This document shows positions 1 to 64,000 of a stretch of DNA of 64,000 nt, one piece after another. The DNA comes from Burkholderiales bacterium (GTDB taxonomy: Bacteria; Pseudomonadota; Gammaproteobacteria; Burkholderiales; Casimicrobiaceae). Below the pieces are notes generated by a model. It saw nothing but the letters and a program-made list of their open reading frames with translations, was not told where the DNA came from and did not search any database. The translations under genes and the position numbers were made by a program. Position 1 is the first letter of the stretch; every line of letters starts with the position of its first letter. The DNA is taken from assembly GCA_025354165.1 (NCBI GenBank), contig JANXNI010000032.1, positions 124,001 through 188,000 of the forward strand, given 5' to 3'.

Positions 1-632
1 TTACCCCCAGTAACAGTCGTTGTGCCAGTGCCCCCTGCTGCGGGCGCGCGCGGATTACGGGTCGCGTCTTTCGGGCCGTAGGCCTGGACTTCCATCGTCG
101 CCGAAACTTCCGGCTCCTGATTGGGCGGCGGCTTGTAGCCGCGCGGCACGGTAGCGCGCAACGCTATATTTTCGATGAAAAGATACGGGATCGAAGTTTC
201 AATCGCGTACAGCGTTTTTTGCAATGCAGACGGCGTTGAATTGAACCCTACGCTCAGGGAATAAACTCGGAATCCCGCTTCATCTTTGACCGTGGGCGGC
301 TGGATTGAGGTCAAACGCGAACCGTTCGCCTCAAGCATCGGTCGCACGAGGTCGGTCAACTCCGAGCCGCCCAGATTCGGCGCGGAATTTTTGAGGAAAA
401 AACGGGCGCTCTCGCGCGCTTTAAGCAGATCGAGTGCACGCTGATGATCTGCGCGCTGCGACGACACGCGACGATAGCGATCAATTCGCTCCTGGGCTAC
501 GGTCTGCGCTTCGTCGTAGCGATCGTAGAGCACATACGCTGGCACGGCGACCGCCGCAATCCCCGCAGCGATCACGAGCAACAGCAACAGAACGGCGAGC
601 AGACGTCCGCGAAGACCCACGGGCAGGTTCAT
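1..632 (-). CDS. gspM: Type II secretion system protein GspM (partial, C-terminus off window)
   Basis: The minus-strand frame opens at an ATG at 632 that overlaps the gspL stop as ATGA, and stays open to base 1 with no stop seen, so the C-terminus lies outside the window. About 210 residues are visible. A short cytoplasmic N-terminus (MNLPVGLRGR) leads into one membrane segment (about residues 10-33), then a periplasmic coiled-coil-like region and a ferredoxin-like second half. This is the GspM plan: a bitopic inner-membrane protein that pairs with GspL in the assembly platform of the type II secretion machine. The call rests on this topology and on its place directly after gspL. The terminal visible part is Gly/Thr/Ala-rich. 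Confidence 0.85.
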   Translation of the reverse strand, partial: MNLPVGLRGRLLAVLLLLLVIAAGIAAVAVPAYVLYDRYDEAQTVAQERIDRYRRVSSQRADHQRALDLLKARESARFFLKNSAPNLGGSELTDLVRPMLEANGSRLTSIQPPTVKDEAGFRVYSLSVGFNSTPSALQKTLYAIETSIPYLFIENIALRATVPRGYKPPPNQEPEVSATMEVQAYGPKDATRNPRAPAAGGTGTTTVTGG

Positions 633-1912
633 GGACGCCGCTCCGGTGTCGGGTTCGGCGCGATCGAAGGTGGCGGCGTAACTGGCGGAGTCGTCGTCGC
701 TACTGGCGATGGTGCCGGCGTAGCGGCGCTGGGCGCGGCTTTCGCCGACGCTGGCGCGCCAGCGGGAGCGGCGGGTACGACGGTCATACCGGGAACGGTC
801 ATGACGGCCGAAGCATCCGACAGCAACAGTGATTTCGGCAACTCGGCCGCCACCAGTTCGCCAGAGACGTGGAAGCGCTCTGCGTTCGGCGCGACGCGGG
901 TCATGGTGGCTTTAAAGACCGGGTCTTTCAACAAAGGCGACTCTTGAAACAGTTGCAAAATTTTGCCGCCACTACCGGTTTCGCCTTGCACGATGACTTC
1001 GCGTACTTTGTCCTTTGGGTCTTTCGGATTCGGCGTGGTCTTGATCTCGAACGATTGCGCCCAGGTGTCATCGGGCAAACGTTTGGTCAAGTCATCGATG
1101 ATCTGAACGATCAGCGGCGAACCGTGTTTGCGAGCGAGCGGCAGGTTGTATTCACCAATCTGCTTTTCGAGTTGGTGCTGCAAGATGCTCGCGGCTTCTG
1201 CCTCCGTCTTGGCACTCGCTTCAACAGGCTGCAGCTCAAGCACGCGCTGGCGCATCTGCCACAGGGGAAATGCCGCCAGGGCGATGGCCAGCAACACACA
1301 GAGCGCAATCAACGCGGTGTTTACCCAGTGATACCGCGATGGCGCGTCAGTTTCAGTCTGTGACGAGGTGAGCAGATTCAACGATGAATCGATATCAGTC
1401 GGCGCGAGGATCAATCGCGTGACTTCAAGGTTTTTTTGTTGTGCGTCGGCGAGCCAGGGTGCGACCCTTGAACGAGGCACGGCGACGACTTCAACGCGGC
1501 AGCTGCCGGCCGCAGCGTTGCGATCAAGCACTCGAAAGTCGTAGTACAGATCACTCGCGCGCAGCGGCGTCAGTCGATCCAGCTCAAAACCTAAAACCTG
1601 TTGCAGACGACCCGCCACAGCGAGGGGTAACTCAACAACGCGGCGAAAACCGTTGGCGTCACCCGCGACCAGGGCGACGGAGCCGCCTCGTTGCGCCAGC
1701 GCGGAGCGGGTGAAGGTCTGTGACTCCATTGCCGATGCGCCGGGCGCCCACACCTGATCGGTCACCGGAGCCCACATCGCCGGGCGCCGCGCCCGAATGC
1801 TTTTGGCGCGCCAGCTCGCGGGAATGCATTCCCACAACTGTTGCTTCCACCAACCCAGAAATTGGCCCCACTGCTGGCCCGCAGAAGATTGGGTTGCGTT
1901 CAAATCAGCCAT
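629..1912 (-). CDS. gspL: Type II secretion system protein GspL (PilN-like)
   Basis: 427 residues. The cytoplasmic half (to about residue 195) matches the actin-like GspL/PilM-type fold in general character. One membrane helix follows at about 197-218, then a periplasmic ferredoxin-like PilN-type domain (about 220-375) and a low-complexity Ala/Pro/Thr tail. GspL recruits the GspE ATPase to the inner membrane and binds GspM. The ATG at 1912 overlaps the end of gspK by 8 nt, and the stop overlaps gspM as ATGA, so the genes are translationally coupled. Sequence conservation in this family is low, so assignment relies partly on gene order. Confidence 0.88.
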   Translation of the reverse strand: MADLNATQSSAGQQWGQFLGWWKQQLWECIPASWRAKSIRARRPAMWAPVTDQVWAPGASAMESQTFTRSALAQRGGSVALVAGDANGFRRVVELPLAVAGRLQQVLGFELDRLTPLRASDLYYDFRVLDRNAAAGSCRVEVVAVPRSRVAPWLADAQQKNLEVTRLILAPTDIDSSLNLLTSSQTETDAPSRYHWVNTALIALCVLLAIALAAFPLWQMRQRVLELQPVEASAKTEAEAASILQHQLEKQIGEYNLPLARKHGSPLIVQIIDDLTKRLPDDTWAQSFEIKTTPNPKDPKDKVREVIVQGETGSGGKILQLFQESPLLKDPVFKATMTRVAPNAERFHVSGELVAAELPKSLLLSDASAVMTVPGMTVVPAAPAGAPASAKAAPSAATPAPSPVATTTPPVTPPPSIAPNPTPERRP

Positions 1913-2882
1913 TCACGACTCCTATTGCTGCCGGAGCCGGAGTCAAGCCCGCCGGTGCGTCGGTTGAGAAACCGCGCTGCCATAAAAAATACTGTGGTCG
2001 ACCGCGTGGCACGCCACCCAACCGCAGGCTCGCTTCACGCGATGCACGGGCACCAGAGGCCATGACGACATCAGCGCGCACGCGAACGGCGTTGGTGCCG
2101 GCGGCGAAATAGGGACTGCTGAAAGGCAGCGGCGGCACCGGTTGACCGTCGCGCAACGCCTGATCGCGCTGCTCAATCCAGGTCTGAGCTTGGCCAACGT
2201 CAATGCCCGGCACGAGGCTTAGTACGGTGAGCGAAGCGGTTTGCGGATCAATCCCCGGTGAGCGCGATTGCACAGTCAACAGGGGCGCTACGGCGTTATA
2301 AAGTTTCGGGCTGATGCCGATCACGTTTTGAAGTTCCTCGATCGCGATGAAAAAATCGTTGGTCGGCAAAACCTTCTTGCCGGCGGCACGATAATCGTCG
2401 GCTTCTGCGCCGTTGGGTCGTTTGAGATTATCGGCGTCCGTCCAGTCTTTGATGCACGCCACTATGCCGTCCGCTTCTTCTTCTGTTGCCCCAACGGACG
2501 TAAACACCCGTTTGAGCAGCGGCTCTGACGCAAAGTTCAAATCGATTTTAGCAGTCTCACTTTTGGCGGAAACAGCAATTTCTGCGCCATTCTCGTTCCA
2601 TTGATGCACAACGCCATCAATTTTCCACTGCGCGATCGCTATTTGAGCGTCCGCTGAACGTGGACGCGACAGTTCAAACACCATGCGATTGACCGCGCCA
2701 TCGGCAGCGGCTTGCGCATTGGCAGCGGCGAGCGAATTGCTGGTGACCTGTGTGCTTACACGCTGGGCATCAGAAAACGACAGGGCGATCACGGTGAGAA
2801 AAATCACCAGCCCGAGCACCATGATGAGCGCGATGCCCTTTTGCTGCTGCTCACGCACGCGGTGGTAGCGCACGCCAATCAT
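1905..2882 (-). CDS. gspK: Type II secretion minor pseudopilin GspK
   Basis: 325 residues from the ATG at 2882, chosen because it forms an ATGA overlap with the gspJ stop; an upstream start at 2909 would add nine residues lying inside gspJ. The prepilin peptidase site is KG|IALIMVL, cleaving after residue 16, and the +5 residue is not Glu, as is usual for GspK. The large globular domain after the hydrophobic helix is typical of GspK, the tip pseudopilin that caps the GspI-GspJ-GspK complex. The segment ADGIVACIKDWTD fits the helical insertion of the family. Confidence 0.92.
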   Translation of the reverse strand: MIGVRYHRVREQQQKGIALIMVLGLVIFLTVIALSFSDAQRVSTQVTSNSLAAANAQAAADGAVNRMVFELSRPRSADAQIAIAQWKIDGVVHQWNENGAEIAVSAKSETAKIDLNFASEPLLKRVFTSVGATEEEADGIVACIKDWTDADNLKRPNGAEADDYRAAGKKVLPTNDFFIAIEELQNVIGISPKLYNAVAPLLTVQSRSPGIDPQTASLTVLSLVPGIDVGQAQTWIEQRDQALRDGQPVPPLPFSSPYFAAGTNAVRVRADVVMASGARASREASLRLGGVPRGRPQYFLWQRGFSTDAPAGLTPAPAAIGVVNG

Positions 2883-3571
2883 CGATTCGCACCGGTCTGA
2901 ATGATGCAACGCTGACGCTGATAGTCGAAGTTGCAGCCCAGCGCTTGTGAGAGCTTGACCGGAATGTAGAGATCAGGCCAACGCTTGTCGCCGGTCTCGG
3001 TCACGCGAATAGCGATGATCGAGGGCATGCGTGCGTTCTCGTCCCATGACTCGACCCACGTACCGGCGTCGGGATTGTTGAGCGGATCGTCGCCCGCATC
3101 GAAGTAGGAGATCGACAACGCGTCGATATTGTCAGCGAGCACGATGGGTTCGGCGGCAGCCAAATCGGGAACCGATTTTTCATCGGGATCAGCGGCTTGA
3201 CGGCGCAGTACGAGCTGGCTTTTTTGTTGCGATTTCGCGACCGCCAATTGCCACCACATGACGCCCCCTTCCGCGATCTGCGATGTCACCGGTGCGAAGT
3301 ACGTGAGGTTCGACGATTTGCCGTTGAATTTGAGCGGCTGCGAGACTTCTCGCCGCCAGCGCATCGGCAGCACGCCGGAAATATGTTCGCGTAGAAACGC
3401 CTGGGTGCGGGCGTACTGCTCAGTGCGTTCAACCACGTCATTGGCTGCGCTGGTACTGCGCTCCGCGCCGCGCACCGTACCCATCAAAATCGTGGTCAGC
3501 ACGGCAAGCAGAGTAATCGCCGCGATCAGTTCGATCAGCGTGAAGCCGTGCTGCTGTCGAGCGCGAATCAT
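2879..3571 (-). CDS. gspJ: Type II secretion minor pseudopilin GspJ
   Basis: 230 residues with a class III leader, HG|FTLIELIAAITLLAVL, with Gly9 before the cleavage site and Glu14 at +5. The roughly 200-residue periplasmic domain matches GspJ in length. It forms the tip complex with GspI and GspK and primes pseudopilus assembly. Both ends overlap neighbouring genes by ATGA (gspI stop at 3568, gspK start at 2882). Two C-terminal cysteines (LGCNF and RCIIQ) could form a disulfide; this is inference. Confidence 0.92.
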   Translation of the reverse strand: MIRARQQHGFTLIELIAAITLLAVLTTILMGTVRGAERSTSAANDVVERTEQYARTQAFLREHISGVLPMRWRREVSQPLKFNGKSSNLTYFAPVTSQIAEGGVMWWQLAVAKSQQKSQLVLRRQAADPDEKSVPDLAAAEPIVLADNIDALSISYFDAGDDPLNNPDAGTWVESWDENARMPSIIAIRVTETGDKRWPDLYIPVKLSQALGCNFDYQRQRCIIQTGANR

Positions 3572-3996
3572 GGAATCTGACGCGGCACAGCGAGCAGCGT
3601 GGTTAGCTCAACATTGCGTTGCTTCGCACCCGGCAAATCACCGGGATTGCTGACGGCGACGCGAGCGACGAGACGCTTCAAGTCGAGCGGCGGTTTGATG
3701 AGCGCATCGCCCTCCTCAACCGGCTCTGCCGCTACCGTTAACGACCACTGCAAGCGACCATCGCTCGATACGCCGGATTCGCTGCCGTCAACCAGGGGTT
3801 TTTCAATGCCGGCCCCCGCGAGCAAGCCCTGCGCTAATGTCATCGCGCGCATGTAATCGCTCGACGCGGATGCGGAACGAACGCCGGTGGCGAACACCTG
3901 CGAAAGCGCCGACAGGCAAAGCGCAGCGATCACCACCGCGACGATGACCTCAAGCAGCGTGAAGCCGCTCTGGCGACGCTGTTGAACGCGTGACAT
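3568..3996 (-). CDS. gspI: Type II secretion minor pseudopilin GspI
   Basis: 142 residues. The prepilin site is SG|FTLLEVIVAVVIAALCL with Gly11 and the +5 Glu16. Size and position between gspH and gspJ identify GspI, the smallest tip-complex pseudopilin. Its ATG shares one base with the gspH stop (TGATG) and its stop overlaps the gspJ start. Confidence 0.93.
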   Translation of the reverse strand: MSRVQQRRQSGFTLLEVIVAVVIAALCLSALSQVFATGVRSASASSDYMRAMTLAQGLLAGAGIEKPLVDGSESGVSSDGRLQWSLTVAAEPVEEGDALIKPPLDLKRLVARVAVSNPGDLPGAKQRNVELTTLLAVPRQIP

Positions 3997-4487
3997 CAGG
4001 CTTCTTCAATCGCGATACGGCCTGTGAGCCAGCCGATATCGATGCGAAATTCGCGTTCTTTGTACTTGACCGTCACCCGCCCGCCGGTCGAGCCGCCATC
4101 CGGATAAAAACGCACCGAAGCGTGCTTCTCGTCGGTCGTTTCGGCGGCGGTGGTCACGAGTTCAAGCGCCACGCCCTCGGGCCATTGGCCACGTCGTTTG
4201 CCACCCGGCAATTGATAAGTACGATCCGCGAGATTGAATTCAACGCCGATATCAGTACGCGTGGCGATAGCTTCGCTACGCGCGAAACGCAATTCCTGGG
4301 CAATCGCTCTGGCCAGCGCGCGGTGCTGCGCCGATGTGACGCCTGAGGAAAAAATCGGCGGCGACAACGCGGCGAGCACACCAATGATCACAATGACCAC
4401 CAGCAATTCGAGCATGGTGAAGCCCGCAATTCGCGCACTGTACCCCAAAGTCCGCACGCGCGCCGGAGCGGAGTTCGGGGTCAGCAT
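3996..4487 (-). CDS. gspH: Type II secretion minor pseudopilin GspH
   Basis: 163 residues. A long 22-residue leader ends in AG|FTMLELLVVIVIIGVLAAL with the +5 Glu27. The C-terminal part is beta-rich, as in the GspH/FimT domain. GspH connects the tip complex to the GspG fibre. The ATG at 4487 lies 32 nt after the gspG stop. The leader is longer than usual; no better internal start was seen because methionines inside it are absent. Confidence 0.9.
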   Translation of the reverse strand: MLTPNSAPARVRTLGYSARIAGFTMLELLVVIVIIGVLAALSPPIFSSGVTSAQHRALARAIAQELRFARSEAIATRTDIGVEFNLADRTYQLPGGKRRGQWPEGVALELVTTAAETTDEKHASVRFYPDGGSTGGRVTVKYKEREFRIDIGWLTGRIAIEEA

Positions 4488-4519
4488 GATCGGTACGAGC
4501 CAGGTGCGACGCGAGCGCG

Positions 4520-4960
4520 TTAGCTCTTGGTGATGTCGGCGTTTTCGCCGTCGCCACCTTCTTTGCCATCAGCGCCCAGAGATTTGATCTCAAACGGCGT
4601 GTTGTTCGGACCGGGTGAGGAGTATTTGTAGTCGTTGCCCCACGGATCTTTGATGTTGTCTTTGCGCAGGTACGGGCCGCTCCAGTTGGGCAGACTGCCG
4701 GGATTTTTGATCAGGGCATCGAGCCCTTCCTGCGCGCTCGGGTAACGACCGATTTCAAGCTTGAACAGGTCAAGCGATTGCAGCATCTGACCCATCTCGA
4801 TTTTGGTCGCATTAGCTTTAGCCTTTTCGGATTGCCCCATAAAACGACTGCCGATGGTCGCCATGAGCACGCCGATGATCACGATCACGGCGAGCAATTC
4901 CATCAGCGTGAAGCCGCGTTGCGTGCTTTGCGCTCGCTGAGTCATTAATTTTGTTTTCAT
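4520..4960 (-). CDS. gspG: Type II secretion major pseudopilin GspG
   Basis: 146 residues, usual length. The prepilin site is RG|FTLMELLAVIVIIGVLMA with +5 Glu21. The family signatures GRYPSAQEGLDAL and DPWGNDYKY are present, and the C-terminal loop with SLGADGKEGGDGENADI matches the calcium-binding loop of GspG. GspG polymerises into the periplasmic pseudopilus that pushes substrates through the GspD secretin. The gene is separated from gspF by about 220 nt, so it may also have its own promoter. Confidence 0.97.
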   Translation of the reverse strand: MKTKLMTQRAQSTQRGFTLMELLAVIVIIGVLMATIGSRFMGQSEKAKANATKIEMGQMLQSLDLFKLEIGRYPSAQEGLDALIKNPGSLPNWSGPYLRKDNIKDPWGNDYKYSSPGPNNTPFEIKSLGADGKEGGDGENADITKS

Positions 4961-4984
4961 AGTTTTCTCTTCAATTCGCAGTCA

Positions 4985-5015
4985 CCGCCAACCGATTTTT
5001 CGGGGCATTTGGCGG
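4985..5015 (-). promoter_or_regulatory. Hairpin in the gspG leader
   Basis: On the minus strand the arms CCGCCAA and TTGGCGG enclose an inner CCGA/TCGG stem with an A-rich loop. It lies about 25 nt upstream of the gspG start. There is no following T-run in the gspG direction, so it is more likely a leader stem than a terminator. A role in boosting or insulating gspG expression is inference. Confidence 0.4.
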
Positions 5016-5091
5016 CGCCATCACATTAATAGCTTTTCCATCAATGCACTATTGTAAAGGGGCTAGTGCTTCATTTTACCGATTGTCGACT

Positions 5092-5152
5092 TATAAAAAA
5101 ATCGACCGCCAGCCCCGATAAAGCCGTCATTTCAGGGAAAAGCTGTTGTTTC
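5092..5152. repeat. Dispersed intergenic repeat, copy A
   Basis: This AT-rich stretch just downstream of the minus-strand gspF stop resembles 35066-35126, which lies just downstream of the glycerate kinase stop. The shared core reads CCCCGA..A.AG.CGTCATTTCAG..AAAAGCT, and weaker similarity extends about 20 nt further. Both copies have the same orientation relative to the preceding gene. It may be a genome-wide 3'-flank element; two copies alone cannot prove that. Confidence 0.45.
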
Positions 5153-5181
5153 AACTTCAGCGTCTTTCATACGACCGCTGC

Positions 5182-6417
5182 CTACACATTAAATTCCGTG
5201 AGCCCAAGCAAAGCGCTCATCAGGGCAAAAATAATACCGCCGACGACAACCGCCAAGGTCAGGATCAAAACCGGCTCCAGCAAGCCCAGCGCGCGTTTGA
5301 GCGTGGTGTTGACCTCGACGTCGTACACCTCGGCGACTTTGAGCAACATCGAGTCCAGTTTGCCAGTTTCTTCGCCCACGGCCACCATGTGAACCGCGAG
5401 CTTTGGGTAAAGCCCGGTTTCCATCAAGGGCCGCGCGAACCCCTGCCCGGCCTTCAGCCGCACCAGCACGCCTTCGAGCGAATTTGCGAGCGCACGATTA
5501 TCCACGGTGTCTTTAACGATAGTGAGCGCTGGCAGCAGGCTCACGCCATTGCCCAAAAGCGTGCCCAACGTACGCGCCAAACGCGCCACCTCGATCTTTG
5601 CGAACAGATCACCCAGAATCGGCAATGTGAGCTTGCGTCGATCCCAATTAAGCCGCCCGACCGGTGTGCGCAAACGGCCCCGGATCAGGATAAACAGCGC
5701 GGCCGCTGCAATCAACACCATCCAGCCGTCCTCGCGAAACCAGTGCGAAATCGCGAGCAGATTCTCGGTAGCGGGCGGCAGCGCTTTGCCGAACTGGCGA
5801 AAGGTCGTTTCGAACTTCGGCACCACGAAAAAGATCATGGTCATCACGGCCACAATTGCCACGGCGACCAGAACTACTGGATACAGCAAGGCCGACTGTA
5901 CGCTGGAGCGTAGTTCGGCGCTTCGCTCCTGAAACTCGGAAATGCGCTCCAGCACGGGCCCGAGCGTGCCGCTCGCCTCGCCCGCGCGCACCATGTTCAC
6001 GAAGAGACGGTCAAACTGCTTCGGATGCTCGGTCAACGCCTGCGACAGCGCCTGTCCGCTACGCACACGATCCCGCAATTCCTGCAACAACGCGGCTTGT
6101 GGCCCAGAATCGGCGAGTCCAACCAAGAGCTCAAAAGCGCGATCCAGTGGCAGCCCCGCCGAGATCAGATTGGCCAGATCACGGGTGAACGCGACGACCT
6201 GATCACGCGTGACTTTGCGCGAGGCAAACAGCCGCGCAAAGGTGCCCATTTTTTTTTCATGCGACGTAATCGCAGCAGCGGCGGCGGTCTGAATTCGCAG
6301 CAGGATGAGCCCCTGCTCTCGCACGCGCTCGACGGCCTCTGCCTCGGAAGCCGCTTCCAGCTGGGCCGAGACCGGATCGCCGGATTGCCGAACGGCATCG
6401 AATGCAAAAAGCGCCAT
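5182..6417 (-). CDS. gspF: Type II secretion inner-membrane platform protein GspF
   Basis: 411 residues, close to the family norm of about 400. Two repeated GspF cytoplasmic domains (about 75-195 and 280-400) surround three membrane segments (about 175-200, 225-245 and 380-403). The motifs AFTRDLANLISAGLPL and ARTLGTLLGNGVSLLPAL are the duplicated family signatures. GspF is the polytopic base of the pseudopilus and works with GspE. The start at 6417 follows gspE by 11 nt and has a GGAA ribosome site. Confidence 0.97.
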   Translation of the reverse strand: MALFAFDAVRQSGDPVSAQLEAASEAEAVERVREQGLILLRIQTAAAAAITSHEKKMGTFARLFASRKVTRDQVVAFTRDLANLISAGLPLDRAFELLVGLADSGPQAALLQELRDRVRSGQALSQALTEHPKQFDRLFVNMVRAGEASGTLGPVLERISEFQERSAELRSSVQSALLYPVVLVAVAIVAVMTMIFFVVPKFETTFRQFGKALPPATENLLAISHWFREDGWMVLIAAAALFILIRGRLRTPVGRLNWDRRKLTLPILGDLFAKIEVARLARTLGTLLGNGVSLLPALTIVKDTVDNRALANSLEGVLVRLKAGQGFARPLMETGLYPKLAVHMVAVGEETGKLDSMLLKVAEVYDVEVNTTLKRALGLLEPVLILTLAVVVGGIIFALMSALLGLTEFNV

Positions 6418-6428
6418 CGTGGTTTCCG

Positions 6429-8177
6429 TTAGCCTTCGCGAGTCGCGCGGAGCACTTCTTCGAGCGTCGTCGTGCCCGCAAGCACTTTGCGCAAGCCGTC
6501 GTCATACATCGGCAGCATGCCCTCTGCGAGCGCTTCGCGGCGCAAATCGCTGGCGTTCGCTTTTTGCATGATGAGACGCCGGATCGGCTCCGACAACGGC
6601 ATCATTTCGGCGATACACATCCGCCCCGTGAAGCCGGTGCCGCTGCACTGTTTGCAGCCCACAGCTTTGTAAACGGTGGGCCGCTCTGGCGCACCGACGC
6701 GCGGCAAACCAATCTCGCGCGCCACGTCGGCCTCAAGCACATGCGGCTCGCGGCAATGGGTACACAGCGTGCGCACAAGGCGTTGCGCCAACACGCCGAC
6801 CAGCGTGCTGGTGAGCAGGTAATCGTCCACGCCCATATCCATCAGACGACTGACCGTAGCTGGAGCGTCGTTGGTGTGCAGCGTCGAGAGCACGAGATGG
6901 CCCGTTAGTGCGGCCTGCACGGCGATTTCGGCGGTCTCAAGATCGCGAATCTCGCCAATCATGATGATGTCAGGGTCTTGCCGCACGATGGAGCGCAGCG
7001 CGCTGGCGAAGGTCAAATCGATCTGCGGCTTGACTTGAATCTGGTTAATGCCGGCCATCTGATATTCGACCGGGTCTTCCACCGTCAAAATCTTCACGTC
7101 GGGCTGATTTAACTCGTCGAGCGCGGTGTAGAGCGTGGTCGTCTTGCCGCTACCGGTCGGGCCGGTGACGAGCAGAATCCCGTTCGGCTGCGCCAGCGCT
7201 TCCTTGAATTTGGCGAGGATGTCGGGCGCGAAACCGAGCTTCTCAAAGTTAAGCTGGACGCCGCTCTTGTCCAAAATACGCATCACGACGCTCTCGCCAT
7301 GCATCGTCGGCACCGTGGATACGCGCAGGTCGATGTCTTTGCCCTGAATGCGCAAGCGAATACGACCGTCCTGCGGCAAGCGGCGCTCTGCGATGTCGAG
7401 ATTCGCCATGATTTTGATGCGTGAAATGACCGCAGCGGCGAGGCGCTTCGGGGGCGATTCGATCTCGTGCAGCACGCCATCAATGCGGTTCCTGATGATC
7501 AGGCGATTCTCAAACGGCTCGATGTGAATATCCGAAGCGCGCGCTTCAAGCGCATTGGTAATGAGCAAGCTCACGAGACGAATCACTGGCGCTTCGGAGG
7601 CCAAATCCTTGAGCTGTTGCACATCATCACCGAGTGCATCGGCGTCGATGCGAGCCTCAAGATCGCCGTCGGTCAACTGAGAGGAAGCACTGCGTCCGCC
7701 GCCGTATAGCCGCTCAATTGCGCCATCAATTTCGGTGCCGATAGCGACAACGCGATGAATTTTGCGATTAGTCACCAATTCGAACGAATGACGGACATAG
7801 TCATCGGTGGGATCCGCAACTGCCAGCGTCAGCGTGTCCTCATCCTCTTCAATCGGCAACGCTCGCGAATCACGCAAAAATCGAGCGGAAATACGCTCTT
7901 CGAGGATCGGAATGTCCGGGAAGGCGGAGGCTTCGACGTAGGGCATGTCGGCTTGAATAGCGAGCGCCTGAGCAATATCGCGTGCCGAGACGACGCCGAG
8001 GGTGGACAACAGGCTGCCGAGTCGCTCCGGGCGGGCGGACGCAGCTTGCAGGCGCAGTACGCGATCAAGCTCAGCCTCGATAATTTTGCCCCGGAAAAGC
8101 AGGATCGCACCGAGCTTGGCGTGCGCGAGGTTCTTCTCGGGCGCAATCACTGGATTACTTTCCTCAATGGTTTCCAC
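6429..8177 (-). CDS. gspE: Type II secretion ATPase GspE
   Basis: 582 residues with a GTG start preceded by AAGG. The N-terminal MshEN/N1E region covers about residues 15-160. The AAA+ motor domain carries Walker A GPTGSGKTTT (339-348), the Asp box near TVEDPVEYQ, Walker B GEIRDLETAEIA and the His box LTGHLVLSTLHTND. A zinc module of two CxxC pairs (CTHC and CKQC) follows, a hallmark of GspE/PilB ATPases. It powers pseudopilus assembly at the cytoplasmic face. It is the first gene of the visible gsp run and is divergent from the rubredoxin gene. Confidence 0.97.
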   Translation of the reverse strand: METIEESNPVIAPEKNLAHAKLGAILLFRGKIIEAELDRVLRLQAASARPERLGSLLSTLGVVSARDIAQALAIQADMPYVEASAFPDIPILEERISARFLRDSRALPIEEDEDTLTLAVADPTDDYVRHSFELVTNRKIHRVVAIGTEIDGAIERLYGGGRSASSQLTDGDLEARIDADALGDDVQQLKDLASEAPVIRLVSLLITNALEARASDIHIEPFENRLIIRNRIDGVLHEIESPPKRLAAAVISRIKIMANLDIAERRLPQDGRIRLRIQGKDIDLRVSTVPTMHGESVVMRILDKSGVQLNFEKLGFAPDILAKFKEALAQPNGILLVTGPTGSGKTTTLYTALDELNQPDVKILTVEDPVEYQMAGINQIQVKPQIDLTFASALRSIVRQDPDIIMIGEIRDLETAEIAVQAALTGHLVLSTLHTNDAPATVSRLMDMGVDDYLLTSTLVGVLAQRLVRTLCTHCREPHVLEADVAREIGLPRVGAPERPTVYKAVGCKQCSGTGFTGRMCIAEMMPLSEPIRRLIMQKANASDLRREALAEGMLPMYDDGLRKVLAGTTTLEEVLRATREG

Positions 8178-8279
8178 CCGGCTGACCTTTTGTTATCAAT
8201 TTCATGTTGGATTCTAATGAGCCCGAGTGGTTCACCTACAATCGCTCCGTTTTATTGTTAGAAGCGCGACACGATCTCT

Positions 8280-8444
8280 ATGAAAAAGTACATGTGCCTG
8301 ATTTGCGGCTGGATCTACGACGAAGAGACCGGCTGGCCCGAGGACAACATCAAGCCAGGCACCAAATGGGACGACGTGCCGATGAACTGGACCTGCCCGG
8401 AATGTGGTGCGCGCAAGGACGACTTCGAAATGGTCGAAATCTAG
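8280..8444 (+). CDS. Rubredoxin
   Basis: A 54-residue protein too short for many gene finders. It has the two iron-binding loops CLICG and CPECG at the expected spacing, with the rubredoxin core [12 protein letters not shown] and the motif [10 protein letters not shown]. It carries one Fe(Cys)4 centre and acts as a soluble one-electron carrier. The ATG at 8280 is the only sensible start. The stop region overlaps the convergent ctaB 3' end by 4 nt. The electron partner is not in this window; rubredoxins near oxidase genes may serve haem or alkane oxygenases, which is inference. Confidence 0.96.
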
Positions 8445-9337
8445 CTGATGAGGTAGTGATCCGCCAGCAGCGCCGCGAACAACACCGTCAGGTACGTTAG
8501 CGAGAAGCGGAACACCGCACGCGACTTCTGATCCGTGTAGTGCTTTTTCAGTTGCCACACCAGTTGAATGAAGCGCCCGCCAAGCACGAGCGCGGCAACG
8601 CCGTACAGCCAGCCGTTCATGCGGATGGCGAACGGCAATAGCGAGACGGCAAGCAATAAAAATGTATACAGCAGCATGTGCAGCAGGGTGAAATCGCGAC
8701 CATGCGTCACTGGCAGCATCGGAAGCCCCGACTTTTCGTAGTCTTCCTGCCGGTATAACGCCAGAGCCCAGAAATGCGGCGGCGTCCACGCAAATATGAT
8801 GAGGAAAAGCAGGAGCGGCGCGGCTGAAACGTCGTTCGCAACGGCCACCCAGCCGAGTACCGGCGGCATGGCACCCGCAGCTCCGCCAATCACAATGTTC
8901 TGCGGCGTGTTCGGTTTCAGATACAGGGTGTAAATAAACGCATAGCCGAAGAAAGTGCCGAGCGTTAGCGCCCATGTGAGCACGTTGGTCGTGATCATCA
9001 ACACCATACTACCTAGCGCGCCAAGTACAAGGGCGAAGACAACGATCTGAGTAGTGGTGAGCCGGCCCTGCGCCGAGGGTCGCCAGTTAGTGCGCTTCAT
9101 GCGCGCGTCGACCGCTGCTTCGAGCAGACAGTTCATCGCGAAGCTTGCGCCCGCGATCAACCAGATACCTATGCAACCGCCGACAACGACTATCCACGGT
9201 GGCAGCGATTTGTCGACCAGCAACATGCCGATGAAGGCCGTGAATACTGCGAGCATGGTCACACGCGGCTTGGTGACGGCCCAATAGTCGCGCCATCGCT
9301 TTTGCGCGGGGCGCTGGAAGGATTCTCCGGTTTCCAC
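8441..9337 (-). CDS. ctaB: Protohaem IX farnesyltransferase (haem O synthase)
   Basis: 298 residues, GTG start. A UbiA-type polytopic membrane protein with about nine helices. The first Asp-rich site is present as [12 protein letters not shown] and the second conserved region as LPVTHGRD. It transfers a farnesyl group to haem B, giving haem O for the oxidase. It lies at the end of the oxidase assembly run, 8 nt after the preceding gene. In related loci ctaA (haem A synthase) usually sits just before it; here it does not. Confidence 0.96.
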
Positions 9338-9345
9338 GGCGTCCG

Positions 9346-9876
9346 CTAACCGATCCGCGACGCGCGTAGTAGGCGCTCAAGGTCTTTATTGAGCTTTTTA
9401 ATATCCGGATTCTTTGGCCACAAAATGACCTGATTTCCCAGAGGATCAATTAGAAAAACCCCTCGTTTCAATAGCGGTTGCCACGCATCGGGTAGCGATA
9501 CTGGCGCAGAAAGCACGATCAAATCCGGATGCTCGGCAAGGAGCGCTGGATCGAGCCCTTTAGCAGCAATTACAACGCGAATCAAACGTTCACGCTCACG
9601 CCCCAGCATCGTTCGCGCTTGCCGTGTGGCGTGCAAAGCGTCGCGGCATTCAGCGTCGCATTCGCCGCCGACGGCCATAACCAAGCGCCATTTCCCCCCC
9701 CATTTTTCGGCATCTGCGGCAGACAAAGCCAGCGGCGCGAGCGGGCGCGTTTCCAGCAATTGGCCGTAGCTGCCACCGCCTTGAGGTTTGACGAAGTAGT
9801 ACGCCACCCACGCCGAAACAAAGGGCGCAGCGCACACCAGCGCTACCAGCAAAATCATCTTATTGGGGGACTTCAA
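9346..9876 (-). CDS. Cytochrome oxidase assembly-associated membrane protein with CxxxC motif
   Basis: 176 residues from a TTG at 9876, chosen because it overlaps the SURF1 stop as TTGA and has AGGAAG just upstream; an in-frame start at 9945 would lie deep inside SURF1. One N-terminal membrane helix (about 7-28) precedes a periplasmic domain with the motif GGECDAECRDAL. This resembles the CxxxC copper or thiol site of Sco/thioredoxin-fold proteins, but no distal Sco histidine is obvious. It is commonly found between SURF1 and ctaA/ctaB in this order of bacteria. A copper or thiol role in CuA assembly is inference. Confidence 0.75.
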   Translation of the reverse strand: MKSPNKMILLVALVCAAPFVSAWVAYYFVKPQGGGSYGQLLETRPLAPLALSAADAEKWGGKWRLVMAVGGECDAECRDALHATRQARTMLGRERERLIRVVIAAKGLDPALLAEHPDLIVLSAPVSLPDAWQPLLKRGVFLIDPLGNQVILWPKNPDIKKLNKDLERLLRASRIG

Positions 9877-10604
9877 GCGACTTCCTGTTTGCGAAAACTG
9901 AGTACGAAAAAAATAATCACAGCCATAGCCGCGAAGGCGTACCACTGTAACTGATACCCGCGATTTCTCTCAAAATTCGCGCCGGGCGCGGGGCGGGCCA
10001 CTCCGGTAAATCCTGGCCCCGTCGTCTGCTCGACAATCATCGGCTCCAGCGTGCGACCGATACGCTGTGAGAGCTCTTCGAGGTTTACATAGTTCAAGCG
10101 CGTCTCGCGGCCGTTGTCAAAAGTGCCCGGATTGCGTGAAGGCGGCTGGTTGATGCGTCCCGCGATTTTGACAATGCCGTTGGGGGTTTCGAGCTTGGGC
10201 AAGATCGAACGATCCGCCGCTGCGACGACCCAACCACGGTCAACCAGCACCGTACGGTCTCTGTTCCCAGATGCAGGATCGATACGAAAACTCTGCAACA
10301 CGCCGTACCCCGCCTTACCCTCGACGATTCGGTTGTCCAGCAGGAAGCGTTCATTTTCAACGAACGTACCGGCAAGCTCGATGCTGCGATAGCGCAATTC
10401 GATTGCGACGTTCGCCGTTGTCGCAACGTCAGCGAAATTGAGCGCTGGCGCGGAAAGGGCTGTGTCCAGTTGCGCCTGCTGCGAGATTTTGTATTCGGCG
10501 CGGTCGCTTTGCCAATTGCCGAGCCGAATGGTAACGGCGGCAAACAACACCGTCACCACAAACGCCCAGAGTTTGGGTTCAAATTTTCTGCCTTGCAGGA
10601 TCAT
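9873..10604 (-). CDS. SURF1 family cytochrome oxidase biogenesis protein
   Basis: 243 residues with the SURF1 layout: an N-terminal helix (about 10-30), a periplasmic domain and a C-terminal helix (about 218-237). Family motifs include RLGNWQSDRAEYK, LLDNRIVEGKAGYGVL, VLVDRGWV and the end motif GYQLQWYAFA. SURF1 helps haem A insertion into CoxA. The gene is divergent from the small DUF2909 gene, with about 50 nt between them. Confidence 0.95.
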   Translation of the reverse strand: MILQGRKFEPKLWAFVVTVLFAAVTIRLGNWQSDRAEYKISQQAQLDTALSAPALNFADVATTANVAIELRYRSIELAGTFVENERFLLDNRIVEGKAGYGVLQSFRIDPASGNRDRTVLVDRGWVVAAADRSILPKLETPNGIVKIAGRINQPPSRNPGTFDNGRETRLNYVNLEELSQRIGRTLEPMIVEQTTGPGFTGVARPAPGANFERNRGYQLQWYAFAAMAVIIFFVLSFRKQEVA

Positions 10605-10657
10605 CGTGGCGGAGCTATGAAAATGTTTCGATCAGGCTGTCTCACTACAATGACCCC

Positions 10658-10864
10658 ATGCGTTGGTTAGTCATTTTCTGTTTGGTCGCAATTGTGGTGT
10701 CGATGGCATCCGCACTGGTGTTTCTCTACCGGGGTCGCGAGGGTGGCTCTAAACGTATGCTGCGGGCGCTTCAGATTCGTGTCGGGCTGTCAGTGGGACT
10801 CTTCGTGATTCTGATGCTTAGCTACAAACTCGGATTCATCGGAGCGCAAGGCGTGGGAAGTTGA
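10658..10864 (+). CDS. DUF2909 family twin-helix membrane protein
   Basis: 68 residues with two predicted membrane helices (about 4-24 and 42-62) and a short basic loop containing GSKRMLRALQIRVGLS, which is the DUF2909 pattern. The gene occurs next to SURF1 and coxC in many betaproteobacteria. No function is known; association with the oxidase is by context. It is followed by a strong terminator at 10895-10921. Confidence 0.85.
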   Translation: MRWLVIFCLVAIVVSMASALVFLYRGREGGSKRMLRALQIRVGLSVGLFVILMLSYKLGFIGAQGVGS

Positions 10865-10894
10865 TCTGGCTAAAAAACTAAAGCCAGAAAAACT

Positions 10895-10921
10895 AAAGGC
10901 GGCTTAGAGCCGCCTTTTTTT
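10895..10921. terminator. Bidirectional intrinsic terminator
   Basis: Arms AAAGGCGGCT and AGCCGCCTTT form a perfect 10-bp stem with a 3-nt loop. The T-run follows on the plus strand, ending the DUF2909 transcript. The A-run before the stem gives a U-tract on the minus strand, so it may also block transcripts leaving coxC. Confidence 0.9.
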
Positions 10922-10935
10922 CGCCTGCCGCGCCG

Positions 10936-11796
10936 CTATAGCATGTAAACAATAACGAACAGACCGAGCCAGACGACGTCGACGAAATGCCAGTACCAGG
11001 CTGCTGCTTCGAACGCGAAATGGTGCTTGTCGTCAAAATGGCCGCGCATCGAGCGGAACAGAATCACGGTCAGCATGATGGCACCGATGGTCACGTGAAA
11101 GCCGTGAAAACCAGTCAGCATGAAGAATGTCGAACCGAATATCCCCGTCGTGAGCTTGAGGTTTAACTCGCTGTAGGCGTGCACGTACTCATACACCTGA
11201 AGCGTCAAAAATGTGATACCTAGAATGATCGTGGCGGCGAGCCACAGGATCAGTTTGCTGCGATGATTTTCGAGCATCGCATGGTGAGCGATGGTCAGCG
11301 TGACGCCGGAAGTCAGCAGCAATGCCGTGTTGATCGCAGGGATGCCCCATGCGCCCATCGGCGAAAAAACTTCCTTCAGATACGGCCCTGAGCTCGGCCA
11401 GGTCGCGGCAAATTCGGGCCACAGAAGTTTCGCGTCGATACTGCCTAGATCCGGTACGGAATGCATCCGCGCGTAGCCCAATGCGCCAAAAAAGGCTGCG
11501 AAGAACATCACTTCGGAAAAGATGAACCAGCTCATACTCCAACGGAACGAGGCGTCAACATTTTTTCCGTAGAGACGGCCTTCGCTCTCTTTGATCACTA
11601 CCCCGAACCAGCCGAACAGCATGTAGATCAGGATGGCGAAGCCGGCATAAAGTACAGGCAGGCCCCAGCTCACTTCATTCAAGCTGGTGACCGCACCGGT
11701 TGCCAGCGTGAGCAACGCCACGCTGCCAACAATGGGCCAGTGCGAGGGCTGTGGAACAAAATATTTGCCACTATTGGCTGAAGTTGAGGCGCTCAT
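10936..11796 (-). CDS. coxC: Cytochrome c oxidase subunit III
   Basis: 286 residues, ATG start. A seven-helix CoxC protein, with recognisable motifs SEVMFFAAFFGALGYAR, GFHGFHVTIGAIML and the C-terminal AAWYWHFVDVVWLGLFV. Subunit III stabilises the oxidase core and the proton uptake path. It stands downstream of ctaG in the oxidase run, with a 66-nt gap that is too short for the DUF2970 gene sometimes found there. Confidence 0.97.
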   Translation of the reverse strand: MSASTSANSGKYFVPQPSHWPIVGSVALLTLATGAVTSLNEVSWGLPVLYAGFAILIYMLFGWFGVVIKESEGRLYGKNVDASFRWSMSWFIFSEVMFFAAFFGALGYARMHSVPDLGSIDAKLLWPEFAATWPSSGPYLKEVFSPMGAWGIPAINTALLLTSGVTLTIAHHAMLENHRSKLILWLAATIILGITFLTLQVYEYVHAYSELNLKLTTGIFGSTFFMLTGFHGFHVTIGAIMLTVILFRSMRGHFDDKHHFAFEAAAWYWHFVDVVWLGLFVIVYML

Positions 11797-11862
11797 GGGC
11801 AGGTCTCGCTAGGTTCTATGCTTGTTGTGTTCATGATTGTGTAGGTTCGCACTTATCGGTGC

Positions 11863-12459
11863 TTAACCAGGCAACTTGGCAGGTGGCGTGACGCTCAAAG
11901 GCGAATCAAGGTTGCCCGCAGGAGCTTGCGCAGCTGCGGGGCTAGCGCCGCCCGGCATTTCAAAGAATGTGTACGACAAAGTGATGGTATTGATGTCTTT
12001 CGGTAGCTCAGGATCGACCAGGAACACCACCGGCATCCTCCGGCTTTCGTTCGCGACAAATGTCTGCTTCGCGAAACAAAAACACTCCAGTTTCTTGAAA
12101 TGCTCGGCCGCCTGCGTTGGTCCGTAGCTGGGGATTGCCTGACCGACCATGTCGCGGTTGGTTGTGTTGGTGACGTCATAAATCACAGTCGTCAATTCGC
12201 CGGGATGCACAGTCAGCGTAGAAACCTCCGGCTTGAAGGTCCAGGGCAAGTTGCGCGTGTTGGCGTCAAACTCAATTTTCACACTGCGGGAGGTATCAAC
12301 CTGAGTGTTTTTGACCTGTTCCGGACGCATGAAATCGTTCACGCCCGTCACTTCGCAAATTTTCTTGTAGACCGGAACCAGCGCAAAGCCGAACGCAAAC
12401 ATGACCGCCACGAATACGGCCAATTTGCCAAACATCTGTTTATTCTCTAAGGAAAACAT
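11863..12459 (-). CDS. ctaG: Cytochrome c oxidase assembly protein CtaG (Cox11)
   Basis: 198 residues. One N-terminal membrane helix (about 9-28) is followed by a periplasmic immunoglobulin-like domain. The copper-binding motif is ECFCFAKQ, and the conserved YKKICEVTG segment is present. CtaG delivers copper to the CuB site of CoxA. The C-terminal tail is Ala/Pro-rich. It lies 16 nt after the small assembly gene. Confidence 0.95.
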   Translation of the reverse strand: MFSLENKQMFGKLAVFVAVMFAFGFALVPVYKKICEVTGVNDFMRPEQVKNTQVDTSRSVKIEFDANTRNLPWTFKPEVSTLTVHPGELTTVIYDVTNTTNRDMVGQAIPSYGPTQAAEHFKKLECFCFAKQTFVANESRRMPVVFLVDPELPKDINTITLSYTFFEMPGGASPAAAQAPAGNLDSPLSVTPPAKLPG

Positions 12460-12475
12460 GGTGCGCTAGCGTCCT

Positions 12476-12592
12476 CTAACCAGCTCGCACGTACCAGATG
12501 GACAGCGCAAGAATCAACGCGATTGCCGCCAACACCCAACCTGTGCGCAAATTGCGCCGACGCAGCATTTGCGCACGATCCGAGCGTTCCAT
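12476..12592 (-). CDS. Small cytochrome oxidase assembly protein (38 aa)
   Basis: A 38-residue frame, MERSDRAQMLRRRNLRTGWV then a single helix, ending in YVRAG and TAG. The basic RRRNLRTG before the helix is the pattern of the small assembly peptide found between coxA and ctaG in Burkholderiales. The ATG at 12592 lies 11 nt after the coxA stop. No clear Shine-Dalgarno is seen, so translation may depend on coupling to coxA. Confidence 0.75.
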   Translation of the reverse strand: MERSDRAQMLRRRNLRTGWVLAAIALILALSIWYVRAG

Positions 12593-12603
12593 CGCAGGAG
12601 CCA

Positions 12604-14229
12604 CTATTTGAACGCCGGTGGCGTTTCAAAGGTGTGATACGGGGCGGGCGACGGCACCGTCCACTCCAAGCCCTCAGCACCGTCCCACGGTTTGGCGGGA
12701 GCACGGATACCACTCTTGCCAGCGATTGTGCGGAACACGATGACGAGGAAGAAAATCTGTGCGGTGCCGAAAGCAAATGCGCCAATCGATGCAACCATAT
12801 TCCATTCGGTGAACTGCATGTTGTAGTCTGGAATGCGACGCGGCATCCCTGCCAAACCAAGGAAATGCATTGGGAAGAAAGTCACGTTGAACGCAATCAA
12901 CGACCACCAGAAGTGAATCTTGCCAAGCTTTTCTTCATACATCCAGCCCGTCCACTTGGGGCTCCAATAATAAACCGCAGCGAAGGCAGAGAACAGCGCA
13001 CCGGCCACCATCACATAATGGAAGTGAGCGACTACGTAGTAGGTGTCCTGCAACTGAATATCCACCGGGGTCAGCGCCAGCACGAGACCGGTGAAGCCAC
13101 CTAGGGTGAACAGGAAGAGGAAGCCGAGACAGAAAAGCATCGGCGTTTCGAGCGTGATTGAGCCCCGCCACATCGTAGCGAGCCAGTTGAAGATTTTGCA
13201 GGCGGTAGGGACCGCAATCAGCATCGTGGCGTACATGAAATAAATCTGGCCCGCCATCGGCAGACCTGTTGTATACATGTGGTGCGCCCAGACGATGAAC
13301 GAAAGAATCGCTATTGATGCCGTGGCGTAAACCATCGAAGCGTAACCAAACAGGGGCTTACGCGAAAACGCGGGGATGATTTGCGAAATCACTCCGAACG
13401 CGGGCAGCGCGATGATGTAAACCTCAGGATGCCCGAAGAACCAGAAAATATGCTGGAACATCACGGGATCACCCCCACCCGCAGCATTGAAGAAAGTCGT
13501 CCCAAAGTGCCGATCCGTTAGCAGCATGGTGACAGCACCGGCGAGCACTGGCATCGAGGCGATCAGCAGGAACGCTGTGATAAGCCATGTCCATGCGAAC
13601 ATCGGCAAGCGCATCATGGTCATACCGGGTGTGCGCAAGTTCAAAATCGTGGTGATGATGTTGATCGACCCCATGATCGACGAAGCACCCATGATGTGCA
13701 CCGCGAAGATCATCATGTCCATGCCCATGCCAGCCTGAATCGATAGCGGTGGATACAGCGTCCAGCCACCAGCCGCCGCGCCGCCCGGCACAAAGAACGA
13801 ACCAATCAGAAGAATCGCCGCTGGTGGCAACAGCCAGAACGACCAGTTATTCATGCGAGCAAAAGCCATGTCCGGCGCGCCAAGTTGTAGCGGCAGCATC
13901 CAGTTCGCAAAGCCCACAAAAGCCGGCATGATTGCGCCAAAAATCATCACGATGCCATGCAGCGTGGTGAGTTGGTTAAAGCGCTCAGGCTCAAGAATTT
14001 GCAAACCCGGCTGGAACAATTCAGCACGAATCAGCAGCGCCATAATGCCACCCGAGATGAACATTGCGAAGCTGAACCAAAGGTACATCGAGCCGATGTC
14101 TTTGTGGTTGGTCGTGGTCACATAACGCATCAGCCCTGTGGGGAGGTGATGGTGATCATCATGCCCGTCATGGGTATGATCGCCATGAGCGGGGGTGGTG
14201 TGCGGTGCGCCGTGTGGAACGCTGGCCAT
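12604..14229 (-). CDS. coxA: Cytochrome c oxidase subunit I
   Basis: 541 residues, 12-helix haem-copper oxidase core. CuB and haem ligand motifs are visible: HPEVYIIALPAFG with the cross-linked His-Tyr pair, WAHHMYTTGL, and HFHYVMV for the high- and low-spin haem histidines. The residues preceding the first helix contain about ten histidines (about residues 6-28). The ATG at 14229 has an AGGAG site. It reduces oxygen to water and pumps protons in the inner membrane. Adjacent coxB, coxC, ctaG and SURF1 make this an aa3-type locus. Confidence 0.98.
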   Translation of the reverse strand: MASVPHGAPHTTPAHGDHTHDGHDDHHHLPTGLMRYVTTTNHKDIGSMYLWFSFAMFISGGIMALLIRAELFQPGLQILEPERFNQLTTLHGIVMIFGAIMPAFVGFANWMLPLQLGAPDMAFARMNNWSFWLLPPAAILLIGSFFVPGGAAAGGWTLYPPLSIQAGMGMDMMIFAVHIMGASSIMGSINIITTILNLRTPGMTMMRLPMFAWTWLITAFLLIASMPVLAGAVTMLLTDRHFGTTFFNAAGGGDPVMFQHIFWFFGHPEVYIIALPAFGVISQIIPAFSRKPLFGYASMVYATASIAILSFIVWAHHMYTTGLPMAGQIYFMYATMLIAVPTACKIFNWLATMWRGSITLETPMLFCLGFLFLFTLGGFTGLVLALTPVDIQLQDTYYVVAHFHYVMVAGALFSAFAAVYYWSPKWTGWMYEEKLGKIHFWWSLIAFNVTFFPMHFLGLAGMPRRIPDYNMQFTEWNMVASIGAFAFGTAQIFFLVIVFRTIAGKSGIRAPAKPWDGAEGLEWTVPSPAPYHTFETPPAFK

Positions 14230-14323
14230 GGTTACTGCTCCTGATCCTGAATATCTAGCTCGAATGGGTCGAGATAACTGTAATTACTGCAATCGCGGCG
14301 ATGCTTTGGCGATTTTGAGTTGC

Positions 14324-15898
14324 CTAAGTGCCCGCGTTGATTTCAACGCGGCGTGCTGCTTTGTTGTCTCCACCGCCTGTGATTTCGGCTGGCGGTTTCA
14401 TATTTATGCGATCTGATCCGATGCCCGCAGCCACGAGCGCGGCCCGAACGGCCAACGCACGTTCTTTGGCAAGCTCCAGATTGGTCGCTTGATTGCCCGT
14501 CTTGTCGGTGTAGCCGGTGATGTCGATCTTGGCGTCCGCTTTGCCTTTGAGGAAAGTAAGCGCTGCGTCGAGGGACTCTTTGGCGTCGCCCGGCATTTCT
14601 TTCTTGCCGGTTGCGAAGTAGATTTTGGCGGGCATTGCTCCAGAGGCGGTTGCCGACGCCGGGGCGGCCTCCGAAGGAGCAGCGGCTGTTGCCGGCGCGG
14701 CACCAGCAGGTAGTACGCCACCGTTACGGGCTTTGGCGAAATCAATCGGCTGCGCAAATTCGGCTGCCTTGTTAGACCAGCTTGAACGCGTGTAGGCCAT
14801 CACGCCCGCCAGATCTTTATCTGTCAAATGCTTAAACGACGCCATCGCGGTTCCCGCTTTGCCGTTAAGCAACAACGCGACTTGCCCGTCTTTCGGGCCA
14901 TTCACAACCTTCGAGCCATCAAGTGCCGGGAACTGGCCCGCGATGCCCTTGCCAGTTGGCTGGTGACAGCCCTGACAACCGCCCACACCTTCATAGACCG
15001 TTTTGCCGTGAGCAATCAGCTCGTCGCGGGTGTAAGTTTTGGTGTCGACAGCGACCGCGGTGTTGGCAGCTTTACCTACGCCATACTTTTCTTTCTGCGC
15101 CGCGAGCCAAACGTCGTAATCAGCCTGCGTTTTAACCTCGACAACCGTCGGCATGAAGCCATGTTCTTTGCCACAAAGCTCGGCGCAGTTACCACGATAA
15201 ATACCTGGGCGATCCGCACGGAACCAGGCGTCACGAATGAAGCCCGGAATCGCGTCCTGCTTGACGCCAAGCGCCTGAACCCACCATGAATGAATAACGT
15301 CGTTGGCCGTCAGCAGCAGGCGAACTTTTTTGCCAACCGGAACCACCAGCGGGTTATCGACTTCCAGCAGATAGTTTTCGCCCTTGGATTCCGAGTTTTT
15401 GATTTGCGCGAGCGGGGTCGACAATGTTGAAAGATAGCCAAAACCATCGTGAATGTAGTCGTAGCCCCATTTCCATTGATAACCAGTGACTTTAATGGTC
15501 ATCTCGGGCGCAGAGCTGTCGCGCATGTCAAGAATCGCCTTGGTCGCTGGGAATGCCATCGCCAGGAGGATGAAGAACGGAATGATGGTCCACAGTGCTT
15601 CGACCGTAGCGCTCTCGTGGAATTGGGCCGCTTTGTGCCCTTTGCTCTTACGGTGCGCGTAGAGCGAATAAAACATGACGCCAAACACGCCGACGAAGAT
15701 CACCACACAGATCCAGGTGATTAACGTGTGCAGATCAAACATCTGCTGAGCAACCGACGAGTTCGCCGGCTTCAAATTCATTCGCCAGTCGGCAAAAGCA
15801 GCCATCGGCAGCAACGCGGTCAGCGCCCCCAACCGACCCGCACCCGCGACTAACGACTTCAACGTTGGCGCGGCGTTGCGCACAGAAAGCTTTGACAT
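14324..15898 (-). CDS. coxB: Cytochrome c oxidase subunit II fused to cytochrome c and OmpA-like domains
   Basis: 524 residues from the ATG at 15898; a GTG nine codons upstream is possible. Order: signal segment (about 1-36), two membrane helices (about 57-80 and 98-120), the CuA cupredoxin domain with H203, C238, E240, C242, H246 and M249, a class I cytochrome c domain with CQGCH at 308-312 and likely axial M352, an Ala/Pro linker (about 396-423), and an OmpA_C-like domain (424-522) with GYTDKTGNQATN, LAKERALAV and ARRVEI. CuA takes electrons from the fused haem. The terminal domain would face the periplasm and keeps the Asp and Arg used by OmpA proteins to bind peptidoglycan (D465, R480). 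Confidence 0.95.
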   Translation of the reverse strand: MSKLSVRNAAPTLKSLVAGAGRLGALTALLPMAAFADWRMNLKPANSSVAQQMFDLHTLITWICVVIFVGVFGVMFYSLYAHRKSKGHKAAQFHESATVEALWTIIPFFILLAMAFPATKAILDMRDSSAPEMTIKVTGYQWKWGYDYIHDGFGYLSTLSTPLAQIKNSESKGENYLLEVDNPLVVPVGKKVRLLLTANDVIHSWWVQALGVKQDAIPGFIRDAWFRADRPGIYRGNCAELCGKEHGFMPTVVEVKTQADYDVWLAAQKEKYGVGKAANTAVAVDTKTYTRDELIAHGKTVYEGVGGCQGCHQPTGKGIAGQFPALDGSKVVNGPKDGQVALLLNGKAGTAMASFKHLTDKDLAGVMAYTRSSWSNKAAEFAQPIDFAKARNGGVLPAGAAPATAAAPSEAAPASATASGAMPAKIYFATGKKEMPGDAKESLDAALTFLKGKADAKIDITGYTDKTGNQATNLELAKERALAVRAALVAAGIGSDRINMKPPAEITGGGDNKAARRVEINAGT

Positions 15899-15954
15899 AT
15901 TCTTTTGCTCAATCCAGTTACGCACAACAACTTATCCCAATTCAATATCGACGA

Positions 15955-16407
15955 CTAGCGCAACGACAGTGCGTGACGCAGCTCACCCAGTGCCCGCATT
16001 TGCTCAGGCCCTGACAAAAATTCCAACAATGCGACCGTTCGTCCAGACTGCCGCAACCGAACGCCGTACGGCATGCCTCGAAAGTGCGTAGCGCTCTCAA
16101 TTGCCAGCCAATTTCGCGTAAATACGAACTCGGTAGTTTTTCGCCGACGAATACTAATCACGTTCACCCCATTGTCCGTGATTTCAACCTTGTCGCGATC
16201 TTCTGACGCTAGTTCAATCCACAAAAAAGCGACCGTAACGCACGTCAGCTCTATCGCGGTAAACGGAAGAATGACCCACACCCCTGCAAACAACAACCAG
16301 AACAACGCGAATGAAACTGAAAGCCCTGCAATCGTCGCAAACATCAGAATCCTGTGCTTACGTTCGGTCGCAAACCGCCTTCGCCATTCGAGTGTCTTCG
16401 CTTCCAT
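15955..16407 (-). CDS. DUF2244 family membrane protein
   Basis: 150 residues from the ATG at 16407; a TTG at 16467 would add 20 residues with no membrane role. Two closely spaced helices (about 19-57) precede a C-terminal beta-rich domain with VEITDNGVNVI and a final LLEFLSGPEQMRALGELRHAL. This matches DUF2244, often found beside coxB. Function unknown. Confidence 0.75.
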   Translation of the reverse strand: MEAKTLEWRRRFATERKHRILMFATIAGLSVSFALFWLLFAGVWVILPFTAIELTCVTVAFLWIELASEDRDKVEITDNGVNVISIRRRKTTEFVFTRNWLAIESATHFRGMPYGVRLRQSGRTVALLEFLSGPEQMRALGELRHALSLR

Positions 16408-16487
16408 GCTGTACGGCAACCTTAAAAACAACTTCGGTTCGTCTGGAAAACCCTGAAAGTTTAGCAAATCGGCGCGTTACGCCCCAA

Positions 16488-17417
16488 CTAGCGAAGGGAA
16501 ATTCGCGCTAGCGCGCACGAAGCGACCCGGCTAAAAAGCGAATCTGCGCGACTGGTAATCACGATTGGCACCCGCCCGCCTTGAACAACGCCCGCACACT
16601 CTCCCCCGCCTATGTAGACAAAGCTTTTGTAAAGAATATTGCCGGAATTGAGATCGGGAACCAACAGAATATCGGGATCACCCGCTACCGCAGAAACGAT
16701 GCCCTTCGTCGCAGCAGCTCGAACAGAAATGGCATTGTCGAATCCAAACGGCCCGCCCACGATTGCCGCGCCGAACCGACCTGTCAGGCCCCACTCAGTA
16801 AGCGTACGCGCGTCGAGCGTGGCGGGAATATTTGCGTTAACAGTTTCTACTGCGGCGAGGATCGCTATCTTCGGAACTGCGACGCCCATCTTTTGCATCA
16901 GTTCAATGGCGTGAGTCAGGCTCTCCGCTTTGGTCAACAAATCCGGCGCGATGTTTACTACCGCATCAGTCACTGCGAGCAATTTGTGATACCGAGGCAA
17001 ATCGAAGACAAATGTGTGCGTCAGTCGGCCCGATCCGCGCAGGCCAGAGTCGCGTGCCAAAACAGCTCCCAGCAATTCATCAGTATGCAGGCTGCCCTTC
17101 ATCAACAAAGCCACCGCCCCCGAAGCGGCGTCGGCAACCGCAATTGCCGCAGCCTCGCGCGCGGAATCTCCAGTGTCGATCCACCGATACTGCGTTGACG
17201 ACGCACCCGCTGCTCTCAACAGCCCCTGAGCACTGGAAGGACCGTAAAAAACGGGTTCGATGATGCCCAGCCGGGCCGCGACCACAGCCGCTTCAAAAAC
17301 CGTGGCGTCTCCTGGGTACACGATTGCCGTCGCCGTCGGCGGCACCTGACGCGCATCCGCGATTAACGCCGTCAGCCGCGGATGGGCGGCGCTAACCGCA
17401 GCTGCCTCAACTCCCAC
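16488..17417 (-). CDS. pta: Phosphate acetyltransferase (short PTA/PTB type)
   Basis: 309 residues, GTG start only 4 nt after the iclR stop. It has the single PTA_PTB domain and lacks the long N-terminal regions of E. coli Pta. Visible signatures are LLMKGSLHTDELL, the VAAVETVN-like strand, and VAGDPDILLVPDLNSGNILYK. It converts acetyl phosphate and CoA to acetyl-CoA. Next to xsc, whose product is acetyl phosphate, it gives the last step of sulfonate carbon use. A phosphate butyryltransferase specificity cannot be excluded by sequence alone. Confidence 0.88.
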   Translation of the reverse strand: MGVEAAAVSAAHPRLTALIADARQVPPTATAIVYPGDATVFEAAVVAARLGIIEPVFYGPSSAQGLLRAAGASSTQYRWIDTGDSAREAAAIAVADAASGAVALLMKGSLHTDELLGAVLARDSGLRGSGRLTHTFVFDLPRYHKLLAVTDAVVNIAPDLLTKAESLTHAIELMQKMGVAVPKIAILAAVETVNANIPATLDARTLTEWGLTGRFGAAIVGGPFGFDNAISVRAAATKGIVSAVAGDPDILLVPDLNSGNILYKSFVYIGGGECAGVVQGGRVPIVITSRADSLFSRVASCALARISLR

Positions 17418-17421
17418 GACG

Positions 17422-18210
17422 CTACCAGTCCAGCGTCTGGCTAATCTGCTCTGCGGCCTCGCGCAGCGTTGGCAAAAATTCGATGGCCTGTGAAACGCTC
17501 ATGCGCGAAACGGGGCCGTGCACTGCAACGGCGGCAACTACACGATCCTGATCATTGGTTACGGGAACGGCAAGACAACAGATCCCTGCCAAATACTCTT
17601 CGTTATCGACGGCATATCCGCTGCGGCGAATCGACGTGAACTCCAACTCCAATTGACGAAGCGTCGTCAACGAGTTTTTCGTGTGGGCAATCAGTGGCGC
17701 ATTGGTGAGCAGCCGGTCACGCATGCGCTTGGGTGAGTGCGCAAGAAAAAGCTTTCCGCTAGCGCTGGCATACAGTGGAACTTTGGAACCCGCATGCAGG
17801 TTAATGCGCAGCGGCCATGCCGACTCCACGCGGTCCAGATACATTACCAAGTGCCCGTTAGGAATCGTCAAATTGCAAGTTTCGCCGACCCGCTCCACCA
17901 ACTCTTCAAGAATGGCCCGGCGCGCCGAGCGATGGGGGGAGTGCAGCAGCACGTTTCCGGCCAGAATCGCCAGCCGCTCGCCAGGAACGTAGCGCTTCGC
18001 GTCTGGCTCCCGCAGCAGCATACCGGCCTCTTCCAGCGTAGTAAGGATACGAAACACCGTCGGCTTCGGCAAATGGACGGCAAGCATGATTTCGGTCAAA
18101 CTCACAGAGCGCTCACTATTGGCGACGAACTCCATGACGGCTAGCGAACGCAGCGCCGCCGATCCTGCTTCACGGCTGTCTCGGTGTGCATCATCGTGCT
18201 CGGCCAACAT
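17422..18210 (-). CDS. IclR family transcriptional regulator
   Basis: 262 residues. The winged helix-turn-helix is at about 17-75 (SLTEIMLAVHLPKPTVFRIL) and the IclR effector domain at about 90-255, with the usual INLHAGSKVPLYASASGKLFLA. The ATG at 18210 has an AGGAA site. It is divergent from xsc, and the shared 158-nt region has an inverted repeat at 18261-18295. It is most likely the local regulator of the sulfonate genes; the ligand is unknown. Confidence 0.93.
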   Translation of the reverse strand: MLAEHDDAHRDSREAGSAALRSLAVMEFVANSERSVSLTEIMLAVHLPKPTVFRILTTLEEAGMLLREPDAKRYVPGERLAILAGNVLLHSPHRSARRAILEELVERVGETCNLTIPNGHLVMYLDRVESAWPLRINLHAGSKVPLYASASGKLFLAHSPKRMRDRLLTNAPLIAHTKNSLTTLRQLELEFTSIRRSGYAVDNEEYLAGICCLAVPVTNDQDRVVAAVAVHGPVSRMSVSQAIEFLPTLREAAEQISQTLDW

Positions 18211-18260
18211 CTTATGTTCCTAAGTTAATCGCCTTCACATTATGCACAATTGTCATTATT

Positions 18261-18295
18261 CAGAAAAAATGAAACGCAAAGATTCATTTTTTGTG
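18261..18295. promoter_or_regulatory. Candidate IclR operator between iclR and xsc
   Basis: Arms CAGAAAAAATGAA and TTCATTTTTTGTG are 13 bp each with a single mismatch, separated by 9 nt. The element is centred in the divergent promoter region, about 75 nt before the xsc start. IclR proteins bind such AT-rich inverted repeats. Binding here is inference. Confidence 0.55.
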
Positions 18296-18368
18296 ACTTA
18301 CGCACGACACGAGTAGCAATGACTTGCACACTTGTTCCCATCCCAACGAACAAATAATGAGGCGCGCT

Positions 18369-20213
18369 ATGGTGACCCGTCCGAACAAGAAATCTGCCAC
18401 GGCAACAGCCGCGAAACCCGCCAAGATCAAAGTCGATCGCCGGGTAACGCGTGGCCCAACCCGAATGACGCCGTCCGAAGCGTTCGTTGAAACACTTGTC
18501 GCACAGGGCGTGACCGACGTTTTCGGCATCGTCGGCTCCGCGTACATGGACGCGCTCGACTTGTTCGAAACGGCGGGCATCCGCTTCATCTCGGTTGCAC
18601 ATGAGCAGGGCGCGGGCCATATGGCTGACGGCTACTCGCGCGTCTCGGGTCGCCACGGTGTTTGCATTGGTCAAAACGGCCCCGGCGTCACCAATTTCGT
18701 TACGCCCACCGCAGCCGCGTTCTGGGCCCACTCGCCGGTGGTAGTCATCACACCCGAGACGGGCACCATGACGTTGGGTCTCGGCGGATTTCAGGAAACC
18801 GATCAACTACCCATCTTTTCGAAGATCACTAAATATCAGGCCCACGTCAACAACAAAGCCCGAATGGCGGAACTGACAGCGCGCGCGTTTGATCGCGCTC
18901 ACATAGAACTGGGGCCGACCCAACTCAACATTCCGCGCGACTTGTTCTACGGCGAAGCCGACTTTGAAATATCCGCACCTATGACGATTGAGCGTGGTGC
19001 CGGTGGCGAGGCTGCGCTGGACGCGGCCGCCGAGATACTGGCAAGCGCAAAGTTTCCGGTGATTCTCGCGGGCGGCGGCGTCATTATGGCCAACGGCGGC
19101 GTCGAAGCCGTGAAGCTCGCGGAGTTGCTCGATGCCCCGGTATGCAACAGCTACCTGCATAACGACAGCTTTCCGGCGAGTCACCGTCTGTGGTGCGGGC
19201 CGCTCGGTTATCAAGGATCGAAGGCCGCGATGAAGCTGATCAGCAAGGCGGACGTCGTGCTGGCACTAGGCACAAGGCTTGGCCCGTTTGGTACTTTGCC
19301 GCAGCACGGCATCGATTACTGGCCGAAGAACGCGAAGATTATTCAAGTCGACGCCGATCCGAAAATGTTGGGGCTGGTGAAGAAAATCTCGGTCGGCATT
19401 TGCGGCGACGCCAAAGCAGCAGCCGCGGCGCTGGTTGCACGACTGAAAGGCAAGGCGTTGGCCTGTCACGGCAATCGTGACAGCCGTTTGGCGACCGTCG
19501 CTAAAGAGAAGAAGGCATGGGAAAAAGAGTTGGACGATTGGACGCACGAGACCGATCCATACTCGGTCGAAATCGCCAAAACCTCCAACTACATGCACCC
19601 GCGTCAAATGCTGCGAGAACTGGAAAAGGCGATGCCGAAGCACGCAATGGTCTCCACCGACATTGGCAATATCTGCTCAGTATCCAACAGTTATCTGCGT
19701 TTTGACGCGCCGCGCTCAATGTTTGCCGCGATGGCCTTCGGCAACTGTGGCTACGCCTTCCCGACGATCATAGGAGCCAAGCTCGCTGCGCCAGATCGTG
19801 CCGCTGTCGCCTATGTTGGTGATGGTGCATGGGGCATCAGCTTTAACGAAATTCAAACCTGTGTGCGTGAGAACATTCCGGTCACGGCGGTCGTCTTCAA
19901 CAACGGCCAATGGGGGGCGGAGAAAAAGAACCACGTCGATTTCTACAACCGTCGCTATCTCGGTGTCGCGCTCGACAATCAACCGCATTGGGCCAACGTT
20001 GCGCAAGCGATGGGTGCTGAGGGCTTGCGTATCGATCAACTGTCCGATGTTGGCCCTGCACTGGCCGACGCATGCGCGGCGCAGGAGCGCGGCAAGACGA
20101 CGATTCTCGAAGTAATGGTGACAAAAGAGCTGGGCGACCCGTTCCGTCGCGACGCTCTTGCGCTGCCAACGCGCTTTCTCAATAAGTACAAACACACCGA
20201 AATCAAGCGCTAA
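18369..20213 (+). CDS. xsc: Sulfoacetaldehyde acetyltransferase
   Basis: 614 residues from the ATG at 18369, which has a GAGG site at 6 nt; two earlier in-frame starts are weaker. A thiamine-diphosphate enzyme with three domains. The catalytic Glu sits in SVAHEQGAGHMADGYSRVSG, and the cofactor motif is GDGAWGISFNEIQ...NN. The Xsc-type region GVCIGQNGPGVTNFVTPTAA distinguishes it from acetolactate synthases. It cleaves sulfoacetaldehyde with phosphate to acetyl phosphate and sulfite in the cytoplasm. A Lys/Arg/Ala-rich stretch of about 32 residues precedes the usual Xsc start (MTPSEAFV). Confidence 0.93.
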   Translation: MVTRPNKKSATATAAKPAKIKVDRRVTRGPTRMTPSEAFVETLVAQGVTDVFGIVGSAYMDALDLFETAGIRFISVAHEQGAGHMADGYSRVSGRHGVCIGQNGPGVTNFVTPTAAAFWAHSPVVVITPETGTMTLGLGGFQETDQLPIFSKITKYQAHVNNKARMAELTARAFDRAHIELGPTQLNIPRDLFYGEADFEISAPMTIERGAGGEAALDAAAEILASAKFPVILAGGGVIMANGGVEAVKLAELLDAPVCNSYLHNDSFPASHRLWCGPLGYQGSKAAMKLISKADVVLALGTRLGPFGTLPQHGIDYWPKNAKIIQVDADPKMLGLVKKISVGICGDAKAAAAALVARLKGKALACHGNRDSRLATVAKEKKAWEKELDDWTHETDPYSVEIAKTSNYMHPRQMLRELEKAMPKHAMVSTDIGNICSVSNSYLRFDAPRSMFAAMAFGNCGYAFPTIIGAKLAAPDRAAVAYVGDGAWGISFNEIQTCVRENIPVTAVVFNNGQWGAEKKNHVDFYNRRYLGVALDNQPHWANVAQAMGAEGLRIDQLSDVGPALADACAAQERGKTTILEVMVTKELGDPFRRDALALPTRFLNKYKHTEIKR

Positions 20214-20234
20214 ATTCGCTACCATCGTGTAGCG

Positions 20235-20258
20235 CTGTACGTTGCCGTTAACGTACAG
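20235..20258 (+). other. Intergenic hairpin between xsc and the receptor gene
   Basis: Perfect 9-bp arms CTGTACGTT and AACGTACAG with a 6-nt loop, 22 nt after the xsc stop and 26 nt before the next start. No T-run follows, so full termination is unlikely. It may protect the xsc message or set the ratio between enzyme and receptor. Confidence 0.5.
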
Positions 20259-20284
20259 GTCACAGGTGTGCATAAGGAGGATTC

Positions 20285-21268
20285 ATGCGATCACTGTCCA
20301 GAATTTTCGTGCTCGGATTTTCCGCCGCGACGCTTCTCGTATCTACAGCAAGTCACGCGCAAGCGTGGCCAACAAAACCGGTTCGTCTGATCAATCCGTT
20401 TCCCGCAGGTGGTGGTACTGACACTTTCGCGCGGCCGCTTGCAGCTCAACTGTCAAAGCAAACTGGTCATCAATTCATCGTAGAGAACATCGGCGGTGCC
20501 GGTGGCACTGTGGGCGCCGCCCAAGCCGCGCGTGCTGCGCCGGATGGCTACACGTTCCTGATCGGCGCAGTTCATCACACCATTGCGCCGTCAATTTACC
20601 CCAAGCTTTCGTACGACATCGAAAAAGACTTCGTACCGGTGACGCTGTTGGCCATCATGCCATTCGTGGTGGCCGTGCAGCCAAACAAACTGCCACAGGT
20701 GAAGACCCTGAAAGATCTGGTCGACTACGCCAAAGCCAATCCGGGCAAGTTGAATTTCGGGTCGCCCGGCTCGGGCACATCGCAGCACCTCACGGGCGAG
20801 CTGTTTAAGCTATCCAATGGCATCGACATGGTGCATGTGCCCTACAAAGGCATGGGCCCCGCGATGCAGGACTTTCTCGGCGGCTCACTGGATGTGCTGA
20901 TCGATGGCATGAGTGCGACAGCGGCGCAGATTCGCTCTGGAAGGGCGCGTCCGCTCGGCTTAATGTCGGCAACTCGATCTCCACAGTACCCGGACATCCC
21001 CACGTTTGCCGAGCAAGGCTTTCCCAACAACGAAGTGTCGCAGTGGTACGCGCTTTGGGCGATCAAAGGAACGCCTCCCGACATCGTCGACAAGATGTAT
21101 CGTGAAGTCGTGAAAGCGCTGGAGGAGCCCAACATCAAGGCGAACTGGACGGCAGCAGCGGCCGATGCGGGCGGCATGCCGCCGGCCGAATTTGCAAAAT
21201 TTGCACACGCTGAAATGGAGCGTTGGGCCAAGGTGGCGAAAGCGTCCGGTGCGAAACTTGATAACTGA
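20285..21268 (+). CDS. Bug family (tripartite tricarboxylate transporter) solute-binding protein
   Basis: 327 residues with a strong AAGGAGG site. The signal peptide ends at about SHAQA. The Bug/TctC fold is shown by WPTKPVRLINPFPAGGGTD, ENIGGAGGTVG, NFGSPGSGTSQHL and VPYKGMGPAMQDFLGG. Such proteins capture small anions in the periplasm for a TctAB permease. No TctA or TctB gene is near, so it is an orphan receptor. Its position inside the xsc-sauS-sauT run suggests a sulfonate ligand such as sulfoacetate (inference). Confidence 0.92.
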   Translation: MRSLSRIFVLGFSAATLLVSTASHAQAWPTKPVRLINPFPAGGGTDTFARPLAAQLSKQTGHQFIVENIGGAGGTVGAAQAARAAPDGYTFLIGAVHHTIAPSIYPKLSYDIEKDFVPVTLLAIMPFVVAVQPNKLPQVKTLKDLVDYAKANPGKLNFGSPGSGTSQHLTGELFKLSNGIDMVHVPYKGMGPAMQDFLGGSLDVLIDGMSATAAQIRSGRARPLGLMSATRSPQYPDIPTFAEQGFPNNEVSQWYALWAIKGTPPDIVDKMYREVVKALEEPNIKANWTAAAADAGGMPPAEFAKFAHAEMERWAKVAKASGAKLDN

Positions 21269-21292
21269 GTTGATAGCAAAGCACGTTGATTG

Positions 21293-22693
21293 ATGGATGA
21301 AATTGAGTTAGTCGCGCAGCTCGTCGCGAAAGCACGTGTCGCGCAAGCGATAGCCGAACGTTATGATCAGACGCAGGTTGATCGGATTTGTGCTGCCGCG
21401 GCTTGGGCAATCATGGAGCCAGCGCGAAATCGCTCGCTGGCCGAGCTTGCAGTTAAAGATACGGGGCTCGGCAACGTTGTTGACAAGATTCAGAAGAACT
21501 ATCGAAAGACGTTAGGCCTGTTCGGTGATTTGCACGGTGCCCGGTCGGTAGGCGTGATATCAGAGGACGCTGAAGCGGGTATCACTGAAATTGCACGGCC
21601 CGCTGGCGTGGTCGGTGCGATCACGCCGTCAACCAATCCCGGCGCAACCCCGGCGAATATGATCATCAACGCAATGAAGGGGCGCAACGCCATCATCCTT
21701 GCACCTTCACCTAAAGGTTATTCGACGGCGGCGCTATTGCTGCGATACGTCCACACCGAGTTTGACCGCATCCGTGCGCCGCATGATCTGGTGCAACTGC
21801 TGCCCTCACCAGTGACCAAAGCATCCACCTACGAATTGCTGCGACAGGTTGATCTCGTCGTAGCAACAGGTTCGCAGGCAAATATTCACGCGGCTTACTC
21901 GAGCGGAACTCCAGCATTCGGTGTAGGCGCGGGCAACGTCGCCGTGATCGTTGATGCGAGCGCAGACGCCATGACAGCGGCGGAGCGAATCGTGCGCTCC
22001 AAAATTTTTGATAACGCGACCAGTTGCTCGAGCGAAAACAGCATGGTCGTCGTTGAGAGCATCTATCCAGCGATGATCGCTGCAATGGAGGCGCAAGGCT
22101 GCGTGTTGCTCAATGGCACCGAGAAAGCCCGGCTTCAGCAGATCATGTTTCCTGAGGGCAAACTCTCGCCACTAGTGACCGCCAAATCCGCCTCGGAAAT
22201 CGCCCGCCTAGCCGGGATAGATCGGGCCACAAACGCGCAAGTGCTGATGGTCAACGAGTCCGGCACGGGCGATAAATTTCCGTTCTCAGGCGAGAAACTC
22301 TCGCCAGTTCTTAGCGTATATCGGGCGCCGGATTTCGCGGCGGCATCTGGGATCGTTAGCGATATTTACGCTTATCAAGGTGCCGGTCATTCAATCGGTA
22401 TTCACGCATCGCCAGCCCGCGCTGACGAGCTTGCTCTTCAACTGGGGCTCACGCTGCCCGTCGCTCGTGTGATCGTCAATCAGGCGCATAGCATCGCGAC
22501 CGGTGGAAGCTTTGACAACGGCCTTCCTTTTTCCCTATCAATGGGCTGCGGTACCTGGGGCGGCAACAATTTCAGCGATAACCTGACCTACCGAAACTTC
22601 CTGAACATCACGCGAATCGCAAGACCCATCACGGAGCGCCTGCCAAACGAGGCGGAGTTGTTCGCGGACTACTTCGCTCACGTCGCAAAATGA
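21293..22693 (+). CDS. sauS: CoA-acylating aldehyde dehydrogenase, probable sulfoacetaldehyde dehydrogenase
   Basis: 466 residues from the ATG at 21293 (a TTG one codon earlier is also open). It belongs to the EutE/PduP/SauS-type aldehyde dehydrogenases: RPAGVVGAITPSTNP, GVGAGNVAVIVD, and the catalytic Cys at about 245 in DNATSCSSENS. In sulfoacetate catabolism SauS reduces sulfoacetyl-CoA to sulfoacetaldehyde. The direct link to xsc and to a CoA ligase favours that role over other acyl-CoA reductions. The stop overlaps the ligase start as ATGA. Confidence 0.82.
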   Translation: MDEIELVAQLVAKARVAQAIAERYDQTQVDRICAAAAWAIMEPARNRSLAELAVKDTGLGNVVDKIQKNYRKTLGLFGDLHGARSVGVISEDAEAGITEIARPAGVVGAITPSTNPGATPANMIINAMKGRNAIILAPSPKGYSTAALLLRYVHTEFDRIRAPHDLVQLLPSPVTKASTYELLRQVDLVVATGSQANIHAAYSSGTPAFGVGAGNVAVIVDASADAMTAAERIVRSKIFDNATSCSSENSMVVVESIYPAMIAAMEAQGCVLLNGTEKARLQQIMFPEGKLSPLVTAKSASEIARLAGIDRATNAQVLMVNESGTGDKFPFSGEKLSPVLSVYRAPDFAAASGIVSDIYAYQGAGHSIGIHASPARADELALQLGLTLPVARVIVNQAHSIATGGSFDNGLPFSLSMGCGTWGGNNFSDNLTYRNFLNITRIARPITERLPNEAELFADYFAHVAK

Positions 22694-24216
22694 CCGATGC
22701 GGCCACCTTGCGCGACGTGCTGCTTCTGCATGAAGCAGCGCAGCCGACAGCGGCGCTGTTGCTTTCTCCAGAGTCCGATCGAATATTGACCTACGGGCAA
22801 TTTGCGAAGGAGGCAAGGCAACTCTCTGCGCGACTCAATGCGCTCGGAATCCACGCTGGGGATCATGTCGGGTTTCTGCTGCACAACGGCTACCAGACGA
22901 CCACGATTTTTCTCGGCACGATGGCTGCGGGTTATGTCGTAACGCCGCTCAATCTGCTGTCGCAAGGCGCGGCGCTTGCCTATGTGCTTGAGCACAGCAA
23001 TGTTCGCGTTGTGTTTACGTCTGCGCACTACGAGCAGCAGTTGCGAGATGCAATCTCGCAACTTTCGCCACAACACCCTGACGGCATTCAGCTGGTGGTC
23101 ATTGAGTCGGATGCCGCAGAAGCTCATGCGGGGTTCGGTGAACGTGCGTTAGATGCCGCCATAAATGGATCAACGCCGGCGTTGCTTATGTACACGTCCG
23201 GCACCACAGGGAAGCCCAAAGGTGCGTTGCTAACGCACAGTAATTTATTGCACGCAGGACGTTCAGTATGTGACTGGCACAGCTTGACCGAGAATGACCG
23301 CGTGCTGTCCTCCTTACCGCTGTATCACATCAATGGTCAGTGCATCGCCACGGTTGCTCCGTTTGTGAGCGGTGGCAGCATCGTCGCGCCGCACAAGTTT
23401 TCTGCGCGCATGTGGTGGTCGTGGGTAGAGCGTTATCAGCCAACGTGGCTGAACATGGTGCCCACGATCATTGCCTACCTGCTCAATGACGCCGCCGCAA
23501 ACGCGGGCGATACGAGACAATGGCCGAATATTCGTTTCGCGCGCTCGGCCTCGGCACCGCTGCCACCGGAGCAGCATCGCGCGTTCGAAAAATTATTCGG
23601 TATCGGCGTGATCGAAGCAATGGGCATGACGGAATGCGCCTCTGTGGTGTTCTGTAATCCGCAGAATGCGAGTGACCGCAAATATGGAACGCCAGGGCTG
23701 CCCTGTGGTGTTGACACGCGCGTCGTTTCGACGGAAACCGGAGCGACGCTTGAAGACAACGTAACCGGAGAGCTACAACTGCGCGGCGACAATGTGATGC
23801 TCGGTTACTACAACGCACCAGACAAAACGGCGGAGGCGATGACCAATGACGGCTGGTTGCGTACCGGCGATCTCGGCTACCGCGACGCGGGTGGTTTCTA
23901 TTTCGTGACGGGGCGAATCAAGGAGCTCATCATCAAGGGTGGCGAAAACATCGCGCCACGCGAGATTGACGAAGCCTTGTTGTCGCATCCTGCCGTCCTG
24001 GAAGCCGCAGTAGTAGGCATTTCCGACGCCAACTACGGGCAGGATATCCTCGCGGCGATTGTGCTCAAACCGGGCGTAGCGTGCGACGAAAAAGCGCTAC
24101 GCGAGCACTGCCTGCGCGTACTCGGGCGCTACAAAACGCCAAAGACCTTTCGCTTTGTTGACGACTTGCCCAAAGGCCCATCAGGTAAAGTTCAAAGGTT
24201 AAAACTGCTTGACTAG
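22690..24216 (+). CDS. sauT: AMP-forming acyl-CoA ligase family, probable sulfoacetate-CoA ligase
   Basis: 508 residues, ATG overlapping the sauS stop. ANL-family adenylation enzyme: P-loop-like MYTSGTTGKPKGALLTHSN, the A5 region GMTECA, the hinge motif GYRDAGGFYFVTGRIKE and the catalytic Lys in KGPSGKVQR. The pathway role is activation of sulfoacetate to sulfoacetyl-CoA using ATP. Family sequence alone does not fix the substrate; the neighbours xsc and sauS do so by context. Confidence 0.8.
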   Translation: MTDAATLRDVLLLHEAAQPTAALLLSPESDRILTYGQFAKEARQLSARLNALGIHAGDHVGFLLHNGYQTTTIFLGTMAAGYVVTPLNLLSQGAALAYVLEHSNVRVVFTSAHYEQQLRDAISQLSPQHPDGIQLVVIESDAAEAHAGFGERALDAAINGSTPALLMYTSGTTGKPKGALLTHSNLLHAGRSVCDWHSLTENDRVLSSLPLYHINGQCIATVAPFVSGGSIVAPHKFSARMWWSWVERYQPTWLNMVPTIIAYLLNDAAANAGDTRQWPNIRFARSASAPLPPEQHRAFEKLFGIGVIEAMGMTECASVVFCNPQNASDRKYGTPGLPCGVDTRVVSTETGATLEDNVTGELQLRGDNVMLGYYNAPDKTAEAMTNDGWLRTGDLGYRDAGGFYFVTGRIKELIIKGGENIAPREIDEALLSHPAVLEAAVVGISDANYGQDILAAIVLKPGVACDEKALREHCLRVLGRYKTPKTFRFVDDLPKGPSGKVQRLKLLD

Positions 24217-24243
24217 TCGCGCACAACCAACTGACTGAACACG

Positions 24244-25020
24244 ATGTGCATCGCCGTTTTCCAATGGAACCCAGACGTCGAATCTCCGCTCCTGCTTGCG
24301 GCAAACCGGGACGAACACTTTGCGCGCCCCACGCGGTCGATGCACTGGTGGCCCCAAGCGAAGGTTTTAGCGGGGCGCGACCTCAAAGCGGACGGCGCGT
24401 GGCTGGGTGTCACCCGACAGGGAAGCTTTGCGCTCATCACCAACGTCCGCAATCCTGCGTTGCGTAAGTCGGTGGCGCCGTCTCGCGGAGAGATCGTGCG
24501 TCGATATCTTGAAGGGACGCAATCGGCGAGCGAGTTTGTTGCCGCGCTTGCAGCGATTACCGATCACTACGAGGGCTTCAATCTGCTCTGCGGCTCGATC
24601 CGCGCAAAAGAGCGTGAATTGTGGTTTCTCAACTCGTCGGACGCTACACCACGATTGCTCAATGCGGGTCTCTATGCCCTATCAAACGCGTCACTAGACA
24701 CGCCGTGGCCCAAGATCACGCGCATCAAGGCGGGTTTCCGTCATGCGCTTGCGGAACATGACCTGACGGCACAAAACGAGCGTCTATTCCGTTTGTTAGG
24801 AAACACCACCCAAGTCGCTGATCGCGACCTACCGCAAACCGGCGTGCCGCTTGACTGGGAACGAAAGTTGAGTTCGATTTCAGTTCGGCGCGAGGGTTAC
24901 GGCACTCGCGCGTCAACGGTGATGCGCATAGGCAACGGGCAGGCCGATGTTACCGAACTAAATCACAACCAAGACTCGACCCCAAGCGAGCGTAACGACT
25001 TCGCATTCGAGCTTCAGTAA
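24244..25020 (+). CDS. NRDE family protein (TANGO2-like)
   Basis: 258 residues. The name motif NRDE occurs in LLAANRDEHFARPT, and the protein begins MCIA, as is usual for the family, where Cys2 may be the N-terminal nucleophile of an Ntn-hydrolase fold. GSFALITNVRN and the central YEGFNLL are also conserved. Bacterial function is not settled; animal TANGO2 has been linked to haem or lipid handling. It begins 27 nt after sauT and may share its transcript. It overlaps the convergent DUF350 gene by 7 nt. Confidence 0.88.
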   Translation: MCIAVFQWNPDVESPLLLAANRDEHFARPTRSMHWWPQAKVLAGRDLKADGAWLGVTRQGSFALITNVRNPALRKSVAPSRGEIVRRYLEGTQSASEFVAALAAITDHYEGFNLLCGSIRAKERELWFLNSSDATPRLLNAGLYALSNASLDTPWPKITRIKAGFRHALAEHDLTAQNERLFRLLGNTTQVADRDLPQTGVPLDWERKLSSISVRREGYGTRASTVMRIGNGQADVTELNHNQDSTPSERNDFAFELQ

Positions 25021-25427
25021 ACGAGAGCCGCCGCGTTGAGCACGCCGACGGAGATGGACGTAGCGGCCAGAAAAATCGCCTCGGCGATATTGCCTTTTTC
25101 AATTGCACCCGACAAACCCGGCATCAACATTCGTGCGAATACAAACACGATGAGTTGAACCACCGTGGCAAGCACTGCAAACAACACCAGATCCACCAAA
25201 TTCACGGCATTGGCGACTGAACTGGCCAGCGGCAGTGCAAAGCCCAACATCGCACCCGAGAGCGAAATCGCGGCTGCCGTATTACCCTCGCGGATCAGAT
25301 TGATTTCATCGTACGGCGTCACCTTCATGTAAATCACGGTGAACACGACGAACAGTAGCAGCGCAACGGCAAAGTAAATCAGGAAATCATCAAAGTAGCG
25401 GATCGATTCGTTGATGGAATAGCTCAT
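25014..25427 (-). CDS. DUF350 family membrane protein (YjfL-like)
   Basis: 137 residues with four predicted membrane helices in two repeated halves. The motif DEINLIREGNTAAAISLSGAMLGFALPLASS is the DUF350 signature (given here only in part: REGNTAAAISLSGAMLGFAL). DUF350 proteins are regularly encoded with glutathionylspermidine-synthase-like ligases. Here the gene lies 17 nt after the ligase stop and ends the operon. Confidence 0.92.
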   Translation of the reverse strand: MSYSINESIRYFDDFLIYFAVALLLFVVFTVIYMKVTPYDEINLIREGNTAAAISLSGAMLGFALPLASSVANAVNLVDLVLFAVLATVVQLIVFVFARMLMPGLSGAIEKGNIAEAIFLAATSISVGVLNAAALVY

Positions 25428-25444
25428 GGTGGTACCTCTTTGAA

Positions 25445-26572
25445 TTAATCAAAATAATGCGGCACAAACCGCGATGTATTCATTGTGATTTCGGTAGCGT
25501 CCTCGCGCAGGCCAATGCCAGCGGGCGAGTCGCCGACGATCCAGCTGCCTACCGTCACGTAGTTGCCCTCGAAGCTCGGGATCGGCGTGTACTGTTGATA
25601 GACATAACCCTCTTCGCCGTACGTGCCTTCGGCGCGAATCACTTCGCCACCCTTATAAATTTCGACGTTGGCACCTTCCCGCGAAAGCAGTGGCTTTTTC
25701 ACGTAATCACCTAGCACTTTGTGGCGCTGGAATGAGGCGGGCAGCAGTAGCGGATGATCGGGATACAACTCCCACAAAATCACCAGCAAGCCTTTATTCG
25801 CCAGCACCATCTTCCACGCCGGTTCAATCACGCGCATCGTCGTCTTGCGCAGGTTGTCACCAAACTCATCAGCGATCAGCCATTCCCACGGATAGAGCTT
25901 GAACAGCGTCTCGATACGCTCATTGTCAGTGTCAACAAAAGCCAAGTCGGCTTCGCTCCAGCCGATTTCCTCAACCGTGAGCCAGGGTGCCTGCAAGCCC
26001 GCCTGCATCGCCGTATCGCGCAAGTAGTCGAGGTTGCCGTCATCCTCTTCGCTGCCACCCGCGCAGGTGAAATGCACATGTTCATAACCATGCTCGGACT
26101 TGAGCCATTTCCATTGCTCAATCAATGCTTCATGCAGGCTGTTGAACTGATCAACACCGGGCTTCGTGTCCTCCACCCAATGCCACTGCGCCACACTCGC
26201 TTCCACCAATGAGGTCGGCGTGTCGGCGTTGAACTCCAGAAGTTTCGGTGGGCCGCTGCCGTCGTACGCCAGGTCAAAGCGCCCGAACAATGACGGATGG
26301 TCGTTGTCCCAGCTCTCGCGAATCATTGCCCATGCAGTTTCAGGGATCGCCAACTCCGCAAAGCGCTCTCTCTCAATGATGTGCTCAGCCGCAGCCATGC
26401 ACATGTCGTAGAGCTCTTTCGTCGCGTGCTCAAGATCATCAATTTCGCGGCGCGAGAAGTGATAGCAGATGCCCTCTTCCCAATACAGTCCGTCAATCGA
26501 ATGGAAGCTGAAGCCCGCGTCTTCGCAGCGCTTTTGCCAGTTGTCGCGCTTGGGCACATGTTCACGACGCAT
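25445..26572 (-). CDS. Glutathionylspermidine-synthase-like ATP-grasp ligase (YgiC/YjfC type)
   Basis: 375 residues, the size of stand-alone YgiC/YjfC proteins, without an amidase domain. Family motifs are LEFNADTPTSLVEA, KPLLSREGANVEIYK with ATP-grasp lysine and acidic residues, and the C-terminal GSWIVGDSPAGIGLRED followed by SRFVPHYF. These enzymes form an amide between a peptide and an amine. The actual substrate of YgiC-like members is not known. It lies 2 nt after the DUF1190 stop, so it is clearly in one operon with DUF1190 and DUF350. Confidence 0.93.
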   Translation of the reverse strand: MRREHVPKRDNWQKRCEDAGFSFHSIDGLYWEEGICYHFSRREIDDLEHATKELYDMCMAAAEHIIERERFAELAIPETAWAMIRESWDNDHPSLFGRFDLAYDGSGPPKLLEFNADTPTSLVEASVAQWHWVEDTKPGVDQFNSLHEALIEQWKWLKSEHGYEHVHFTCAGGSEEDDGNLDYLRDTAMQAGLQAPWLTVEEIGWSEADLAFVDTDNERIETLFKLYPWEWLIADEFGDNLRKTTMRVIEPAWKMVLANKGLLVILWELYPDHPLLLPASFQRHKVLGDYVKKPLLSREGANVEIYKGGEVIRAEGTYGEEGYVYQQYTPIPSFEGNYVTVGSWIVGDSPAGIGLREDATEITMNTSRFVPHYFD

Positions 26573-26574
26573 GT

Positions 26575-27102
26575 CTAGCCGCCCGACGAATGCGACGAAC
26601 TGCTGCCGCCGCCGTGGCGTGATGCTGACGCGCCAAAGCCACCGCGAGATACTGACGCCGACGAAATCGTGCCCGAGGAGCGTGAGCCTGGGCGTGCATC
26701 GGAGCTAAAGCCGGAGCTTCCGGAGCGGGAAGAATATCGCGGGCCATAAAAAATGCGCGAGCCGCCTACGCCGGTGTGATTCGTGGTGGCGGACGACGCC
26801 ACCTCCTCGCAGTCTCCCGGGCTGCCCCAATCAGCCTTGCACGCTTCCATGTTGGCGTAAACATCGCGGCTGGTGCCTTTATTGCTTTCAAGATTGCCAC
26901 AACCCGTCAAGCCGCCTAACGCAGCCGTTCCCATCAATACGAGGGGGAGATTCATGCTTCGCATGCGTTTCGGCTTTGCAGCAGAAGCTGCTAAGGCTCT
27001 CGACTTGGGCTCTCGTACTAAACGAGTTGGCGGAACCTGCGTCGGCGCGCTCGCTGTCTCACCGTGTGCCCCCTCAAGGCCCGTCACTCTGCAATCATCC
27101 AC
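26575..27102 (-). CDS. DUF1190 lipoprotein (YgiB/YjfM type)
   Basis: 175 residues from a GTG at 27102. I chose it because GAGGTGAT, a near-perfect match to the anti-Shine-Dalgarno, ends 3 nt before it; an ATG at 26964 has no such site. The N-terminal 49 residues are polar and basic, then a hydrophobic stretch ends in the lipobox LTGC (Cys68). The body is Ser/Gly-rich, and the C-terminal motif VSRGGFGASA is the YgiB signature. It heads the operon with the ATP-grasp ligase, a pairing also known in E. coli as ygiBC. Such a long signal n-region is unusual. Confidence 0.82.
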   Translation of the reverse strand: MDDCRVTGLEGAHGETASAPTQVPPTRLVREPKSRALAASAAKPKRMRSMNLPLVLMGTAALGGLTGCGNLESNKGTSRDVYANMEACKADWGSPGDCEEVASSATTNHTGVGGSRIFYGPRYSSRSGSSGFSSDARPGSRSSGTISSASVSRGGFGASASRHGGGSSSSHSSGG

Positions 27103-27142
27103 CGCATCACCTCGCCCTTCGAATAGGACTGAATTGACGATT

Positions 27143-27171
27143 GTTTTACGCGGGGCAGGCGTCTATGTCAA
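27143..27171 (-). promoter_or_regulatory. Candidate sigma-70 promoter for the DUF1190 operon
   Basis: On the minus strand TTGACA (27171-27166) is followed by a 17-nt spacer and TAAAAC (27148-27143). Transcription would start near 27136, giving a leader of about 35 nt to the GTG start at 27102, which agrees with that start choice. Confidence 0.5.
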
Positions 27172-27192
27172 CGCGAGGGGAGTCCTACGTCG

Positions 27193-27495
27193 TCAGTGAA
27201 CGGCAGCAGGCCGCAGGAAACGAATCAAAGTGCCGTCGCGAAGGCAAATTTCACCTTCGCCAGAGAGCCTTGCGCCCTCAAAATCGCGCTGGATCAGCAG
27301 CAACTCCTGATCCTCACGGGTGCCCTCGACCAATACATCATCAGGCCGCGTGAATTCGTCCGGCGCATGTAGATAGTCCGCTGTAAACACCTCGTCTCCG
27401 ACCTGAACAAAGGCAGCCTCGTTCATCGCCACCGTGAGGGTGTCGAACATCGGCGGCACAGTCGCGGTGGAAAGGCTGGTGGTCATTGAATGCAT
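27193..27495 (-). CDS. Conserved-looking small protein of unknown function
   Basis: 100 residues from an ATG at 27495 with GGAG 6 nt upstream; longer in-frame starts reach 27567. The C-terminal 85 residues form a compact, acidic, probably beta-rich domain (VGDEVFTADYLHAPDEFTRP, then RDGTLIRFLRP). No membrane helix or signal is visible. I do not recognise the family. It lies between the DUF1190 operon and xpaC, all on the same strand, so it may belong to the same stress or envelope locus. Confidence 0.6.
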   Translation of the reverse strand: MHSMTTSLSTATVPPMFDTLTVAMNEAAFVQVGDEVFTADYLHAPDEFTRPDDVLVEGTREDQELLLIQRDFEGARLSGEGEICLRDGTLIRFLRPAAVH

Positions 27496-27605
27496 CATGG
27501 TCTCCATAGTGGGGGCGGGACACAGGCGTTTCAAGCAATTAACGCGCCGAGAGCCCATTTGGTGCACTGAAATGACGAATTCGCAACAACTGGCTACTTA
27601 AGCGC

Positions 27606-28304
27606 TTACTTGAGCACTACGAGGCCGTCGCTACCTTCCGCTCCGTTGCGGCCAAACTTTTCCGACAAAAATTGCGAATTATCCAGAAACGCCTGTACGT
27701 CGTGTGCAGCCAACGCATCATTTAGCTGCGTCACTTTCTGCCCCAATTCGTCCACCGTTTGTGCGAGCGTGGTCTCCGCCGTCATGCCGTTGGCCAGCGC
27801 TTTGGTCGCGGCGAACTGCGCAGGAATTGACCAGAACGACTTCAGCGCATCGGGCAGGTAGCGCAGCGCGATATAGCGAGCGTGAAAGGTGTCCTCAATC
27901 GACAGCGTGACTTTGGAGCGCTCCCACTGCGCCAGCATCGCCTCGATGGCGTCGCAGAGATTGAGTAGCTTTGTCCCGGTCGCGGCAGATAACCGGCGAT
28001 CAGGATTGGTGTTCACCAAGCGGCGAATCGCAGCCAATGCTCTGCGCGTTGCTTCACGCGTGTCTTCGCTGTCGCCAAAGGTTAACTCTCCCCAGTCCGG
28101 CCCTGCCAAACGCGGCCACCCTAACCAAAGCCCCCCGCATAGGAAGCCAGCGCCGTACGCCAGCAGCGCAAGGCCTGACAGTCGCGGACTCACCCAACCT
28201 AATCCGACCAGCGTTAATACGGAAATCGCGAAAGCAAGGCCAAGCCAGTTCGCCGGAGAGAACAAAAATCGGGTGGCGGTTTCACTGAATGTCGATAGCC
28301 TCAT
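27606..28304 (-). CDS. XpaC-like protein
   Basis: 232 residues. Two N-terminal membrane helices (about 17-37 and 40-60) are followed by a long helical cytoplasmic domain. The pattern fits the 5-bromo-4-chloroindolyl phosphate hydrolysis protein XpaC family, which is often encoded next to telA (in Bacillus, xpaC-yaaN). Here telA lies about 3 kb away in the divergent arm of the locus. The gene starts 3 nt after the vWA protein stop. The enzymatic role suggested by the family name is not established. Confidence 0.72.
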   Translation of the reverse strand: MRLSTFSETATRFLFSPANWLGLAFAISVLTLVGLGWVSPRLSGLALLAYGAGFLCGGLWLGWPRLAGPDWGELTFGDSEDTREATRRALAAIRRLVNTNPDRRLSAATGTKLLNLCDAIEAMLAQWERSKVTLSIEDTFHARYIALRYLPDALKSFWSIPAQFAATKALANGMTAETTLAQTVDELGQKVTQLNDALAAHDVQAFLDNSQFLSEKFGRNGAEGSDGLVVLK

Positions 28305-28307
28305 AGT

Positions 28308-29951
28308 CTATTGATAGGCTCGAATTTCTTTGAATACGGCGGGCAATGGCGTCTTGCGAGCGTCAAAGCTGCGACCGCCTGTTAGCTTGGAGATTTCCTT
28401 TAGCGCCACGTCGCTCGCTTCACCGAAAGCGACGGTGAACACCGGAATGGCCCTCACGTCTTCAGGCAGAGCGGCGTAGGCCTCCTTAAATTGCGTAAGG
28501 TTTCGGCCCTGTGTGTTTTCACCATCGGTGAACGCAATCACTGAATATTGGTAGTTGCGATCTTTTGCCTGGGCCGCGCTCATCTGAATCAAGGCATCAA
28601 GAATCGCGTCATACAACGCAGTGCCGCCTTTCATGGTCAAGCCACTTGCGTATTCGCGAACTTGCTCTAGTACCTCGGTTTTTTTCTGCGCATTCGCAGC
28701 CGTGGTAGCGGGCGGCAACTCAAAGTAAGTCGGGGTGCCGGTTCGATCAGAAAACGGCAGCATCCAGATGCGTTCGCGGCTGGACAGCCGGGCCAGTCGA
28801 CCGGTCAAAGAAACATCCGCCCCTGCGACACTATGCAACGCGCTGATCAAGTCCGACCGCCGCGTGCCGCCATTCATGCTGCCACTTACGTCGAGCACGA
28901 AAGTGGACGCAATCGGTTTGCGAAACTCGTTAAGGTACGCGTCGATCAGGCCATCGGCCAAACCACGATCCGGAGAGAAGGGCAGTTCGATCAAAGTAGC
29001 GGTCGGGAACGTAACCGCTGAAGCCGCGTTGGCGTTGACCGGACGGCGCAGCGTGGTGCGCGCAAGCCACGTTTGCGCCTCGTCGCCTTTAAGATAATCC
29101 ACAACCTTTTGGTACTCAGTGCGCTTAGCATCCGAGAGCAACATGAACGGGTAATCCGCTGTCGCAATCCCTTCGCGCGGATAGAAAAGTTTCAGCGGCT
29201 CCTTCAATTTTCCCGACTGATTCATCGACATCAACCAGCTCTCATAATTGATGAAAGCGTTGACGTAAATGCCCTGTTGCTCGATGAATTTCTCTGCAAG
29301 GTAGGTTGAGTTGTCCCCCACCAGTTTGTAGCCACGCAGAAAATCCGCCACAGCTTTGCGATCAATATCAGCAGCGGTCAGCGCTTCCGCTTTTTGCGTG
29401 GACGCAGCAACGACGCCCACCAGCGCCATGTAGCCCTGATTGGAAGTCGCGGGGTTCGACAGCGCGTATTTGAGTTTGCCTGACTTCGCCGCCTCGGTCA
29501 CCGTCTTCCATGTCACTTTACTAGCGTCGGCCCAAGCGGGCCCGAGACGCGCGACATCAGACTCGCTCACGCCCACCACAATCGGCGAGAGCATGATCTT
29601 TTCCTGTAATTTCACGCGCACCTGTCCTTGCGGGTCGGACAGCAAATATTTGGCGTTGGCGAACCATGCGGCGTCGGCCGTGGTCTTGCCGGTCAACACT
29701 TGCTCGGTGCTTTCCATCGTGCCGCCGAAGGTGAACTTGAGCGCTACACCGGTAGCCTTTTTGACCATTTCCTCTAGCGGTTGCGCATCCCGCAAATCGC
29801 TGGTCGCCAATACCGATAACGTCGCTTGAGTTGAGATTGGCGCAATATCAGCGACGGCTACTTTCGGGGCTGGAGGCTTGGAATCTTTGCCACAACCACC
29901 CAACAACAAAGCGACCGCAAACAGCGGCGCGTACACAAACTTTAGTTTCAT
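28308..29951 (-). CDS. Lipoprotein fusing a solute-binding domain to a von Willebrand factor A domain
   Basis: 547 residues. The lipobox LLGGC places Cys20 as the lipidated residue. A type II periplasmic binding domain spans about 40-335 (SVLATSDLRDAQPLEEM, INYESWLMSMNQ). A vWA domain follows at about 348-545 with a complete MIDAS: D354, S356, S358 in FVLDVSGSMN, T444 in GGTALYDAIL and D476 in AFTDGENTQG. The protein is probably anchored to a membrane facing the periplasm. The ATG overlaps the upstream gene stop by 4 nt. It could sense a ligand and pass the state on by metal-dependent protein binding. Confidence 0.88.
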   Translation of the reverse strand: MKLKFVYAPLFAVALLLGGCGKDSKPPAPKVAVADIAPISTQATLSVLATSDLRDAQPLEEMVKKATGVALKFTFGGTMESTEQVLTGKTTADAAWFANAKYLLSDPQGQVRVKLQEKIMLSPIVVGVSESDVARLGPAWADASKVTWKTVTEAAKSGKLKYALSNPATSNQGYMALVGVVAASTQKAEALTAADIDRKAVADFLRGYKLVGDNSTYLAEKFIEQQGIYVNAFINYESWLMSMNQSGKLKEPLKLFYPREGIATADYPFMLLSDAKRTEYQKVVDYLKGDEAQTWLARTTLRRPVNANAASAVTFPTATLIELPFSPDRGLADGLIDAYLNEFRKPIASTFVLDVSGSMNGGTRRSDLISALHSVAGADVSLTGRLARLSSRERIWMLPFSDRTGTPTYFELPPATTAANAQKKTEVLEQVREYASGLTMKGGTALYDAILDALIQMSAAQAKDRNYQYSVIAFTDGENTQGRNLTQFKEAYAALPEDVRAIPVFTVAFGEASDVALKEISKLTGGRSFDARKTPLPAVFKEIRAYQ

Positions 29952-31096
29952 TGCGACATCTCCCGTGTGACCACATCAATCATGGTGGACATGGTTTCGT
30001 AGGACGGCGGGTCGATCAGGTTGCTCAAGCGCTCGTCCACGTTCAGCTTTGCACCCTGCGCTTTTTGCAGAAACATAGCGCTATCTGCGATGCGAAAGCC
30101 ATACTCAACCCCAATGCCCTGTATTTCAGCGTTAGTCGACAGCAGTTCGCCCAGACGCTTCGAACGTTCGTTCATCGCAACGTAGACCACTTTGTTGGCG
30201 ATGGTCGGCTGCGGGTAGAGCATCGCCATATCCTTTGGCAGTGGCTTCGTGAGTGCAAACGCGAGCATCTGGTTTTCGTAGATGAACGCGAGTGGCGTCT
30301 TCCCGATGCCGATGGAAATGTAGTCATCGAAGTTGCCGTTGACGTAGTTTTCCTGGTAACCCTGACGCTTGAACAGATCCGTCGCAACCTTTGCTATTTT
30401 TTCGGCCGTCGCGCGATCCGCGGGTAACTCGTTGCTATTGAGTGCGTACGCCGCCAGCGCCAGATACATCGCTCCGGAATTGCTCTTACGAACATCCGTC
30501 GTGGAGACGAGTACCGATTTATTGACGTCGTAAGCCTGACTGCCTTTCAAATCTTTCCAGCGCGTCTTCGCCTGCATCAACGCAACGAGCTTCGCCAGAT
30601 CAACGGAATACACACCCGGTTGCAGTGGTGTCGCGAGACCATTGGCCTGAAAAATCCCGGCAATCGGCTGCCACGACGCGATCACCATCGGTGTGAAAAA
30701 CACCGTGTACTGGGTCGCCGTCTGATTGGCTCGTTTCGCCGCATCTAGAATCTGATTCGCGGCAACGATGCCCGATGGAAACATGAAGTCCGGCCCGCCG
30801 CTCGCCGCCACCCGCTGCGCCATGTCCCGTGAGCCGATGCGTGTCACATTCAGCCTGAACCCGTTGTCGGCCAGCCATTTGGTCACGCGCACGTCCTTGA
30901 AGAAAGGTTCAACGTCCAATGCGATCACGCCAGTCAGTTCGACCGTTTGCGTGGCACGCAAACCCGGCAGGCTCAGTGTGGGCGACTGGCCGTTCGCCAA
31001 TTGCTCGGTCTGGGTTGACTTAAGCGCCCAAAATACCGAGCCGCCCAAAAGCGCGAGAAGAGCAACCGTGATGAGCGTCTTTACCGTACGATTCAT
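29948..31096 (-). CDS. Membrane-anchored solute-binding-like protein
   Basis: 382 residues from the ATG at 31096; a start at 31156 would add 20 residues ahead of the membrane segment. One N-terminal helix (about 7-27) without a lipobox, then a periplasmic binding-protein-like fold with VIALDVEPFF, GPDFMFPSGIVAANQILDAA and FIYENQMLAFAL. It resembles the receptor half of the next gene, so the two may be a receptor pair. It heads the minus-strand arm and faces telA across a 171-nt region. Confidence 0.72.
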   Translation of the reverse strand: MNRTVKTLITVALLALLGGSVFWALKSTQTEQLANGQSPTLSLPGLRATQTVELTGVIALDVEPFFKDVRVTKWLADNGFRLNVTRIGSRDMAQRVAASGGPDFMFPSGIVAANQILDAAKRANQTATQYTVFFTPMVIASWQPIAGIFQANGLATPLQPGVYSVDLAKLVALMQAKTRWKDLKGSQAYDVNKSVLVSTTDVRKSNSGAMYLALAAYALNSNELPADRATAEKIAKVATDLFKRQGYQENYVNGNFDDYISIGIGKTPLAFIYENQMLAFALTKPLPKDMAMLYPQPTIANKVVYVAMNERSKRLGELLSTNAEIQGIGVEYGFRIADSAMFLQKAQGAKLNVDERLSNLIDPPSYETMSTMIDVVTREMSQ

Positions 31097-31267
31097 TCTT
31101 GTGAGGCGAGTATTTGCCTGAAGATAACAACGGATTATGTCCCCAATATGCGTCACGCCGTCACCCCGTGGAAACCCCGGTTTCGACGTTGAGAAACCGA
31201 CCGTCGTCGCATCCTTCAGCGCATAATTTGCGTGATACCGAAACCGATTTCATGACCGGGAGACCCC

Positions 31268-32485
31268 ATGTCTGACGCAGAACCGTCCAAGCCAACCATC
31301 ACGTCTGTCGCCAATGGCTTCCAGCTAACGCCTCCCGAGGTCATCACGCCCGTCGTGCCCGAATCCTCGAAATCGGCTGTACCACTGGCAGAGGCCACCA
31401 AAACAGCGGTTGATGAACAGGTCGCAAAGTACGTTGACGTATTGCTCAAGGAAGACGTGGAAAGCGCTGCTTTCAAAGGCAAGCTCGACAGCGCGTTTGC
31501 GCTGGGTCGGGAGGAAATTTCCATCGCCTCGTCGCTAATGCAGGGGCGTTTCATGCAGCAAAACTTTGTTGGCGTGGAATCAAGCCCGGCGTACAAAGCT
31601 ATCGGCGACATCCGTGCACAACTCGACGATTTGAATCCCGGGAAACAGGGCGATTTGTTTCAGCCGAACAAAATCCTCGGCGTGATTCCGTGGGGCAACA
31701 AGCTACAGAACTATTTCCGCAAATATCAGAGCGCGGGCGCGCAGTTGCAAACCAGCATGCAGCAGCTCTACGCCGCCAAAGACGACATGCAGCGCGACGT
31801 TGTGGAGATCGAGAGCACACGCGGCAAGCTGTGGGACGCGATGCAGAAGCTCGCAGCAGGCATTCATTTTTCAGAGAAACTCGATGGCCAACTCGCTGAA
31901 CGTGTGACCGCACTCAAGGCCACCGATCCACGTCGTGCGCATGCGCTGGAGCAGGAAGTATTGTTCTACGTGCGCCAGAATTTGCAGGACATGTTGACGC
32001 AGCAATCCGTGTGCATCAACGGTTATCTCGCACTCGATGTGCTCAAGAAAACCGGTCGCGAAATGATCAATGGTTGTTCGCGCGTCGCCACCACCGGCAT
32101 GAGCGCGCTCGCCGTCGCGCAGACGGTTGCACGCGCAACGGGCAATCAGTTGCAGGTGATGGAAATGCTGCAAGGCGTGAACAGCACTATCGAAGGCCTG
32201 ATCGCGGAGACCGGCAAACAGCTCAACACGCACGTCGAGAAGACCACCGAGTTCGCGCAGAACCCCGGCCTCGGTATGGACAAACTCAAAGAAATGTTCG
32301 ACCAGACGTTCAAGGCGATGGACGCGATGGACACCTTCCGCAGCAAAGCCATTGACGTCATGGGCAAGAACAACATGATGCTCAAGGACCAGATCGCCCG
32401 CAGCGAAACCTACGTGGATCGTGTGCGGCAGCAGCAGGCGCGGGAGGCGACGGGAACGGTCGTCGCTGGGCCCGTGAAACTTTAG
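31268..32485 (+). CDS. telA: TelA/KlaA family toxic anion resistance protein
   Basis: 405 residues, ATG with GGGAG upstream. A largely helical, cytoplasmic protein: IPWGNKLQNYFRKYQSA, AKDDMQRDVVEIE, and the C-terminal MDTFRSKAIDVMGKNN are TelA signatures. The family is linked to tellurite and other membrane-active stresses; its biochemical action is unclear. It is divergent from the SBP/vWA/XpaC arm and completes the XpaC-TelA pairing. Confidence 0.93.
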   Translation: MSDAEPSKPTITSVANGFQLTPPEVITPVVPESSKSAVPLAEATKTAVDEQVAKYVDVLLKEDVESAAFKGKLDSAFALGREEISIASSLMQGRFMQQNFVGVESSPAYKAIGDIRAQLDDLNPGKQGDLFQPNKILGVIPWGNKLQNYFRKYQSAGAQLQTSMQQLYAAKDDMQRDVVEIESTRGKLWDAMQKLAAGIHFSEKLDGQLAERVTALKATDPRRAHALEQEVLFYVRQNLQDMLTQQSVCINGYLALDVLKKTGREMINGCSRVATTGMSALAVAQTVARATGNQLQVMEMLQGVNSTIEGLIAETGKQLNTHVEKTTEFAQNPGLGMDKLKEMFDQTFKAMDAMDTFRSKAIDVMGKNNMMLKDQIARSETYVDRVRQQQAREATGTVVAGPVKL

Positions 32486-32495
32486 CGCGTCACTA

Positions 32496-32565
32496 GTAGG
32501 GTGGGCAGCCTCTGCCCACCATTCCTCAACTGGACACCCGCGTGGGCATAGGGTGCCCACCCTAC
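32496..32565. repeat. REP/BIME-like double hairpin repeat
   Basis: Outer arms GTAGGGTGGGCA and TGCCCACCCTAC are perfect 12-bp inverted repeats. Inside, each arm forms its own hairpin: GGTGGGCA with TGCCCACC at 32500-32520, and GTGGGCA with TGCCCAC at 32542-32560. It fills the gap between telA and the glutathione transferase gene. Elements with this GTGGGCA core are common extragenic repeats in proteobacteria. Confidence 0.8.
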
Positions 32566-32586
32566 CTTCATCCAAGAAGTACCACC

Positions 32587-33294
32587 ATGATCGACCTCTA
32601 CTACTGGACCACGCCGAACGGTCACAAGATCACGATGTTTCTCGAAGAAGCGAAGATGAAATATCGCCTCATTGCGGTGAACATCGGCAAAGGCGAACAA
32701 TTCGATCCTACGTTTTTGCAGATCGCGCCGAACAACCGGATCCCGGCAATGGTCGATTACAAGCCGATGCAGCCCATGCCGAACGACGAGCCGATGACCC
32801 TCTTTGAAAGCGGTGCGATGCTCCTTTACCTCGCCGACAAATCGAAAAAATTTCTGGATCGCAAAAATGCGTACTGGCGCAAAGAGGCCATTCAGTGGCT
32901 GTTCTGGCAGATGGGCGGGCTCGGTCCGATGGCGGGCCAGAATCATCATTTCGGCACATATGCACCTGAGAAATTACCCTACGCGATCAACCGCTACGTG
33001 AACGAAACCGCGCGGCTTTACGGCGTGATGGACAAGCGTCTGGCAGATCGCGAGTTCCTCGCAGGGAATTATTCCATCGCCGACATGGCCAGCTATCCGT
33101 GGGTGGTGCCGTTCGAACGGCAGCAGATGAATCTCGACGATTTCCCGAATCTGAAGCGCTGGTTTCACGCAATCAAGGAGCGACCGGCCACGATTCGCGC
33201 CTATCAAATCGCGAAGGACATGAACGTGCCTGCGAACAACAATATGACCGACGACGCCAAGCGAATTCTGTTCGGCATCGAGAAGAAAACATAA
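32587..33294 (+). CDS. yfcG: YfcG-type (nu-class) glutathione transferase / disulfide reductase
   Basis: 235 residues from the ATG at 32587; the upstream frame runs through the repeat and is not credible. The thioredoxin-fold N-terminus IDLYYWTTPNGHKITMFLEEA is close to E. coli YfcG (TPNGHKIT), with NNRIPAMVD and ESGAMLLYLAD for glutathione binding. The helical domain carries QMGGLGPMAGQNHHF. YfcG members reduce disulfides with two bound glutathiones. It is 6 nt from the BLUF gene, so the two are probably cotranscribed. Confidence 0.92.
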   Translation: MIDLYYWTTPNGHKITMFLEEAKMKYRLIAVNIGKGEQFDPTFLQIAPNNRIPAMVDYKPMQPMPNDEPMTLFESGAMLLYLADKSKKFLDRKNAYWRKEAIQWLFWQMGGLGPMAGQNHHFGTYAPEKLPYAINRYVNETARLYGVMDKRLADREFLAGNYSIADMASYPWVVPFERQQMNLDDFPNLKRWFHAIKERPATIRAYQIAKDMNVPANNNMTDDAKRILFGIEKKT

Positions 33295-33300
33295 CGCGCG

Positions 33301-33732
33301 GTGAAACTCGTTCGCCTCATCTATGCCAGCCGCCTGATCGCCCCGCTCGCCAAAAGCGACGCCAAGCAAATCCTGAAGACCAGCCTGCGCCGTAACAACG
33401 CGCTCGGCGTCACCGGCTATCTCTGCGTGTCGCCAACACACGCGCTGCAATGCCTCGAAGGCCCGCGCGATGCCGTCAACGGCGTGTACAACCTCGTGGT
33501 CGCCGACAAGCGTCATTTCGAGGTCACGCTCCTGCGCTACGCCGAGCCCTGGCGACGGCTGTTCCCGGTGTGGGGTATGGGCTACACCGCCGACCTCGCC
33601 ACCGCCGCGCCGGAGTCCGCGCGCTGGCACGACGCATCAGGATTCAACCCGTTTCTCGTGGAAACCGATCTGGTTGAAAACGTGATTGAGACGCTTTGTG
33701 AGCGGTCGGAGCAGGTGGAGTTGCGGGCTTGA
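33301..33732 (+). CDS. BLUF domain blue-light photoreceptor
   Basis: 143 residues with a GTG start. A single BLUF domain (1-95) and a short helical tail. The flavin-switch residues are all present: Tyr8 in RLIYAS, an Asn at 32-33, Gln50 in ALQCLEG, and Trp91 and Met93 in FPVWGMGY. Short BLUF proteins bind FAD and act through partner proteins. No effector domain is fused. The GST stop lies 6 nt upstream. Confidence 0.93.
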   Translation: MKLVRLIYASRLIAPLAKSDAKQILKTSLRRNNALGVTGYLCVSPTHALQCLEGPRDAVNGVYNLVVADKRHFEVTLLRYAEPWRRLFPVWGMGYTADLATAAPESARWHDASGFNPFLVETDLVENVIETLCERSEQVELRA

Positions 33733-33744
33733 GGGAGGAGCTCG

Positions 33745-34725
33745 CTAGAACGCCTTCTGATGCTCGCGGCAGTACTGCATTCCACCGAACCGCTTGTCGT
33801 TGTTCCAACAGAACTTACCCTCGGGAAAACTGATTTTCTCGCCACACGTCGCGCAAATAAGTTTGCGCGGCTCGGCATGAGCAACAGGCTTTACGGTCGG
33901 GTTTGGCGCGACGAGGTTAGACGCAACAGCGGCAGAAGACTTGGGAGTTGGCACACGAACTTCCAAACGCACAGGCGCAGGAGACGGTGCGTTCTCTCGC
34001 TGCGGTTTAAGCCAATCCGGCAAAGCCAGAGCATCTTCCGGTTTGTGCCGTGCCGCAATCGTTCTGCCCCATTCGGCGATGGTGTCGACGGACGCGACGT
34101 TTGCAGCCATCCACAGCACCGTCGCGACACCCAAAGAATCAACCTTCTTTTGACGCCAAGTATCGAACTGATCCGCTTTGATAATCATGCTGGTGTCAAA
34201 CGTTTCTGCGGCCGGCCTAGTGATGACGGCCCTGGGATGCAGTAGTACGGCGTGGAACACCGTTGGCCGACGAGTGAATCGCCCGGAAATGCCGAGTTCG
34301 TCCAGGAGACGCACGAACATCGCTTCGTGCCGACGGCTCTGCTCAAGCGGCGAAGAAATTCCAAATCTTTCGCGACCGTATTCTGCCGTGAACTCACCCA
34401 CGTCGTTGATGTGGAGGTTTCCCCCGAAATTCTTGGATTCCAGCAGATAGAAATGGAAACCCCGACCGATGATGAGGTGATCAATCTGCGCGACGAAACC
34501 ATCGATTTCGAAACGAAAATCGTGCAACACGGCATGGTTTTCACCATCCCTCAGGTGCGTGTCAATGAAGTGAGCCGCGTCGCGCTCGCCTTGCAGTCCG
34601 GTTTTTTTGCGCTGTAGATACTCGTCCAGCCTGCCCTTTTGCCATCGGTCAAGCCTTGGCGATGAGCGTAGCGCCTCCAACAACTGGAGGCGGCGGGATT
34701 GGTCGTCGGCAGACTTAATTAGCAT
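33745..34725 (-). CDS. NERD domain protein with C-terminal zinc ribbon
   Basis: 326 residues. The NERD domain (about 40-165) has GLQGERDAAHFI, the IDHLIIGRGFHFYLLESKNFGG strand pattern (with nuclease-like Asp and Glu-x-Lys residues) and a following helical region. The tail is Pro/Ala-rich and ends in a zinc ribbon (ICATCGEKISF, GKFCWN, GMQYC). NERD proteins are thought to act as nucleases or in DNA processing. It stands alone, convergent with the BLUF gene. Confidence 0.9.
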   Translation of the reverse strand: MLIKSADDQSRRLQLLEALRSSPRLDRWQKGRLDEYLQRKKTGLQGERDAAHFIDTHLRDGENHAVLHDFRFEIDGFVAQIDHLIIGRGFHFYLLESKNFGGNLHINDVGEFTAEYGRERFGISSPLEQSRRHEAMFVRLLDELGISGRFTRRPTVFHAVLLHPRAVITRPAAETFDTSMIIKADQFDTWRQKKVDSLGVATVLWMAANVASVDTIAEWGRTIAARHKPEDALALPDWLKPQRENAPSPAPVRLEVRVPTPKSSAAVASNLVAPNPTVKPVAHAEPRKLICATCGEKISFPEGKFCWNNDKRFGGMQYCREHQKAF

Positions 34726-35120
34726 CGTTCATTTCTATCATGACGATGACATTTTCCTAGGCGACTGCTTGCGCTTACTAAGGGCAGCACATACGATGGC
34801 TGCTTTTTGGAATGCAGCCGCTTTCCAGATTGCCGTGGGACGCGAGAACTCGGCATGTGAGGATCGCACAATTTCGCTTTGCTTTAATAAGAACGCGTCC
34901 CTTCGTTCTTATTAAAGCAAACGGTCGAAAAATAAAATAAGAATTGATGATGCGCTGAACCTGATTGCCCCTGTTGGTAACTCAGATTGCCATGCTCAAA
35001 TACTCAACTTTTCGGTGGAATCACCTGTACACTGGCGTTAGACGACAAAAAAAGCATTTATCGATAATCGAATAAATCGGTCTATATCCCCGAAGCAGTC
35101 GTCATTTCAGCCAAAAGCTA
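34726..35120. other. AT-rich intergenic stretch without a credible gene
   Basis: About 395 nt between the NERD start and the glycerate kinase stop. It is visibly richer in A and T than its neighbours. It holds the perfect inverted repeat at 34878-34921 and copy B of the dispersed repeat at its right end. The only open frame of size is an antisense extension over the NERD gene. It must also hold the NERD promoter, which I could not place. Confidence 0.6.
34878..34921. repeat. Perfect 18-bp inverted repeat
   Basis: Arms TTTGCTTTAATAAGAACG and CGTTCTTATTAAAGCAAA are exactly complementary over 18 bp around an 8-nt loop (CGTCCCTT). No T-run follows on either strand, so it is not a standard terminator. 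It may be a cruciform, protein-binding or recombination-type site. Confidence 0.85.
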
Positions 35121-35126
35121 CTACTT
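35066..35126. repeat. Dispersed intergenic repeat, copy B
   Basis: Similar to 5092-5152 with the core CCCCGA-AGCAGTCGTCATTTCAG then CCAAAAGCT. It overlaps the last codons of the minus-strand glycerate kinase gene. Both copies sit just after the stop of a minus-strand gene. Confidence 0.45.
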
Positions 35127-36278
35127 CCCAATTACCGCAATTCGCGCAATTTGCTCGGCCACATTCGCCAATAATTCTGGCGCTCGTATGACCGCTTGAT
35201 CCAGCGCCATCGGGCCGGGGACGATAGAGAAGCAGCCTCCGTTGAAGGTGGCGTTTAGCGCGTCGAGTGAGGCAGGATCTACGCCTCCGCTGATGAGCGT
35301 AGCTTTCAGATTGGGGTTGCCGTGTTCGCGGGCGATTTCAGCGGCGGCGAACGGGGTTTTACCGAGTAGGGTTTGGGCGTCGGTGCGGCCCTCGCCGGTA
35401 ATGAGCCAGTCGGCACCTTTGCAGGCGTCGGCCAAGCCGATGAAGCGGGCGACGGTTTGCGCGCCGGATTCAAATTTTGCGCCCAGCAAAATCAGCGCGT
35501 AGCCCAAGCCGCCTGCCGCGCCAGCGCCCGCTTTGTTCACGGCCGAGCGTTGTAGCGCGGCTTCCAGACGTTCGGCGTAGGCGGCAATGACGCCATCGAC
35601 GCGCGCGACTTCGCTCGTTGCAACGCCCTTTTGCGGGCCGAAGATTGCGGTGGCGCCGTGCTCGCCGGTGAGGGCGTTGTTGACATCGGAAAGCAGTGTG
35701 ATTTCGCAATCGGCAAGTCGGGCGTCGAGCGCCGTCACGTCCACGGAAATGAGTTTGGCCAACCCATTCGACGTGGGTTCAACTTCGCGCCGGAAAGTGC
35801 CGGTAAATTTGACGCCAAGCGCAGCGAGCAGGCCCGCACCGCCGTCGTTGGTACTGGTGCCGCCAAGGCCGATGAAGAAGTGGCGGATGCCTTCGCCGAC
35901 CAGAAGTCGAATCAATTCGCCGACGCCGTAGCTGGAGCGGTCACCGACCGGAACGGCCATATTGTGCGCGTCCTCTATCCCGACGATCTGCGCGACTTCG
36001 ATCATCGCTGCTTCGTAGATACCGTGTTTGATGAGTGCGTAGCCCGCTTCCGCTGAGTGCCCGGCGGCGTTCCTCACGAGCGCTTGTTTGCGTCGTGCGC
36101 CGGTGCTTGCGAGGGCGTGGCTGACGGCGTCCAGCGTGCCTTCGCCACCATCGGCCATCGGACGTTTGACGATTTCGGAATCTGGCAGAACCCGGCGCAA
36201 TCCGATTTCAAGTGCGGCGCAGACCGCCTCCGCCGAGAGCGAGCCTTTGAACGAATCGGGCGCCAAAATTATTTTCAT
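35121..36278 (-). CDS. Glycerate kinase (GlxK/GarK family)
   Basis: 385 residues from the ATG at 36278, which gives the standard start MKIILAPDSFKGSLSAEAV. The family motifs PMADGGEGTLDAV, GLGGTSTNDGGAGLLAALG and GAGAAGGLGYAL are intact, as is the ITGEGRTDAQTLLGKTPF region. It phosphorylates D-glycerate to 2-phosphoglycerate in glyoxylate and glycerate use. The gene lies 10 nt after the Sua5 stop, probably cotranscribed. Confidence 0.95.
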   Translation of the reverse strand: MKIILAPDSFKGSLSAEAVCAALEIGLRRVLPDSEIVKRPMADGGEGTLDAVSHALASTGARRKQALVRNAAGHSAEAGYALIKHGIYEAAMIEVAQIVGIEDAHNMAVPVGDRSSYGVGELIRLLVGEGIRHFFIGLGGTSTNDGGAGLLAALGVKFTGTFRREVEPTSNGLAKLISVDVTALDARLADCEITLLSDVNNALTGEHGATAIFGPQKGVATSEVARVDGVIAAYAERLEAALQRSAVNKAGAGAAGGLGYALILLGAKFESGAQTVARFIGLADACKGADWLITGEGRTDAQTLLGKTPFAAAEIAREHGNPNLKATLISGGVDPASLDALNATFNGGCFSIVPGPMALDQAVIRAPELLANVAEQIARIAVIGK

Positions 36279-36288
36279 GCCGCGATTT

Positions 36289-37347
36289 TCATTCCACCGG
36301 ATTTTCCAAGTTGTCGCGCTGTGTAGCCCGCTGCACGCGATCATTCACTGCGTCCCATTCAGGACCTTGCGGCGGGGCTTCGATGATGAGCGTTCCGTAG
36401 CGTTCGCCGTCGAGCGAACGCAGCAAGGCGTATAGCTCGTATTCCCACGTTTGTGCGTCGGCCGCAAGTCGAATGGCGCGCAATTTGGCGGACGGTTCGA
36501 CGTCAAACGAATGCGTGATCACGCAGCGAGAAGGCCCGCGATCCTGCGCCTGGCGAAAGGCGCGGAGCTGGGTGCGCAAACGGCGCTCTTCGAGCATGAT
36601 GGTGGGCGTGCGCGGCGCATAGTGCGAAGCGAGGCTGCCCGATACGCGCGGCGCGTCGCCTGCATCATCGGCGGCGTTAGCAAGCGCAACGCCGAGCACT
36701 TGTTCGATCTCGTTGGCGCGCACACGACCGGGGCGCAGGATGCGCACGGTGTCACCGCTGACATCGACGATGGTGGACTCGACGCCGACGTCGCACGCGC
36801 CGCCGTCCAGAATCAGCAACAGCAGATGAGGAAACTCAGCGGCGACGTGCGCGGCGGTCGTCGCGCTGACTTGGCCAAACTGATTGGCGGATGGCGCGGC
36901 CAATCCTGATGCTGCTGACGCCGCCGCTGTTCCAGTCGCGAATTCGCGCATGACGGCCAGCGCCACCGGGTGCGAAGGCACGCGCAAACCGACTGTATCC
37001 TGCCCGCCGGTGACCGCGTCAAGCACATGGCTCGCGCGCTTGACGATTAAGGTCATCGGGCCGGGCCAGAAGGCAGCGGCGAGTTTTTCAGCGGCTTCCG
37101 GCCAGCTCAAAGCCCACGCTTTTGCGGCGTCCGCGGAGGCGACGTGAACGATTAAGGGATGATCAACCGGTCGTCCTTTCGCCGCGTAAATTTTCGCTAC
37201 GGCGTCGGCGTTGCTGGCGTCGCCAGCGAGCCCATACACCGTTTCCGTCGGCAATCCGATCAGCTCGCCCGCGCGCAACCACTCCGCCGCGCGGGTGACG
37301 ATTTCCTCGGTCGGTGGTTCGATCCACGGAACATTCGGACGCTTCAT
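36289..37347 (-). CDS. tsaC: L-threonylcarbamoyladenylate synthase, Sua5 type
   Basis: 352 residues from the ATG at 37347, which overlaps the acyltransferase stop as TGATG. The YrdC domain (about 15-205) has GLPTETVYGLAGDA, KGRPVDHPLIVH and the ligand strand VGLRVPSHP; the C-terminal Sua5 domain starts near SGSLASHYAPRTP. It makes the threonylcarbamoyl-AMP used for t6A37 in tRNA. The two-domain length shows it is Sua5-like rather than short TsaC. Confidence 0.95.
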   Translation of the reverse strand: MKRPNVPWIEPPTEEIVTRAAEWLRAGELIGLPTETVYGLAGDASNADAVAKIYAAKGRPVDHPLIVHVASADAAKAWALSWPEAAEKLAAAFWPGPMTLIVKRASHVLDAVTGGQDTVGLRVPSHPVALAVMREFATGTAAASAASGLAAPSANQFGQVSATTAAHVAAEFPHLLLLILDGGACDVGVESTIVDVSGDTVRILRPGRVRANEIEQVLGVALANAADDAGDAPRVSGSLASHYAPRTPTIMLEERRLRTQLRAFRQAQDRGPSRCVITHSFDVEPSAKLRAIRLAADAQTWEYELYALLRSLDGERYGTLIIEAPPQGPEWDAVNDRVQRATQRDNLENPVE

Positions 37348-38234
37348 CAATACACCTTCGCTTCGTTGGGCGGACGCGTTTTGAAACGCTTGTGTGTCCA
37401 CAAATATTGCGCGGTGTTTTCAAGCACTCGCGCTTCGATGAATGCGTTCACGCGGCGCGCGTCGGCCTCATCGTTACCGGACGGAAATTTATCCCACGCG
37501 GGGTAAAAGCGCACGTCGTAGCCTTTTCCATGAGATCGCTGCGTGGCGATCACGGGCACGACCGCTGCGCCCGTGAGCTTCGCCAGCCGCGAGACGCCCG
37601 TGATGGTCGCAGCCTTCACGCCAAAGAACGGAACGAACACAGAATCGCGAGCACCAAAGTCCATATCTGGCAGATAGTAGAACGGCAGGCCCGATTTCAT
37701 CGCGCGGATGATCGGCTTGACCCCTTCGGTACGGGCAATGATCTTCGATTCACTAAAACGGGTGCGCCCCGCGAGCATCATCTGGTCGAGGTCGGGATTG
37801 CTCTGTTCGCTGTAGAGTGAGCAGCCCGAAGTGTCCACCGAAATGCGGATGGCGCACGCGTCGAGCCCAATGAAATGCGGGCAGAGCCAGATCACGGGCT
37901 TCCGGTTTTCGCCTTGCTGGAATTGCTTCCACTCGTGCTCATCATGCAGCGTGACATAGCTGCGAATTTTTTCGCCGGACGCGTTCCACAAAAAGCCATG
38001 TTCAAGCGCGGCTTGCATGTAGGCGCGGAAATGCGCCCGGGCGGTGGTTTCGCGTTCCGCCTCCGACATTTGCGGGAAACAGAGGCGCAGATTGGTGAGC
38101 GCGACGCGGCGGCGCGACTTTGCGAGCCACCAGCCAAGGGTTGACAGCGGGCCGCTCGCCGCTGCGATTGCGCGCATGGGGATGAGCGCGAGGAGTTTGC
38201 TGCCGACGAGGGCGGCGATGCCCGCGAAGGTCAT
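37347..38234 (-). CDS. Lipid A late acyltransferase (LpxL/HtrB family), copy 2
   Basis: 295 residues from the ATG at 38234 (ATGA with the preceding stop). A membrane-anchored acyltransferase with the HX4D catalytic motif as CPHFIGLDA, the acceptor region SESKIIARTEGVKPIIRAM and LPDMDFGARDSVFVPFFG. It adds a secondary acyl chain to Kdo-lipid A at the inner membrane. The chain length it prefers cannot be told from sequence. Paired with a second copy upstream. Confidence 0.92.
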   Translation of the reverse strand: MTFAGIAALVGSKLLALIPMRAIAAASGPLSTLGWWLAKSRRRVALTNLRLCFPQMSEAERETTARAHFRAYMQAALEHGFLWNASGEKIRSYVTLHDEHEWKQFQQGENRKPVIWLCPHFIGLDACAIRISVDTSGCSLYSEQSNPDLDQMMLAGRTRFSESKIIARTEGVKPIIRAMKSGLPFYYLPDMDFGARDSVFVPFFGVKAATITGVSRLAKLTGAAVVPVIATQRSHGKGYDVRFYPAWDKFPSGNDEADARRVNAFIEARVLENTAQYLWTHKRFKTRPPNEAKVY

Positions 38235-39112
38235 GGTGACGGAGCGCCGGGAGGTGTCAGGCCACGCGGCACTTTGTACCGGTTGTAACTCCACAAATAC
38301 TGATCGGGCGCTAGCGCAATGGCCGCCTCAACGGCGGCGTTCAACTCGCACGCCGCCGTTTCAGCAGTCTCGGAGAACGGTTCCAGCGGCGCAAACGTCA
38401 AACGGTAGCCCTGCGCATTGGGTAACCGCACGCACACTGCCATCACCACCAGCGCCTGGGTCGTTTTGGCTAACTTCTGAACTAGCGTGATGGTGTATGC
38501 GGGTCGCCCAAAAAACGGGGACCACGTGCCCTCGCCGCCTCTACCCGGATCCGGCACCTGATCTGGCAACAGACCAATCGCTGCACCTCGACGCAGCGCT
38601 TTGAGCATCGCGCGAATACCACTCATTTCGGCGGGCTCCGAACGAATTTGCATGCGGTCTCGACCTGCACGCATCATCGGCTCTGCCCAGGCTACACGCG
38701 GTGCGCGGAACATCACGGTCAACGGCATCTGCGAGCCGATGAAAAGCGACACGATTTCGAAGGTACCCAAATGAGGTGTGAGAAAAATGATCCCGCTCCC
38801 TTGATCCTTCGCGGCGAGGACCGCGTCCCAGCCATCAACGATTTTCACGCGTGCCAGAACAACGGGGTCCGGGGTTCGCCATAGTCCCGCCGTCTCTATC
38901 GCCATGCGCCCAATCCCGGTGGAAGCTTGTCGTAGCGACACCTGATCGGTGTACGCCGCTAGCTTCAGGTTCTCGCGGAGGCGATTTCTCATGCCACTGG
39001 AAATCAGCATCAAACGGCCGAGCAACTCGCCAATAAAGGCTTGCGACGCGAGCGAGCGCCTACTCAACCAATTGGCGAGCGCGGAAGCGATGGAGGAAAA
39101 GAAGGACGACAA
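38231..39112 (-). CDS. Lipid A late acyltransferase (LpxL/HtrB family), copy 1
   Basis: 293 residues. HX4E catalytic motif TPHLGTFE, plus the family signature LLPDQVPDPGRGGEGTWSPFFG. Divergent from metK, with about 210 nt between. With copy 2 it probably provides two secondary acylations of lipid A. It is shorter at the N-terminus than E. coli LpxL, as is usual for this beta-proteobacterial pair. Confidence 0.93.
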   Translation of the reverse strand: MSSFFSSIASALANWLSRRSLASQAFIGELLGRLMLISSGMRNRLRENLKLAAYTDQVSLRQASTGIGRMAIETAGLWRTPDPVVLARVKIVDGWDAVLAAKDQGSGIIFLTPHLGTFEIVSLFIGSQMPLTVMFRAPRVAWAEPMMRAGRDRMQIRSEPAEMSGIRAMLKALRRGAAIGLLPDQVPDPGRGGEGTWSPFFGRPAYTITLVQKLAKTTQALVVMAVCVRLPNAQGYRLTFAPLEPFSETAETAACELNAAVEAAIALAPDQYLWSYNRYKVPRGLTPPGAPSP

Positions 39113-39204
39113 GAACGGTGGAAAATGGCGAAAAGATTAGGTTTGCACTACAATTTTAGGTGGTGTTCGCTGAGTTATTCGACAACTTGCGGGGCGGGCA
39201 CTGG

Positions 39205-39226
39205 CAACGATCATTCGTGATTCGTT
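39205..39226 (+). promoter_or_regulatory. Hairpin in the metK leader
   Basis: AACGATCA and TGATTCGTT pair around a TTCG tetraloop with one bulge, about 100 nt before the metK start. It does not match a SAM or SAH riboswitch consensus that I know. It is listed only as a leader structure. Confidence 0.3.
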
Positions 39227-39323
39227 GAGCGTCGTTCCGCTAAAGCGTCGCCGCCCGTAAATCCTTTGATTGCGTATCGGCTCGCTAGAGTCCATCCGAA
39301 TCGTCTTTTAAAAGGTTTTACTC

Positions 39324-40502
39324 ATGAGCGACTTTCTTTTCACCTCCGAATCCGTCTCCGAAGGCCACCCCGACAAGGTCGCCGATCAAATCTCGGACGC
39401 CATTCTCGACGCCATTTTCAAGCAGGACCCGAAGTCCCGCGTCGCTGCTGAAACGCTGACCAATACCGGCCTCGTGGTACTTGCGGGTGAGATCACCACC
39501 AACGCTCATGTTGACTACATTCAGGTCGCGCGCGACACGATCCAGCGCATCGGCTACGACAACACAGAATACGGCATCGACTACAAAGGTTGCGCAGTCA
39601 TGGTTTGCTACGACAAGCAAAGCAACGACATCGCGCAGGGCGTCGACCACGCGTCCGATGACCACATGAACACCGGCGCTGGCGACCAGGGCCTGATGTT
39701 TGGCTATGCCTGCGACGAAACACCGACCCTGATGCCAGCGCCGATTTATTACGCGCACCGTCTGGTTGAGCGTCAGGCGATGCTGCGCAAAGATGGCCGC
39801 CTGCCGTTCCTGCGCCCCGACGCGAAATCGCAGGTCACGATGCGCTACGTTGATGGCAAGCCGGTATCGATTGACACCGTGGTGCTTTCGACGCAACACA
39901 GCCCCGATCAGAGCGAAACGCCGACCAAGATGAAGCAGTCGTTCATCGACGCCATCATCGAAGAAATCATCAAGCCGGTGTTGCCAAAAGAGATGCTCGT
40001 CAACACGCGCTACCTCGTCAATCCGACGGGGCGTTTCGTGGTCGGCGGGCCGCAAGGCGATTGTGGACTGACCGGTCGAAAAATCATCGTTGACACCTAC
40101 GGCGGCGCCTGCCCGCACGGAGGAGGCGCGTTCTCCGGCAAAGACCCATCCAAGGTGGATCGCTCTGCGGCTTATGCGGCGCGCTATGTTGCGAAAAACA
40201 TCGTCGCGGCCGGCATCGCCAAGCAATGTCAAATTCAGGTTGCGTATGCGATTGGCGTGGCGAAACCGATGAATGTGACGGTCTACACCGAGGGCACCGG
40301 CGTGATCAGCGACGACAAAATCGCGCACCTGATCAGCGAGCATTTCGACCTGCGTCCGAAGGGCATCATCAACATGCTGAACCTGTTGCGCCCGATCTAT
40401 CAAAAGACGGCCGCCTACGGTCACTTCGGTCGCGATGAGCCCGAATTCACGTGGGAAAATACGGACAAGGCGGCGACGCTTCGCGCCGCAGCGGGACTTT
40501 AA
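39324..40502 (+). CDS. metK: S-adenosylmethionine synthetase
   Basis: 392 residues, ATG start. The N-terminal [20 protein letters not shown], the [13 protein letters not shown] hexapeptide region and the P-loop-like [19 protein letters not shown] are all intact. The enzyme forms SAM from methionine and ATP. Divergent from lpxL genes, an arrangement common in Burkholderiales. A long open frame on the opposite strand (39318-40424) is a shadow. Confidence 0.99.
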
Positions 40503-40508
40503 CCGCGT

Positions 40509-40855
40509 TCAGTGATTCTGCGGATGGCCGCGATCGCCGTCCGTCCGCCACAATAATCCGGAGGCAGCGAGTGAAATCACGCCGCTGACCGTGAAGCTGC
40601 CGTCGGATGAATGCGCGTCCACAGCCAGCCGAACGCAGCGCCCAGTCGCGCTTTCGGCGCGAGTTCGGCAATTAATGCTTTTTCGGCACCGTCGGTCGAG
40701 GCGATGAAAATCGCATAGCCTGCGAAGAGAGCGATGGCGGTCGCCGAGTTTTGCGGCAACAGCAGATACACCGCGTCAGACGCGGCGTCATTCAGGAAGC
40801 GGATGGCAGCGAGAAACCAGACGGTACGCGGGAGTTTTGTGAGCGCGCTGAACAT
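40509..40855 (-). pseudogene. Degraded MFS transporter
   Basis: The minus strand starts with a typical first helix, TVWFLAAIRFLNDAASDAVY, and then jumps directly to a late segment, FAGYAIFIASTDGAEKALIA and LAPKARLGAAFGW. An MFS protein normally has several hundred residues between these. After HPTAAS the frame breaks; shifting by one base restores VSGVISLAASGLLWRTDGD up to a TGA at 40509. So both a large internal deletion and a 1-nt frameshift are seen. The only intact frame is 92 residues (40577-40855) and cannot form a transporter. Confidence 0.82.
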
Positions 40856-40896
40856 GCACGTTGATAATACCTAGCTTCCGCCAACCACTTTCACTG

Positions 40897-42534
40897 ATGC
40901 GCGCCTTATTTCACGCTGATCCGAACGAACAGTCGCGCACATTGGTGGGGGCGTTTTGGGTGTTGCTGCTCTGTGCGGTCGTCGCCTGGGCCTATGTGCG
41001 CACGGCGGCGGTGACGGAAGACGCGTTCATAACGTTTCGCGTAATTGACAATGCCCTGCACGGCTACGGGCCAGTGTGGAACGCGGGTGAGCGGGTGCAG
41101 GTTTATACGCATCCGTTATGGGCGTTATTGCTGCTTGCCTTCAGCGCGATCACAGGAAATATTTTTCAGACAGCGTTGGCGTTATCGCTTGCGCTCACGC
41201 TGATTTGCGTTGCGCTGATCGCGCGCCATGCGGCAGGCCGGTGGACAGCGATATGGGCAATATTGGCGTTGCTGTTTTCCGAGGCGTTCGTTGAATATTC
41301 GAGCGCTGCGCTGGAGAACGCGTTAGCCCACGCGCTGGTGGCAGCACTGGTGGTGACGTGGGTACACTTTCGTGTAGAGACGGGGCGGCGCGCTTGGGTG
41401 GTCGCGCTATGTGCGGGTTTGCTAGTGGTCACGCGGCACGATTTTGCGCTGCTGGTCGGGCCGGTCGTGATCAGTTTGCTGATTCGCGCCAAGAGATCGG
41501 AGCGCTGGCTGGCGTTGCTCGCGGCTGCGTTGCCGCTCGTTGTCTGGAGCGCATTTTCGCTCGTGTACTACGGCAGTCTGTGGCCGAACAGCGCGTATGC
41601 CAAACTCAACAACGGCCTGTCGATGGCAGAGTCTTTCAGTGCCGCAGAACCTTACTTTCGCGATCTGATCAAGTACGACGCGGTGTCGGCGCTAGTGATC
41701 GCTGCCGCCGCGATTCGTGGCCTGCTGCAAAGCTCTTGGCGCGTGCGGCCACTAGCGTTCGGTCTCGTGCTTTATGCGCTCTACATTGGTAGCGCGGGAG
41801 GCGATTACATGGGCGGGCGGTTATTCTCGACGCCGTTTGTGATGGCCATCGCGATGCTGGCATTGAACGTCCGCTTGCGCTGGTGGTGGAATGCGCCTGC
41901 GTGGATTGTTGTGACGCTCGCACTCGGTTTGCATCGCGGCTGGATCGTGAAAGATGTGCATCCGCACGCAGAGCTTCGCATGATGAGCCAGCATGCGTGG
42001 ATGTATCCGTTCACCGGGTGGCTAGCGGAGACGCGGCGCGCAGACTTCAGCAATATGCCGTGGGGCGAACAGGGCCTTCGGGCGCGCGCCGAGAGACACC
42101 AAGTGGTGGCGAAGTGTGCGGTGGGACTCTACGGATTTAACGCAGGGCCGACGGTACGTGTTGTCGATCCGCTGGCGATTGGGGACGGATTTTTATCGCG
42201 CTTGCCGTCGAAGAAGCCGTCCTATCCGGGTCACTTTGAACGTGCGTTTCCTGACGGCTATCTCGATACCGTCACAAGCGGACAAAACCAGTTGCACGAT
42301 CAGTCGCTGCGCATACTTTACGAAAAAGTTCGGCTCATCGAAACGGCGTCGCTGTTAGATCCTGCGAGGCTACGAGCGATCTGGACGCTGAACACGGGCG
42401 AGGACAAACGACTAGCGGCACAAGCCGTCTACGATCCAAACGCGACGTTCGCGCCGGGACTCGCGAAAACGTCCACGGATCGCCTGTCATGCATGGGACA
42501 ACTCGATCCCATGCTGACGGTTCGCCTGAAATAG
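40897..42534 (+). CDS. GT-C type polytopic membrane glycosyltransferase
   Basis: 545 residues from the ATG at 40897; a TTG at 40861 would add 12 residues. About nine to ten membrane helices. The first loop has TEDAFITFRVIDNALHGYGP and VYTHPLWALL, the pattern of GT-C enzymes such as mycobacterial AftB, with the catalytic acidic pair near ED. The loop GGDYMGGRLFSTPF is also shared. Such enzymes use lipid-linked sugars and act on the periplasmic face. The donor and acceptor are unknown. It lies beside a decayed MFS gene. Confidence 0.75.
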   Translation: MRALFHADPNEQSRTLVGAFWVLLLCAVVAWAYVRTAAVTEDAFITFRVIDNALHGYGPVWNAGERVQVYTHPLWALLLLAFSAITGNIFQTALALSLALTLICVALIARHAAGRWTAIWAILALLFSEAFVEYSSAALENALAHALVAALVVTWVHFRVETGRRAWVVALCAGLLVVTRHDFALLVGPVVISLLIRAKRSERWLALLAAALPLVVWSAFSLVYYGSLWPNSAYAKLNNGLSMAESFSAAEPYFRDLIKYDAVSALVIAAAAIRGLLQSSWRVRPLAFGLVLYALYIGSAGGDYMGGRLFSTPFVMAIAMLALNVRLRWWWNAPAWIVVTLALGLHRGWIVKDVHPHAELRMMSQHAWMYPFTGWLAETRRADFSNMPWGEQGLRARAERHQVVAKCAVGLYGFNAGPTVRVVDPLAIGDGFLSRLPSKKPSYPGHFERAFPDGYLDTVTSGQNQLHDQSLRILYEKVRLIETASLLDPARLRAIWTLNTGEDKRLAAQAVYDPNATFAPGLAKTSTDRLSCMGQLDPMLTVRLK

Positions 42535-42543
42535 CGCTAAGAA

Positions 42544-44484
42544 TTACTGCGGCTGCGTTTGTGGCTGTACGGGGGCGCGACCCTTTTCCCGTTGCGCTGG
42601 TTCAACTGCGGGTCGAACTTCCTGAACACGGCGTTGCTCTGTTGCTGGGGCGGGCGGCACCGGCGCAGGTGCAACCGAGCGTTGCTCGACTAGGGGTTGT
42701 GCGGGTCGTTGAACAATAGATGCCTGCGGCGCGACGGGCGCGCGGCGCTCGACTTGTGCGGGCTTCGCAGGTGGCATCGCCAGCTGCGGCTGAACGGGCT
42801 GCGGCGGCGCGCGGTACTCCACCGGTGCTTGACCGCGTTGCGGCTCAGCACGGGGTAGTGGGCGCTCGCCACGATCTTTTGGCATGGGTACGGCAGGTTC
42901 ACCAAGACCGGGATTTTGCGTCACCACCGGCGCAGGACGTTGTGGTTGCACCTGCTGGCGCGGCACGACAGGATTCGGATCCTGCCACACGCGCGGCTGC
43001 ACAACATTCGTGTTCGGGGTGAATGAGCTGAAAGGCGCGCCTGATCCAGCGGGCGAGACGGCGGCACCGGCTGCCCGCTCGCGGATAATTTGCGGCATCG
43101 AAACAACGGGATTAGGGTCAACACGACGCCCTTGTGGCTGCGTGGTGACGTTGGGTGAATCCACGGCCGGCCCCATCGACCGCACCGGCTGCGCCTGAAA
43201 CTGCGGCAAGACTTCACCCATTCTTGCGGACGGCGCACTGCGTATATCGCGCTCAGCTATGTTGCGCACCAAATTTTGCGCGACAGGACGTCCAGCGATG
43301 AATGCGACACCGCCAACGGCGGTGATCGCACCGGGAATCGCCGCATGCATATAGTTCCGCGGACGCCACGGCTCCTCGGCAATGTTTCTCACGTAAGGGC
43401 GATTGACTTGACGCCAATAGTTGGGCGTGTAGCTGTACCACGGCACAAACGGCTCGTTCCAGCCGAGCGGTACCCACGAATAAGTCGGGCCGACACTGCC
43501 GCTCACGCTCCAGCCGTCGCCGCCGAAAAATGTCACCAGCGCTGGCGCATAGACCGCGCGGCCAGCGTAGCTGCCGGGGCTCCATGCCCAACGGTTGCTG
43601 ACGCGTACCCAGCGCCCGTAGTGCGATGGCGCGAACCCCCACGGCGCGTCGTCCACCCACGTCCAGCCCCACGGCTGCACCCAACTCCATCGGCCATAGC
43701 GGTAGGGTGCCCAGCCCGCAGCTTCGGTGGTCGGGTACCAGATACGGCCGTACTCGTTGTCGTTGTCCCAATTGCCGTATTGATCGAGCTCCGATGCGCC
43801 AACCATCCATTGATTAACGCCTCCGCCGCTGCTGTTGGCGTAGCGGTCATAGCGGCGATCGCGCGCAATGGTCCACGCCTCGAATCCGCCGCCAGAACCT
43901 GCGGCGTATTGGTCAAAACGTGCGCCGTTGTCGTCGAGCACCAGATTATTGCCGCGATTGACGATCACGGAGGTGCCGTTGGCCAATACTTCGGCTTGAC
44001 CCGCCCGTACGGTCACCGCTGCGGGCGCATAGTTCGACGCGGCGGAAACGACGTAAAAGCCCGGCTGCAGCAACGAAATCTCACCGGATTGCGTGAGAAT
44101 ACGCATCGAATCCTGCTGCTCCCAAGCGCGAATGCGCACCGCCATCGCACCCTGCGAAATCCGCGCGACAACACTCTGATCGTCAAAACGCTCAAAGTAA
44201 ACATTGGTTCCGCTGGCAAGCCACAACTGAACCGAGCCGACGTCCAGCTCAGCCCGACCGCCTTCACTCACATTCAAATTGTCACCCGCCGTGATCGCGT
44301 AATTGCGCGAAATGGGTCGCCAGTCCTCGCGCTCATTGGCGAGTTGAACGTCGCCAGCGAATTCTGACAACCGGGCGACACGTCCGGGCGCATCGGCAAA
44401 AGCCGCAGTCAGCGTAACCAGCATGGCAAATGTGGCAGCGGTCAGACGTCGCCAGCTAACGTTGAAAATTTTCATCGTGTTCAT
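42544..44484 (-). CDS. Exported FecR-domain protein with Trp-rich DUF6600-like region
   Basis: 646 residues from the ATG at 44484 (GGAG about 10 nt upstream). A signal peptide ends near AAFADAPG. A FecR-type domain covers about 40-190 (LNVSEGGRAELDVGSVQLWL, AVRIRAWEQQDSMRIL). A tryptophan-rich segment with YGRWSWVQPWGWTWVDDAPW and APSHYGRWV follows, matching the DUF6600 kind. The last 200 residues are low-complexity Pro/Gln/Arg/Val. It is probably periplasmic or surface-bound. Unlike FecR anti-sigma regulators it has no cytoplasmic domain, so signalling is not implied. Confidence 0.8.
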   Translation of the reverse strand: MNTMKIFNVSWRRLTAATFAMLVTLTAAFADAPGRVARLSEFAGDVQLANEREDWRPISRNYAITAGDNLNVSEGGRAELDVGSVQLWLASGTNVYFERFDDQSVVARISQGAMAVRIRAWEQQDSMRILTQSGEISLLQPGFYVVSAASNYAPAAVTVRAGQAEVLANGTSVIVNRGNNLVLDDNGARFDQYAAGSGGGFEAWTIARDRRYDRYANSSGGGVNQWMVGASELDQYGNWDNDNEYGRIWYPTTEAAGWAPYRYGRWSWVQPWGWTWVDDAPWGFAPSHYGRWVRVSNRWAWSPGSYAGRAVYAPALVTFFGGDGWSVSGSVGPTYSWVPLGWNEPFVPWYSYTPNYWRQVNRPYVRNIAEEPWRPRNYMHAAIPGAITAVGGVAFIAGRPVAQNLVRNIAERDIRSAPSARMGEVLPQFQAQPVRSMGPAVDSPNVTTQPQGRRVDPNPVVSMPQIIRERAAGAAVSPAGSGAPFSSFTPNTNVVQPRVWQDPNPVVPRQQVQPQRPAPVVTQNPGLGEPAVPMPKDRGERPLPRAEPQRGQAPVEYRAPPQPVQPQLAMPPAKPAQVERRAPVAPQASIVQRPAQPLVEQRSVAPAPVPPAPATEQRRVQEVRPAVEPAQREKGRAPVQPQTQPQ

Positions 44485-44652
44485 CGCGGTTGTGCTCCAG
44501 GTGGCGTTGGCCAAAGACCATCGATACAAGGTAACCAACGTCTCGCGATAAGCCGCCGTTGACCGTGGCGACCCCAGCGGCGTCACCCACTACGATGAAC
44601 ACTCAACGAATTACTGTATATTAAAACAGTTTTCTTCAAATATCTCTCATCT

Positions 44653-46149
44653 TTGTCGCTCGCCATCACCTACAGCCGCGCGCTCTCAGGATTGCACGCC
44701 GAACTCGTCACGGTAGAGGTTCATCTCGCCAATGGCCTGCCCGCGTTCAACCTCGTGGGCCTAGCTGACACGGAAGTTCGCGAAAGCAGGGATCGTGTGC
44801 GCGCAGCGATTCAGACAGCTGGCTTCGAATTTCCGGTGCGCAAGCTCACAGTCAATTTGGCTCCAGCTGAATTCCCCAAGGAATCTGGGCGCTTCGACTT
44901 ACCTATCGCGATTGGCATTTTGGTGGCCAGCGGTCAGCTTCCAGCGGCGCGATTGAAGGGGGTAGAGTTTGCAGGGGAATTGGGGCTGAATGGCGATCTG
45001 CGCCCAGTACGCGGCGCGCTCGCAATGGCATTAGCAGCGGCGCGGACGGGCAACACTCTAGTGCTGCCAGAAGCCTCTGCACAGGAGGCTTCACGCGCTA
45101 AAAGCGCGACTGTGCTCGCTGCCAAAACGCTGCTTGAGGTGGCGGCCTACATGACCGGTCGTCACGAACTGCCGACACCGTTAATCGACACAGACGCCGA
45201 GGTCATGGTTTATCCCGATCTGCTTGATGTGAAGGGGCAGAGTCAGGCCAAGCGGGCGCTTGAAATAGCGGCGGCAGGGCGTCACAGTTTATTGATGATG
45301 GGTCCGCCAGGAACGGGCAAAAGTATGCTCGCACAGCGGTTGCCGGGTATCTTGCCGCCGATGAGTGAGAACGAAGCGACCGAAAGCGCGGCCATTCTGT
45401 CGTTGGTTGGCAAGTTCAAAGCGGAGTTGTTTGGGCAGCGGCAAGTACGCTCGCCGCACCATACGGCCAGTGCGGTCGCCCTCGTCGGCGGCGGCAGTGA
45501 CCCCCGACCCGGCGAAATATCGCTCGCTCACCACGGCGTCTTGTTTCTTGACGAATTGCCCGAGTTCGACAGGCGCGTGTTAGAAGTGTTGAGAGAACCC
45601 ATGGAGAGCCGCGTTATTCACATTTCGCGCGCTACACGGCAGGTCACCTACCCGAGCAATTTCATGCTGGTTGCCGCAATGAACCCTTGTCCCGATGGCT
45701 ACTTTGGTAGCAACATTGCGGCGCGTCCGTGTCGCTGTACACCCGATCAGATCTCTCGCTATCGCAGCAAAATTTCTGGCCCGTTGCTTGACCGGATTGA
45801 CCTGCAAATTACAGTGCCGACCGTTGCCACGGAATCGCTACGCGCGGCAGCAGATGGCGAGTCCTCCGCTACGGTTCGTGTCCGGGTGATTGCGGCGGCC
45901 GAGCGCCAGCAACAGCGCCAGAAAAAGGCGAATGCCGATCTCTCGTCGACCGAATTGGATGTTCACTGCTCGCTTGATGAGCATGGCTCGAACTTGTTGC
46001 AACAGGCAGCCACGCGACTTGGGCTGTCAGCCCGCGCCCAACATCGAATTTTGCGGGTCGCGCGAACGATTTCTGATCTTGCCGGAGCGGAACGAATTTC
46101 ATTGGCGCACGTTGCGGAGGCTGTTGGGTATCGCAGAATGGACACTTGA
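44653..46149 (+). CDS. comM: YifB/ComM family Mg-chelatase-like AAA ATPase
   Basis: 498 residues with a TTG start; MSLAITYSRAL is the usual family N-terminus, which supports it. The N-terminal ChlI-like domain is followed by the AAA module with Walker A GPPGTGKS and Walker B LFLDELPEF, and the C-terminal Mg-chelatase domain with LSARAQHRILRVARTI. ComM is a hexameric helicase that promotes branch migration in natural transformation. A terminator follows at 46305. Confidence 0.96.
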   Translation: MSLAITYSRALSGLHAELVTVEVHLANGLPAFNLVGLADTEVRESRDRVRAAIQTAGFEFPVRKLTVNLAPAEFPKESGRFDLPIAIGILVASGQLPAARLKGVEFAGELGLNGDLRPVRGALAMALAAARTGNTLVLPEASAQEASRAKSATVLAAKTLLEVAAYMTGRHELPTPLIDTDAEVMVYPDLLDVKGQSQAKRALEIAAAGRHSLLMMGPPGTGKSMLAQRLPGILPPMSENEATESAAILSLVGKFKAELFGQRQVRSPHHTASAVALVGGGSDPRPGEISLAHHGVLFLDELPEFDRRVLEVLREPMESRVIHISRATRQVTYPSNFMLVAAMNPCPDGYFGSNIAARPCRCTPDQISRYRSKISGPLLDRIDLQITVPTVATESLRAAADGESSATVRVRVIAAAERQQQRQKKANADLSSTELDVHCSLDEHGSNLLQQAATRLGLSARAQHRILRVARTISDLAGAERISLAHVAEAVGYRRMDT

Positions 46150-46304
46150 CGACACATCTACAGTCAAACGGTACCGAAACCGCGCCAATTGATCGTTGCT
46201 CTCTATTGACATGGATTGGCAGGACAAGTAGAGTTCGTCCTAGACGATTCGTCTCCAGCTCGTCCTCCCTGAGCGGGTGCTTTGCGGGACTCCGTATGGC
46301 ATTG

Positions 46305-46340
46305 AGCCCCTGTTTGATTGTCACTCAGGGGCTTTTTCTT
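46305..46340 (+). terminator. Intrinsic terminator after comM
   Basis: Arms AGCCCCTG and CAGGGGCT with a 13-nt loop followed by TTTTTCTTT. It lies about 155 nt after the comM stop and just before the convergent engB stop. Confidence 0.85.
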
Positions 46341-46346
46341 TGCCTG

Positions 46347-47039
46347 TCAGGTGTCCGACGCTTCCTCAGGCAATGTCTCTTTGTTCAACCAAAGATTGAA
46401 CGTTGCAGCACATTCCTTCATGCCCATCCCCGTATGCGCCGAGAACAGAATGATCTCGTCACGCTCGGCAATCAGCGGCTTCGCTTCGCTCTCGCGAAAC
46501 GCATTGCGAATCTTCATGCGTTCGCTCTGCGTGAGTTTGTCGGCTTTGTTAAGTAACCACATCATCGGAGGACGCCCGCGCCCCAGCCCGTCCAGCCATT
46601 CCACGAATTGCAGGTCAAGCGGCGTTGGCGCATGACGCACATCGAGCACCAATACGATGCCACGCAAAGCCTCACGTTCGCGAAAATAATGCTCAATTAC
46701 GCCAGTCCAGACGCGTTGCTTGTCTTTTGGCGTGCGGGCGAAACCGTACCCCGGCAAATCGACGAGATGCCCGCCATTGCGAAGTGGAAAAAAGTTCAAC
46801 TCGCGGGTGCGGCCGGGCATTTTGCTGGCATAAGCAAGCCGCGTTTGCCCGGCAAATTTGTTGATGCTGCTGGATTTTCCAGCGTTAGAGCGACCCGCGA
46901 AGGCGATTTCTGGCCCCGTGACAAAGGGTAGACCTTCAACGTCAACAACCGACTTGTCGAACGTCACCCCTGCAAATTCCGGGATACGCTCCAGTCGCTC
47001 GGTCGCGGCGGCGCGCGCAGTGTGGGCAGGAGTATCCAT
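46347..47039 (-). CDS. engB: Ribosome biogenesis GTPase EngB (YsxC)
   Basis: 230 residues from the ATG at 47039; the longer frame would begin with a TTG. GTPase motifs: G1 GRSNAGKSS, G3 DLPGYG, G4 NKAD and G5-like SAHTG. The switch I Thr is in MPGRTRELNFF. EngB assists large-subunit assembly. Divergent from cytochrome c4, a conserved betaproteobacterial pairing. Confidence 0.97.
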   Translation of the reverse strand: MDTPAHTARAAATERLERIPEFAGVTFDKSVVDVEGLPFVTGPEIAFAGRSNAGKSSSINKFAGQTRLAYASKMPGRTRELNFFPLRNGGHLVDLPGYGFARTPKDKQRVWTGVIEHYFREREALRGIVLVLDVRHAPTPLDLQFVEWLDGLGRGRPPMMWLLNKADKLTQSERMKIRNAFRESEAKPLIAERDEIILFSAHTGMGMKECAATFNLWLNKETLPEEASDT

Positions 47040-47152
47040 AGGTGGCCGGTTCGTCAAAGTTATAATTTTAGGTTGTAGCCCCCCTCTTCACTTGATTTCG
47101 TTGGCTTTCTCTGAGTCAGCGCGGCGAAATCCACTTTCAAAAGCCATTCGCC

Positions 47153-47809
47153 ATGACTTTCAGCCGTCGTCCCTTTATTGCCGCCGTTTCAGTTTTCGCC
47201 TCCGTCTTGTCGATGGGTGCGTTTGCACAAGCCGACAAAGACCCCGAATACACGAAAGGTCAGGCGCTCGCCGGTGTTTGCGCGGGCTGCCACGGTGTCG
47301 ACGGAGTGAGCCCGATTCCGACGCAACCGAATCTGGCAGGGATGAGCTGGCAGTACATCGCCAAGCAACTGCGCCACTTCAAATCAGGGCAGCGCGACAA
47401 TGCAATCATGAAAGGCTTTTCGGCGACACTCAGCGATGCCGATATGAAGTCTCTCGGCGTGTATTTCTCGGCGCAAAAGGGCCGTCCGATTGGCACCAAA
47501 GACGAAAAGCTCGCCAGGAGCGCGGAGCACCTTTATCGCGCAGGGGATGCGACTCGTGGAATCCCTGCTTGTGCTGGCTGTCATTCGCCTAGTGGCGCTG
47601 GCATTCCGGCGCAGTATCCTCGCGTCGGTGGCCAGCATGCCGAATACACACTGGCGCAATTGACCGCATTCAAAGGCGGTGTTCGCGGTGGCGCGACCAA
47701 GGATGACACCAATGCCAACGGCAAGATCATGATGACGATTGCCAGCCGCCTGACCGATGGTGAGATGAAGGCGTTGGCCGAGTACACATCGGGGCTTAAA
47801 GCGAACTAG
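47153..47809 (+). CDS. Dihaem cytochrome c4
   Basis: 218 residues. The signal peptide ends near AFAQA. Two cytochrome c domains each carry CAGCH, at about residues 43-47 and 141-145, with distal methionines expected near NAIMKGF and GKIMMTI. Cytochrome c4 is a membrane-associated periplasmic electron donor to haem-copper oxidases, and could feed the CuA/haem domain of the oxidase here. In many relatives resB and resC follow; here a MOSC gene does. Confidence 0.96.
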   Translation: MTFSRRPFIAAVSVFASVLSMGAFAQADKDPEYTKGQALAGVCAGCHGVDGVSPIPTQPNLAGMSWQYIAKQLRHFKSGQRDNAIMKGFSATLSDADMKSLGVYFSAQKGRPIGTKDEKLARSAEHLYRAGDATRGIPACAGCHSPSGAGIPAQYPRVGGQHAEYTLAQLTAFKGGVRGGATKDDTNANGKIMMTIASRLTDGEMKALAEYTSGLKAN

Positions 47810-47819
47810 GCCTAGCTTC

Positions 47820-48683
47820 GTGCAAAGCGCAGAAAGCCCGGATAACGTTACCGTTACCGGGCTTTTTTCTTACCCGGTCAAAGGCGGTCGCGGGATACCC
47901 CACGCGACTGCGTCAGTCTTGATAACGGGGCTGACCAACGACCGCGAATGGATGGTCGTTGATGGACGATCATCGCATGCACAATTCATTACCCAGCGGC
48001 AACGTCCTGCAATGGCGATCCTTCGCGCCGACGTAAACGTTGATGGTAGTTTGACACTGTCGACCGAAGACGGTGAGGCGCTGCTCGTCGGGGCACCATC
48101 ACGCAACTCGCTGATCAAAGTCAAAGTCTGGAACCACGAGACCATAGCGTTCGACGCGGGTGATACCGCTGCCAAGTGGCTGGAAAGCAAGCTCGGTCTT
48201 GATCATGCCGTTCGGCTGGTGCGGTTCAATCGCGATATGCGTCGCGATTGCAGTCGTTTGTATGCCAGAGATTCGGGCGCGCACACTTATTTTGCCGACG
48301 GTTATCCGCTGTTGGTGACGAACACTTCTTCTCTTGCTGACTTGAACCTTCGCATCGATGCTGGCGCGGACAGCGCGGTACCGATGAACCGGTTTCGCCC
48401 TAACCTCGTGGTCGACGGTCTTCCCCCATGGGACGAAGATCATGTCGATACCCTGACGATTGGCGAGGTGGTGCTTAAGCTGGTTAAGCCCTGCGTTCGC
48501 TGCGTAGTAACGACCACAGATCAAACCACCGGAATGCGAACGTCGGACGAGCCGCTCAACACGCTTGCGCGCTTCCGGAATAATCCGGACTTCGGTGGTG
48601 TGACATTCGGCTGGAACGCAGTCGTGCTGACACCAGGAAACATTTCTGTCAGCGATCAGGTGAGTGCGGCTTATCGCTTTTAG
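47820..48683 (+). CDS. MOSC domain protein (MOSC_N plus MOSC)
   Basis: 287 residues, GTG start 10 nt after the cytochrome c4 stop. The N-terminal beta-barrel domain starts VTGLFSYPVKGGRGI, and the C-terminal MOSC domain has the conserved Cys in KPCVRCVVTTTDQ. Such proteins bind a molybdenum cofactor and often reduce N-hydroxylated compounds or move sulfur. The partner reductase is not in the window. Its codons for about residues 5-17 also form a terminator hairpin, so expression from the cytochrome c4 promoter may be low. Confidence 0.9.
   Translation: MQSAESPDNVTVTGLFSYPVKGGRGIPHATASVLITGLTNDREWMVVDGRSSHAQFITQRQRPAMAILRADVNVDGSLTLSTEDGEALLVGAPSRNSLIKVKVWNHETIAFDAGDTAAKWLESKLGLDHAVRLVRFNRDMRRDCSRLYARDSGAHTYFADGYPLLVTNTSSLADLNLRIDAGADSAVPMNRFRPNLVVDGLPPWDEDHVDTLTIGEVVLKLVKPCVRCVVTTTDQTTGMRTSDEPLNTLARFRNNPDFGGVTFGWNAVVLTPGNISVSDQVSAAYRF
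47833..47868 (+). terminator. Intrinsic terminator inside the start of the MOSC gene
   Basis: Arms AAAGCCCGG and CCGGGCTTT with a 15-nt loop, then a T-run (TTTTTTCTT). It follows the cytochrome c4 stop by 24 nt. The whole element lies within the MOSC reading frame, and its 3' arm and T-run encode the conserved GLFSYP. Confidence 0.85.
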
Positions 48684-48699
48684 CGATTTAGCAACGATG

Positions 48700-48723
48700 C
48701 GCTCGTCAGTAACGACGAGCGCT
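48700..48723. terminator. Possible terminator between convergent genes
   Basis: Perfect 9-bp arms GCGCTCGTC and GACGAGCGC with a 6-nt loop, between the convergent MOSC and protease genes. The U-tract is poor, so efficiency is doubtful. Confidence 0.5.
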
Positions 48724-48734
48724 TCAACGCGTTT

Positions 48735-50690
48735 CTACGGTTTCGCGCAGAAGGCAATGCCCTCCCCATTCCAGCCGAGTTCATTGACCATGTAGCCATA
48801 CATAGCAAAATTCGTAAGGTAGCGGTGGTTGCCGTCATCAACATAGCGCGGCTCGCCGCGGAAAGCGCGATACACCGGCTGCTCGGTGCTAAGGCAGGTT
48901 GCGCTAGCCCCCGTGCCAATCGGGGGGGCCACATAAGAATCTATCCCTTCGTTGCAGAACGTATTGCGCTGTCCGGTGCAACCGGAACCAAAGCGCTCCA
49001 GTCCGCTTGAGGAAATGAAAGCGCGATCCGAATTTAGCGCCGTATAAAAGTGCGATCCCCGCGTCCCGGCTTTTGCCGCACCGGCGATGAAATAACGCGT
49101 GATGGAGGACGTGCCGGAGGATGAAAATGGGTCAGTTTTGAACCAGTAGCCAGAGCGATACCACAGGTGATTGGCGCTGCCGTCCACCGTATTGTCAAGC
49201 AACGATTTTTCATTTTCTCGCGAGGTTATAAAGTAGAAATCCAGTTGCGGATTCCAGTACTCCACCATACTTGCCTGAGCGCTGGTTGTCGGTGGGGTCA
49301 CAGCGCCTGGCTGAAGAAATGGCGCTAACTTCGTGTACAGCAGATCCATGCGTGAGAAGCGATCCAGACCGCTAGGGTTGTCGCACGATGCCGCGCCGCC
49401 TTCGAGGCCTCCTCGAAGCTCGTAGAACCCGCCCGTGGAATTAAACGTGAAAACACCGGAACCACTTGACCCGCCTTCTGTCGTGCCTTGCGTCCATCGA
49501 ATGGAAATAAAGCTGTCTTTGCCTGCCTGAAACCGCGGTACGCCGTCGTACGCCAGCGGGCCTTGAACGTAACCCTGCATCGTTCCTTGCGAAAATTTCT
49601 TGAGGTCACCGCTCGGATGGTGAACGTCGACGGTCACTGTGCCCGCAGGAATAACCGTGGCATTCCATGCCGCGCGGACCGCACCGATTGGCGGTGATAG
49701 ATTCAATTGCAGCAAGGTGACGTCCATCGTAGGATCGGTCATCACCAACGTTGCGCCACCACCGACCAGTTGATAAGGCGGAATGGCCGTGCTGTTGCAG
49801 GCGACGGCGTCAAAGAACCAGTAAGTATTGAGCGTAGACGCAGTTGCCTGATTGCTGATGCAATGCGCAGCAGAATAGAAGTAATCGGCACGCGATGTTG
49901 AATTGAGCAGTGTGCCTGTGCACAAGTAGGTGCCCGATGTGTCTGAAAAAACCATTTGTGCGGTCGCTTTAGCGATATTGAGCAGCGCTGTGCTTGGATT
50001 GCTAACGCAGGCAATATCGATATTGCACGAGCCCGCCGCGCCGATTTCGCGAACGGTCTTGTTTAAATCTGCACCCACCTTGACCAAGTGTGACAACTGA
50101 TCAAACGTAACGCTGAACTGGGCTGGATTAAACCCTGGCAGCACATGCAGCTCCACTGTCCCGGTACTGCCTTCAAGCACTGGCGACCAGGCAATTTCGG
50201 TGCTCGGAACTGCAGCAGAGCGGAAGACCTGGTCACGCCCACTGCCTGAGAAGCGCAGCTCCAGGCCATTGGCTGGACCGTCTACCCGATAGGCGATACG
50301 CATGCCGACCGCGTCTGAAGCGGCCACTTGAACCTGCAGCGTACGGCTTCCATCACCCAGAGCTTGCCAAGGCAAAGCTGCTAAGGGTAACGTGCGTAGC
50401 GAAGCGGGAATTTCACGTGGATAACCCACCTGCACAGGCTTCGCACGTTCACCGTCGACCGAAAGGGATTTTTGTGACGATGCAGCCGCAACAGTTCGCG
50501 TCCACGGGGCAGCTTCAATGCGATAAGCACCGTCAGAAACACCCAGAAATTGTTCCGCCACCGCTGCTTTGTTGGCCTCAACAATGGCTTGCGGCATGCT
50601 GCGCCCTTCACTCGGAATGTCCACGGCCAACGCCGCAGAGTTGACGGCACCAAACAGCAAACACGTAAAGAAAATTCGTCGCAACATCAT
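48735..50690 (-). CDS. Secreted S1-type serine protease with C-terminal DUF5648-like domain
   Basis: 651 residues. A signal peptide ends near ALAVD. A pro-region with a jelly-roll-like segment precedes the protease (about 235-450) with His276 in SAAHC, Asp323 in TMDVTLLQL and Ser409 in EGGSSGSGV, resembling lysyl endopeptidases. The C-terminal part (about 465-650) has SMVEYWNPQLDFYFIT, HFYTALNSDRAFI and PVYRAFRG, typical of DUF5648. Several cysteines suggest disulfides. The exported, folded, multi-domain nature fits a type II secretion substrate. Confidence 0.87.
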   Translation of the reverse strand: MMLRRIFFTCLLFGAVNSAALAVDIPSEGRSMPQAIVEANKAAVAEQFLGVSDGAYRIEAAPWTRTVAAASSQKSLSVDGERAKPVQVGYPREIPASLRTLPLAALPWQALGDGSRTLQVQVAASDAVGMRIAYRVDGPANGLELRFSGSGRDQVFRSAAVPSTEIAWSPVLEGSTGTVELHVLPGFNPAQFSVTFDQLSHLVKVGADLNKTVREIGAAGSCNIDIACVSNPSTALLNIAKATAQMVFSDTSGTYLCTGTLLNSTSRADYFYSAAHCISNQATASTLNTYWFFDAVACNSTAIPPYQLVGGGATLVMTDPTMDVTLLQLNLSPPIGAVRAAWNATVIPAGTVTVDVHHPSGDLKKFSQGTMQGYVQGPLAYDGVPRFQAGKDSFISIRWTQGTTEGGSSGSGVFTFNSTGGFYELRGGLEGGAASCDNPSGLDRFSRMDLLYTKLAPFLQPGAVTPPTTSAQASMVEYWNPQLDFYFITSRENEKSLLDNTVDGSANHLWYRSGYWFKTDPFSSSGTSSITRYFIAGAAKAGTRGSHFYTALNSDRAFISSSGLERFGSGCTGQRNTFCNEGIDSYVAPPIGTGASATCLSTEQPVYRAFRGEPRYVDDGNHRYLTNFAMYGYMVNELGWNGEGIAFCAKP

Positions 50691-50744
50691 TTTGTGTCCT
50701 CAAATAAGCCCACGAATCACTTGATCCGCTTCGCCGAAACGTTT

Positions 50745-51617
50745 TTACGCCGACATTGTGCGCTCTGCAAGGCAGCGCTGCAACCCATCTCGCCAATCCG
50801 GAATTGTCCCGCCGAATGTCGCCGCAAAGCGACGCGCATCAAGCACACTATACGCTGGCCTAACAGCGGCAGTTTTGTACTCAGACGTAGAAATTGCACC
50901 TACCGCGACACGATCAGACATCTGCGCTCCGTCAAAAATCGCTCGCGCAAAATCGCACCAACTCGTCGGCCCAGCGCTACTCAGGTGATATAGCCCGGAA
51001 CAGGAGACAAGCTCCGCAGTATTCCGTTCCAACACGAGTGCAATCGATGCGGCGATATCTGCGGTGTAATTTGGCACACCAATCTGATCCGCGACCACAC
51101 GAAGCTGTGTTCGCTCGCCGCCCAGCCGCAGCATGGTCTTATAAAAATTTGCACCGTCATTGCTGTAGACCCAGCTCAATCGAAAAATAAAATGTGCCGG
51201 GTTCGCGTCCGCAAGCGCAATTTCGCCCGCCAGTTTTGATTCACCATAAACGCTGGTCGGGTTCGTTGCTGCGTCTTCAGCGTACGGCTTTGTCGCCGTG
51301 CCGTCGAACACATAGTCGGTCGAAAAATGAATCGGAAAAATGCCGAGTTCACCGCAGGCGCGTCCGAGGTTTCGCGGCCCATCAGCGTTGATCGCAAATG
51401 CCGCATCGCGGTATGTTTCGGCACGATCCACGGCGGTATAGGCTGCGCAGTTGAGCAGCACGTCGGGGCGTACAGCTTCGAGCGTTTCGCGACACGTTTT
51501 GGCATCGGAAATATCGAGTTGGCCGCGAGCGAGGGTTGTGACCTCATGCCGCGGCGACAGGCGACGCGCCAGCGCCAAACCTAGTTGGCCACCACCCCCC
51601 GTAATGAGCAGCTTCAT
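50745..51617 (-). CDS. rmlD: dTDP-4-dehydrorhamnose reductase
   Basis: 290 residues from the ATG at 51617 (ATGA with rmlC). NAD-binding GGGGQLG at the N-terminus, the SDR catalytic YGESKLAGE with Tyr and Lys, and STDYVFDG are present. It makes dTDP-L-rhamnose in the last pathway step. It is the last gene of the rmlBACD run. Confidence 0.97.
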   Translation of the reverse strand: MKLLITGGGGQLGLALARRLSPRHEVTTLARGQLDISDAKTCRETLEAVRPDVLLNCAAYTAVDRAETYRDAAFAINADGPRNLGRACGELGIFPIHFSTDYVFDGTATKPYAEDAATNPTSVYGESKLAGEIALADANPAHFIFRLSWVYSNDGANFYKTMLRLGGERTQLRVVADQIGVPNYTADIAASIALVLERNTAELVSCSGLYHLSSAGPTSWCDFARAIFDGAQMSDRVAVGAISTSEYKTAAVRPAYSVLDARRFAATFGGTIPDWRDGLQRCLAERTMSA

Positions 51618-52156
51618 TTGAAGCTTGGCGATTGCTTGAACGACGCTCCGGCAGCATCCTTCGCATTGACGATCGGTGTCGCGACCGGCCACGTAATCGC
51701 CAAAGACGGATCATCCCAGACAATCGTTCGCTCATGTGCCGGTGCGTAGTAGTCGGTCGTTTTGTATAGAAATACTGCGTGCTCACCAGTGACTACGAAT
51801 CCATGCGCGCAGCCGGGTGGCACCCAGAGCATGCGCCGATTTTCTGCTGACAGTTCGACGCCAAACCATTGCGCAAACGTGGGCGACGAGCGACGCAAGT
51901 CCACGGCAACATCCCACACTTTGCCCGAAACTACGCGCACCAGTTTGCCTTGCGCCTGCTCAATTTGATAGTGCAAACCCCGCAATACATTAGCGTGCGA
52001 ATAGCTGTGGTTGTCCTGTACAAAATTGTCGAGAACACCCGTTGCATTCCGGAATCTCTGGAGACTGAAGCTCTCAAAAAAATGCCCGCGTTCATCGGCA
52101 AATACTTGCGGCTCGAGGATCAGGCAGCCCTGAACCGAGGTCTTGACGACTTTCAT
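51614..52156 (-). CDS. rmlC: dTDP-4-dehydrorhamnose 3,5-epimerase
   Basis: 180 residues. Cupin enzyme with FQRFRNATG-like region, QDNHSYSHANVLRGLHYQ with the catalytic His, and GCAHGFVV. The ATG shares one base with the rmlA stop. It epimerises C3 and C5 of the keto sugar. Confidence 0.97.
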   Translation of the reverse strand: MKVVKTSVQGCLILEPQVFADERGHFFESFSLQRFRNATGVLDNFVQDNHSYSHANVLRGLHYQIEQAQGKLVRVVSGKVWDVAVDLRRSSPTFAQWFGVELSAENRRMLWVPPGCAHGFVVTGEHAVFLYKTTDYYAPAHERTIVWDDPSLAITWPVATPIVNAKDAAGASFKQSPSFK

Positions 52157-53064
52157 TAAAAAACCTGATCTTTCAACACATCCTGCAAGTATTTGCCGTA
52201 GCCACTCTTAGCCAACGGCAACGCAAGCTTTTCGAGTTGTGTGGCGTCGATGAAACCCTGACGATAGGCGATCTCCTCGGGACAACACACCTTGAGCCCT
52301 TGCCGACGCTCAATGGTTTGCACGAACTGCGCGGCTTCCAGCAGCGAATCATGGGTTCCGGTATCGAGCCATGCCATTCCGCGCCCCATGATCTCAACGC
52401 TTAAAAGTTTCCGTTCAAGATAGATGCGATTAAGGTCGGTGATTTCCAGTTCGCCGCGCGGAGAAGGCTTTAGGTTGGCCGCAATCTCGATCACGCTGTT
52501 GTCGTAGAAATAGATACCTGTCACGGCGTATCGTGAACGCGGTTGTTTTGGTTTTTCTTCGAGGCTGATCGCCTGACCATCCGTGTCAAACTCTACGACG
52601 CCGTAGCGTTCCGGGTCACTCACCGGATAAGCGAACACCGTTGCACCATCGCGGCGATTGTTTGCGCTTTCCAGCAATTGCTGTAACTCGTGACCATAAA
52701 ACACGTTATCGCCCAGCACTAGCGCTGCGTGATCGTCACCGATGAACTCGCGACCGATAATGAAAGCTTGAGCGAGGCCATCCGGCGACGGCTGCACTGC
52801 GTATTGCAGGTTCATGCCCCACTTGCTGCCGTCGCCCAACAGTTCCTGAAAACGCGGCGTATCCTGAGGCGTCGAGATAATCAAAATTTCACGCAACCCC
52901 GCCAGCATGAGGGCTGAGAGCGGGTAATAAATCATGGGCTTGTCGTAGATCGGCATCAACTGTTTCGACACCGCCTGCGTGACTGGATGCAGACGGGTGC
53001 CTGAGCCGCCCGCGAGAATGATCCCTTTGCGCCGAATCGGCGAGACGCCCGTTGTGGCGGTCAT
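52156..53064 (-). CDS. rmlA: Glucose-1-phosphate thymidylyltransferase
   Basis: 302 residues. Nucleotidyltransferase motif [12 protein letters not shown], the [13 protein letters not shown] segment and [10 protein letters not shown]. It forms dTDP-glucose. The 12-residue N-terminal lead is normal for this type. ATGA overlap with rmlB. Confidence 0.98.
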
Positions 53065-54116
53065 GCACGCGCTCCGTAGTTTTTCTCGACCCAGGTTTTG
53101 TACTCACCCGATTGCACATCGGCGACCCAGGCACTGTTGTCAAGATACCAGCGCACCGTCTTCTCCAAGCCGGTCGCGAAACTCTCGGTCGGACGCCAGC
53201 CCAGCTCGCTCTGCAGTTTTGAAAAATCAATCGCGTAACGGCGATCATGGCCAGGACGATCGGTCACGTAGGTGATCTGCTTCGTGTAATCCTTGCCGGG
53301 CGCATGCTTCGCGAGCAATGCGCAAAGGGTGTGCACCACGTCAAGATTCGCCTTCTCAGCGTCGCCGCCAATCAAATACAGCTCACCGGGACGGCCCGCC
53401 TCCAGCACGCGCGCAATGGCGCTGCAATGATCGCCGACATAGAGCCAATCACGAATCTGTTGGCCGTCACCGTAAATCGGCAGCGATTTGCCCGCGAGCG
53501 CATTCACAATCATCAACGGAATCAGCTTCTCGGGGAACTGGCGCGGGCCGTAATTGTTGGAGCAATTGGTCACCATCACGGGCATGCCGTAGGTGTGAAA
53601 GTAGGCGCGCGCCACGTGGTCAGAGCCCGCTTTCGACGCGCTATACGGGCTGTTCGGCTGATACTGCGACAACTCGTTGAACTTCGGATCATTCGCGCCC
53701 AGCGTGCCGAACACTTCGTCGGTCGAGACATGAACGAAGCGGAACGCGGTTGCCTGCGCCTCCGGCAGCGCCTTCCAGTACGCACGGCTTGCCTCCAGCA
53801 GCGTGGCCGTGCCCATCACATTGGTGCGCACGAAATCCATTGGCCCGTGGATCGAACGATCGACATGGCTCTCAGCGGCAAAATGCACAATCGCACGCGG
53901 CTTGTGTTTGGCAATCACCACATCCATTGCGTCGCGATCACAAATGTCGGCACGTTCAAACGCGTATCGCGAATCATCATTTACCGATGCCAGCGTCGCG
54001 GGATTAGCCGCGTAAGTAAGCACATCGACGTTGACGACCGGCTCAGCGCGAGTTGCCAACCAGTCGAGAATGAAATTGCTGCCGATGAAGCCGCAGCCGC
54101 CCGTAACCAGAATCAT
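53061..54116 (-). CDS. rmlB: dTDP-glucose 4,6-dehydratase
   Basis: 351 residues. Extended SDR enzyme: [19 protein letters not shown], the catalytic STDEVFG and [10 protein letters not shown], and the [14 protein letters not shown] strip. First gene of the rml run, divergent from waaA over 83 nt. The long plus-strand frame opposite it is a shadow. Confidence 0.98.
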
Positions 54117-54199
54117 GCAGTGTCCCTGTTAGTGGGCACTCTGCGCCCCGTCAATCCGCATTTTACGGGGCCTGCGAAGGACAGCGATAATCAGCGGCT

Positions 54200-55501
54200 A
54201 TGCCCGTCTGGTTCCGCCTCTTTTATTGTGTCCTGTGGTTTGCAGCATTGCCGTTCGCATTGATCAGACTGTGGCGGAAAGGCGCGCTCAATCTGGGCTA
54301 CCGTCAGCATTGGCGTGAACGACGCGCACTTGACCTTCCGAAATCGGCGCAGGGATCGTTCGATCTATGGATCCATGCGGTGTCGGTCGGTGAGGCGCGT
54401 GCGATGATGCCGCTTGTGGATTCTCTGCTCAGCGCATATCCGAGCATTCTGGTCACCTGCACGACACCCACAGGACGAGCCACCGCGCAGGAATTACTTA
54501 AAGGGCGAGCGACCGTCGCGTATTTACCGTTCGATGCGCCCTGGCTAATCTCGCGATTTCTGCGCGCAACGAAACCGAAGCTGGCGCTGTTGATTGAAAC
54601 CGAGTTGTGGCCCGGCGTCTGTGACGCGGCGAAGCGCACAGGCGTGTCGCTGTGGCTGGTGAATGCGCGACTTTCCCAGCGTTCGGCCAGGGGTTACGCG
54701 AAGGGCGGCGCGTTGACGCGTGCGATGTTGGCCTGTCTCTCGGGAATTGCCGCGCAATCGGAGGATCACGCCTCGCGCTTTCGCTCGTTAGGTGCGGCCA
54801 ATGTGCATGTCACCGGCAACATGAAGTTCGATATGACTTTGCCCGAAGATGTCGGCGAGTGTGTGGCCGCGCTTGCGACGCACCTTGCGGGCTCGTTGCC
54901 TCACGGCGCGCTCGCAAGTCCATTCTGGGTCGCAGGCTCAACGCGCGAGGGCGAAGAATTGCTGCTGCTCGAAGCGCTGCGCGATCATTCGCTGCGCCAG
55001 AAGGCCGTCGCCGTCATTGTGCCGCGTCACCCCGAGCGCTGGGATTCGACCGTTGAAGCGGCCCGCGCGCGCGGCTTTCGGGTGGCACGTCGTACCGATG
55101 CAAACATTGCCGCCGATACCGAGGTGATCGTCGGCGACAGCATGGGAGAAATGCTCGCTTACTGCGGCGTGGCAAGCGTTGTGGTGATGGGTGGCACGCT
55201 GTCGGGTACAGGTGGGCAAAATTTGATCGAACCTTGCGCGATGGGCGTTCCGGTCGTGCTCGGACCGTCGGTATTTAATTTTCAGCAAGCCGCCGATGAA
55301 GCCGTAGCCGCGGGCGCGGCGCTAAGTGTTCCGCACTCAGTCGCGGCGCTGGACGCGGTGATGGCGTGGCTGGACGATGAGCCGTCTCGCGCTGCGGCGG
55401 GCGTTTCAGCCAAAGCATTTGTTACCGCACATCGAGGCGCGACGGGACGCACGATACGTTTGCTCGGTGAGATTTCGTCGCCCGCTTCAACTGTGGGCTA
55501 G
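54200..55501 (+). CDS. waaA: 3-deoxy-D-manno-octulosonic acid transferase
   Basis: 433 residues. One N-terminal membrane helix, then the GT-B fold with DLWIHAVSVGEARA, the base region ETELWPG, and STREGEE and GGTLSGTGGQNLIEP of the CMP-Kdo side. It adds Kdo to lipid IVA on the inner membrane. Close to the rhamnose genes, so LPS core building is grouped here. Confidence 0.97.
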   Translation: MPVWFRLFYCVLWFAALPFALIRLWRKGALNLGYRQHWRERRALDLPKSAQGSFDLWIHAVSVGEARAMMPLVDSLLSAYPSILVTCTTPTGRATAQELLKGRATVAYLPFDAPWLISRFLRATKPKLALLIETELWPGVCDAAKRTGVSLWLVNARLSQRSARGYAKGGALTRAMLACLSGIAAQSEDHASRFRSLGAANVHVTGNMKFDMTLPEDVGECVAALATHLAGSLPHGALASPFWVAGSTREGEELLLLEALRDHSLRQKAVAVIVPRHPERWDSTVEAARARGFRVARRTDANIAADTEVIVGDSMGEMLAYCGVASVVVMGGTLSGTGGQNLIEPCAMGVPVVLGPSVFNFQQAADEAVAAGAALSVPHSVAALDAVMAWLDDEPSRAAAGVSAKAFVTAHRGATGRTIRLLGEISSPASTVG

Positions 55502-55724
55502 AAAGCGCTGACCGTGATGTTCAGCTCTTTTGTGTAAGGCGGCTAGATATGGGCTGCGTATCACTTCATCGAAATGTCGTCTATAGGGCGCCCATCCTTA
55601 TTGATTGGGTGTCGTCGAGCAAAGCTGAGCCTTGCCGAAAATACTGGCGGCGCGCAGTTCGAAGGCGGTGTTGGCGATACGCTTAGCATTGCTCGGTCAA
55701 CGAAAAGAGACGGCGGACGGAGGA

Positions 55725-56966
55725 ATGAGCGCAGGAAATTCGGGCAAACGATGGTTGCTGGCTTGGGAGATGGGCTCGGGCCTTGGTCATTGGGCGGGGT
55801 TGACGGCGATGGCTACACAGGCGCTCGCTCGGGGCATCGAGCCGATCATGGTGGTGCCTACGCTTGCGCCATCCGGGCTCCGTGCACCCGAGGGTGTCCG
55901 TCTGATCGCTTGTCCGCCGCTGGTCAACACGGGCACTGCAGCGGGTGGCACCAGTTCAATGACCGAGTTGCTCGCCAGCCACGGATTTGCCTCTGAGCGC
56001 ACGTTGTTGCCCATGCTGCGTATGTGGCGTGATCTCATCACGCTGTTGAAACCAGATGCAGTGATCGTTGATCACGCGCCTGGTGCGCTGGCAGTGGCGC
56101 CGGCGCTGGGCGTGCCGGTGGTGCAGCTAGGCACTGGTTTCGCCATTCCTCCGGCTGACAAAGCGAGGCTGCCGAGCTTTCGCACTTGGGAAAAGCCGGA
56201 TGGTCTGGCGTTGACGCGTGCCGAAATCAACGTGTCGCAGGCGCTCGCCGCCGTCAGTCGCGCGCTCGATTTGCCGCGACTACCGCAATCGGCTGCGGCC
56301 ATCTATCGCGCGCCCGCCGTGTTGCGCACGCTGCCCTGTCTCGATCACTATCCTGATCGGCCGGAAGGTGCGCTTTACTGCGGGCCGCTGGAGGTAATGT
56401 CGGACAATGCGGTGGCGACCGTGCCAGCGTGGCCGACGCCGACCCCGGGTGCTGTGCAACCTAAACGCGTGCTCGCCTATATCAAGGCGGACGACCCGCT
56501 GGCAGTGCCGATCATGCAGGCGCTTGCCGGTCGCCCGGATGTGTTCGTGCACGCCTACATCGCCAACGTGCGAAACATGAACAACCTCGCCAAAAATCTG
56601 GTGGTGCACGAAACGCCGTTGCCGCTGAAAGCCATGTTGTCGTCGGTCGATCTGCTTATTCATCACGGCGGTGCTGGTGCGACTTCGCAGGCATTGCTCG
56701 CAGGCGTGCCGCAGTTGTTGCTGCCGCAAATGGCCGAACAATTTCTCACTGGACGCCTTCTGGAAAACGTCCGTGCCGGGCAGCTTTTGTGGGGTCAGCA
56801 AACCATGGACGCAGTCGCACAGGCGCTGCAGCGCGCCTTGCACAACGACGCCATGCGCGATGGCGCGAGATCTGCCGCCTTGCTCAACGCCTCGTTTGCA
56901 GGCGCAAACGAAGCAAAAGCGTTGCAAATGATCAACACTTGTCTGCCGCTGGCGGCGAGCACCTGA
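55725..56966 (+). CDS. GT1-like (UDP-sugar/MGT type) glycosyltransferase
   Basis: 413 residues from an ATG at 55725 with GGAGG very close before it; the frame extends up to 55632. A GT-B enzyme: N-terminal EMGSGLGHWAGL, the C-terminal donor motif LLIHHGGAGATSQALLAGVPQ with the expected HHGG, and QMAEQFLTGRLL. Such enzymes glycosylate small or lipid acceptors, including rhamnosylation; the local rml genes would supply dTDP-rhamnose. The acceptor is unknown. Confidence 0.82.
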   Translation: MSAGNSGKRWLLAWEMGSGLGHWAGLTAMATQALARGIEPIMVVPTLAPSGLRAPEGVRLIACPPLVNTGTAAGGTSSMTELLASHGFASERTLLPMLRMWRDLITLLKPDAVIVDHAPGALAVAPALGVPVVQLGTGFAIPPADKARLPSFRTWEKPDGLALTRAEINVSQALAAVSRALDLPRLPQSAAAIYRAPAVLRTLPCLDHYPDRPEGALYCGPLEVMSDNAVATVPAWPTPTPGAVQPKRVLAYIKADDPLAVPIMQALAGRPDVFVHAYIANVRNMNNLAKNLVVHETPLPLKAMLSSVDLLIHHGGAGATSQALLAGVPQLLLPQMAEQFLTGRLLENVRAGQLLWGQQTMDAVAQALQRALHNDAMRDGARSAALLNASFAGANEAKALQMINTCLPLAAST

Positions 56967-57061
56967 CTGGTCGGTAAATGGTCGTTGTGTTCCGTGCCTA
57001 TGCACGCTACATTCTCTGCGATGACTCCTGTCAAGCCGAATGTGGCTTGGTCAATAGATGA

Positions 57062-58492
57062 ATGGGCAATGTAATGACCGTATCCGCGCAATTTCTCGAT
57101 GTTCCGACTGCGTCCAGCTTGCACTTTAATCAGCGCCCACTGATTCGCGCGCTGGCCGCCGCCTTGCTGGCCGCGCCGCTGATGGCGTCGGCAGCGACCA
57201 TTCAGGTGACCTCAAATGGCAACGGCATTGGGGCTGCTGGCGTCTGCACGCTGCGATCAGCCGGCTACGCACTCGATAGTGGTGCCGTCAACGCCGCCTG
57301 CACCACCGCTACTGGAGTGTTTGGCACTAACGACACAATCACCTTTGCCCCAGCCGTCACGCTAATCAACTTTGATTCGTACGGCGGCGGCATTTATGTC
57401 GGGAACAAGGCAAGGACGATTCAGGGTACGGGGTTTGGCGGTGTGACGTTGCAGCGCACTGCTGCTGCTGCGACCAATTTCTCGGTCATTCAATTTACGA
57501 GCCAAGGCAGTGGCTCCCTGCTGACGCTCGACGGCCTGACCATCGAAGGTGGCAATTCGACCGGCGACGGCGGAGGCGTCAAGGCGCTCAACTACGGCGG
57601 CAACATCACCATCAACAACAGCATCATCCGTAACAACGTGTCGGCGGGTTTAGGCGGTGGGGTATACGCAAACTACGGCGGAAGCATTACGATCAGCAAT
57701 TCGTCCGTCACCGGCAACTCGGCGACCGGCGGTGGCGGGGGCGTATTCGCTCAAGGAAGTTTTAATATTTCCGGAAGCACTTTTTCCGCTAACAGCACCG
57801 CTAACGGTGGCGGTGGTGCTTATTTGTCGGCGTGGTACGGTGATGGCTTGATATCCAACACAACAGTGAGTGGCAACACTTCAACCACAGCAGGGCCGAA
57901 CGGAGCGCCGGGGCTGCTGGTGTTTGCGACTAGCAACGGCGGGGCGCGTACCGTGCAGATTCGCAATTCGACCATCGTGTCCAATACGGGTGGTGCTTAT
58001 GGCGGTGCAATACTTCGATGTACCGGCGGCAGCATCATACTTAACAGCACGATCGCCTTCGGCAACGGGGCTGCCATAGACGTACAGCCCTGGGCCTGTA
58101 CCGCAACGACCATGACCGGCAGCAACAACCTCGTCGGTGCGTTCGGGTCATTTGGGACTCAAGGTCTCACCGGCACGCTCAGCAGCAACCCGCTACTGGG
58201 TTCGCTCGCCAATAACGGCGGCAACACGCTGACGCACGCGTTGCTCGTGGGCAGCCCGGCAATCAATGCCGGGTCAAACCCCGGCGCGTTGGCCACTGAC
58301 CAGCGTGGCGGGGGCTTTCCTCGTGTGTCGGGCGCGGCCGCCGACATCGGCGCCTTTGAAGTTGCCGCAGCGCCAGTCGTGGTTATCCCGCCTGCAACGC
58401 CTGTACCAGTCGGCGGTCTGGGCGCGTTGCTCGGCAGCATGCTGGGTCTGCTGGCGACGGGCTTTGCGTCGATTCGGCGCCGACGGTTGTAG
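57062..58492 (+). CDS. Surface right-handed beta-helix protein with CTERM-like sorting tail
   Basis: 476 residues. A signal segment ends near MASAATI. The N-terminal CTLRSA start is followed by many short Asn/Gly/Ser-rich repeats (GNITINNSIIRNN, ITISNSSVTGNSATGGG) that form a parallel beta-helix, then the choice-of-anchor-Q-like end AADIGAFEV. The last 30 residues have a Pro-Val-Gly segment, a hydrophobic helix and RRRR, as in IPTL- or PEP-CTERM sorting tails. It is probably cut by an exosortase-like enzyme and held at the surface. No exosortase is in the window. Confidence 0.83.
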   Translation: MGNVMTVSAQFLDVPTASSLHFNQRPLIRALAAALLAAPLMASAATIQVTSNGNGIGAAGVCTLRSAGYALDSGAVNAACTTATGVFGTNDTITFAPAVTLINFDSYGGGIYVGNKARTIQGTGFGGVTLQRTAAAATNFSVIQFTSQGSGSLLTLDGLTIEGGNSTGDGGGVKALNYGGNITINNSIIRNNVSAGLGGGVYANYGGSITISNSSVTGNSATGGGGGVFAQGSFNISGSTFSANSTANGGGGAYLSAWYGDGLISNTTVSGNTSTTAGPNGAPGLLVFATSNGGARTVQIRNSTIVSNTGGAYGGAILRCTGGSIILNSTIAFGNGAAIDVQPWACTATTMTGSNNLVGAFGSFGTQGLTGTLSSNPLLGSLANNGGNTLTHALLVGSPAINAGSNPGALATDQRGGGFPRVSGAAADIGAFEVAAAPVVVIPPATPVPVGGLGALLGSMLGLLATGFASIRRRRL

Positions 58493-58510
58493 ATCGCTTG
58501 CTGTAGTTTG

Positions 58511-58536
58511 AAAAAGCCGGACGCGTCCGGCTTTTT
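58511..58536. terminator. Bidirectional intrinsic terminator
   Basis: A perfect palindrome with arms AAAAAGCCGGACG and CGTCCGGCTTTTT. It separates the plus-strand beta-helix gene from the minus-strand glycosyltransferase, ending both. Confidence 0.9.
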
Positions 58537-58559
58537 CATTGCGCGACTTCGCAGGGGCG

Positions 58560-59615
58560 CTAGGTGCGCAAGAAATCCTGCCAGTCGGCAACCATGCCGC
58601 GAATCGCATGATCGGCGCAATAACGTTCACCTTCTGCGCGTGCGGCATCCGTCTGCGCGAGCCACTGCGCGTCGCCCCATTCGCGGGTTTTCGCAATAAA
58701 GGCGACGACTTCGTCATAGTTTTCGTACGTCGAGCCCGCGTTGCCGATCATCGCGGCCAGTCGCGGCTGGTTGCGCACAATCGTGTAGCAGCCTGCAGCC
58801 AGCGATTGACCAATCGACACCGGCATCGCGGCGGTTTTGTTCTCCGGGAAAGTATGCAGATAAATTCCCGCCCGGGCGTACCACTCGGACATCTCGCCAG
58901 GCGACACATTCCACAGCACCTGGAGGTTCGGCACAGGTGGCGAGTTGGCGTTGAACACCGAGTCAATGGTGTCCTGCGCGCCGATGTGGCGATTTTCTGC
59001 AAGGCAGATCACGAAGTTGAAATCTGGCAGTCGCCGCGCGACCTCGACGAACGCATGTTGATCGCGCGGCGACAGGCTCGCGGCACGCAACACCAGACGA
59101 CGGTCACGCACAACGTGTGGCAGCGGGACGGGACGCTCAATCACCACGGGCATCGGCGTACATTTTTCATGCGTGAAATCAAAACGCACATCATCCATCG
59201 GATAGGTATACACGCGGCGCACCGCAGGATGCGCGCAGTACATTTGCAGGCGCTCGCGCGAGGTGTCCGTGTGTACGCGCACGGTTACCGGCATACCCAT
59301 TTCCTGCGCGGAATCGAGAATGTCTTCGCCCCACAGCATCCAGTGAAAGTGCATGACGTGCGGTTTGAACTGGGCAACGATGGGTGCAATGGGCACGCCA
59401 ACAAAGCTGCGCACGCCGGGCGGCGTGGGGCCAGGCGCCGGCGCGGGGACATGCGACCAGGCAACTACCTCAGCACCAAGCGCACAGAGCTGGCGAATCT
59501 CGGCATCGATGTAGCTCTCGGCAATATGCGGGTAGTTGAACGAGAGGTCGAGTACGCGAAGGCGCTCGCCCGTCTTTGGATGTGTCGCCGTTTGCATCGT
59601 GGCGCCGGGGATCAT
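58560..59615 (-). CDS. GT4-like glycosyltransferase
   Basis: 351 residues. A GT-B-like layout: N-terminal LDLSFNYPHIAESYI, VMHFHWMLWGEDI, and a C-terminal region GIYLHTFPENKTAAMPVSIG with SLAAGCYTIV. This is the group 1 (GT4) donor site pattern, with the E-x7-E motif degenerate. Cytoplasmic, probably in surface glycan synthesis. Its ATG overlaps the stop of a decayed hydrolase gene as ATGA. Confidence 0.8.
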   Translation of the reverse strand: MIPGATMQTATHPKTGERLRVLDLSFNYPHIAESYIDAEIRQLCALGAEVVAWSHVPAPAPGPTPPGVRSFVGVPIAPIVAQFKPHVMHFHWMLWGEDILDSAQEMGMPVTVRVHTDTSRERLQMYCAHPAVRRVYTYPMDDVRFDFTHEKCTPMPVVIERPVPLPHVVRDRRLVLRAASLSPRDQHAFVEVARRLPDFNFVICLAENRHIGAQDTIDSVFNANSPPVPNLQVLWNVSPGEMSEWYARAGIYLHTFPENKTAAMPVSIGQSLAAGCYTIVRNQPRLAAMIGNAGSTYENYDEVVAFIAKTREWGDAQWLAQTDAARAEGERYCADHAIRGMVADWQDFLRT

Positions 59616-59890
59616 GTGGCGCTGCGAAATTCGCGAATCACAGCATTGACCCCAAAGGCATTTTCACGCGCCAGCCAGTGTCCCGCCCCGTCAACTCGAT
59701 GCAGGCGCAGATCGATGGCCACACAGCGATAGCCACGCGAAAACGTCGGCAACTCTGCCCGGCACGCGTACCAGAACTCCGGAAAGGCGCGGATGAAGAG
59801 CCGCGTCGGTGCGTTTTCTTCTGGCCCGCACACCCTAGCGTGCAGCCGGATGTCAGGAGCGGTGTCAAAGTAGCGGGTTTTGAGGGCAGT
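59612..59890 (-). pseudogene. Alpha/beta-hydrolase remnant
   Basis: In frame from about 59890: LKTRYFDTAPDIRLHARV, then RLFIRAFPEFWYACRAELP, YRCVAIDLR and straight into VDGAGHWLARENAFGVNAVI, ending at 59612. Epoxide-hydrolase-like proteins normally have HGFPEFW at the oxyanion loop and about 200 residues, including the nucleophile Asp or Ser, between the DLR and GAGHW segments. Here the HG is changed to RA and the middle is missing. No proper start codon precedes. It is a relic. Confidence 0.75.
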
Positions 59891-60269
59891 GTTGAGTCCA
59901 TTCGCGCAATGTAGCGCACCTTCCTTTGAGTCCTGACAATGCGCATATCAATCGCTCAAATTCCATTTATCCTTGCCGCGAGGGAGGAAATCTGGACGGC
60001 AACGGTGTCCTCCGTTGATATTTATGGTTTGACTCGAGCCCGACGTTTCTTCTCCGGATTCAGGCGCGATTATGTCAACTTCTTTCTATCGACACTGAAG
60101 CCAAACGCCAATTACGGCTGCATTCCCGCACCTTAAACCGTTTCAAATTGAAGCGCGAAATCGAAGATCCTCTTGCCCGAATCGTTAACAACGCACGGTT
60201 AGCTGACTTATGAGTCAACGATAGACCCTTCGGTACGATTAGTTTTGAGTCAACACGTTTCGTCAAAAA
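59891..60269. other. Intergenic stretch without a credible gene
   Basis: About 380 nt between the hydrolase relic and trmL. A 65-codon frame at 59939-60136 has no ribosome site, no domain and a random-looking composition. GTTAGCTGACTTATGAGTCAAC-like segments (about 60200-60225) and GAGTCAAC again at about 60247 are short and not clearly functional. I see no RNA gene. Confidence 0.6.
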
Positions 60270-60737
60270 CTACTTCCCAGACCCAGCAAATCCCAACTGC
60301 CGCCAGGCCTCGTAAACCGTCACCGCGACTGAATTCGACAGATTCAAACTTCGAATCGCTGGGCGCATCGGAAGGCGCAGCTGACGATCCGCAGGAAAGT
60401 CTGCGAGCACGGCTGCCGACAAGCCCTTTGTCTCCGAACCAAAGACAAAAACATCGCCGGATTGCAGCGCCGTTTCGTGCGGCGATTTCGTGCCGCAAGT
60501 TTCAATCGCAAACATGCGGTGACCCGCTAGTGCGGTCTTGCACGCCGCCCAATCCTCATGCACCTGCATCGTGGCGTACTCGTGATAATCAAGCCCGGCG
60601 CGGCGCATCCGTGCATCGTCGAGCGGAAAACCCAGCGGCTTGACCAGATGCAACATTGCGCCGGTGTTGGCACACAAGCGGATGACGTTACCGGTATTCG
60701 GTGGGATTTCTGGCTCGACCAGAACGACGTGAATCAT
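60270..60737 (-). CDS. trmL: tRNA (cytidine(34)-2'-O)-methyltransferase
   Basis: 155 residues from the ATG at 60737, 10 nt after the comF stop; a TTG at 60767 would overlap it. SPOUT enzyme: [46 protein letters not shown] and the knot end [20 protein letters not shown]. It methylates the wobble base of tRNA-Leu species. Confidence 0.97.
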
Positions 60738-60747
60738 GCGGCGCAGC

Positions 60748-61494
60748 TCATGTGATCGCGTGTCCAAATTTCACGACGCGATCACGTCGGCGGATCGGCT
60801 GCACGCGCGCCAGCACATAGGCGTCGACGCAGCTCGCTCCGGCGTCGTAGACGGCCCGCGCCAGCTCATTTAACGTGGAACCCGTGGTCAGCACGTCGTC
60901 AACGAGCACGACCGATTCGCCCGCGAACGAGCGCGTTGCAGCAAACGCGTGGCGAACGTTACGGCGACGTTCGACCCAGTTCAATCGCTGCTGAATATCG
61001 GTCTCGCGAATGCGGATCACGGCATCTGCGTCAACGCGCAATGCAAACCGTTTCGCCACTTCATTAGCAATCAATTGCGCCTGGTTGTAGCCGCGCGATT
61101 GCAGGCGCAGCTCGGCGAGCGGCACAGGGATCAAGGTCGCAGAAGCGTCGTAGGGCCAGTCGCCACGCTGGGCAGCAACCCATCGAAAGATAGGGAATGC
61201 ATGATGATATTTTGCGGAGGTGATGGCGGCGGTGATCGGGAATTCGTATTGCCACTCGGCGACCAGATGTGTCCAGACGGGCGGCTTTTTGAGGCATCGG
61301 CCGCAGACTTCGCCATTCGCAGCAGGAAGCTGGCAGCGCGGACAGATTTCGCGGCCCGGTCGAGGCAGCGTTGCGGCGCACGGCTCGCAAACAGTCTCCC
61401 GCTCGCTATCCCCACAGAAAAAACACGTCTGCGGTAACGAACGTTCGCGTACATGAGCCAGCGCGGCCAAGCCATCAGCGTAAAGCGTACGCAA
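60748..61494 (-). CDS. comF: ComF family phosphoribosyltransferase-like protein
   Basis: 248 residues if a TTG at 61494 is used; no ATG fits, and longer frames run into bioC. The N-terminal zinc region has CFFCG, CEPC, CPRCQLP and CGRC. The PRT motif is [18 protein letters not shown]. ComF helps DNA uptake in competent bacteria, and comM is also in this window. The exact start is uncertain. Confidence 0.85.
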
Positions 61495-61565
61495 TAAAAT
61501 TGGGGAACCTGTCTTTGATCGAATGCTGTGCCAATTTTCCCACGTAGTGTGATTGAGCGTTTGTT

Positions 61566-62489
61566 GTGAGTGCGCCCGCGCCGATTGACGTCGCCCTGTT
61601 GCGGAAGCGATTTGACCGCGCTGCGGCGACCTACGCCGACGCGGCGGTCGTGCAGCGCGAAGTCGGCTATCGCCTGCTAGAGCGATTTGATGTGATGCGG
61701 ATTGCACCGTCGGTCGTGCTTGATGTTGGCTGCGGGCCGGGGACGCACACGAAGGCGCTCGCAGAACGTTTCCGCGACGCGACCGTCATCGCGATCGATC
61801 AGTCACCGGCGATGGTGGCGCGCGCTGTGCCTCCAGTTCCGAAAAAGGGCTGGCTCGCGCGGCTTACGACCCGCAGTAGCGACGCTGGGAAAGGCGAAAC
61901 ACGTGGACTGATGGCCGACATGAACGCGCTGCCGTTGCCACGCGAGCATGCCGATGTGCTGTGGAGCAATTTCGCGTTGCAGTGGGCGAACGATTTACCC
62001 GCGCTGTTTGCCGAATGGAACCGCGTGCTCAAAGTGGGCGGCGTGATGATGTTCACCGCGCCGGGGCCGGACACTTTGATCGAGTTGCGACGAGCGATTT
62101 CGCGCGATGAAATAGACGCCGACAAGCATGTACAGCGCTTCACCGATCTGCACGACATTGGCGACATGCTCGTTCACGCGGGGTTCGCCGATCCGGTGAT
62201 GGACATGGAGGTGATCACGCTGGAATACGCAACGACCGACGCGCTGTGGCGTGACCTCAAGGCGCAAGGTGCGAACAATGCGATGGAGAGGCGTGCACGA
62301 GGTCTGATGACGCGGCGCAAGCTTCGCTCAATCGAAGCGGCGTTAGACGCCAGTCGCCGCGACAGCGGCCCGATTCGCATGAGCGTCGAAGTGATTTACG
62401 GTCACGCTTGGAAAGTGGCGCCAAAGAAGACGGCGGAGGGACATGGCATTGTGCGCATCGAATCCATAGGGCGCGGATCGAGGAGTTAG
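61566..62489 (+). CDS. bioC: Malonyl-ACP O-methyltransferase
   Basis: 307 residues, GTG start. Class I SAM methyltransferase: VLDVGCGPGTHTKAL, the NALPLPREHADVLWSNFALQW stretch and FTAPGPDTLIELRRA. The N-terminal RKRFDRAAATYADAA is the BioC mark. It methylates malonyl-ACP to disguise the pimeloyl precursor of biotin. A 30-residue basic insert (about 92-118) breaks the fold less commonly seen. Divergent from comF. Confidence 0.92.
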   Translation: MSAPAPIDVALLRKRFDRAAATYADAAVVQREVGYRLLERFDVMRIAPSVVLDVGCGPGTHTKALAERFRDATVIAIDQSPAMVARAVPPVPKKGWLARLTTRSSDAGKGETRGLMADMNALPLPREHADVLWSNFALQWANDLPALFAEWNRVLKVGGVMMFTAPGPDTLIELRRAISRDEIDADKHVQRFTDLHDIGDMLVHAGFADPVMDMEVITLEYATTDALWRDLKAQGANNAMERRARGLMTRRKLRSIEAALDASRRDSGPIRMSVEVIYGHAWKVAPKKTAEGHGIVRIESIGRGSRS

Positions 62490-62510
62490 TTCTCCGGAAG
62501 TGGCGATCTA

Positions 62511-62621
62511 CCTCTCTCCTCCCGCGGCAGAGGGTTGCAGTGAGGGGTGCTGGATTGGAGAACAGACGGCTTTGCCAAGTCACCGAACCCCTCACCTTAG
62601 CCCTCTCCCGCAAAGGGAGAG
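62511..62621. repeat. REP-like inverted repeat
   Basis: Left part CCTCTCTCCTCCCG...AGAGGG..AGTGAGGGGT and right part ACCCCTCACCTTAGCCCTCTCCC...GGGAGAG are imperfect inverted copies about 35 nt long. This is a widespread extragenic element of proteobacteria. Its right arm covers the last codons and stop of the following minus-strand gene. Confidence 0.75.
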
Positions 62622-64000
62622 CGGATCATGCCAGCCGCCACGCCTGCCAAGGCGACCACACCCTCACCAATCAAATGCGTAGGAATTGCCGAAATTCCCA
62701 TGCGAATAAATTCACCCGTCGTCGGCTGCCCGAAGAAGCCAACGCCCGGTTCAATCACGACGTCTGACTCGCGGGCAGCCGCAACCAGCCTGGTGGCGGC
62801 TACTCCGTCGGGCAAACGCACCCACAGCGCCGAACCAGCGCCTTCGGGACTTTGAATTTGCCAATCAGGTAAATGCGTCGAGAGCGCTTCACGCAAAATT
62901 TTCAACCGCGCCTGATAGGCATGACCCAGCCTGCGTTGTAAAGATTCAAAATGGCCCTGCGACAAAAATAGGGCCAACGCACGTTCGTTATTGCTCGCGA
63001 CGTGACGCAGCATGAGCCGACGCAAACGGCGCAGCGCGGCGATCACTTCGCGCGGCGCCACGATGTAGCCAAGACGCAGTCCGGGAGCCAAAGTTTTTGA
63101 CAAACTTCCGACGTAGAGCACGCGCCCGTTCATATCGAGACTTTTGAGCGCGGACGTTGCACCCGTCAGCGCGGAAGCCCCGGCCAGTTGCGGCTCATAG
63201 TCGTCCTCAACAATCAAAAAATCCTGATCCGCCGCCTGCGAAAGCAACGCACGCCGACGCTCGTCGCTCATCCGTACGCCCGTCGGACAATGATGCGATG
63301 GTGTCAATACGGCCACGTCCGGTCGCAGCGCTGCGACTTGCGAAACATTGACACCTTCCGCATCAACCGGCACCGACGATATCGCCGCCCCCGTCATCGA
63401 AAAAATCGCGCGCACATCGGGATAACAAGGCTCTTCAACAACAACGCGGCGACCGCTCCCACCAAGCAATTGCCCGATCAGATACAGCGCCTGCTGCGCG
63501 CCAACGGTCACCAGAATTTCGTCCGCTGCTGCCCACACGCCGCGTCTGGGCAGCACTCGGGTTCGTAGCTGTTCCAGCAAGTCGCGATCATCGAGATCGC
63601 CGCGATCCACCGTCCACGCCTCCACGCTTTCAAGCTTCATCGCGCGCTCGAAACAATCACGCCAATCCGCCAGCGGAAAAAGTTTCGGGTCGATCTGCCC
63701 GTACACAAACGGGTAACGGTAGCGATACCAGTCGGTCGGGTTTTTTACAGGCTGATACGCCACATCGAGCGAACGAAAATGTCGCGCCCAATCCGGTGGC
63801 GGTAATAGCGAAAGCTGATCGCTTTCGTGAAATTCGGCACGTCGCTGCGAAAAAGATGTCGTAACAAAAAAACCGCGCCGTTCACGCGACTCAATTGCCC
63901 CTTCAATTTGCAAGCGCTCATAGGCGAGCGCCACAGTCGCCCGCGCTACACCCAACTCTGCCGCGAGCTCGCGTGTGGACGGCAGCGGAGCATCGAGTGG
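62597..64000 (-). CDS. MocR/GntR-type regulator with aminotransferase domain (partial, N-terminus off window)
   Basis: 467 residues visible; the frame runs to the right edge. The winged helix ends with PSTRELAAELGVARATVALAYERL. The aminotransferase-like domain has the PLP Lys in GSLSKTLAPGLRLGYI and the motif VEEPCYPDVRAIF. MocR proteins (for example PdxR, GabR, TauR) sense PLP or amino compounds. The last residues, RSPFAGEG, come from the repeat element. The regulated gene is probably outside the window. Confidence 0.9.
   Translation of the reverse strand, partial: PLDAPLPSTRELAAELGVARATVALAYERLQIEGAIESRERRGFFVTTSFSQRRAEFHESDQLSLLPPPDWARHFRSLDVAYQPVKNPTDWYRYRYPFVYGQIDPKLFPLADWRDCFERAMKLESVEAWTVDRGDLDDRDLLEQLRTRVLPRRGVWAAADEILVTVGAQQALYLIGQLLGGSGRRVVVEEPCYPDVRAIFSMTGAAISSVPVDAEGVNVSQVAALRPDVAVLTPSHHCPTGVRMSDERRRALLSQAADQDFLIVEDDYEPQLAGASALTGATSALKSLDMNGRVLYVGSLSKTLAPGLRLGYIVAPREVIAALRRLRRLMLRHVASNNERALALFLSQGHFESLQRRLGHAYQARLKILREALSTHLPDWQIQSPEGAGSALWVRLPDGVAATRLVAAARESDVVIEPGVGFFGQPTTGEFIRMGISAIPTHLIGEGVVALAGVAAGMIRSPFAGEG

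Follow-up and report, generated by a model that had tools for sequence, protein, structure and literature searches.

A probable sulfoacetate degradation operon with a lone Bug receptor and a predicted distant tctB-tctA partner in Casimicrobiaceae

How would sulfoacetate enter a cell whose sulfoacetate locus carries a lone Bug receptor and has no SauU, tctA or tctB? In Cupriavidus necator H16, sulfoacetate is handled by the products of the sauRSTU genes. We analyzed a 64,000-nucleotide stretch of the draft genome of a little-studied betaproteobacterium (contig C72:124001-188000, the window), in which the first-pass annotation had placed pta, iclR, xsc, a Bug receptor gene and sauS-like and sauT-like genes together, and all six ORFs were found there. 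From pta to sauT, their Pfam domains were PTA_PTB, IclR, TPP enzyme, TctC, Aldedh, and AMP-binding, and the enzyme families, their linkage and the position of the Bug gene are direct observations.

The xsc gene (18324..20213, + strand) encodes a sulfoacetaldehyde acetyltransferase that exceeded the NCBIfam equivalog cut-off of TIGR03457 (953 vs 676 bits) and presumably acts on sulfoacetaldehyde, as the family name says; its true start is probably the ATG at 18357 or 18369. The sauS ORF (21290..22693, +), for which the ATG at 21293 is a likelier start than 21290, encodes a CoA-acylating sulfoacetaldehyde dehydrogenase over the NCBIfam cut-off of NF047625 (720 vs 600 bits). It was 66% identical to SauS of C. 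numazuensis, its Cys246 was invariant in 10 aligned rows, and the tree set it apart from 9 SauS-like proteins. It shares a 4-base overlap with sauT (22690..24216, +), a putative AMP-forming sulfoacetate-CoA ligase gene. No dedicated NCBIfam model for this ligase was passed, but SauT was 54% identical to its C. numazuensis counterpart, and in a tree in which long branches meet, one branch (SH-aLRT 100) divided it and 40 further sau-linked ligases, a selection from 82, from 12 different ligases of this genome. Sulfoacetate as the SauT substrate would thus follow from neighbors and homology. The pta product (16488..17417, −; PF01515, 98 bits) passed the NCBIfam model PRK08190 (335 bits, cut-off 282) but not the phosphate acetyltransferase model PRK11890 (324 bits, cut-off 413), so the models do not fix the acyl specificity of this family member, which is expected to convert acetyl phosphate into acetyl-CoA. 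The earlier pathway reading (SauT, SauS, Xsc, Pta) was supported by the sequence, and the phylogeny proposed as its check placed both the 21293 and the 22690 proteins with sau relatives rather than with non-sulfonate acyl-CoA systems. Although the substrates are putative, sulfoacetate degradation by this locus is well supported at the sequence level.

The iclR gene (17422..18210, −; PF01614 and PF09339) is divergent and faces xsc, and a predicted IclR operator, an imperfect palindrome AAAAATGAAAC-N5-GATTCATTTTT, lies between them at 18265..18291. The palindrome core was conserved, with one or two bases differing, in 11 aligned genus loci (window included), and in the 10 further genus loci where iclR is seen, its product was 86-97% identical. 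No second site was found genome-wide at up to 2 mismatches; at 3 mismatches there was one place in the genome, on contig C6, with 0.10 matches expected in the window. We also considered whether this IclR controls TctBA or sox, but the palindrome was absent near both in the genome search at up to 2 mismatches, so a shared regulon was not seen. Scanning the region for sigma-70 promoters gave none, although 3.8 would be expected in shuffles, so the scan is uninformative. A presumed inducer would act on the operon through this IclR.

The Bug/TctC receptor gene (20285..21268, +; PF03401, 232 bits) lies between xsc and sauS, and the nearest solved structures of its product are Bug receptors, e.g. 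2dvz. Judged by eye, its N-terminus resembles a Sec signal peptide. Its predicted ligand is sulfoacetate. Neither tctA nor tctB stands beside it and no TctA match was found in the whole window, which means that the window Bug is not part of a complete tripartite tricarboxylate transporter (TTT) operon. As the first-pass annotation had claimed, SauU is missing from the window, and the draft genome lacks it too: the best match to an 8-row MFS alignment was partial, with 55 bits, and none lay in the locus. The claim that the Bug stands without TctA and TctB held for the locus but not for the genome, which has 49 Bugs vs 4 TctA, the latter on contigs C66, C83, C56, and C1. The C83 and C56 genes have a receptor gene alongside, whereas the tctB-tctA pair on C66 lies at about 11.4-13.5 kb, and the flank fetched for it contained no TctC.

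TctA of the C66 type was present in 16/17 genus genomes with 88-95% identity, and wherever upstream DNA was fetched, tctB and a PpiC-like gene (assigned by Pfam in our C66 copy) stood ahead of it, and this flank held no TctC. Four of these genus genomes had no SauS over the cut-off, so the pair is not tied to sulfoacetate. Receptor-less tctB-tctA pairs also recur in Polynucleobacter and Variovorax. Because our genome has three other TctA, a partner can be found by elimination only in genomes with a single TctA, and four genomes with the locus are of this kind (G005, G012, G013, and G014; three of the four are drafts). G005, which is one contig, had 47 Bug matches and one TctA, which lies in a tctB-tctA pair without a receptor gene; on the opposite strand, however, there is a Bug gene some 1.2 kb past TctA. 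Since the only TctA of these genomes belongs to the C66-type pair, the Bug should use that pair, and we infer the same pairing in our genome.

The arrangement is common in the genus and beyond. SauS was over the cut-off in 13/17 genus genomes, our own included, and the Xsc-Bug-SauS-SauT order, with the Bug directly upstream of SauS, was found in all 13, which argues for more than chance. The same order occurred in three further genomes of the family (L043, L045, and L053), and of the 12 remaining genus loci, 9 have pta adjoining iclR; L051 gave no hit, and the contig edge cuts L039 and L041. Among 80 named loci, which are those nearest to the window SauS (the best 80 of 571 confirmed) and not a random sample, 43 had a Bug immediately ahead of SauS, and the DNA fetched for them (less than 1.2 kb upstream of SauS in L075, L091, L114, and L130) held no TctA. 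TctA was in the sau locus of 22, and 15 had neither, a label that also covers a Bug beside SauT (L037), a receptor truncated where the contig stops (L121), several Bugs (L133), and some contigs that end near SauS. The arrangement is therefore no local oddity. Five loci were dropped from the trees and the operator count because L065-L068 match genus contigs in length and L139 matches L035; they are still inside these 80 loci and the 48 of the TANGO2 scan. In five loci (L071, L074, L080, L093, and L111) an MFS gene occupied the Bug slot, so this looks like a transport slot. On the SauT tree the transporter type shifted often, with at least 8 changes of the lone-Bug label outside the genus and 9 of TctA.

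We therefore propose, as the probable reading, a self-contained sulfoacetate operon under its local IclR, with the Bug borrowing the distant C66 tctBA. The periplasmic Bug would bind sulfoacetate and hand it to the C66 tctB-tctA pair, which would also serve many of the 48 other Bugs. Inside the cell, SauT would convert sulfoacetate to sulfoacetyl-CoA (ATP to AMP), SauS would reduce this to sulfoacetaldehyde, Xsc with phosphate would release sulfite and acetyl phosphate, and Pta would make acetyl-CoA. The sulfite would probably be oxidized by the Sox system, or exported. The first-pass annotation had correctly reported no sulfite exporter or oxidase in the window, where we found no TauE or Oxidored_molyb match; three TauE-family proteins and Oxidored_molyb proteins are encoded elsewhere in the genome. 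On the same contig as the locus are soxC, a cytochrome c gene, soxY, and soxA, a cluster that could take the sulfite.

A TANGO2-family gene (24244..25020, +; PF05742, 219 bits) of uncertain membership starts 27 bases after SauT in the same direction and may be co-transcribed with it. Of the 12 remaining genus loci, 9 have the gene beyond SauT (about 1 kb away in L047), L050 and L054 lack it, and L039 is cut. We considered it as a pathway gene, but no link to SauT was seen outside the genus among the other loci scanned, so it is a likely passenger.

The Bug might instead be a sensor or a scavenging buffer, with sulfoacetate entering by another route. A locus without tctA and tctB would suit this, and the excerpts of PMC5994714 and PMC11452294 discuss a signaling role of TTT receptors. 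However, no sensor kinase was recognized among the scanned subset of window proteins, the regulator encoded in the locus belongs to the IclR type, no SauU exists in the draft genome, and relatives carry an MFS gene or TctA in the slot or the locus, which makes a sensor or buffer unlikely. We also find it doubtful, with a small chance of being right, that the Bug works with a receptor-flanked TctA (C83 or C56), the C1 type or a non-TTT membrane unit. The four TctA of our genome leave room for such a partner, and Rhodoplanes TTT receptor genes adjoin ABC and TRAP genes in the excerpted PMC5994714; but the four single-TctA genomes share the locus and the Bug, their single match is of the C66 type, and the one-contig G005 is among them.

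It is very unlikely that the locus serves mainly another sulfonate or a dicarboxylate, with sulfoacetate as a secondary substrate. The nearest solved relatives of SauT are ligases acting on oxalate and malonate (oxalate- and malonate-CoA ligases), but Xsc, in the same operon, and SauS both exceeded curated cut-offs and SauT clustered with sau-linked ligases. Sulfoacetate entry through the Bug and the C66-type pair remains the reading that we prefer.

In the excerpts of PMC12625764, sauRSTU of C. necator H16 is the known sulfoacetate system. We compared it through a proxy, the C. numazuensis locus L088, which shares SauS and SauT with the window locus, as well as a divergent IclR of 42% identity, so the IclR control noted earlier is the usual arrangement; L088 also has an MFS gene. 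The window locus differs from sauRSTU in lacking SauU, in holding xsc and pta with the divergent IclR facing xsc, and in the lone Bug before SauS. Sponge symbionts, as far as the excerpts of PMC12625764 describe them, likewise link a TTT-family receptor to sauST, but with a full, SauXYZ-like TTT transporter in the cluster, whereas the window has only the receptor. SlcHFG, the sulfolactate transporter of the excerpted PMC5812351, is of the TTT family and serves a sulfonate as well, but is a complete three-gene system. A similar gene arrangement is that of Comamonas sp. E6, where, in the excerpts of PMC8556258 and PMC13040137, TphC lies in the tph operon and tpiBA elsewhere; our genome likewise has a receptor in a catabolic operon and a receptor-less tctBA elsewhere, although the substrate there is aromatic with an oxygenase pathway. 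The Bug should use the distant pair as TphC uses TpiBA. The pathway is already known, and the transporter arrangement with its lone receptor is a variant.

The ancestry of the Bug is a separate matter. TctA-linked receptors and lone sau Bugs were about 24-32% identical in the listed pairs of the loci compared. We tried to treat the sau-linked Bugs as one sulfoacetate receptor family, but a 141-row tree (rows L002_own and L199_own are one gene) gave two groups, 43 rows of relatives and 13 of the genus. AU tests did not reject a single clade for all sau Bugs (p 0.341 for 76 rows, bootstrap unsettled; p 0.152 for 40 rows), so either exchange or fast divergence may explain the two groups, and the sequences are suggestive of a genus Bug swapped for another paralogue. 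Tentatively, and with somewhat more doubt than belief, the family may have kept the enzymes but exchanged the Bug for a non-orthologous paralogue, either receptor working since one receptor-less TctBA would accept many Bugs. If true, a single membrane pair would serve the Bug repertoire of the genus (in G005, 47 matches beside one TctA).

Why some bacteria have dozens of Bug receptors and few TctA is a standing question, and the excerpted 2018 review (PMC5812351) states that evidence for several receptors sharing one membrane pair was not yet available. The question becomes testable here: the pathway suggests the Bug ligand, the one-contig, single-TctA genome offers a clean test, and small Polynucleobacter genomes with one receptor-less TctBA offer another. 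The reading also predicts the sulfoacetate entry route in those Burkholderiales in which a lone Bug stands in for SauU at the sau locus, and one shared membrane pair, if true, would account for the excess of Bug genes over TctA.

All six genes, pta and iclR on the minus strand and then xsc, a Bug gene (TctC-type periplasmic receptor), sauS and sauT on the plus strand, were found where the first-pass annotation had placed them and in the families it had named. Xsc scored 953 bits against an NCBI curated cut-off of 676 and SauS 720 bits against 600, and the ligase SauT passed no dedicated curated model. SauT starts at 22690 and SauS ends at 22693, a 4-base overlap, and Bug and SauS are separated by 21 or 24 bases, depending on which start is taken. 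Contig C72, which holds the window, belongs to a 4.7-Mb draft genome that is 95% complete, and the genus set compared with it includes metagenome-assembled genomes. Around the locus, a TANGO2-family gene (24244-25020) comes after sauT. Nine of the 12 other genus loci share this feature, none of the scanned loci beyond the genus showed it, and a tie to the CoA-ester pathway may be chance. At 14324-15925 lies a gene for cytochrome c oxidase subunit II whose product also bears a cytochrome c domain and, at its C-terminus, an OmpA domain; several neighbouring genus loci retain it. A minus-strand run at 25014-31156 encodes DUF350, glutathionylspermidine-synthase-like and VWA-domain proteins, and was partly retained beside the locus in several genus members.

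The Cupriavidus numazuensis locus has a divergent IclR gene, SauS, SauT and an MFS gene in a row, which we take to be the gene order of C. necator sauRSTU. The window proteins were 42% (IclR), 66% (SauS) and 54% (SauT) identical to these, and other ligases of the own genome were at most 33% identical to SauT (matches of at least 340 residues). In a 53-row tree, 41 sau-linked ligases (that of the window and 40 picked from 82) split from 12 own-genome ligases with an SH-aLRT of 100, but long branches meet there and the positions of single genome ligases are unsure. SauS was likewise set apart from nine SauS-like proteins of 33-38% identity, and its Cys246 with surroundings was invariant in 10 aligned rows. 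Because SauS and SauT group with sau relatives and Xsc is in the same operon, sulfoacetate is the likeliest substrate, judging from sequence. The enzymes and the IclR control are of already known kinds: PMC12625764 names SauST and the MFS protein SauU, and also describes sauST with a complete TTT transporter. A lone Bug (without TctA) in a sau locus was not reported in the literature searched, whose coverage did not include the sau papers of 2010 and 2023. In loci L056-L063, from other genera of the family, a second SauS-like dehydrogenase (36-38% to SauS) lies beside a TPP enzyme resembling acetolactate synthase (27-30% to Xsc). The pair may belong to an uncharacterised pathway with acyl-CoA and TPP steps. 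In L058 (locus at 4711-12266) the dehydrogenase scored 473 bits, below the cut-off of 600, and genes for a TRAP receptor and for a PcaR-type regulator are also present.

SauS over the cut-off was present in 13 of 17 genus genomes, own included, and all 13 shared the order Xsc-Bug-SauS, with Bug immediately before SauS (contig ends cut Xsc in L039 and L041, and SauT in L039). Eight other family genomes had SauS over the cut-off: five with Bug before SauS, one with TctA in the locus and two with neither (in one the contig stops 82 bases ahead of SauS, and in the other Xsc precedes SauS by 83 bases). Among the best 80 of 571 confirmed SauS loci, 43 had Bug directly before SauS without TctA in the fetched DNA, 22 had TctA in the locus and 15 had neither. 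The transporter-like neighbour was an MFS gene in all eight checked among these 15, after SauT as in sauRSTU in three (L088, L126, L143) and in the slot before SauS in five. Xsc was within the fetched DNA in 22 of the 48 named loci for which this DNA spanned at least 8 kb on each side of SauS. The window locus thus represents one recurring layout among several and keeps the whole pathway together.

For receptor exchange, we compared relatives in or near the family (L043, L044, L045, L053, L035, L115) with the window and 13 far loci (6 for Xsc). In Xsc (4/4 having it) and SauT (5/5) the relatives resembled the window more than any far locus, and in SauS they were about equally close to both. 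Bug was reversed in all six relatives, with 41-47% identity to the window versus a mean of 53-59% to far loci such as those of Variovorax and Polynucleobacter. The window Bug was 45% identical to an own-genome Bug (L145) versus 40-46% to family sau Bugs. Bug trees agreed with the pairwise identities, and a clade of all sau Bugs appeared in 0 of 200 bootstrap trees, although the bootstrap had not settled. This is suggestive of an exchange of the sau Bug of the genus for another receptor. Fast divergence of the Bug gene is a possible alternative: one clade of all sau Bugs was not rejected by AU tests (p 0.341 and 0.152).

Between iclR and xsc lies the palindrome AAAAATGAAAC-N5-GATTCATTTTT (18265-18291), whose core was retained in 11 aligned genus loci with one or two bases differing. 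The own genome had no other site at up to two mismatches and one more place at three. The fetched loci hold 88 IclR genes, and 50 of these have TGAAAC-N5-GTTTCA upstream at up to three mismatches, versus about 6% of random stretches from the same loci; the 88 include non-independent related loci and some not sau-associated. Control by IclR looks local, because the own-genome scan showed no palindrome site at TctBA or sox. Contig C72 also carries soxC (TIGR04555, 612 bits, cut-off 420), an adjoining cytochrome c gene, soxY and soxA, about 53-58 kb upstream, and three TauE-family proteins are encoded elsewhere in the genome; the Sox cluster or the TauE-family proteins might deal with sulfite.

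A SauU-type MFS transporter was absent from the draft genome by profile search (best match 55 bits, partial). The genome has 50 Bug matches, 49 over the cut-off, and four TctA, two of which (C83, C56) adjoin TctC; no TctC was near the C66 and C1 units within about 1.5 kb of fetched flank. The C66 type, a PpiC-like gene, tctB and tctA, occurred in 16 of 17 genus genomes (TctA 88-95% identical), including all four without SauS over the cut-off, and the only one without it was G008 (79% complete). G005 (one contig, 99% complete) has a sau locus, 47 Bug matches and the C66-type TctA alone, with a Bug gene about 1.2 kb past TctA on the opposite strand, and G012, G013 and G014 (98, 91 and 90% complete) each have a sau locus and one TctA. 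In 15 further genomes with a lone sau Bug, for which 30 TctA loci, a part of their TctA, were fetched, all had some TctA and 14 had the C66 type, with identities of 70-77% for the best copy, 12 of them with at least one copy without TctC in the fetched flank; the unit of G071 was flanked by TctC on both sides, that of G072 was cut at a contig edge, and G074 had another TctA type and no C66 type among those fetched. Four named Polynucleobacter strains each had two TctA, one beside TctC and one not, and 18-26 Bug matches. The PpiC-type prolyl isomerase gene preceding the receptor-less tctB-tctA (L001:4-2952, contig C66) has similar counterparts in genus loci with fetched upstream DNA, and its product might help Bug folding. 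By elimination, we infer that the lone sau Bug would work with a TctBA pair that has no receptor gene of its own. Such a pairing of Bug with a distant TctBA would be the same arrangement as that of TphC and TpiBA in Comamonas, as described in PMC8556258 and PMC13040137.
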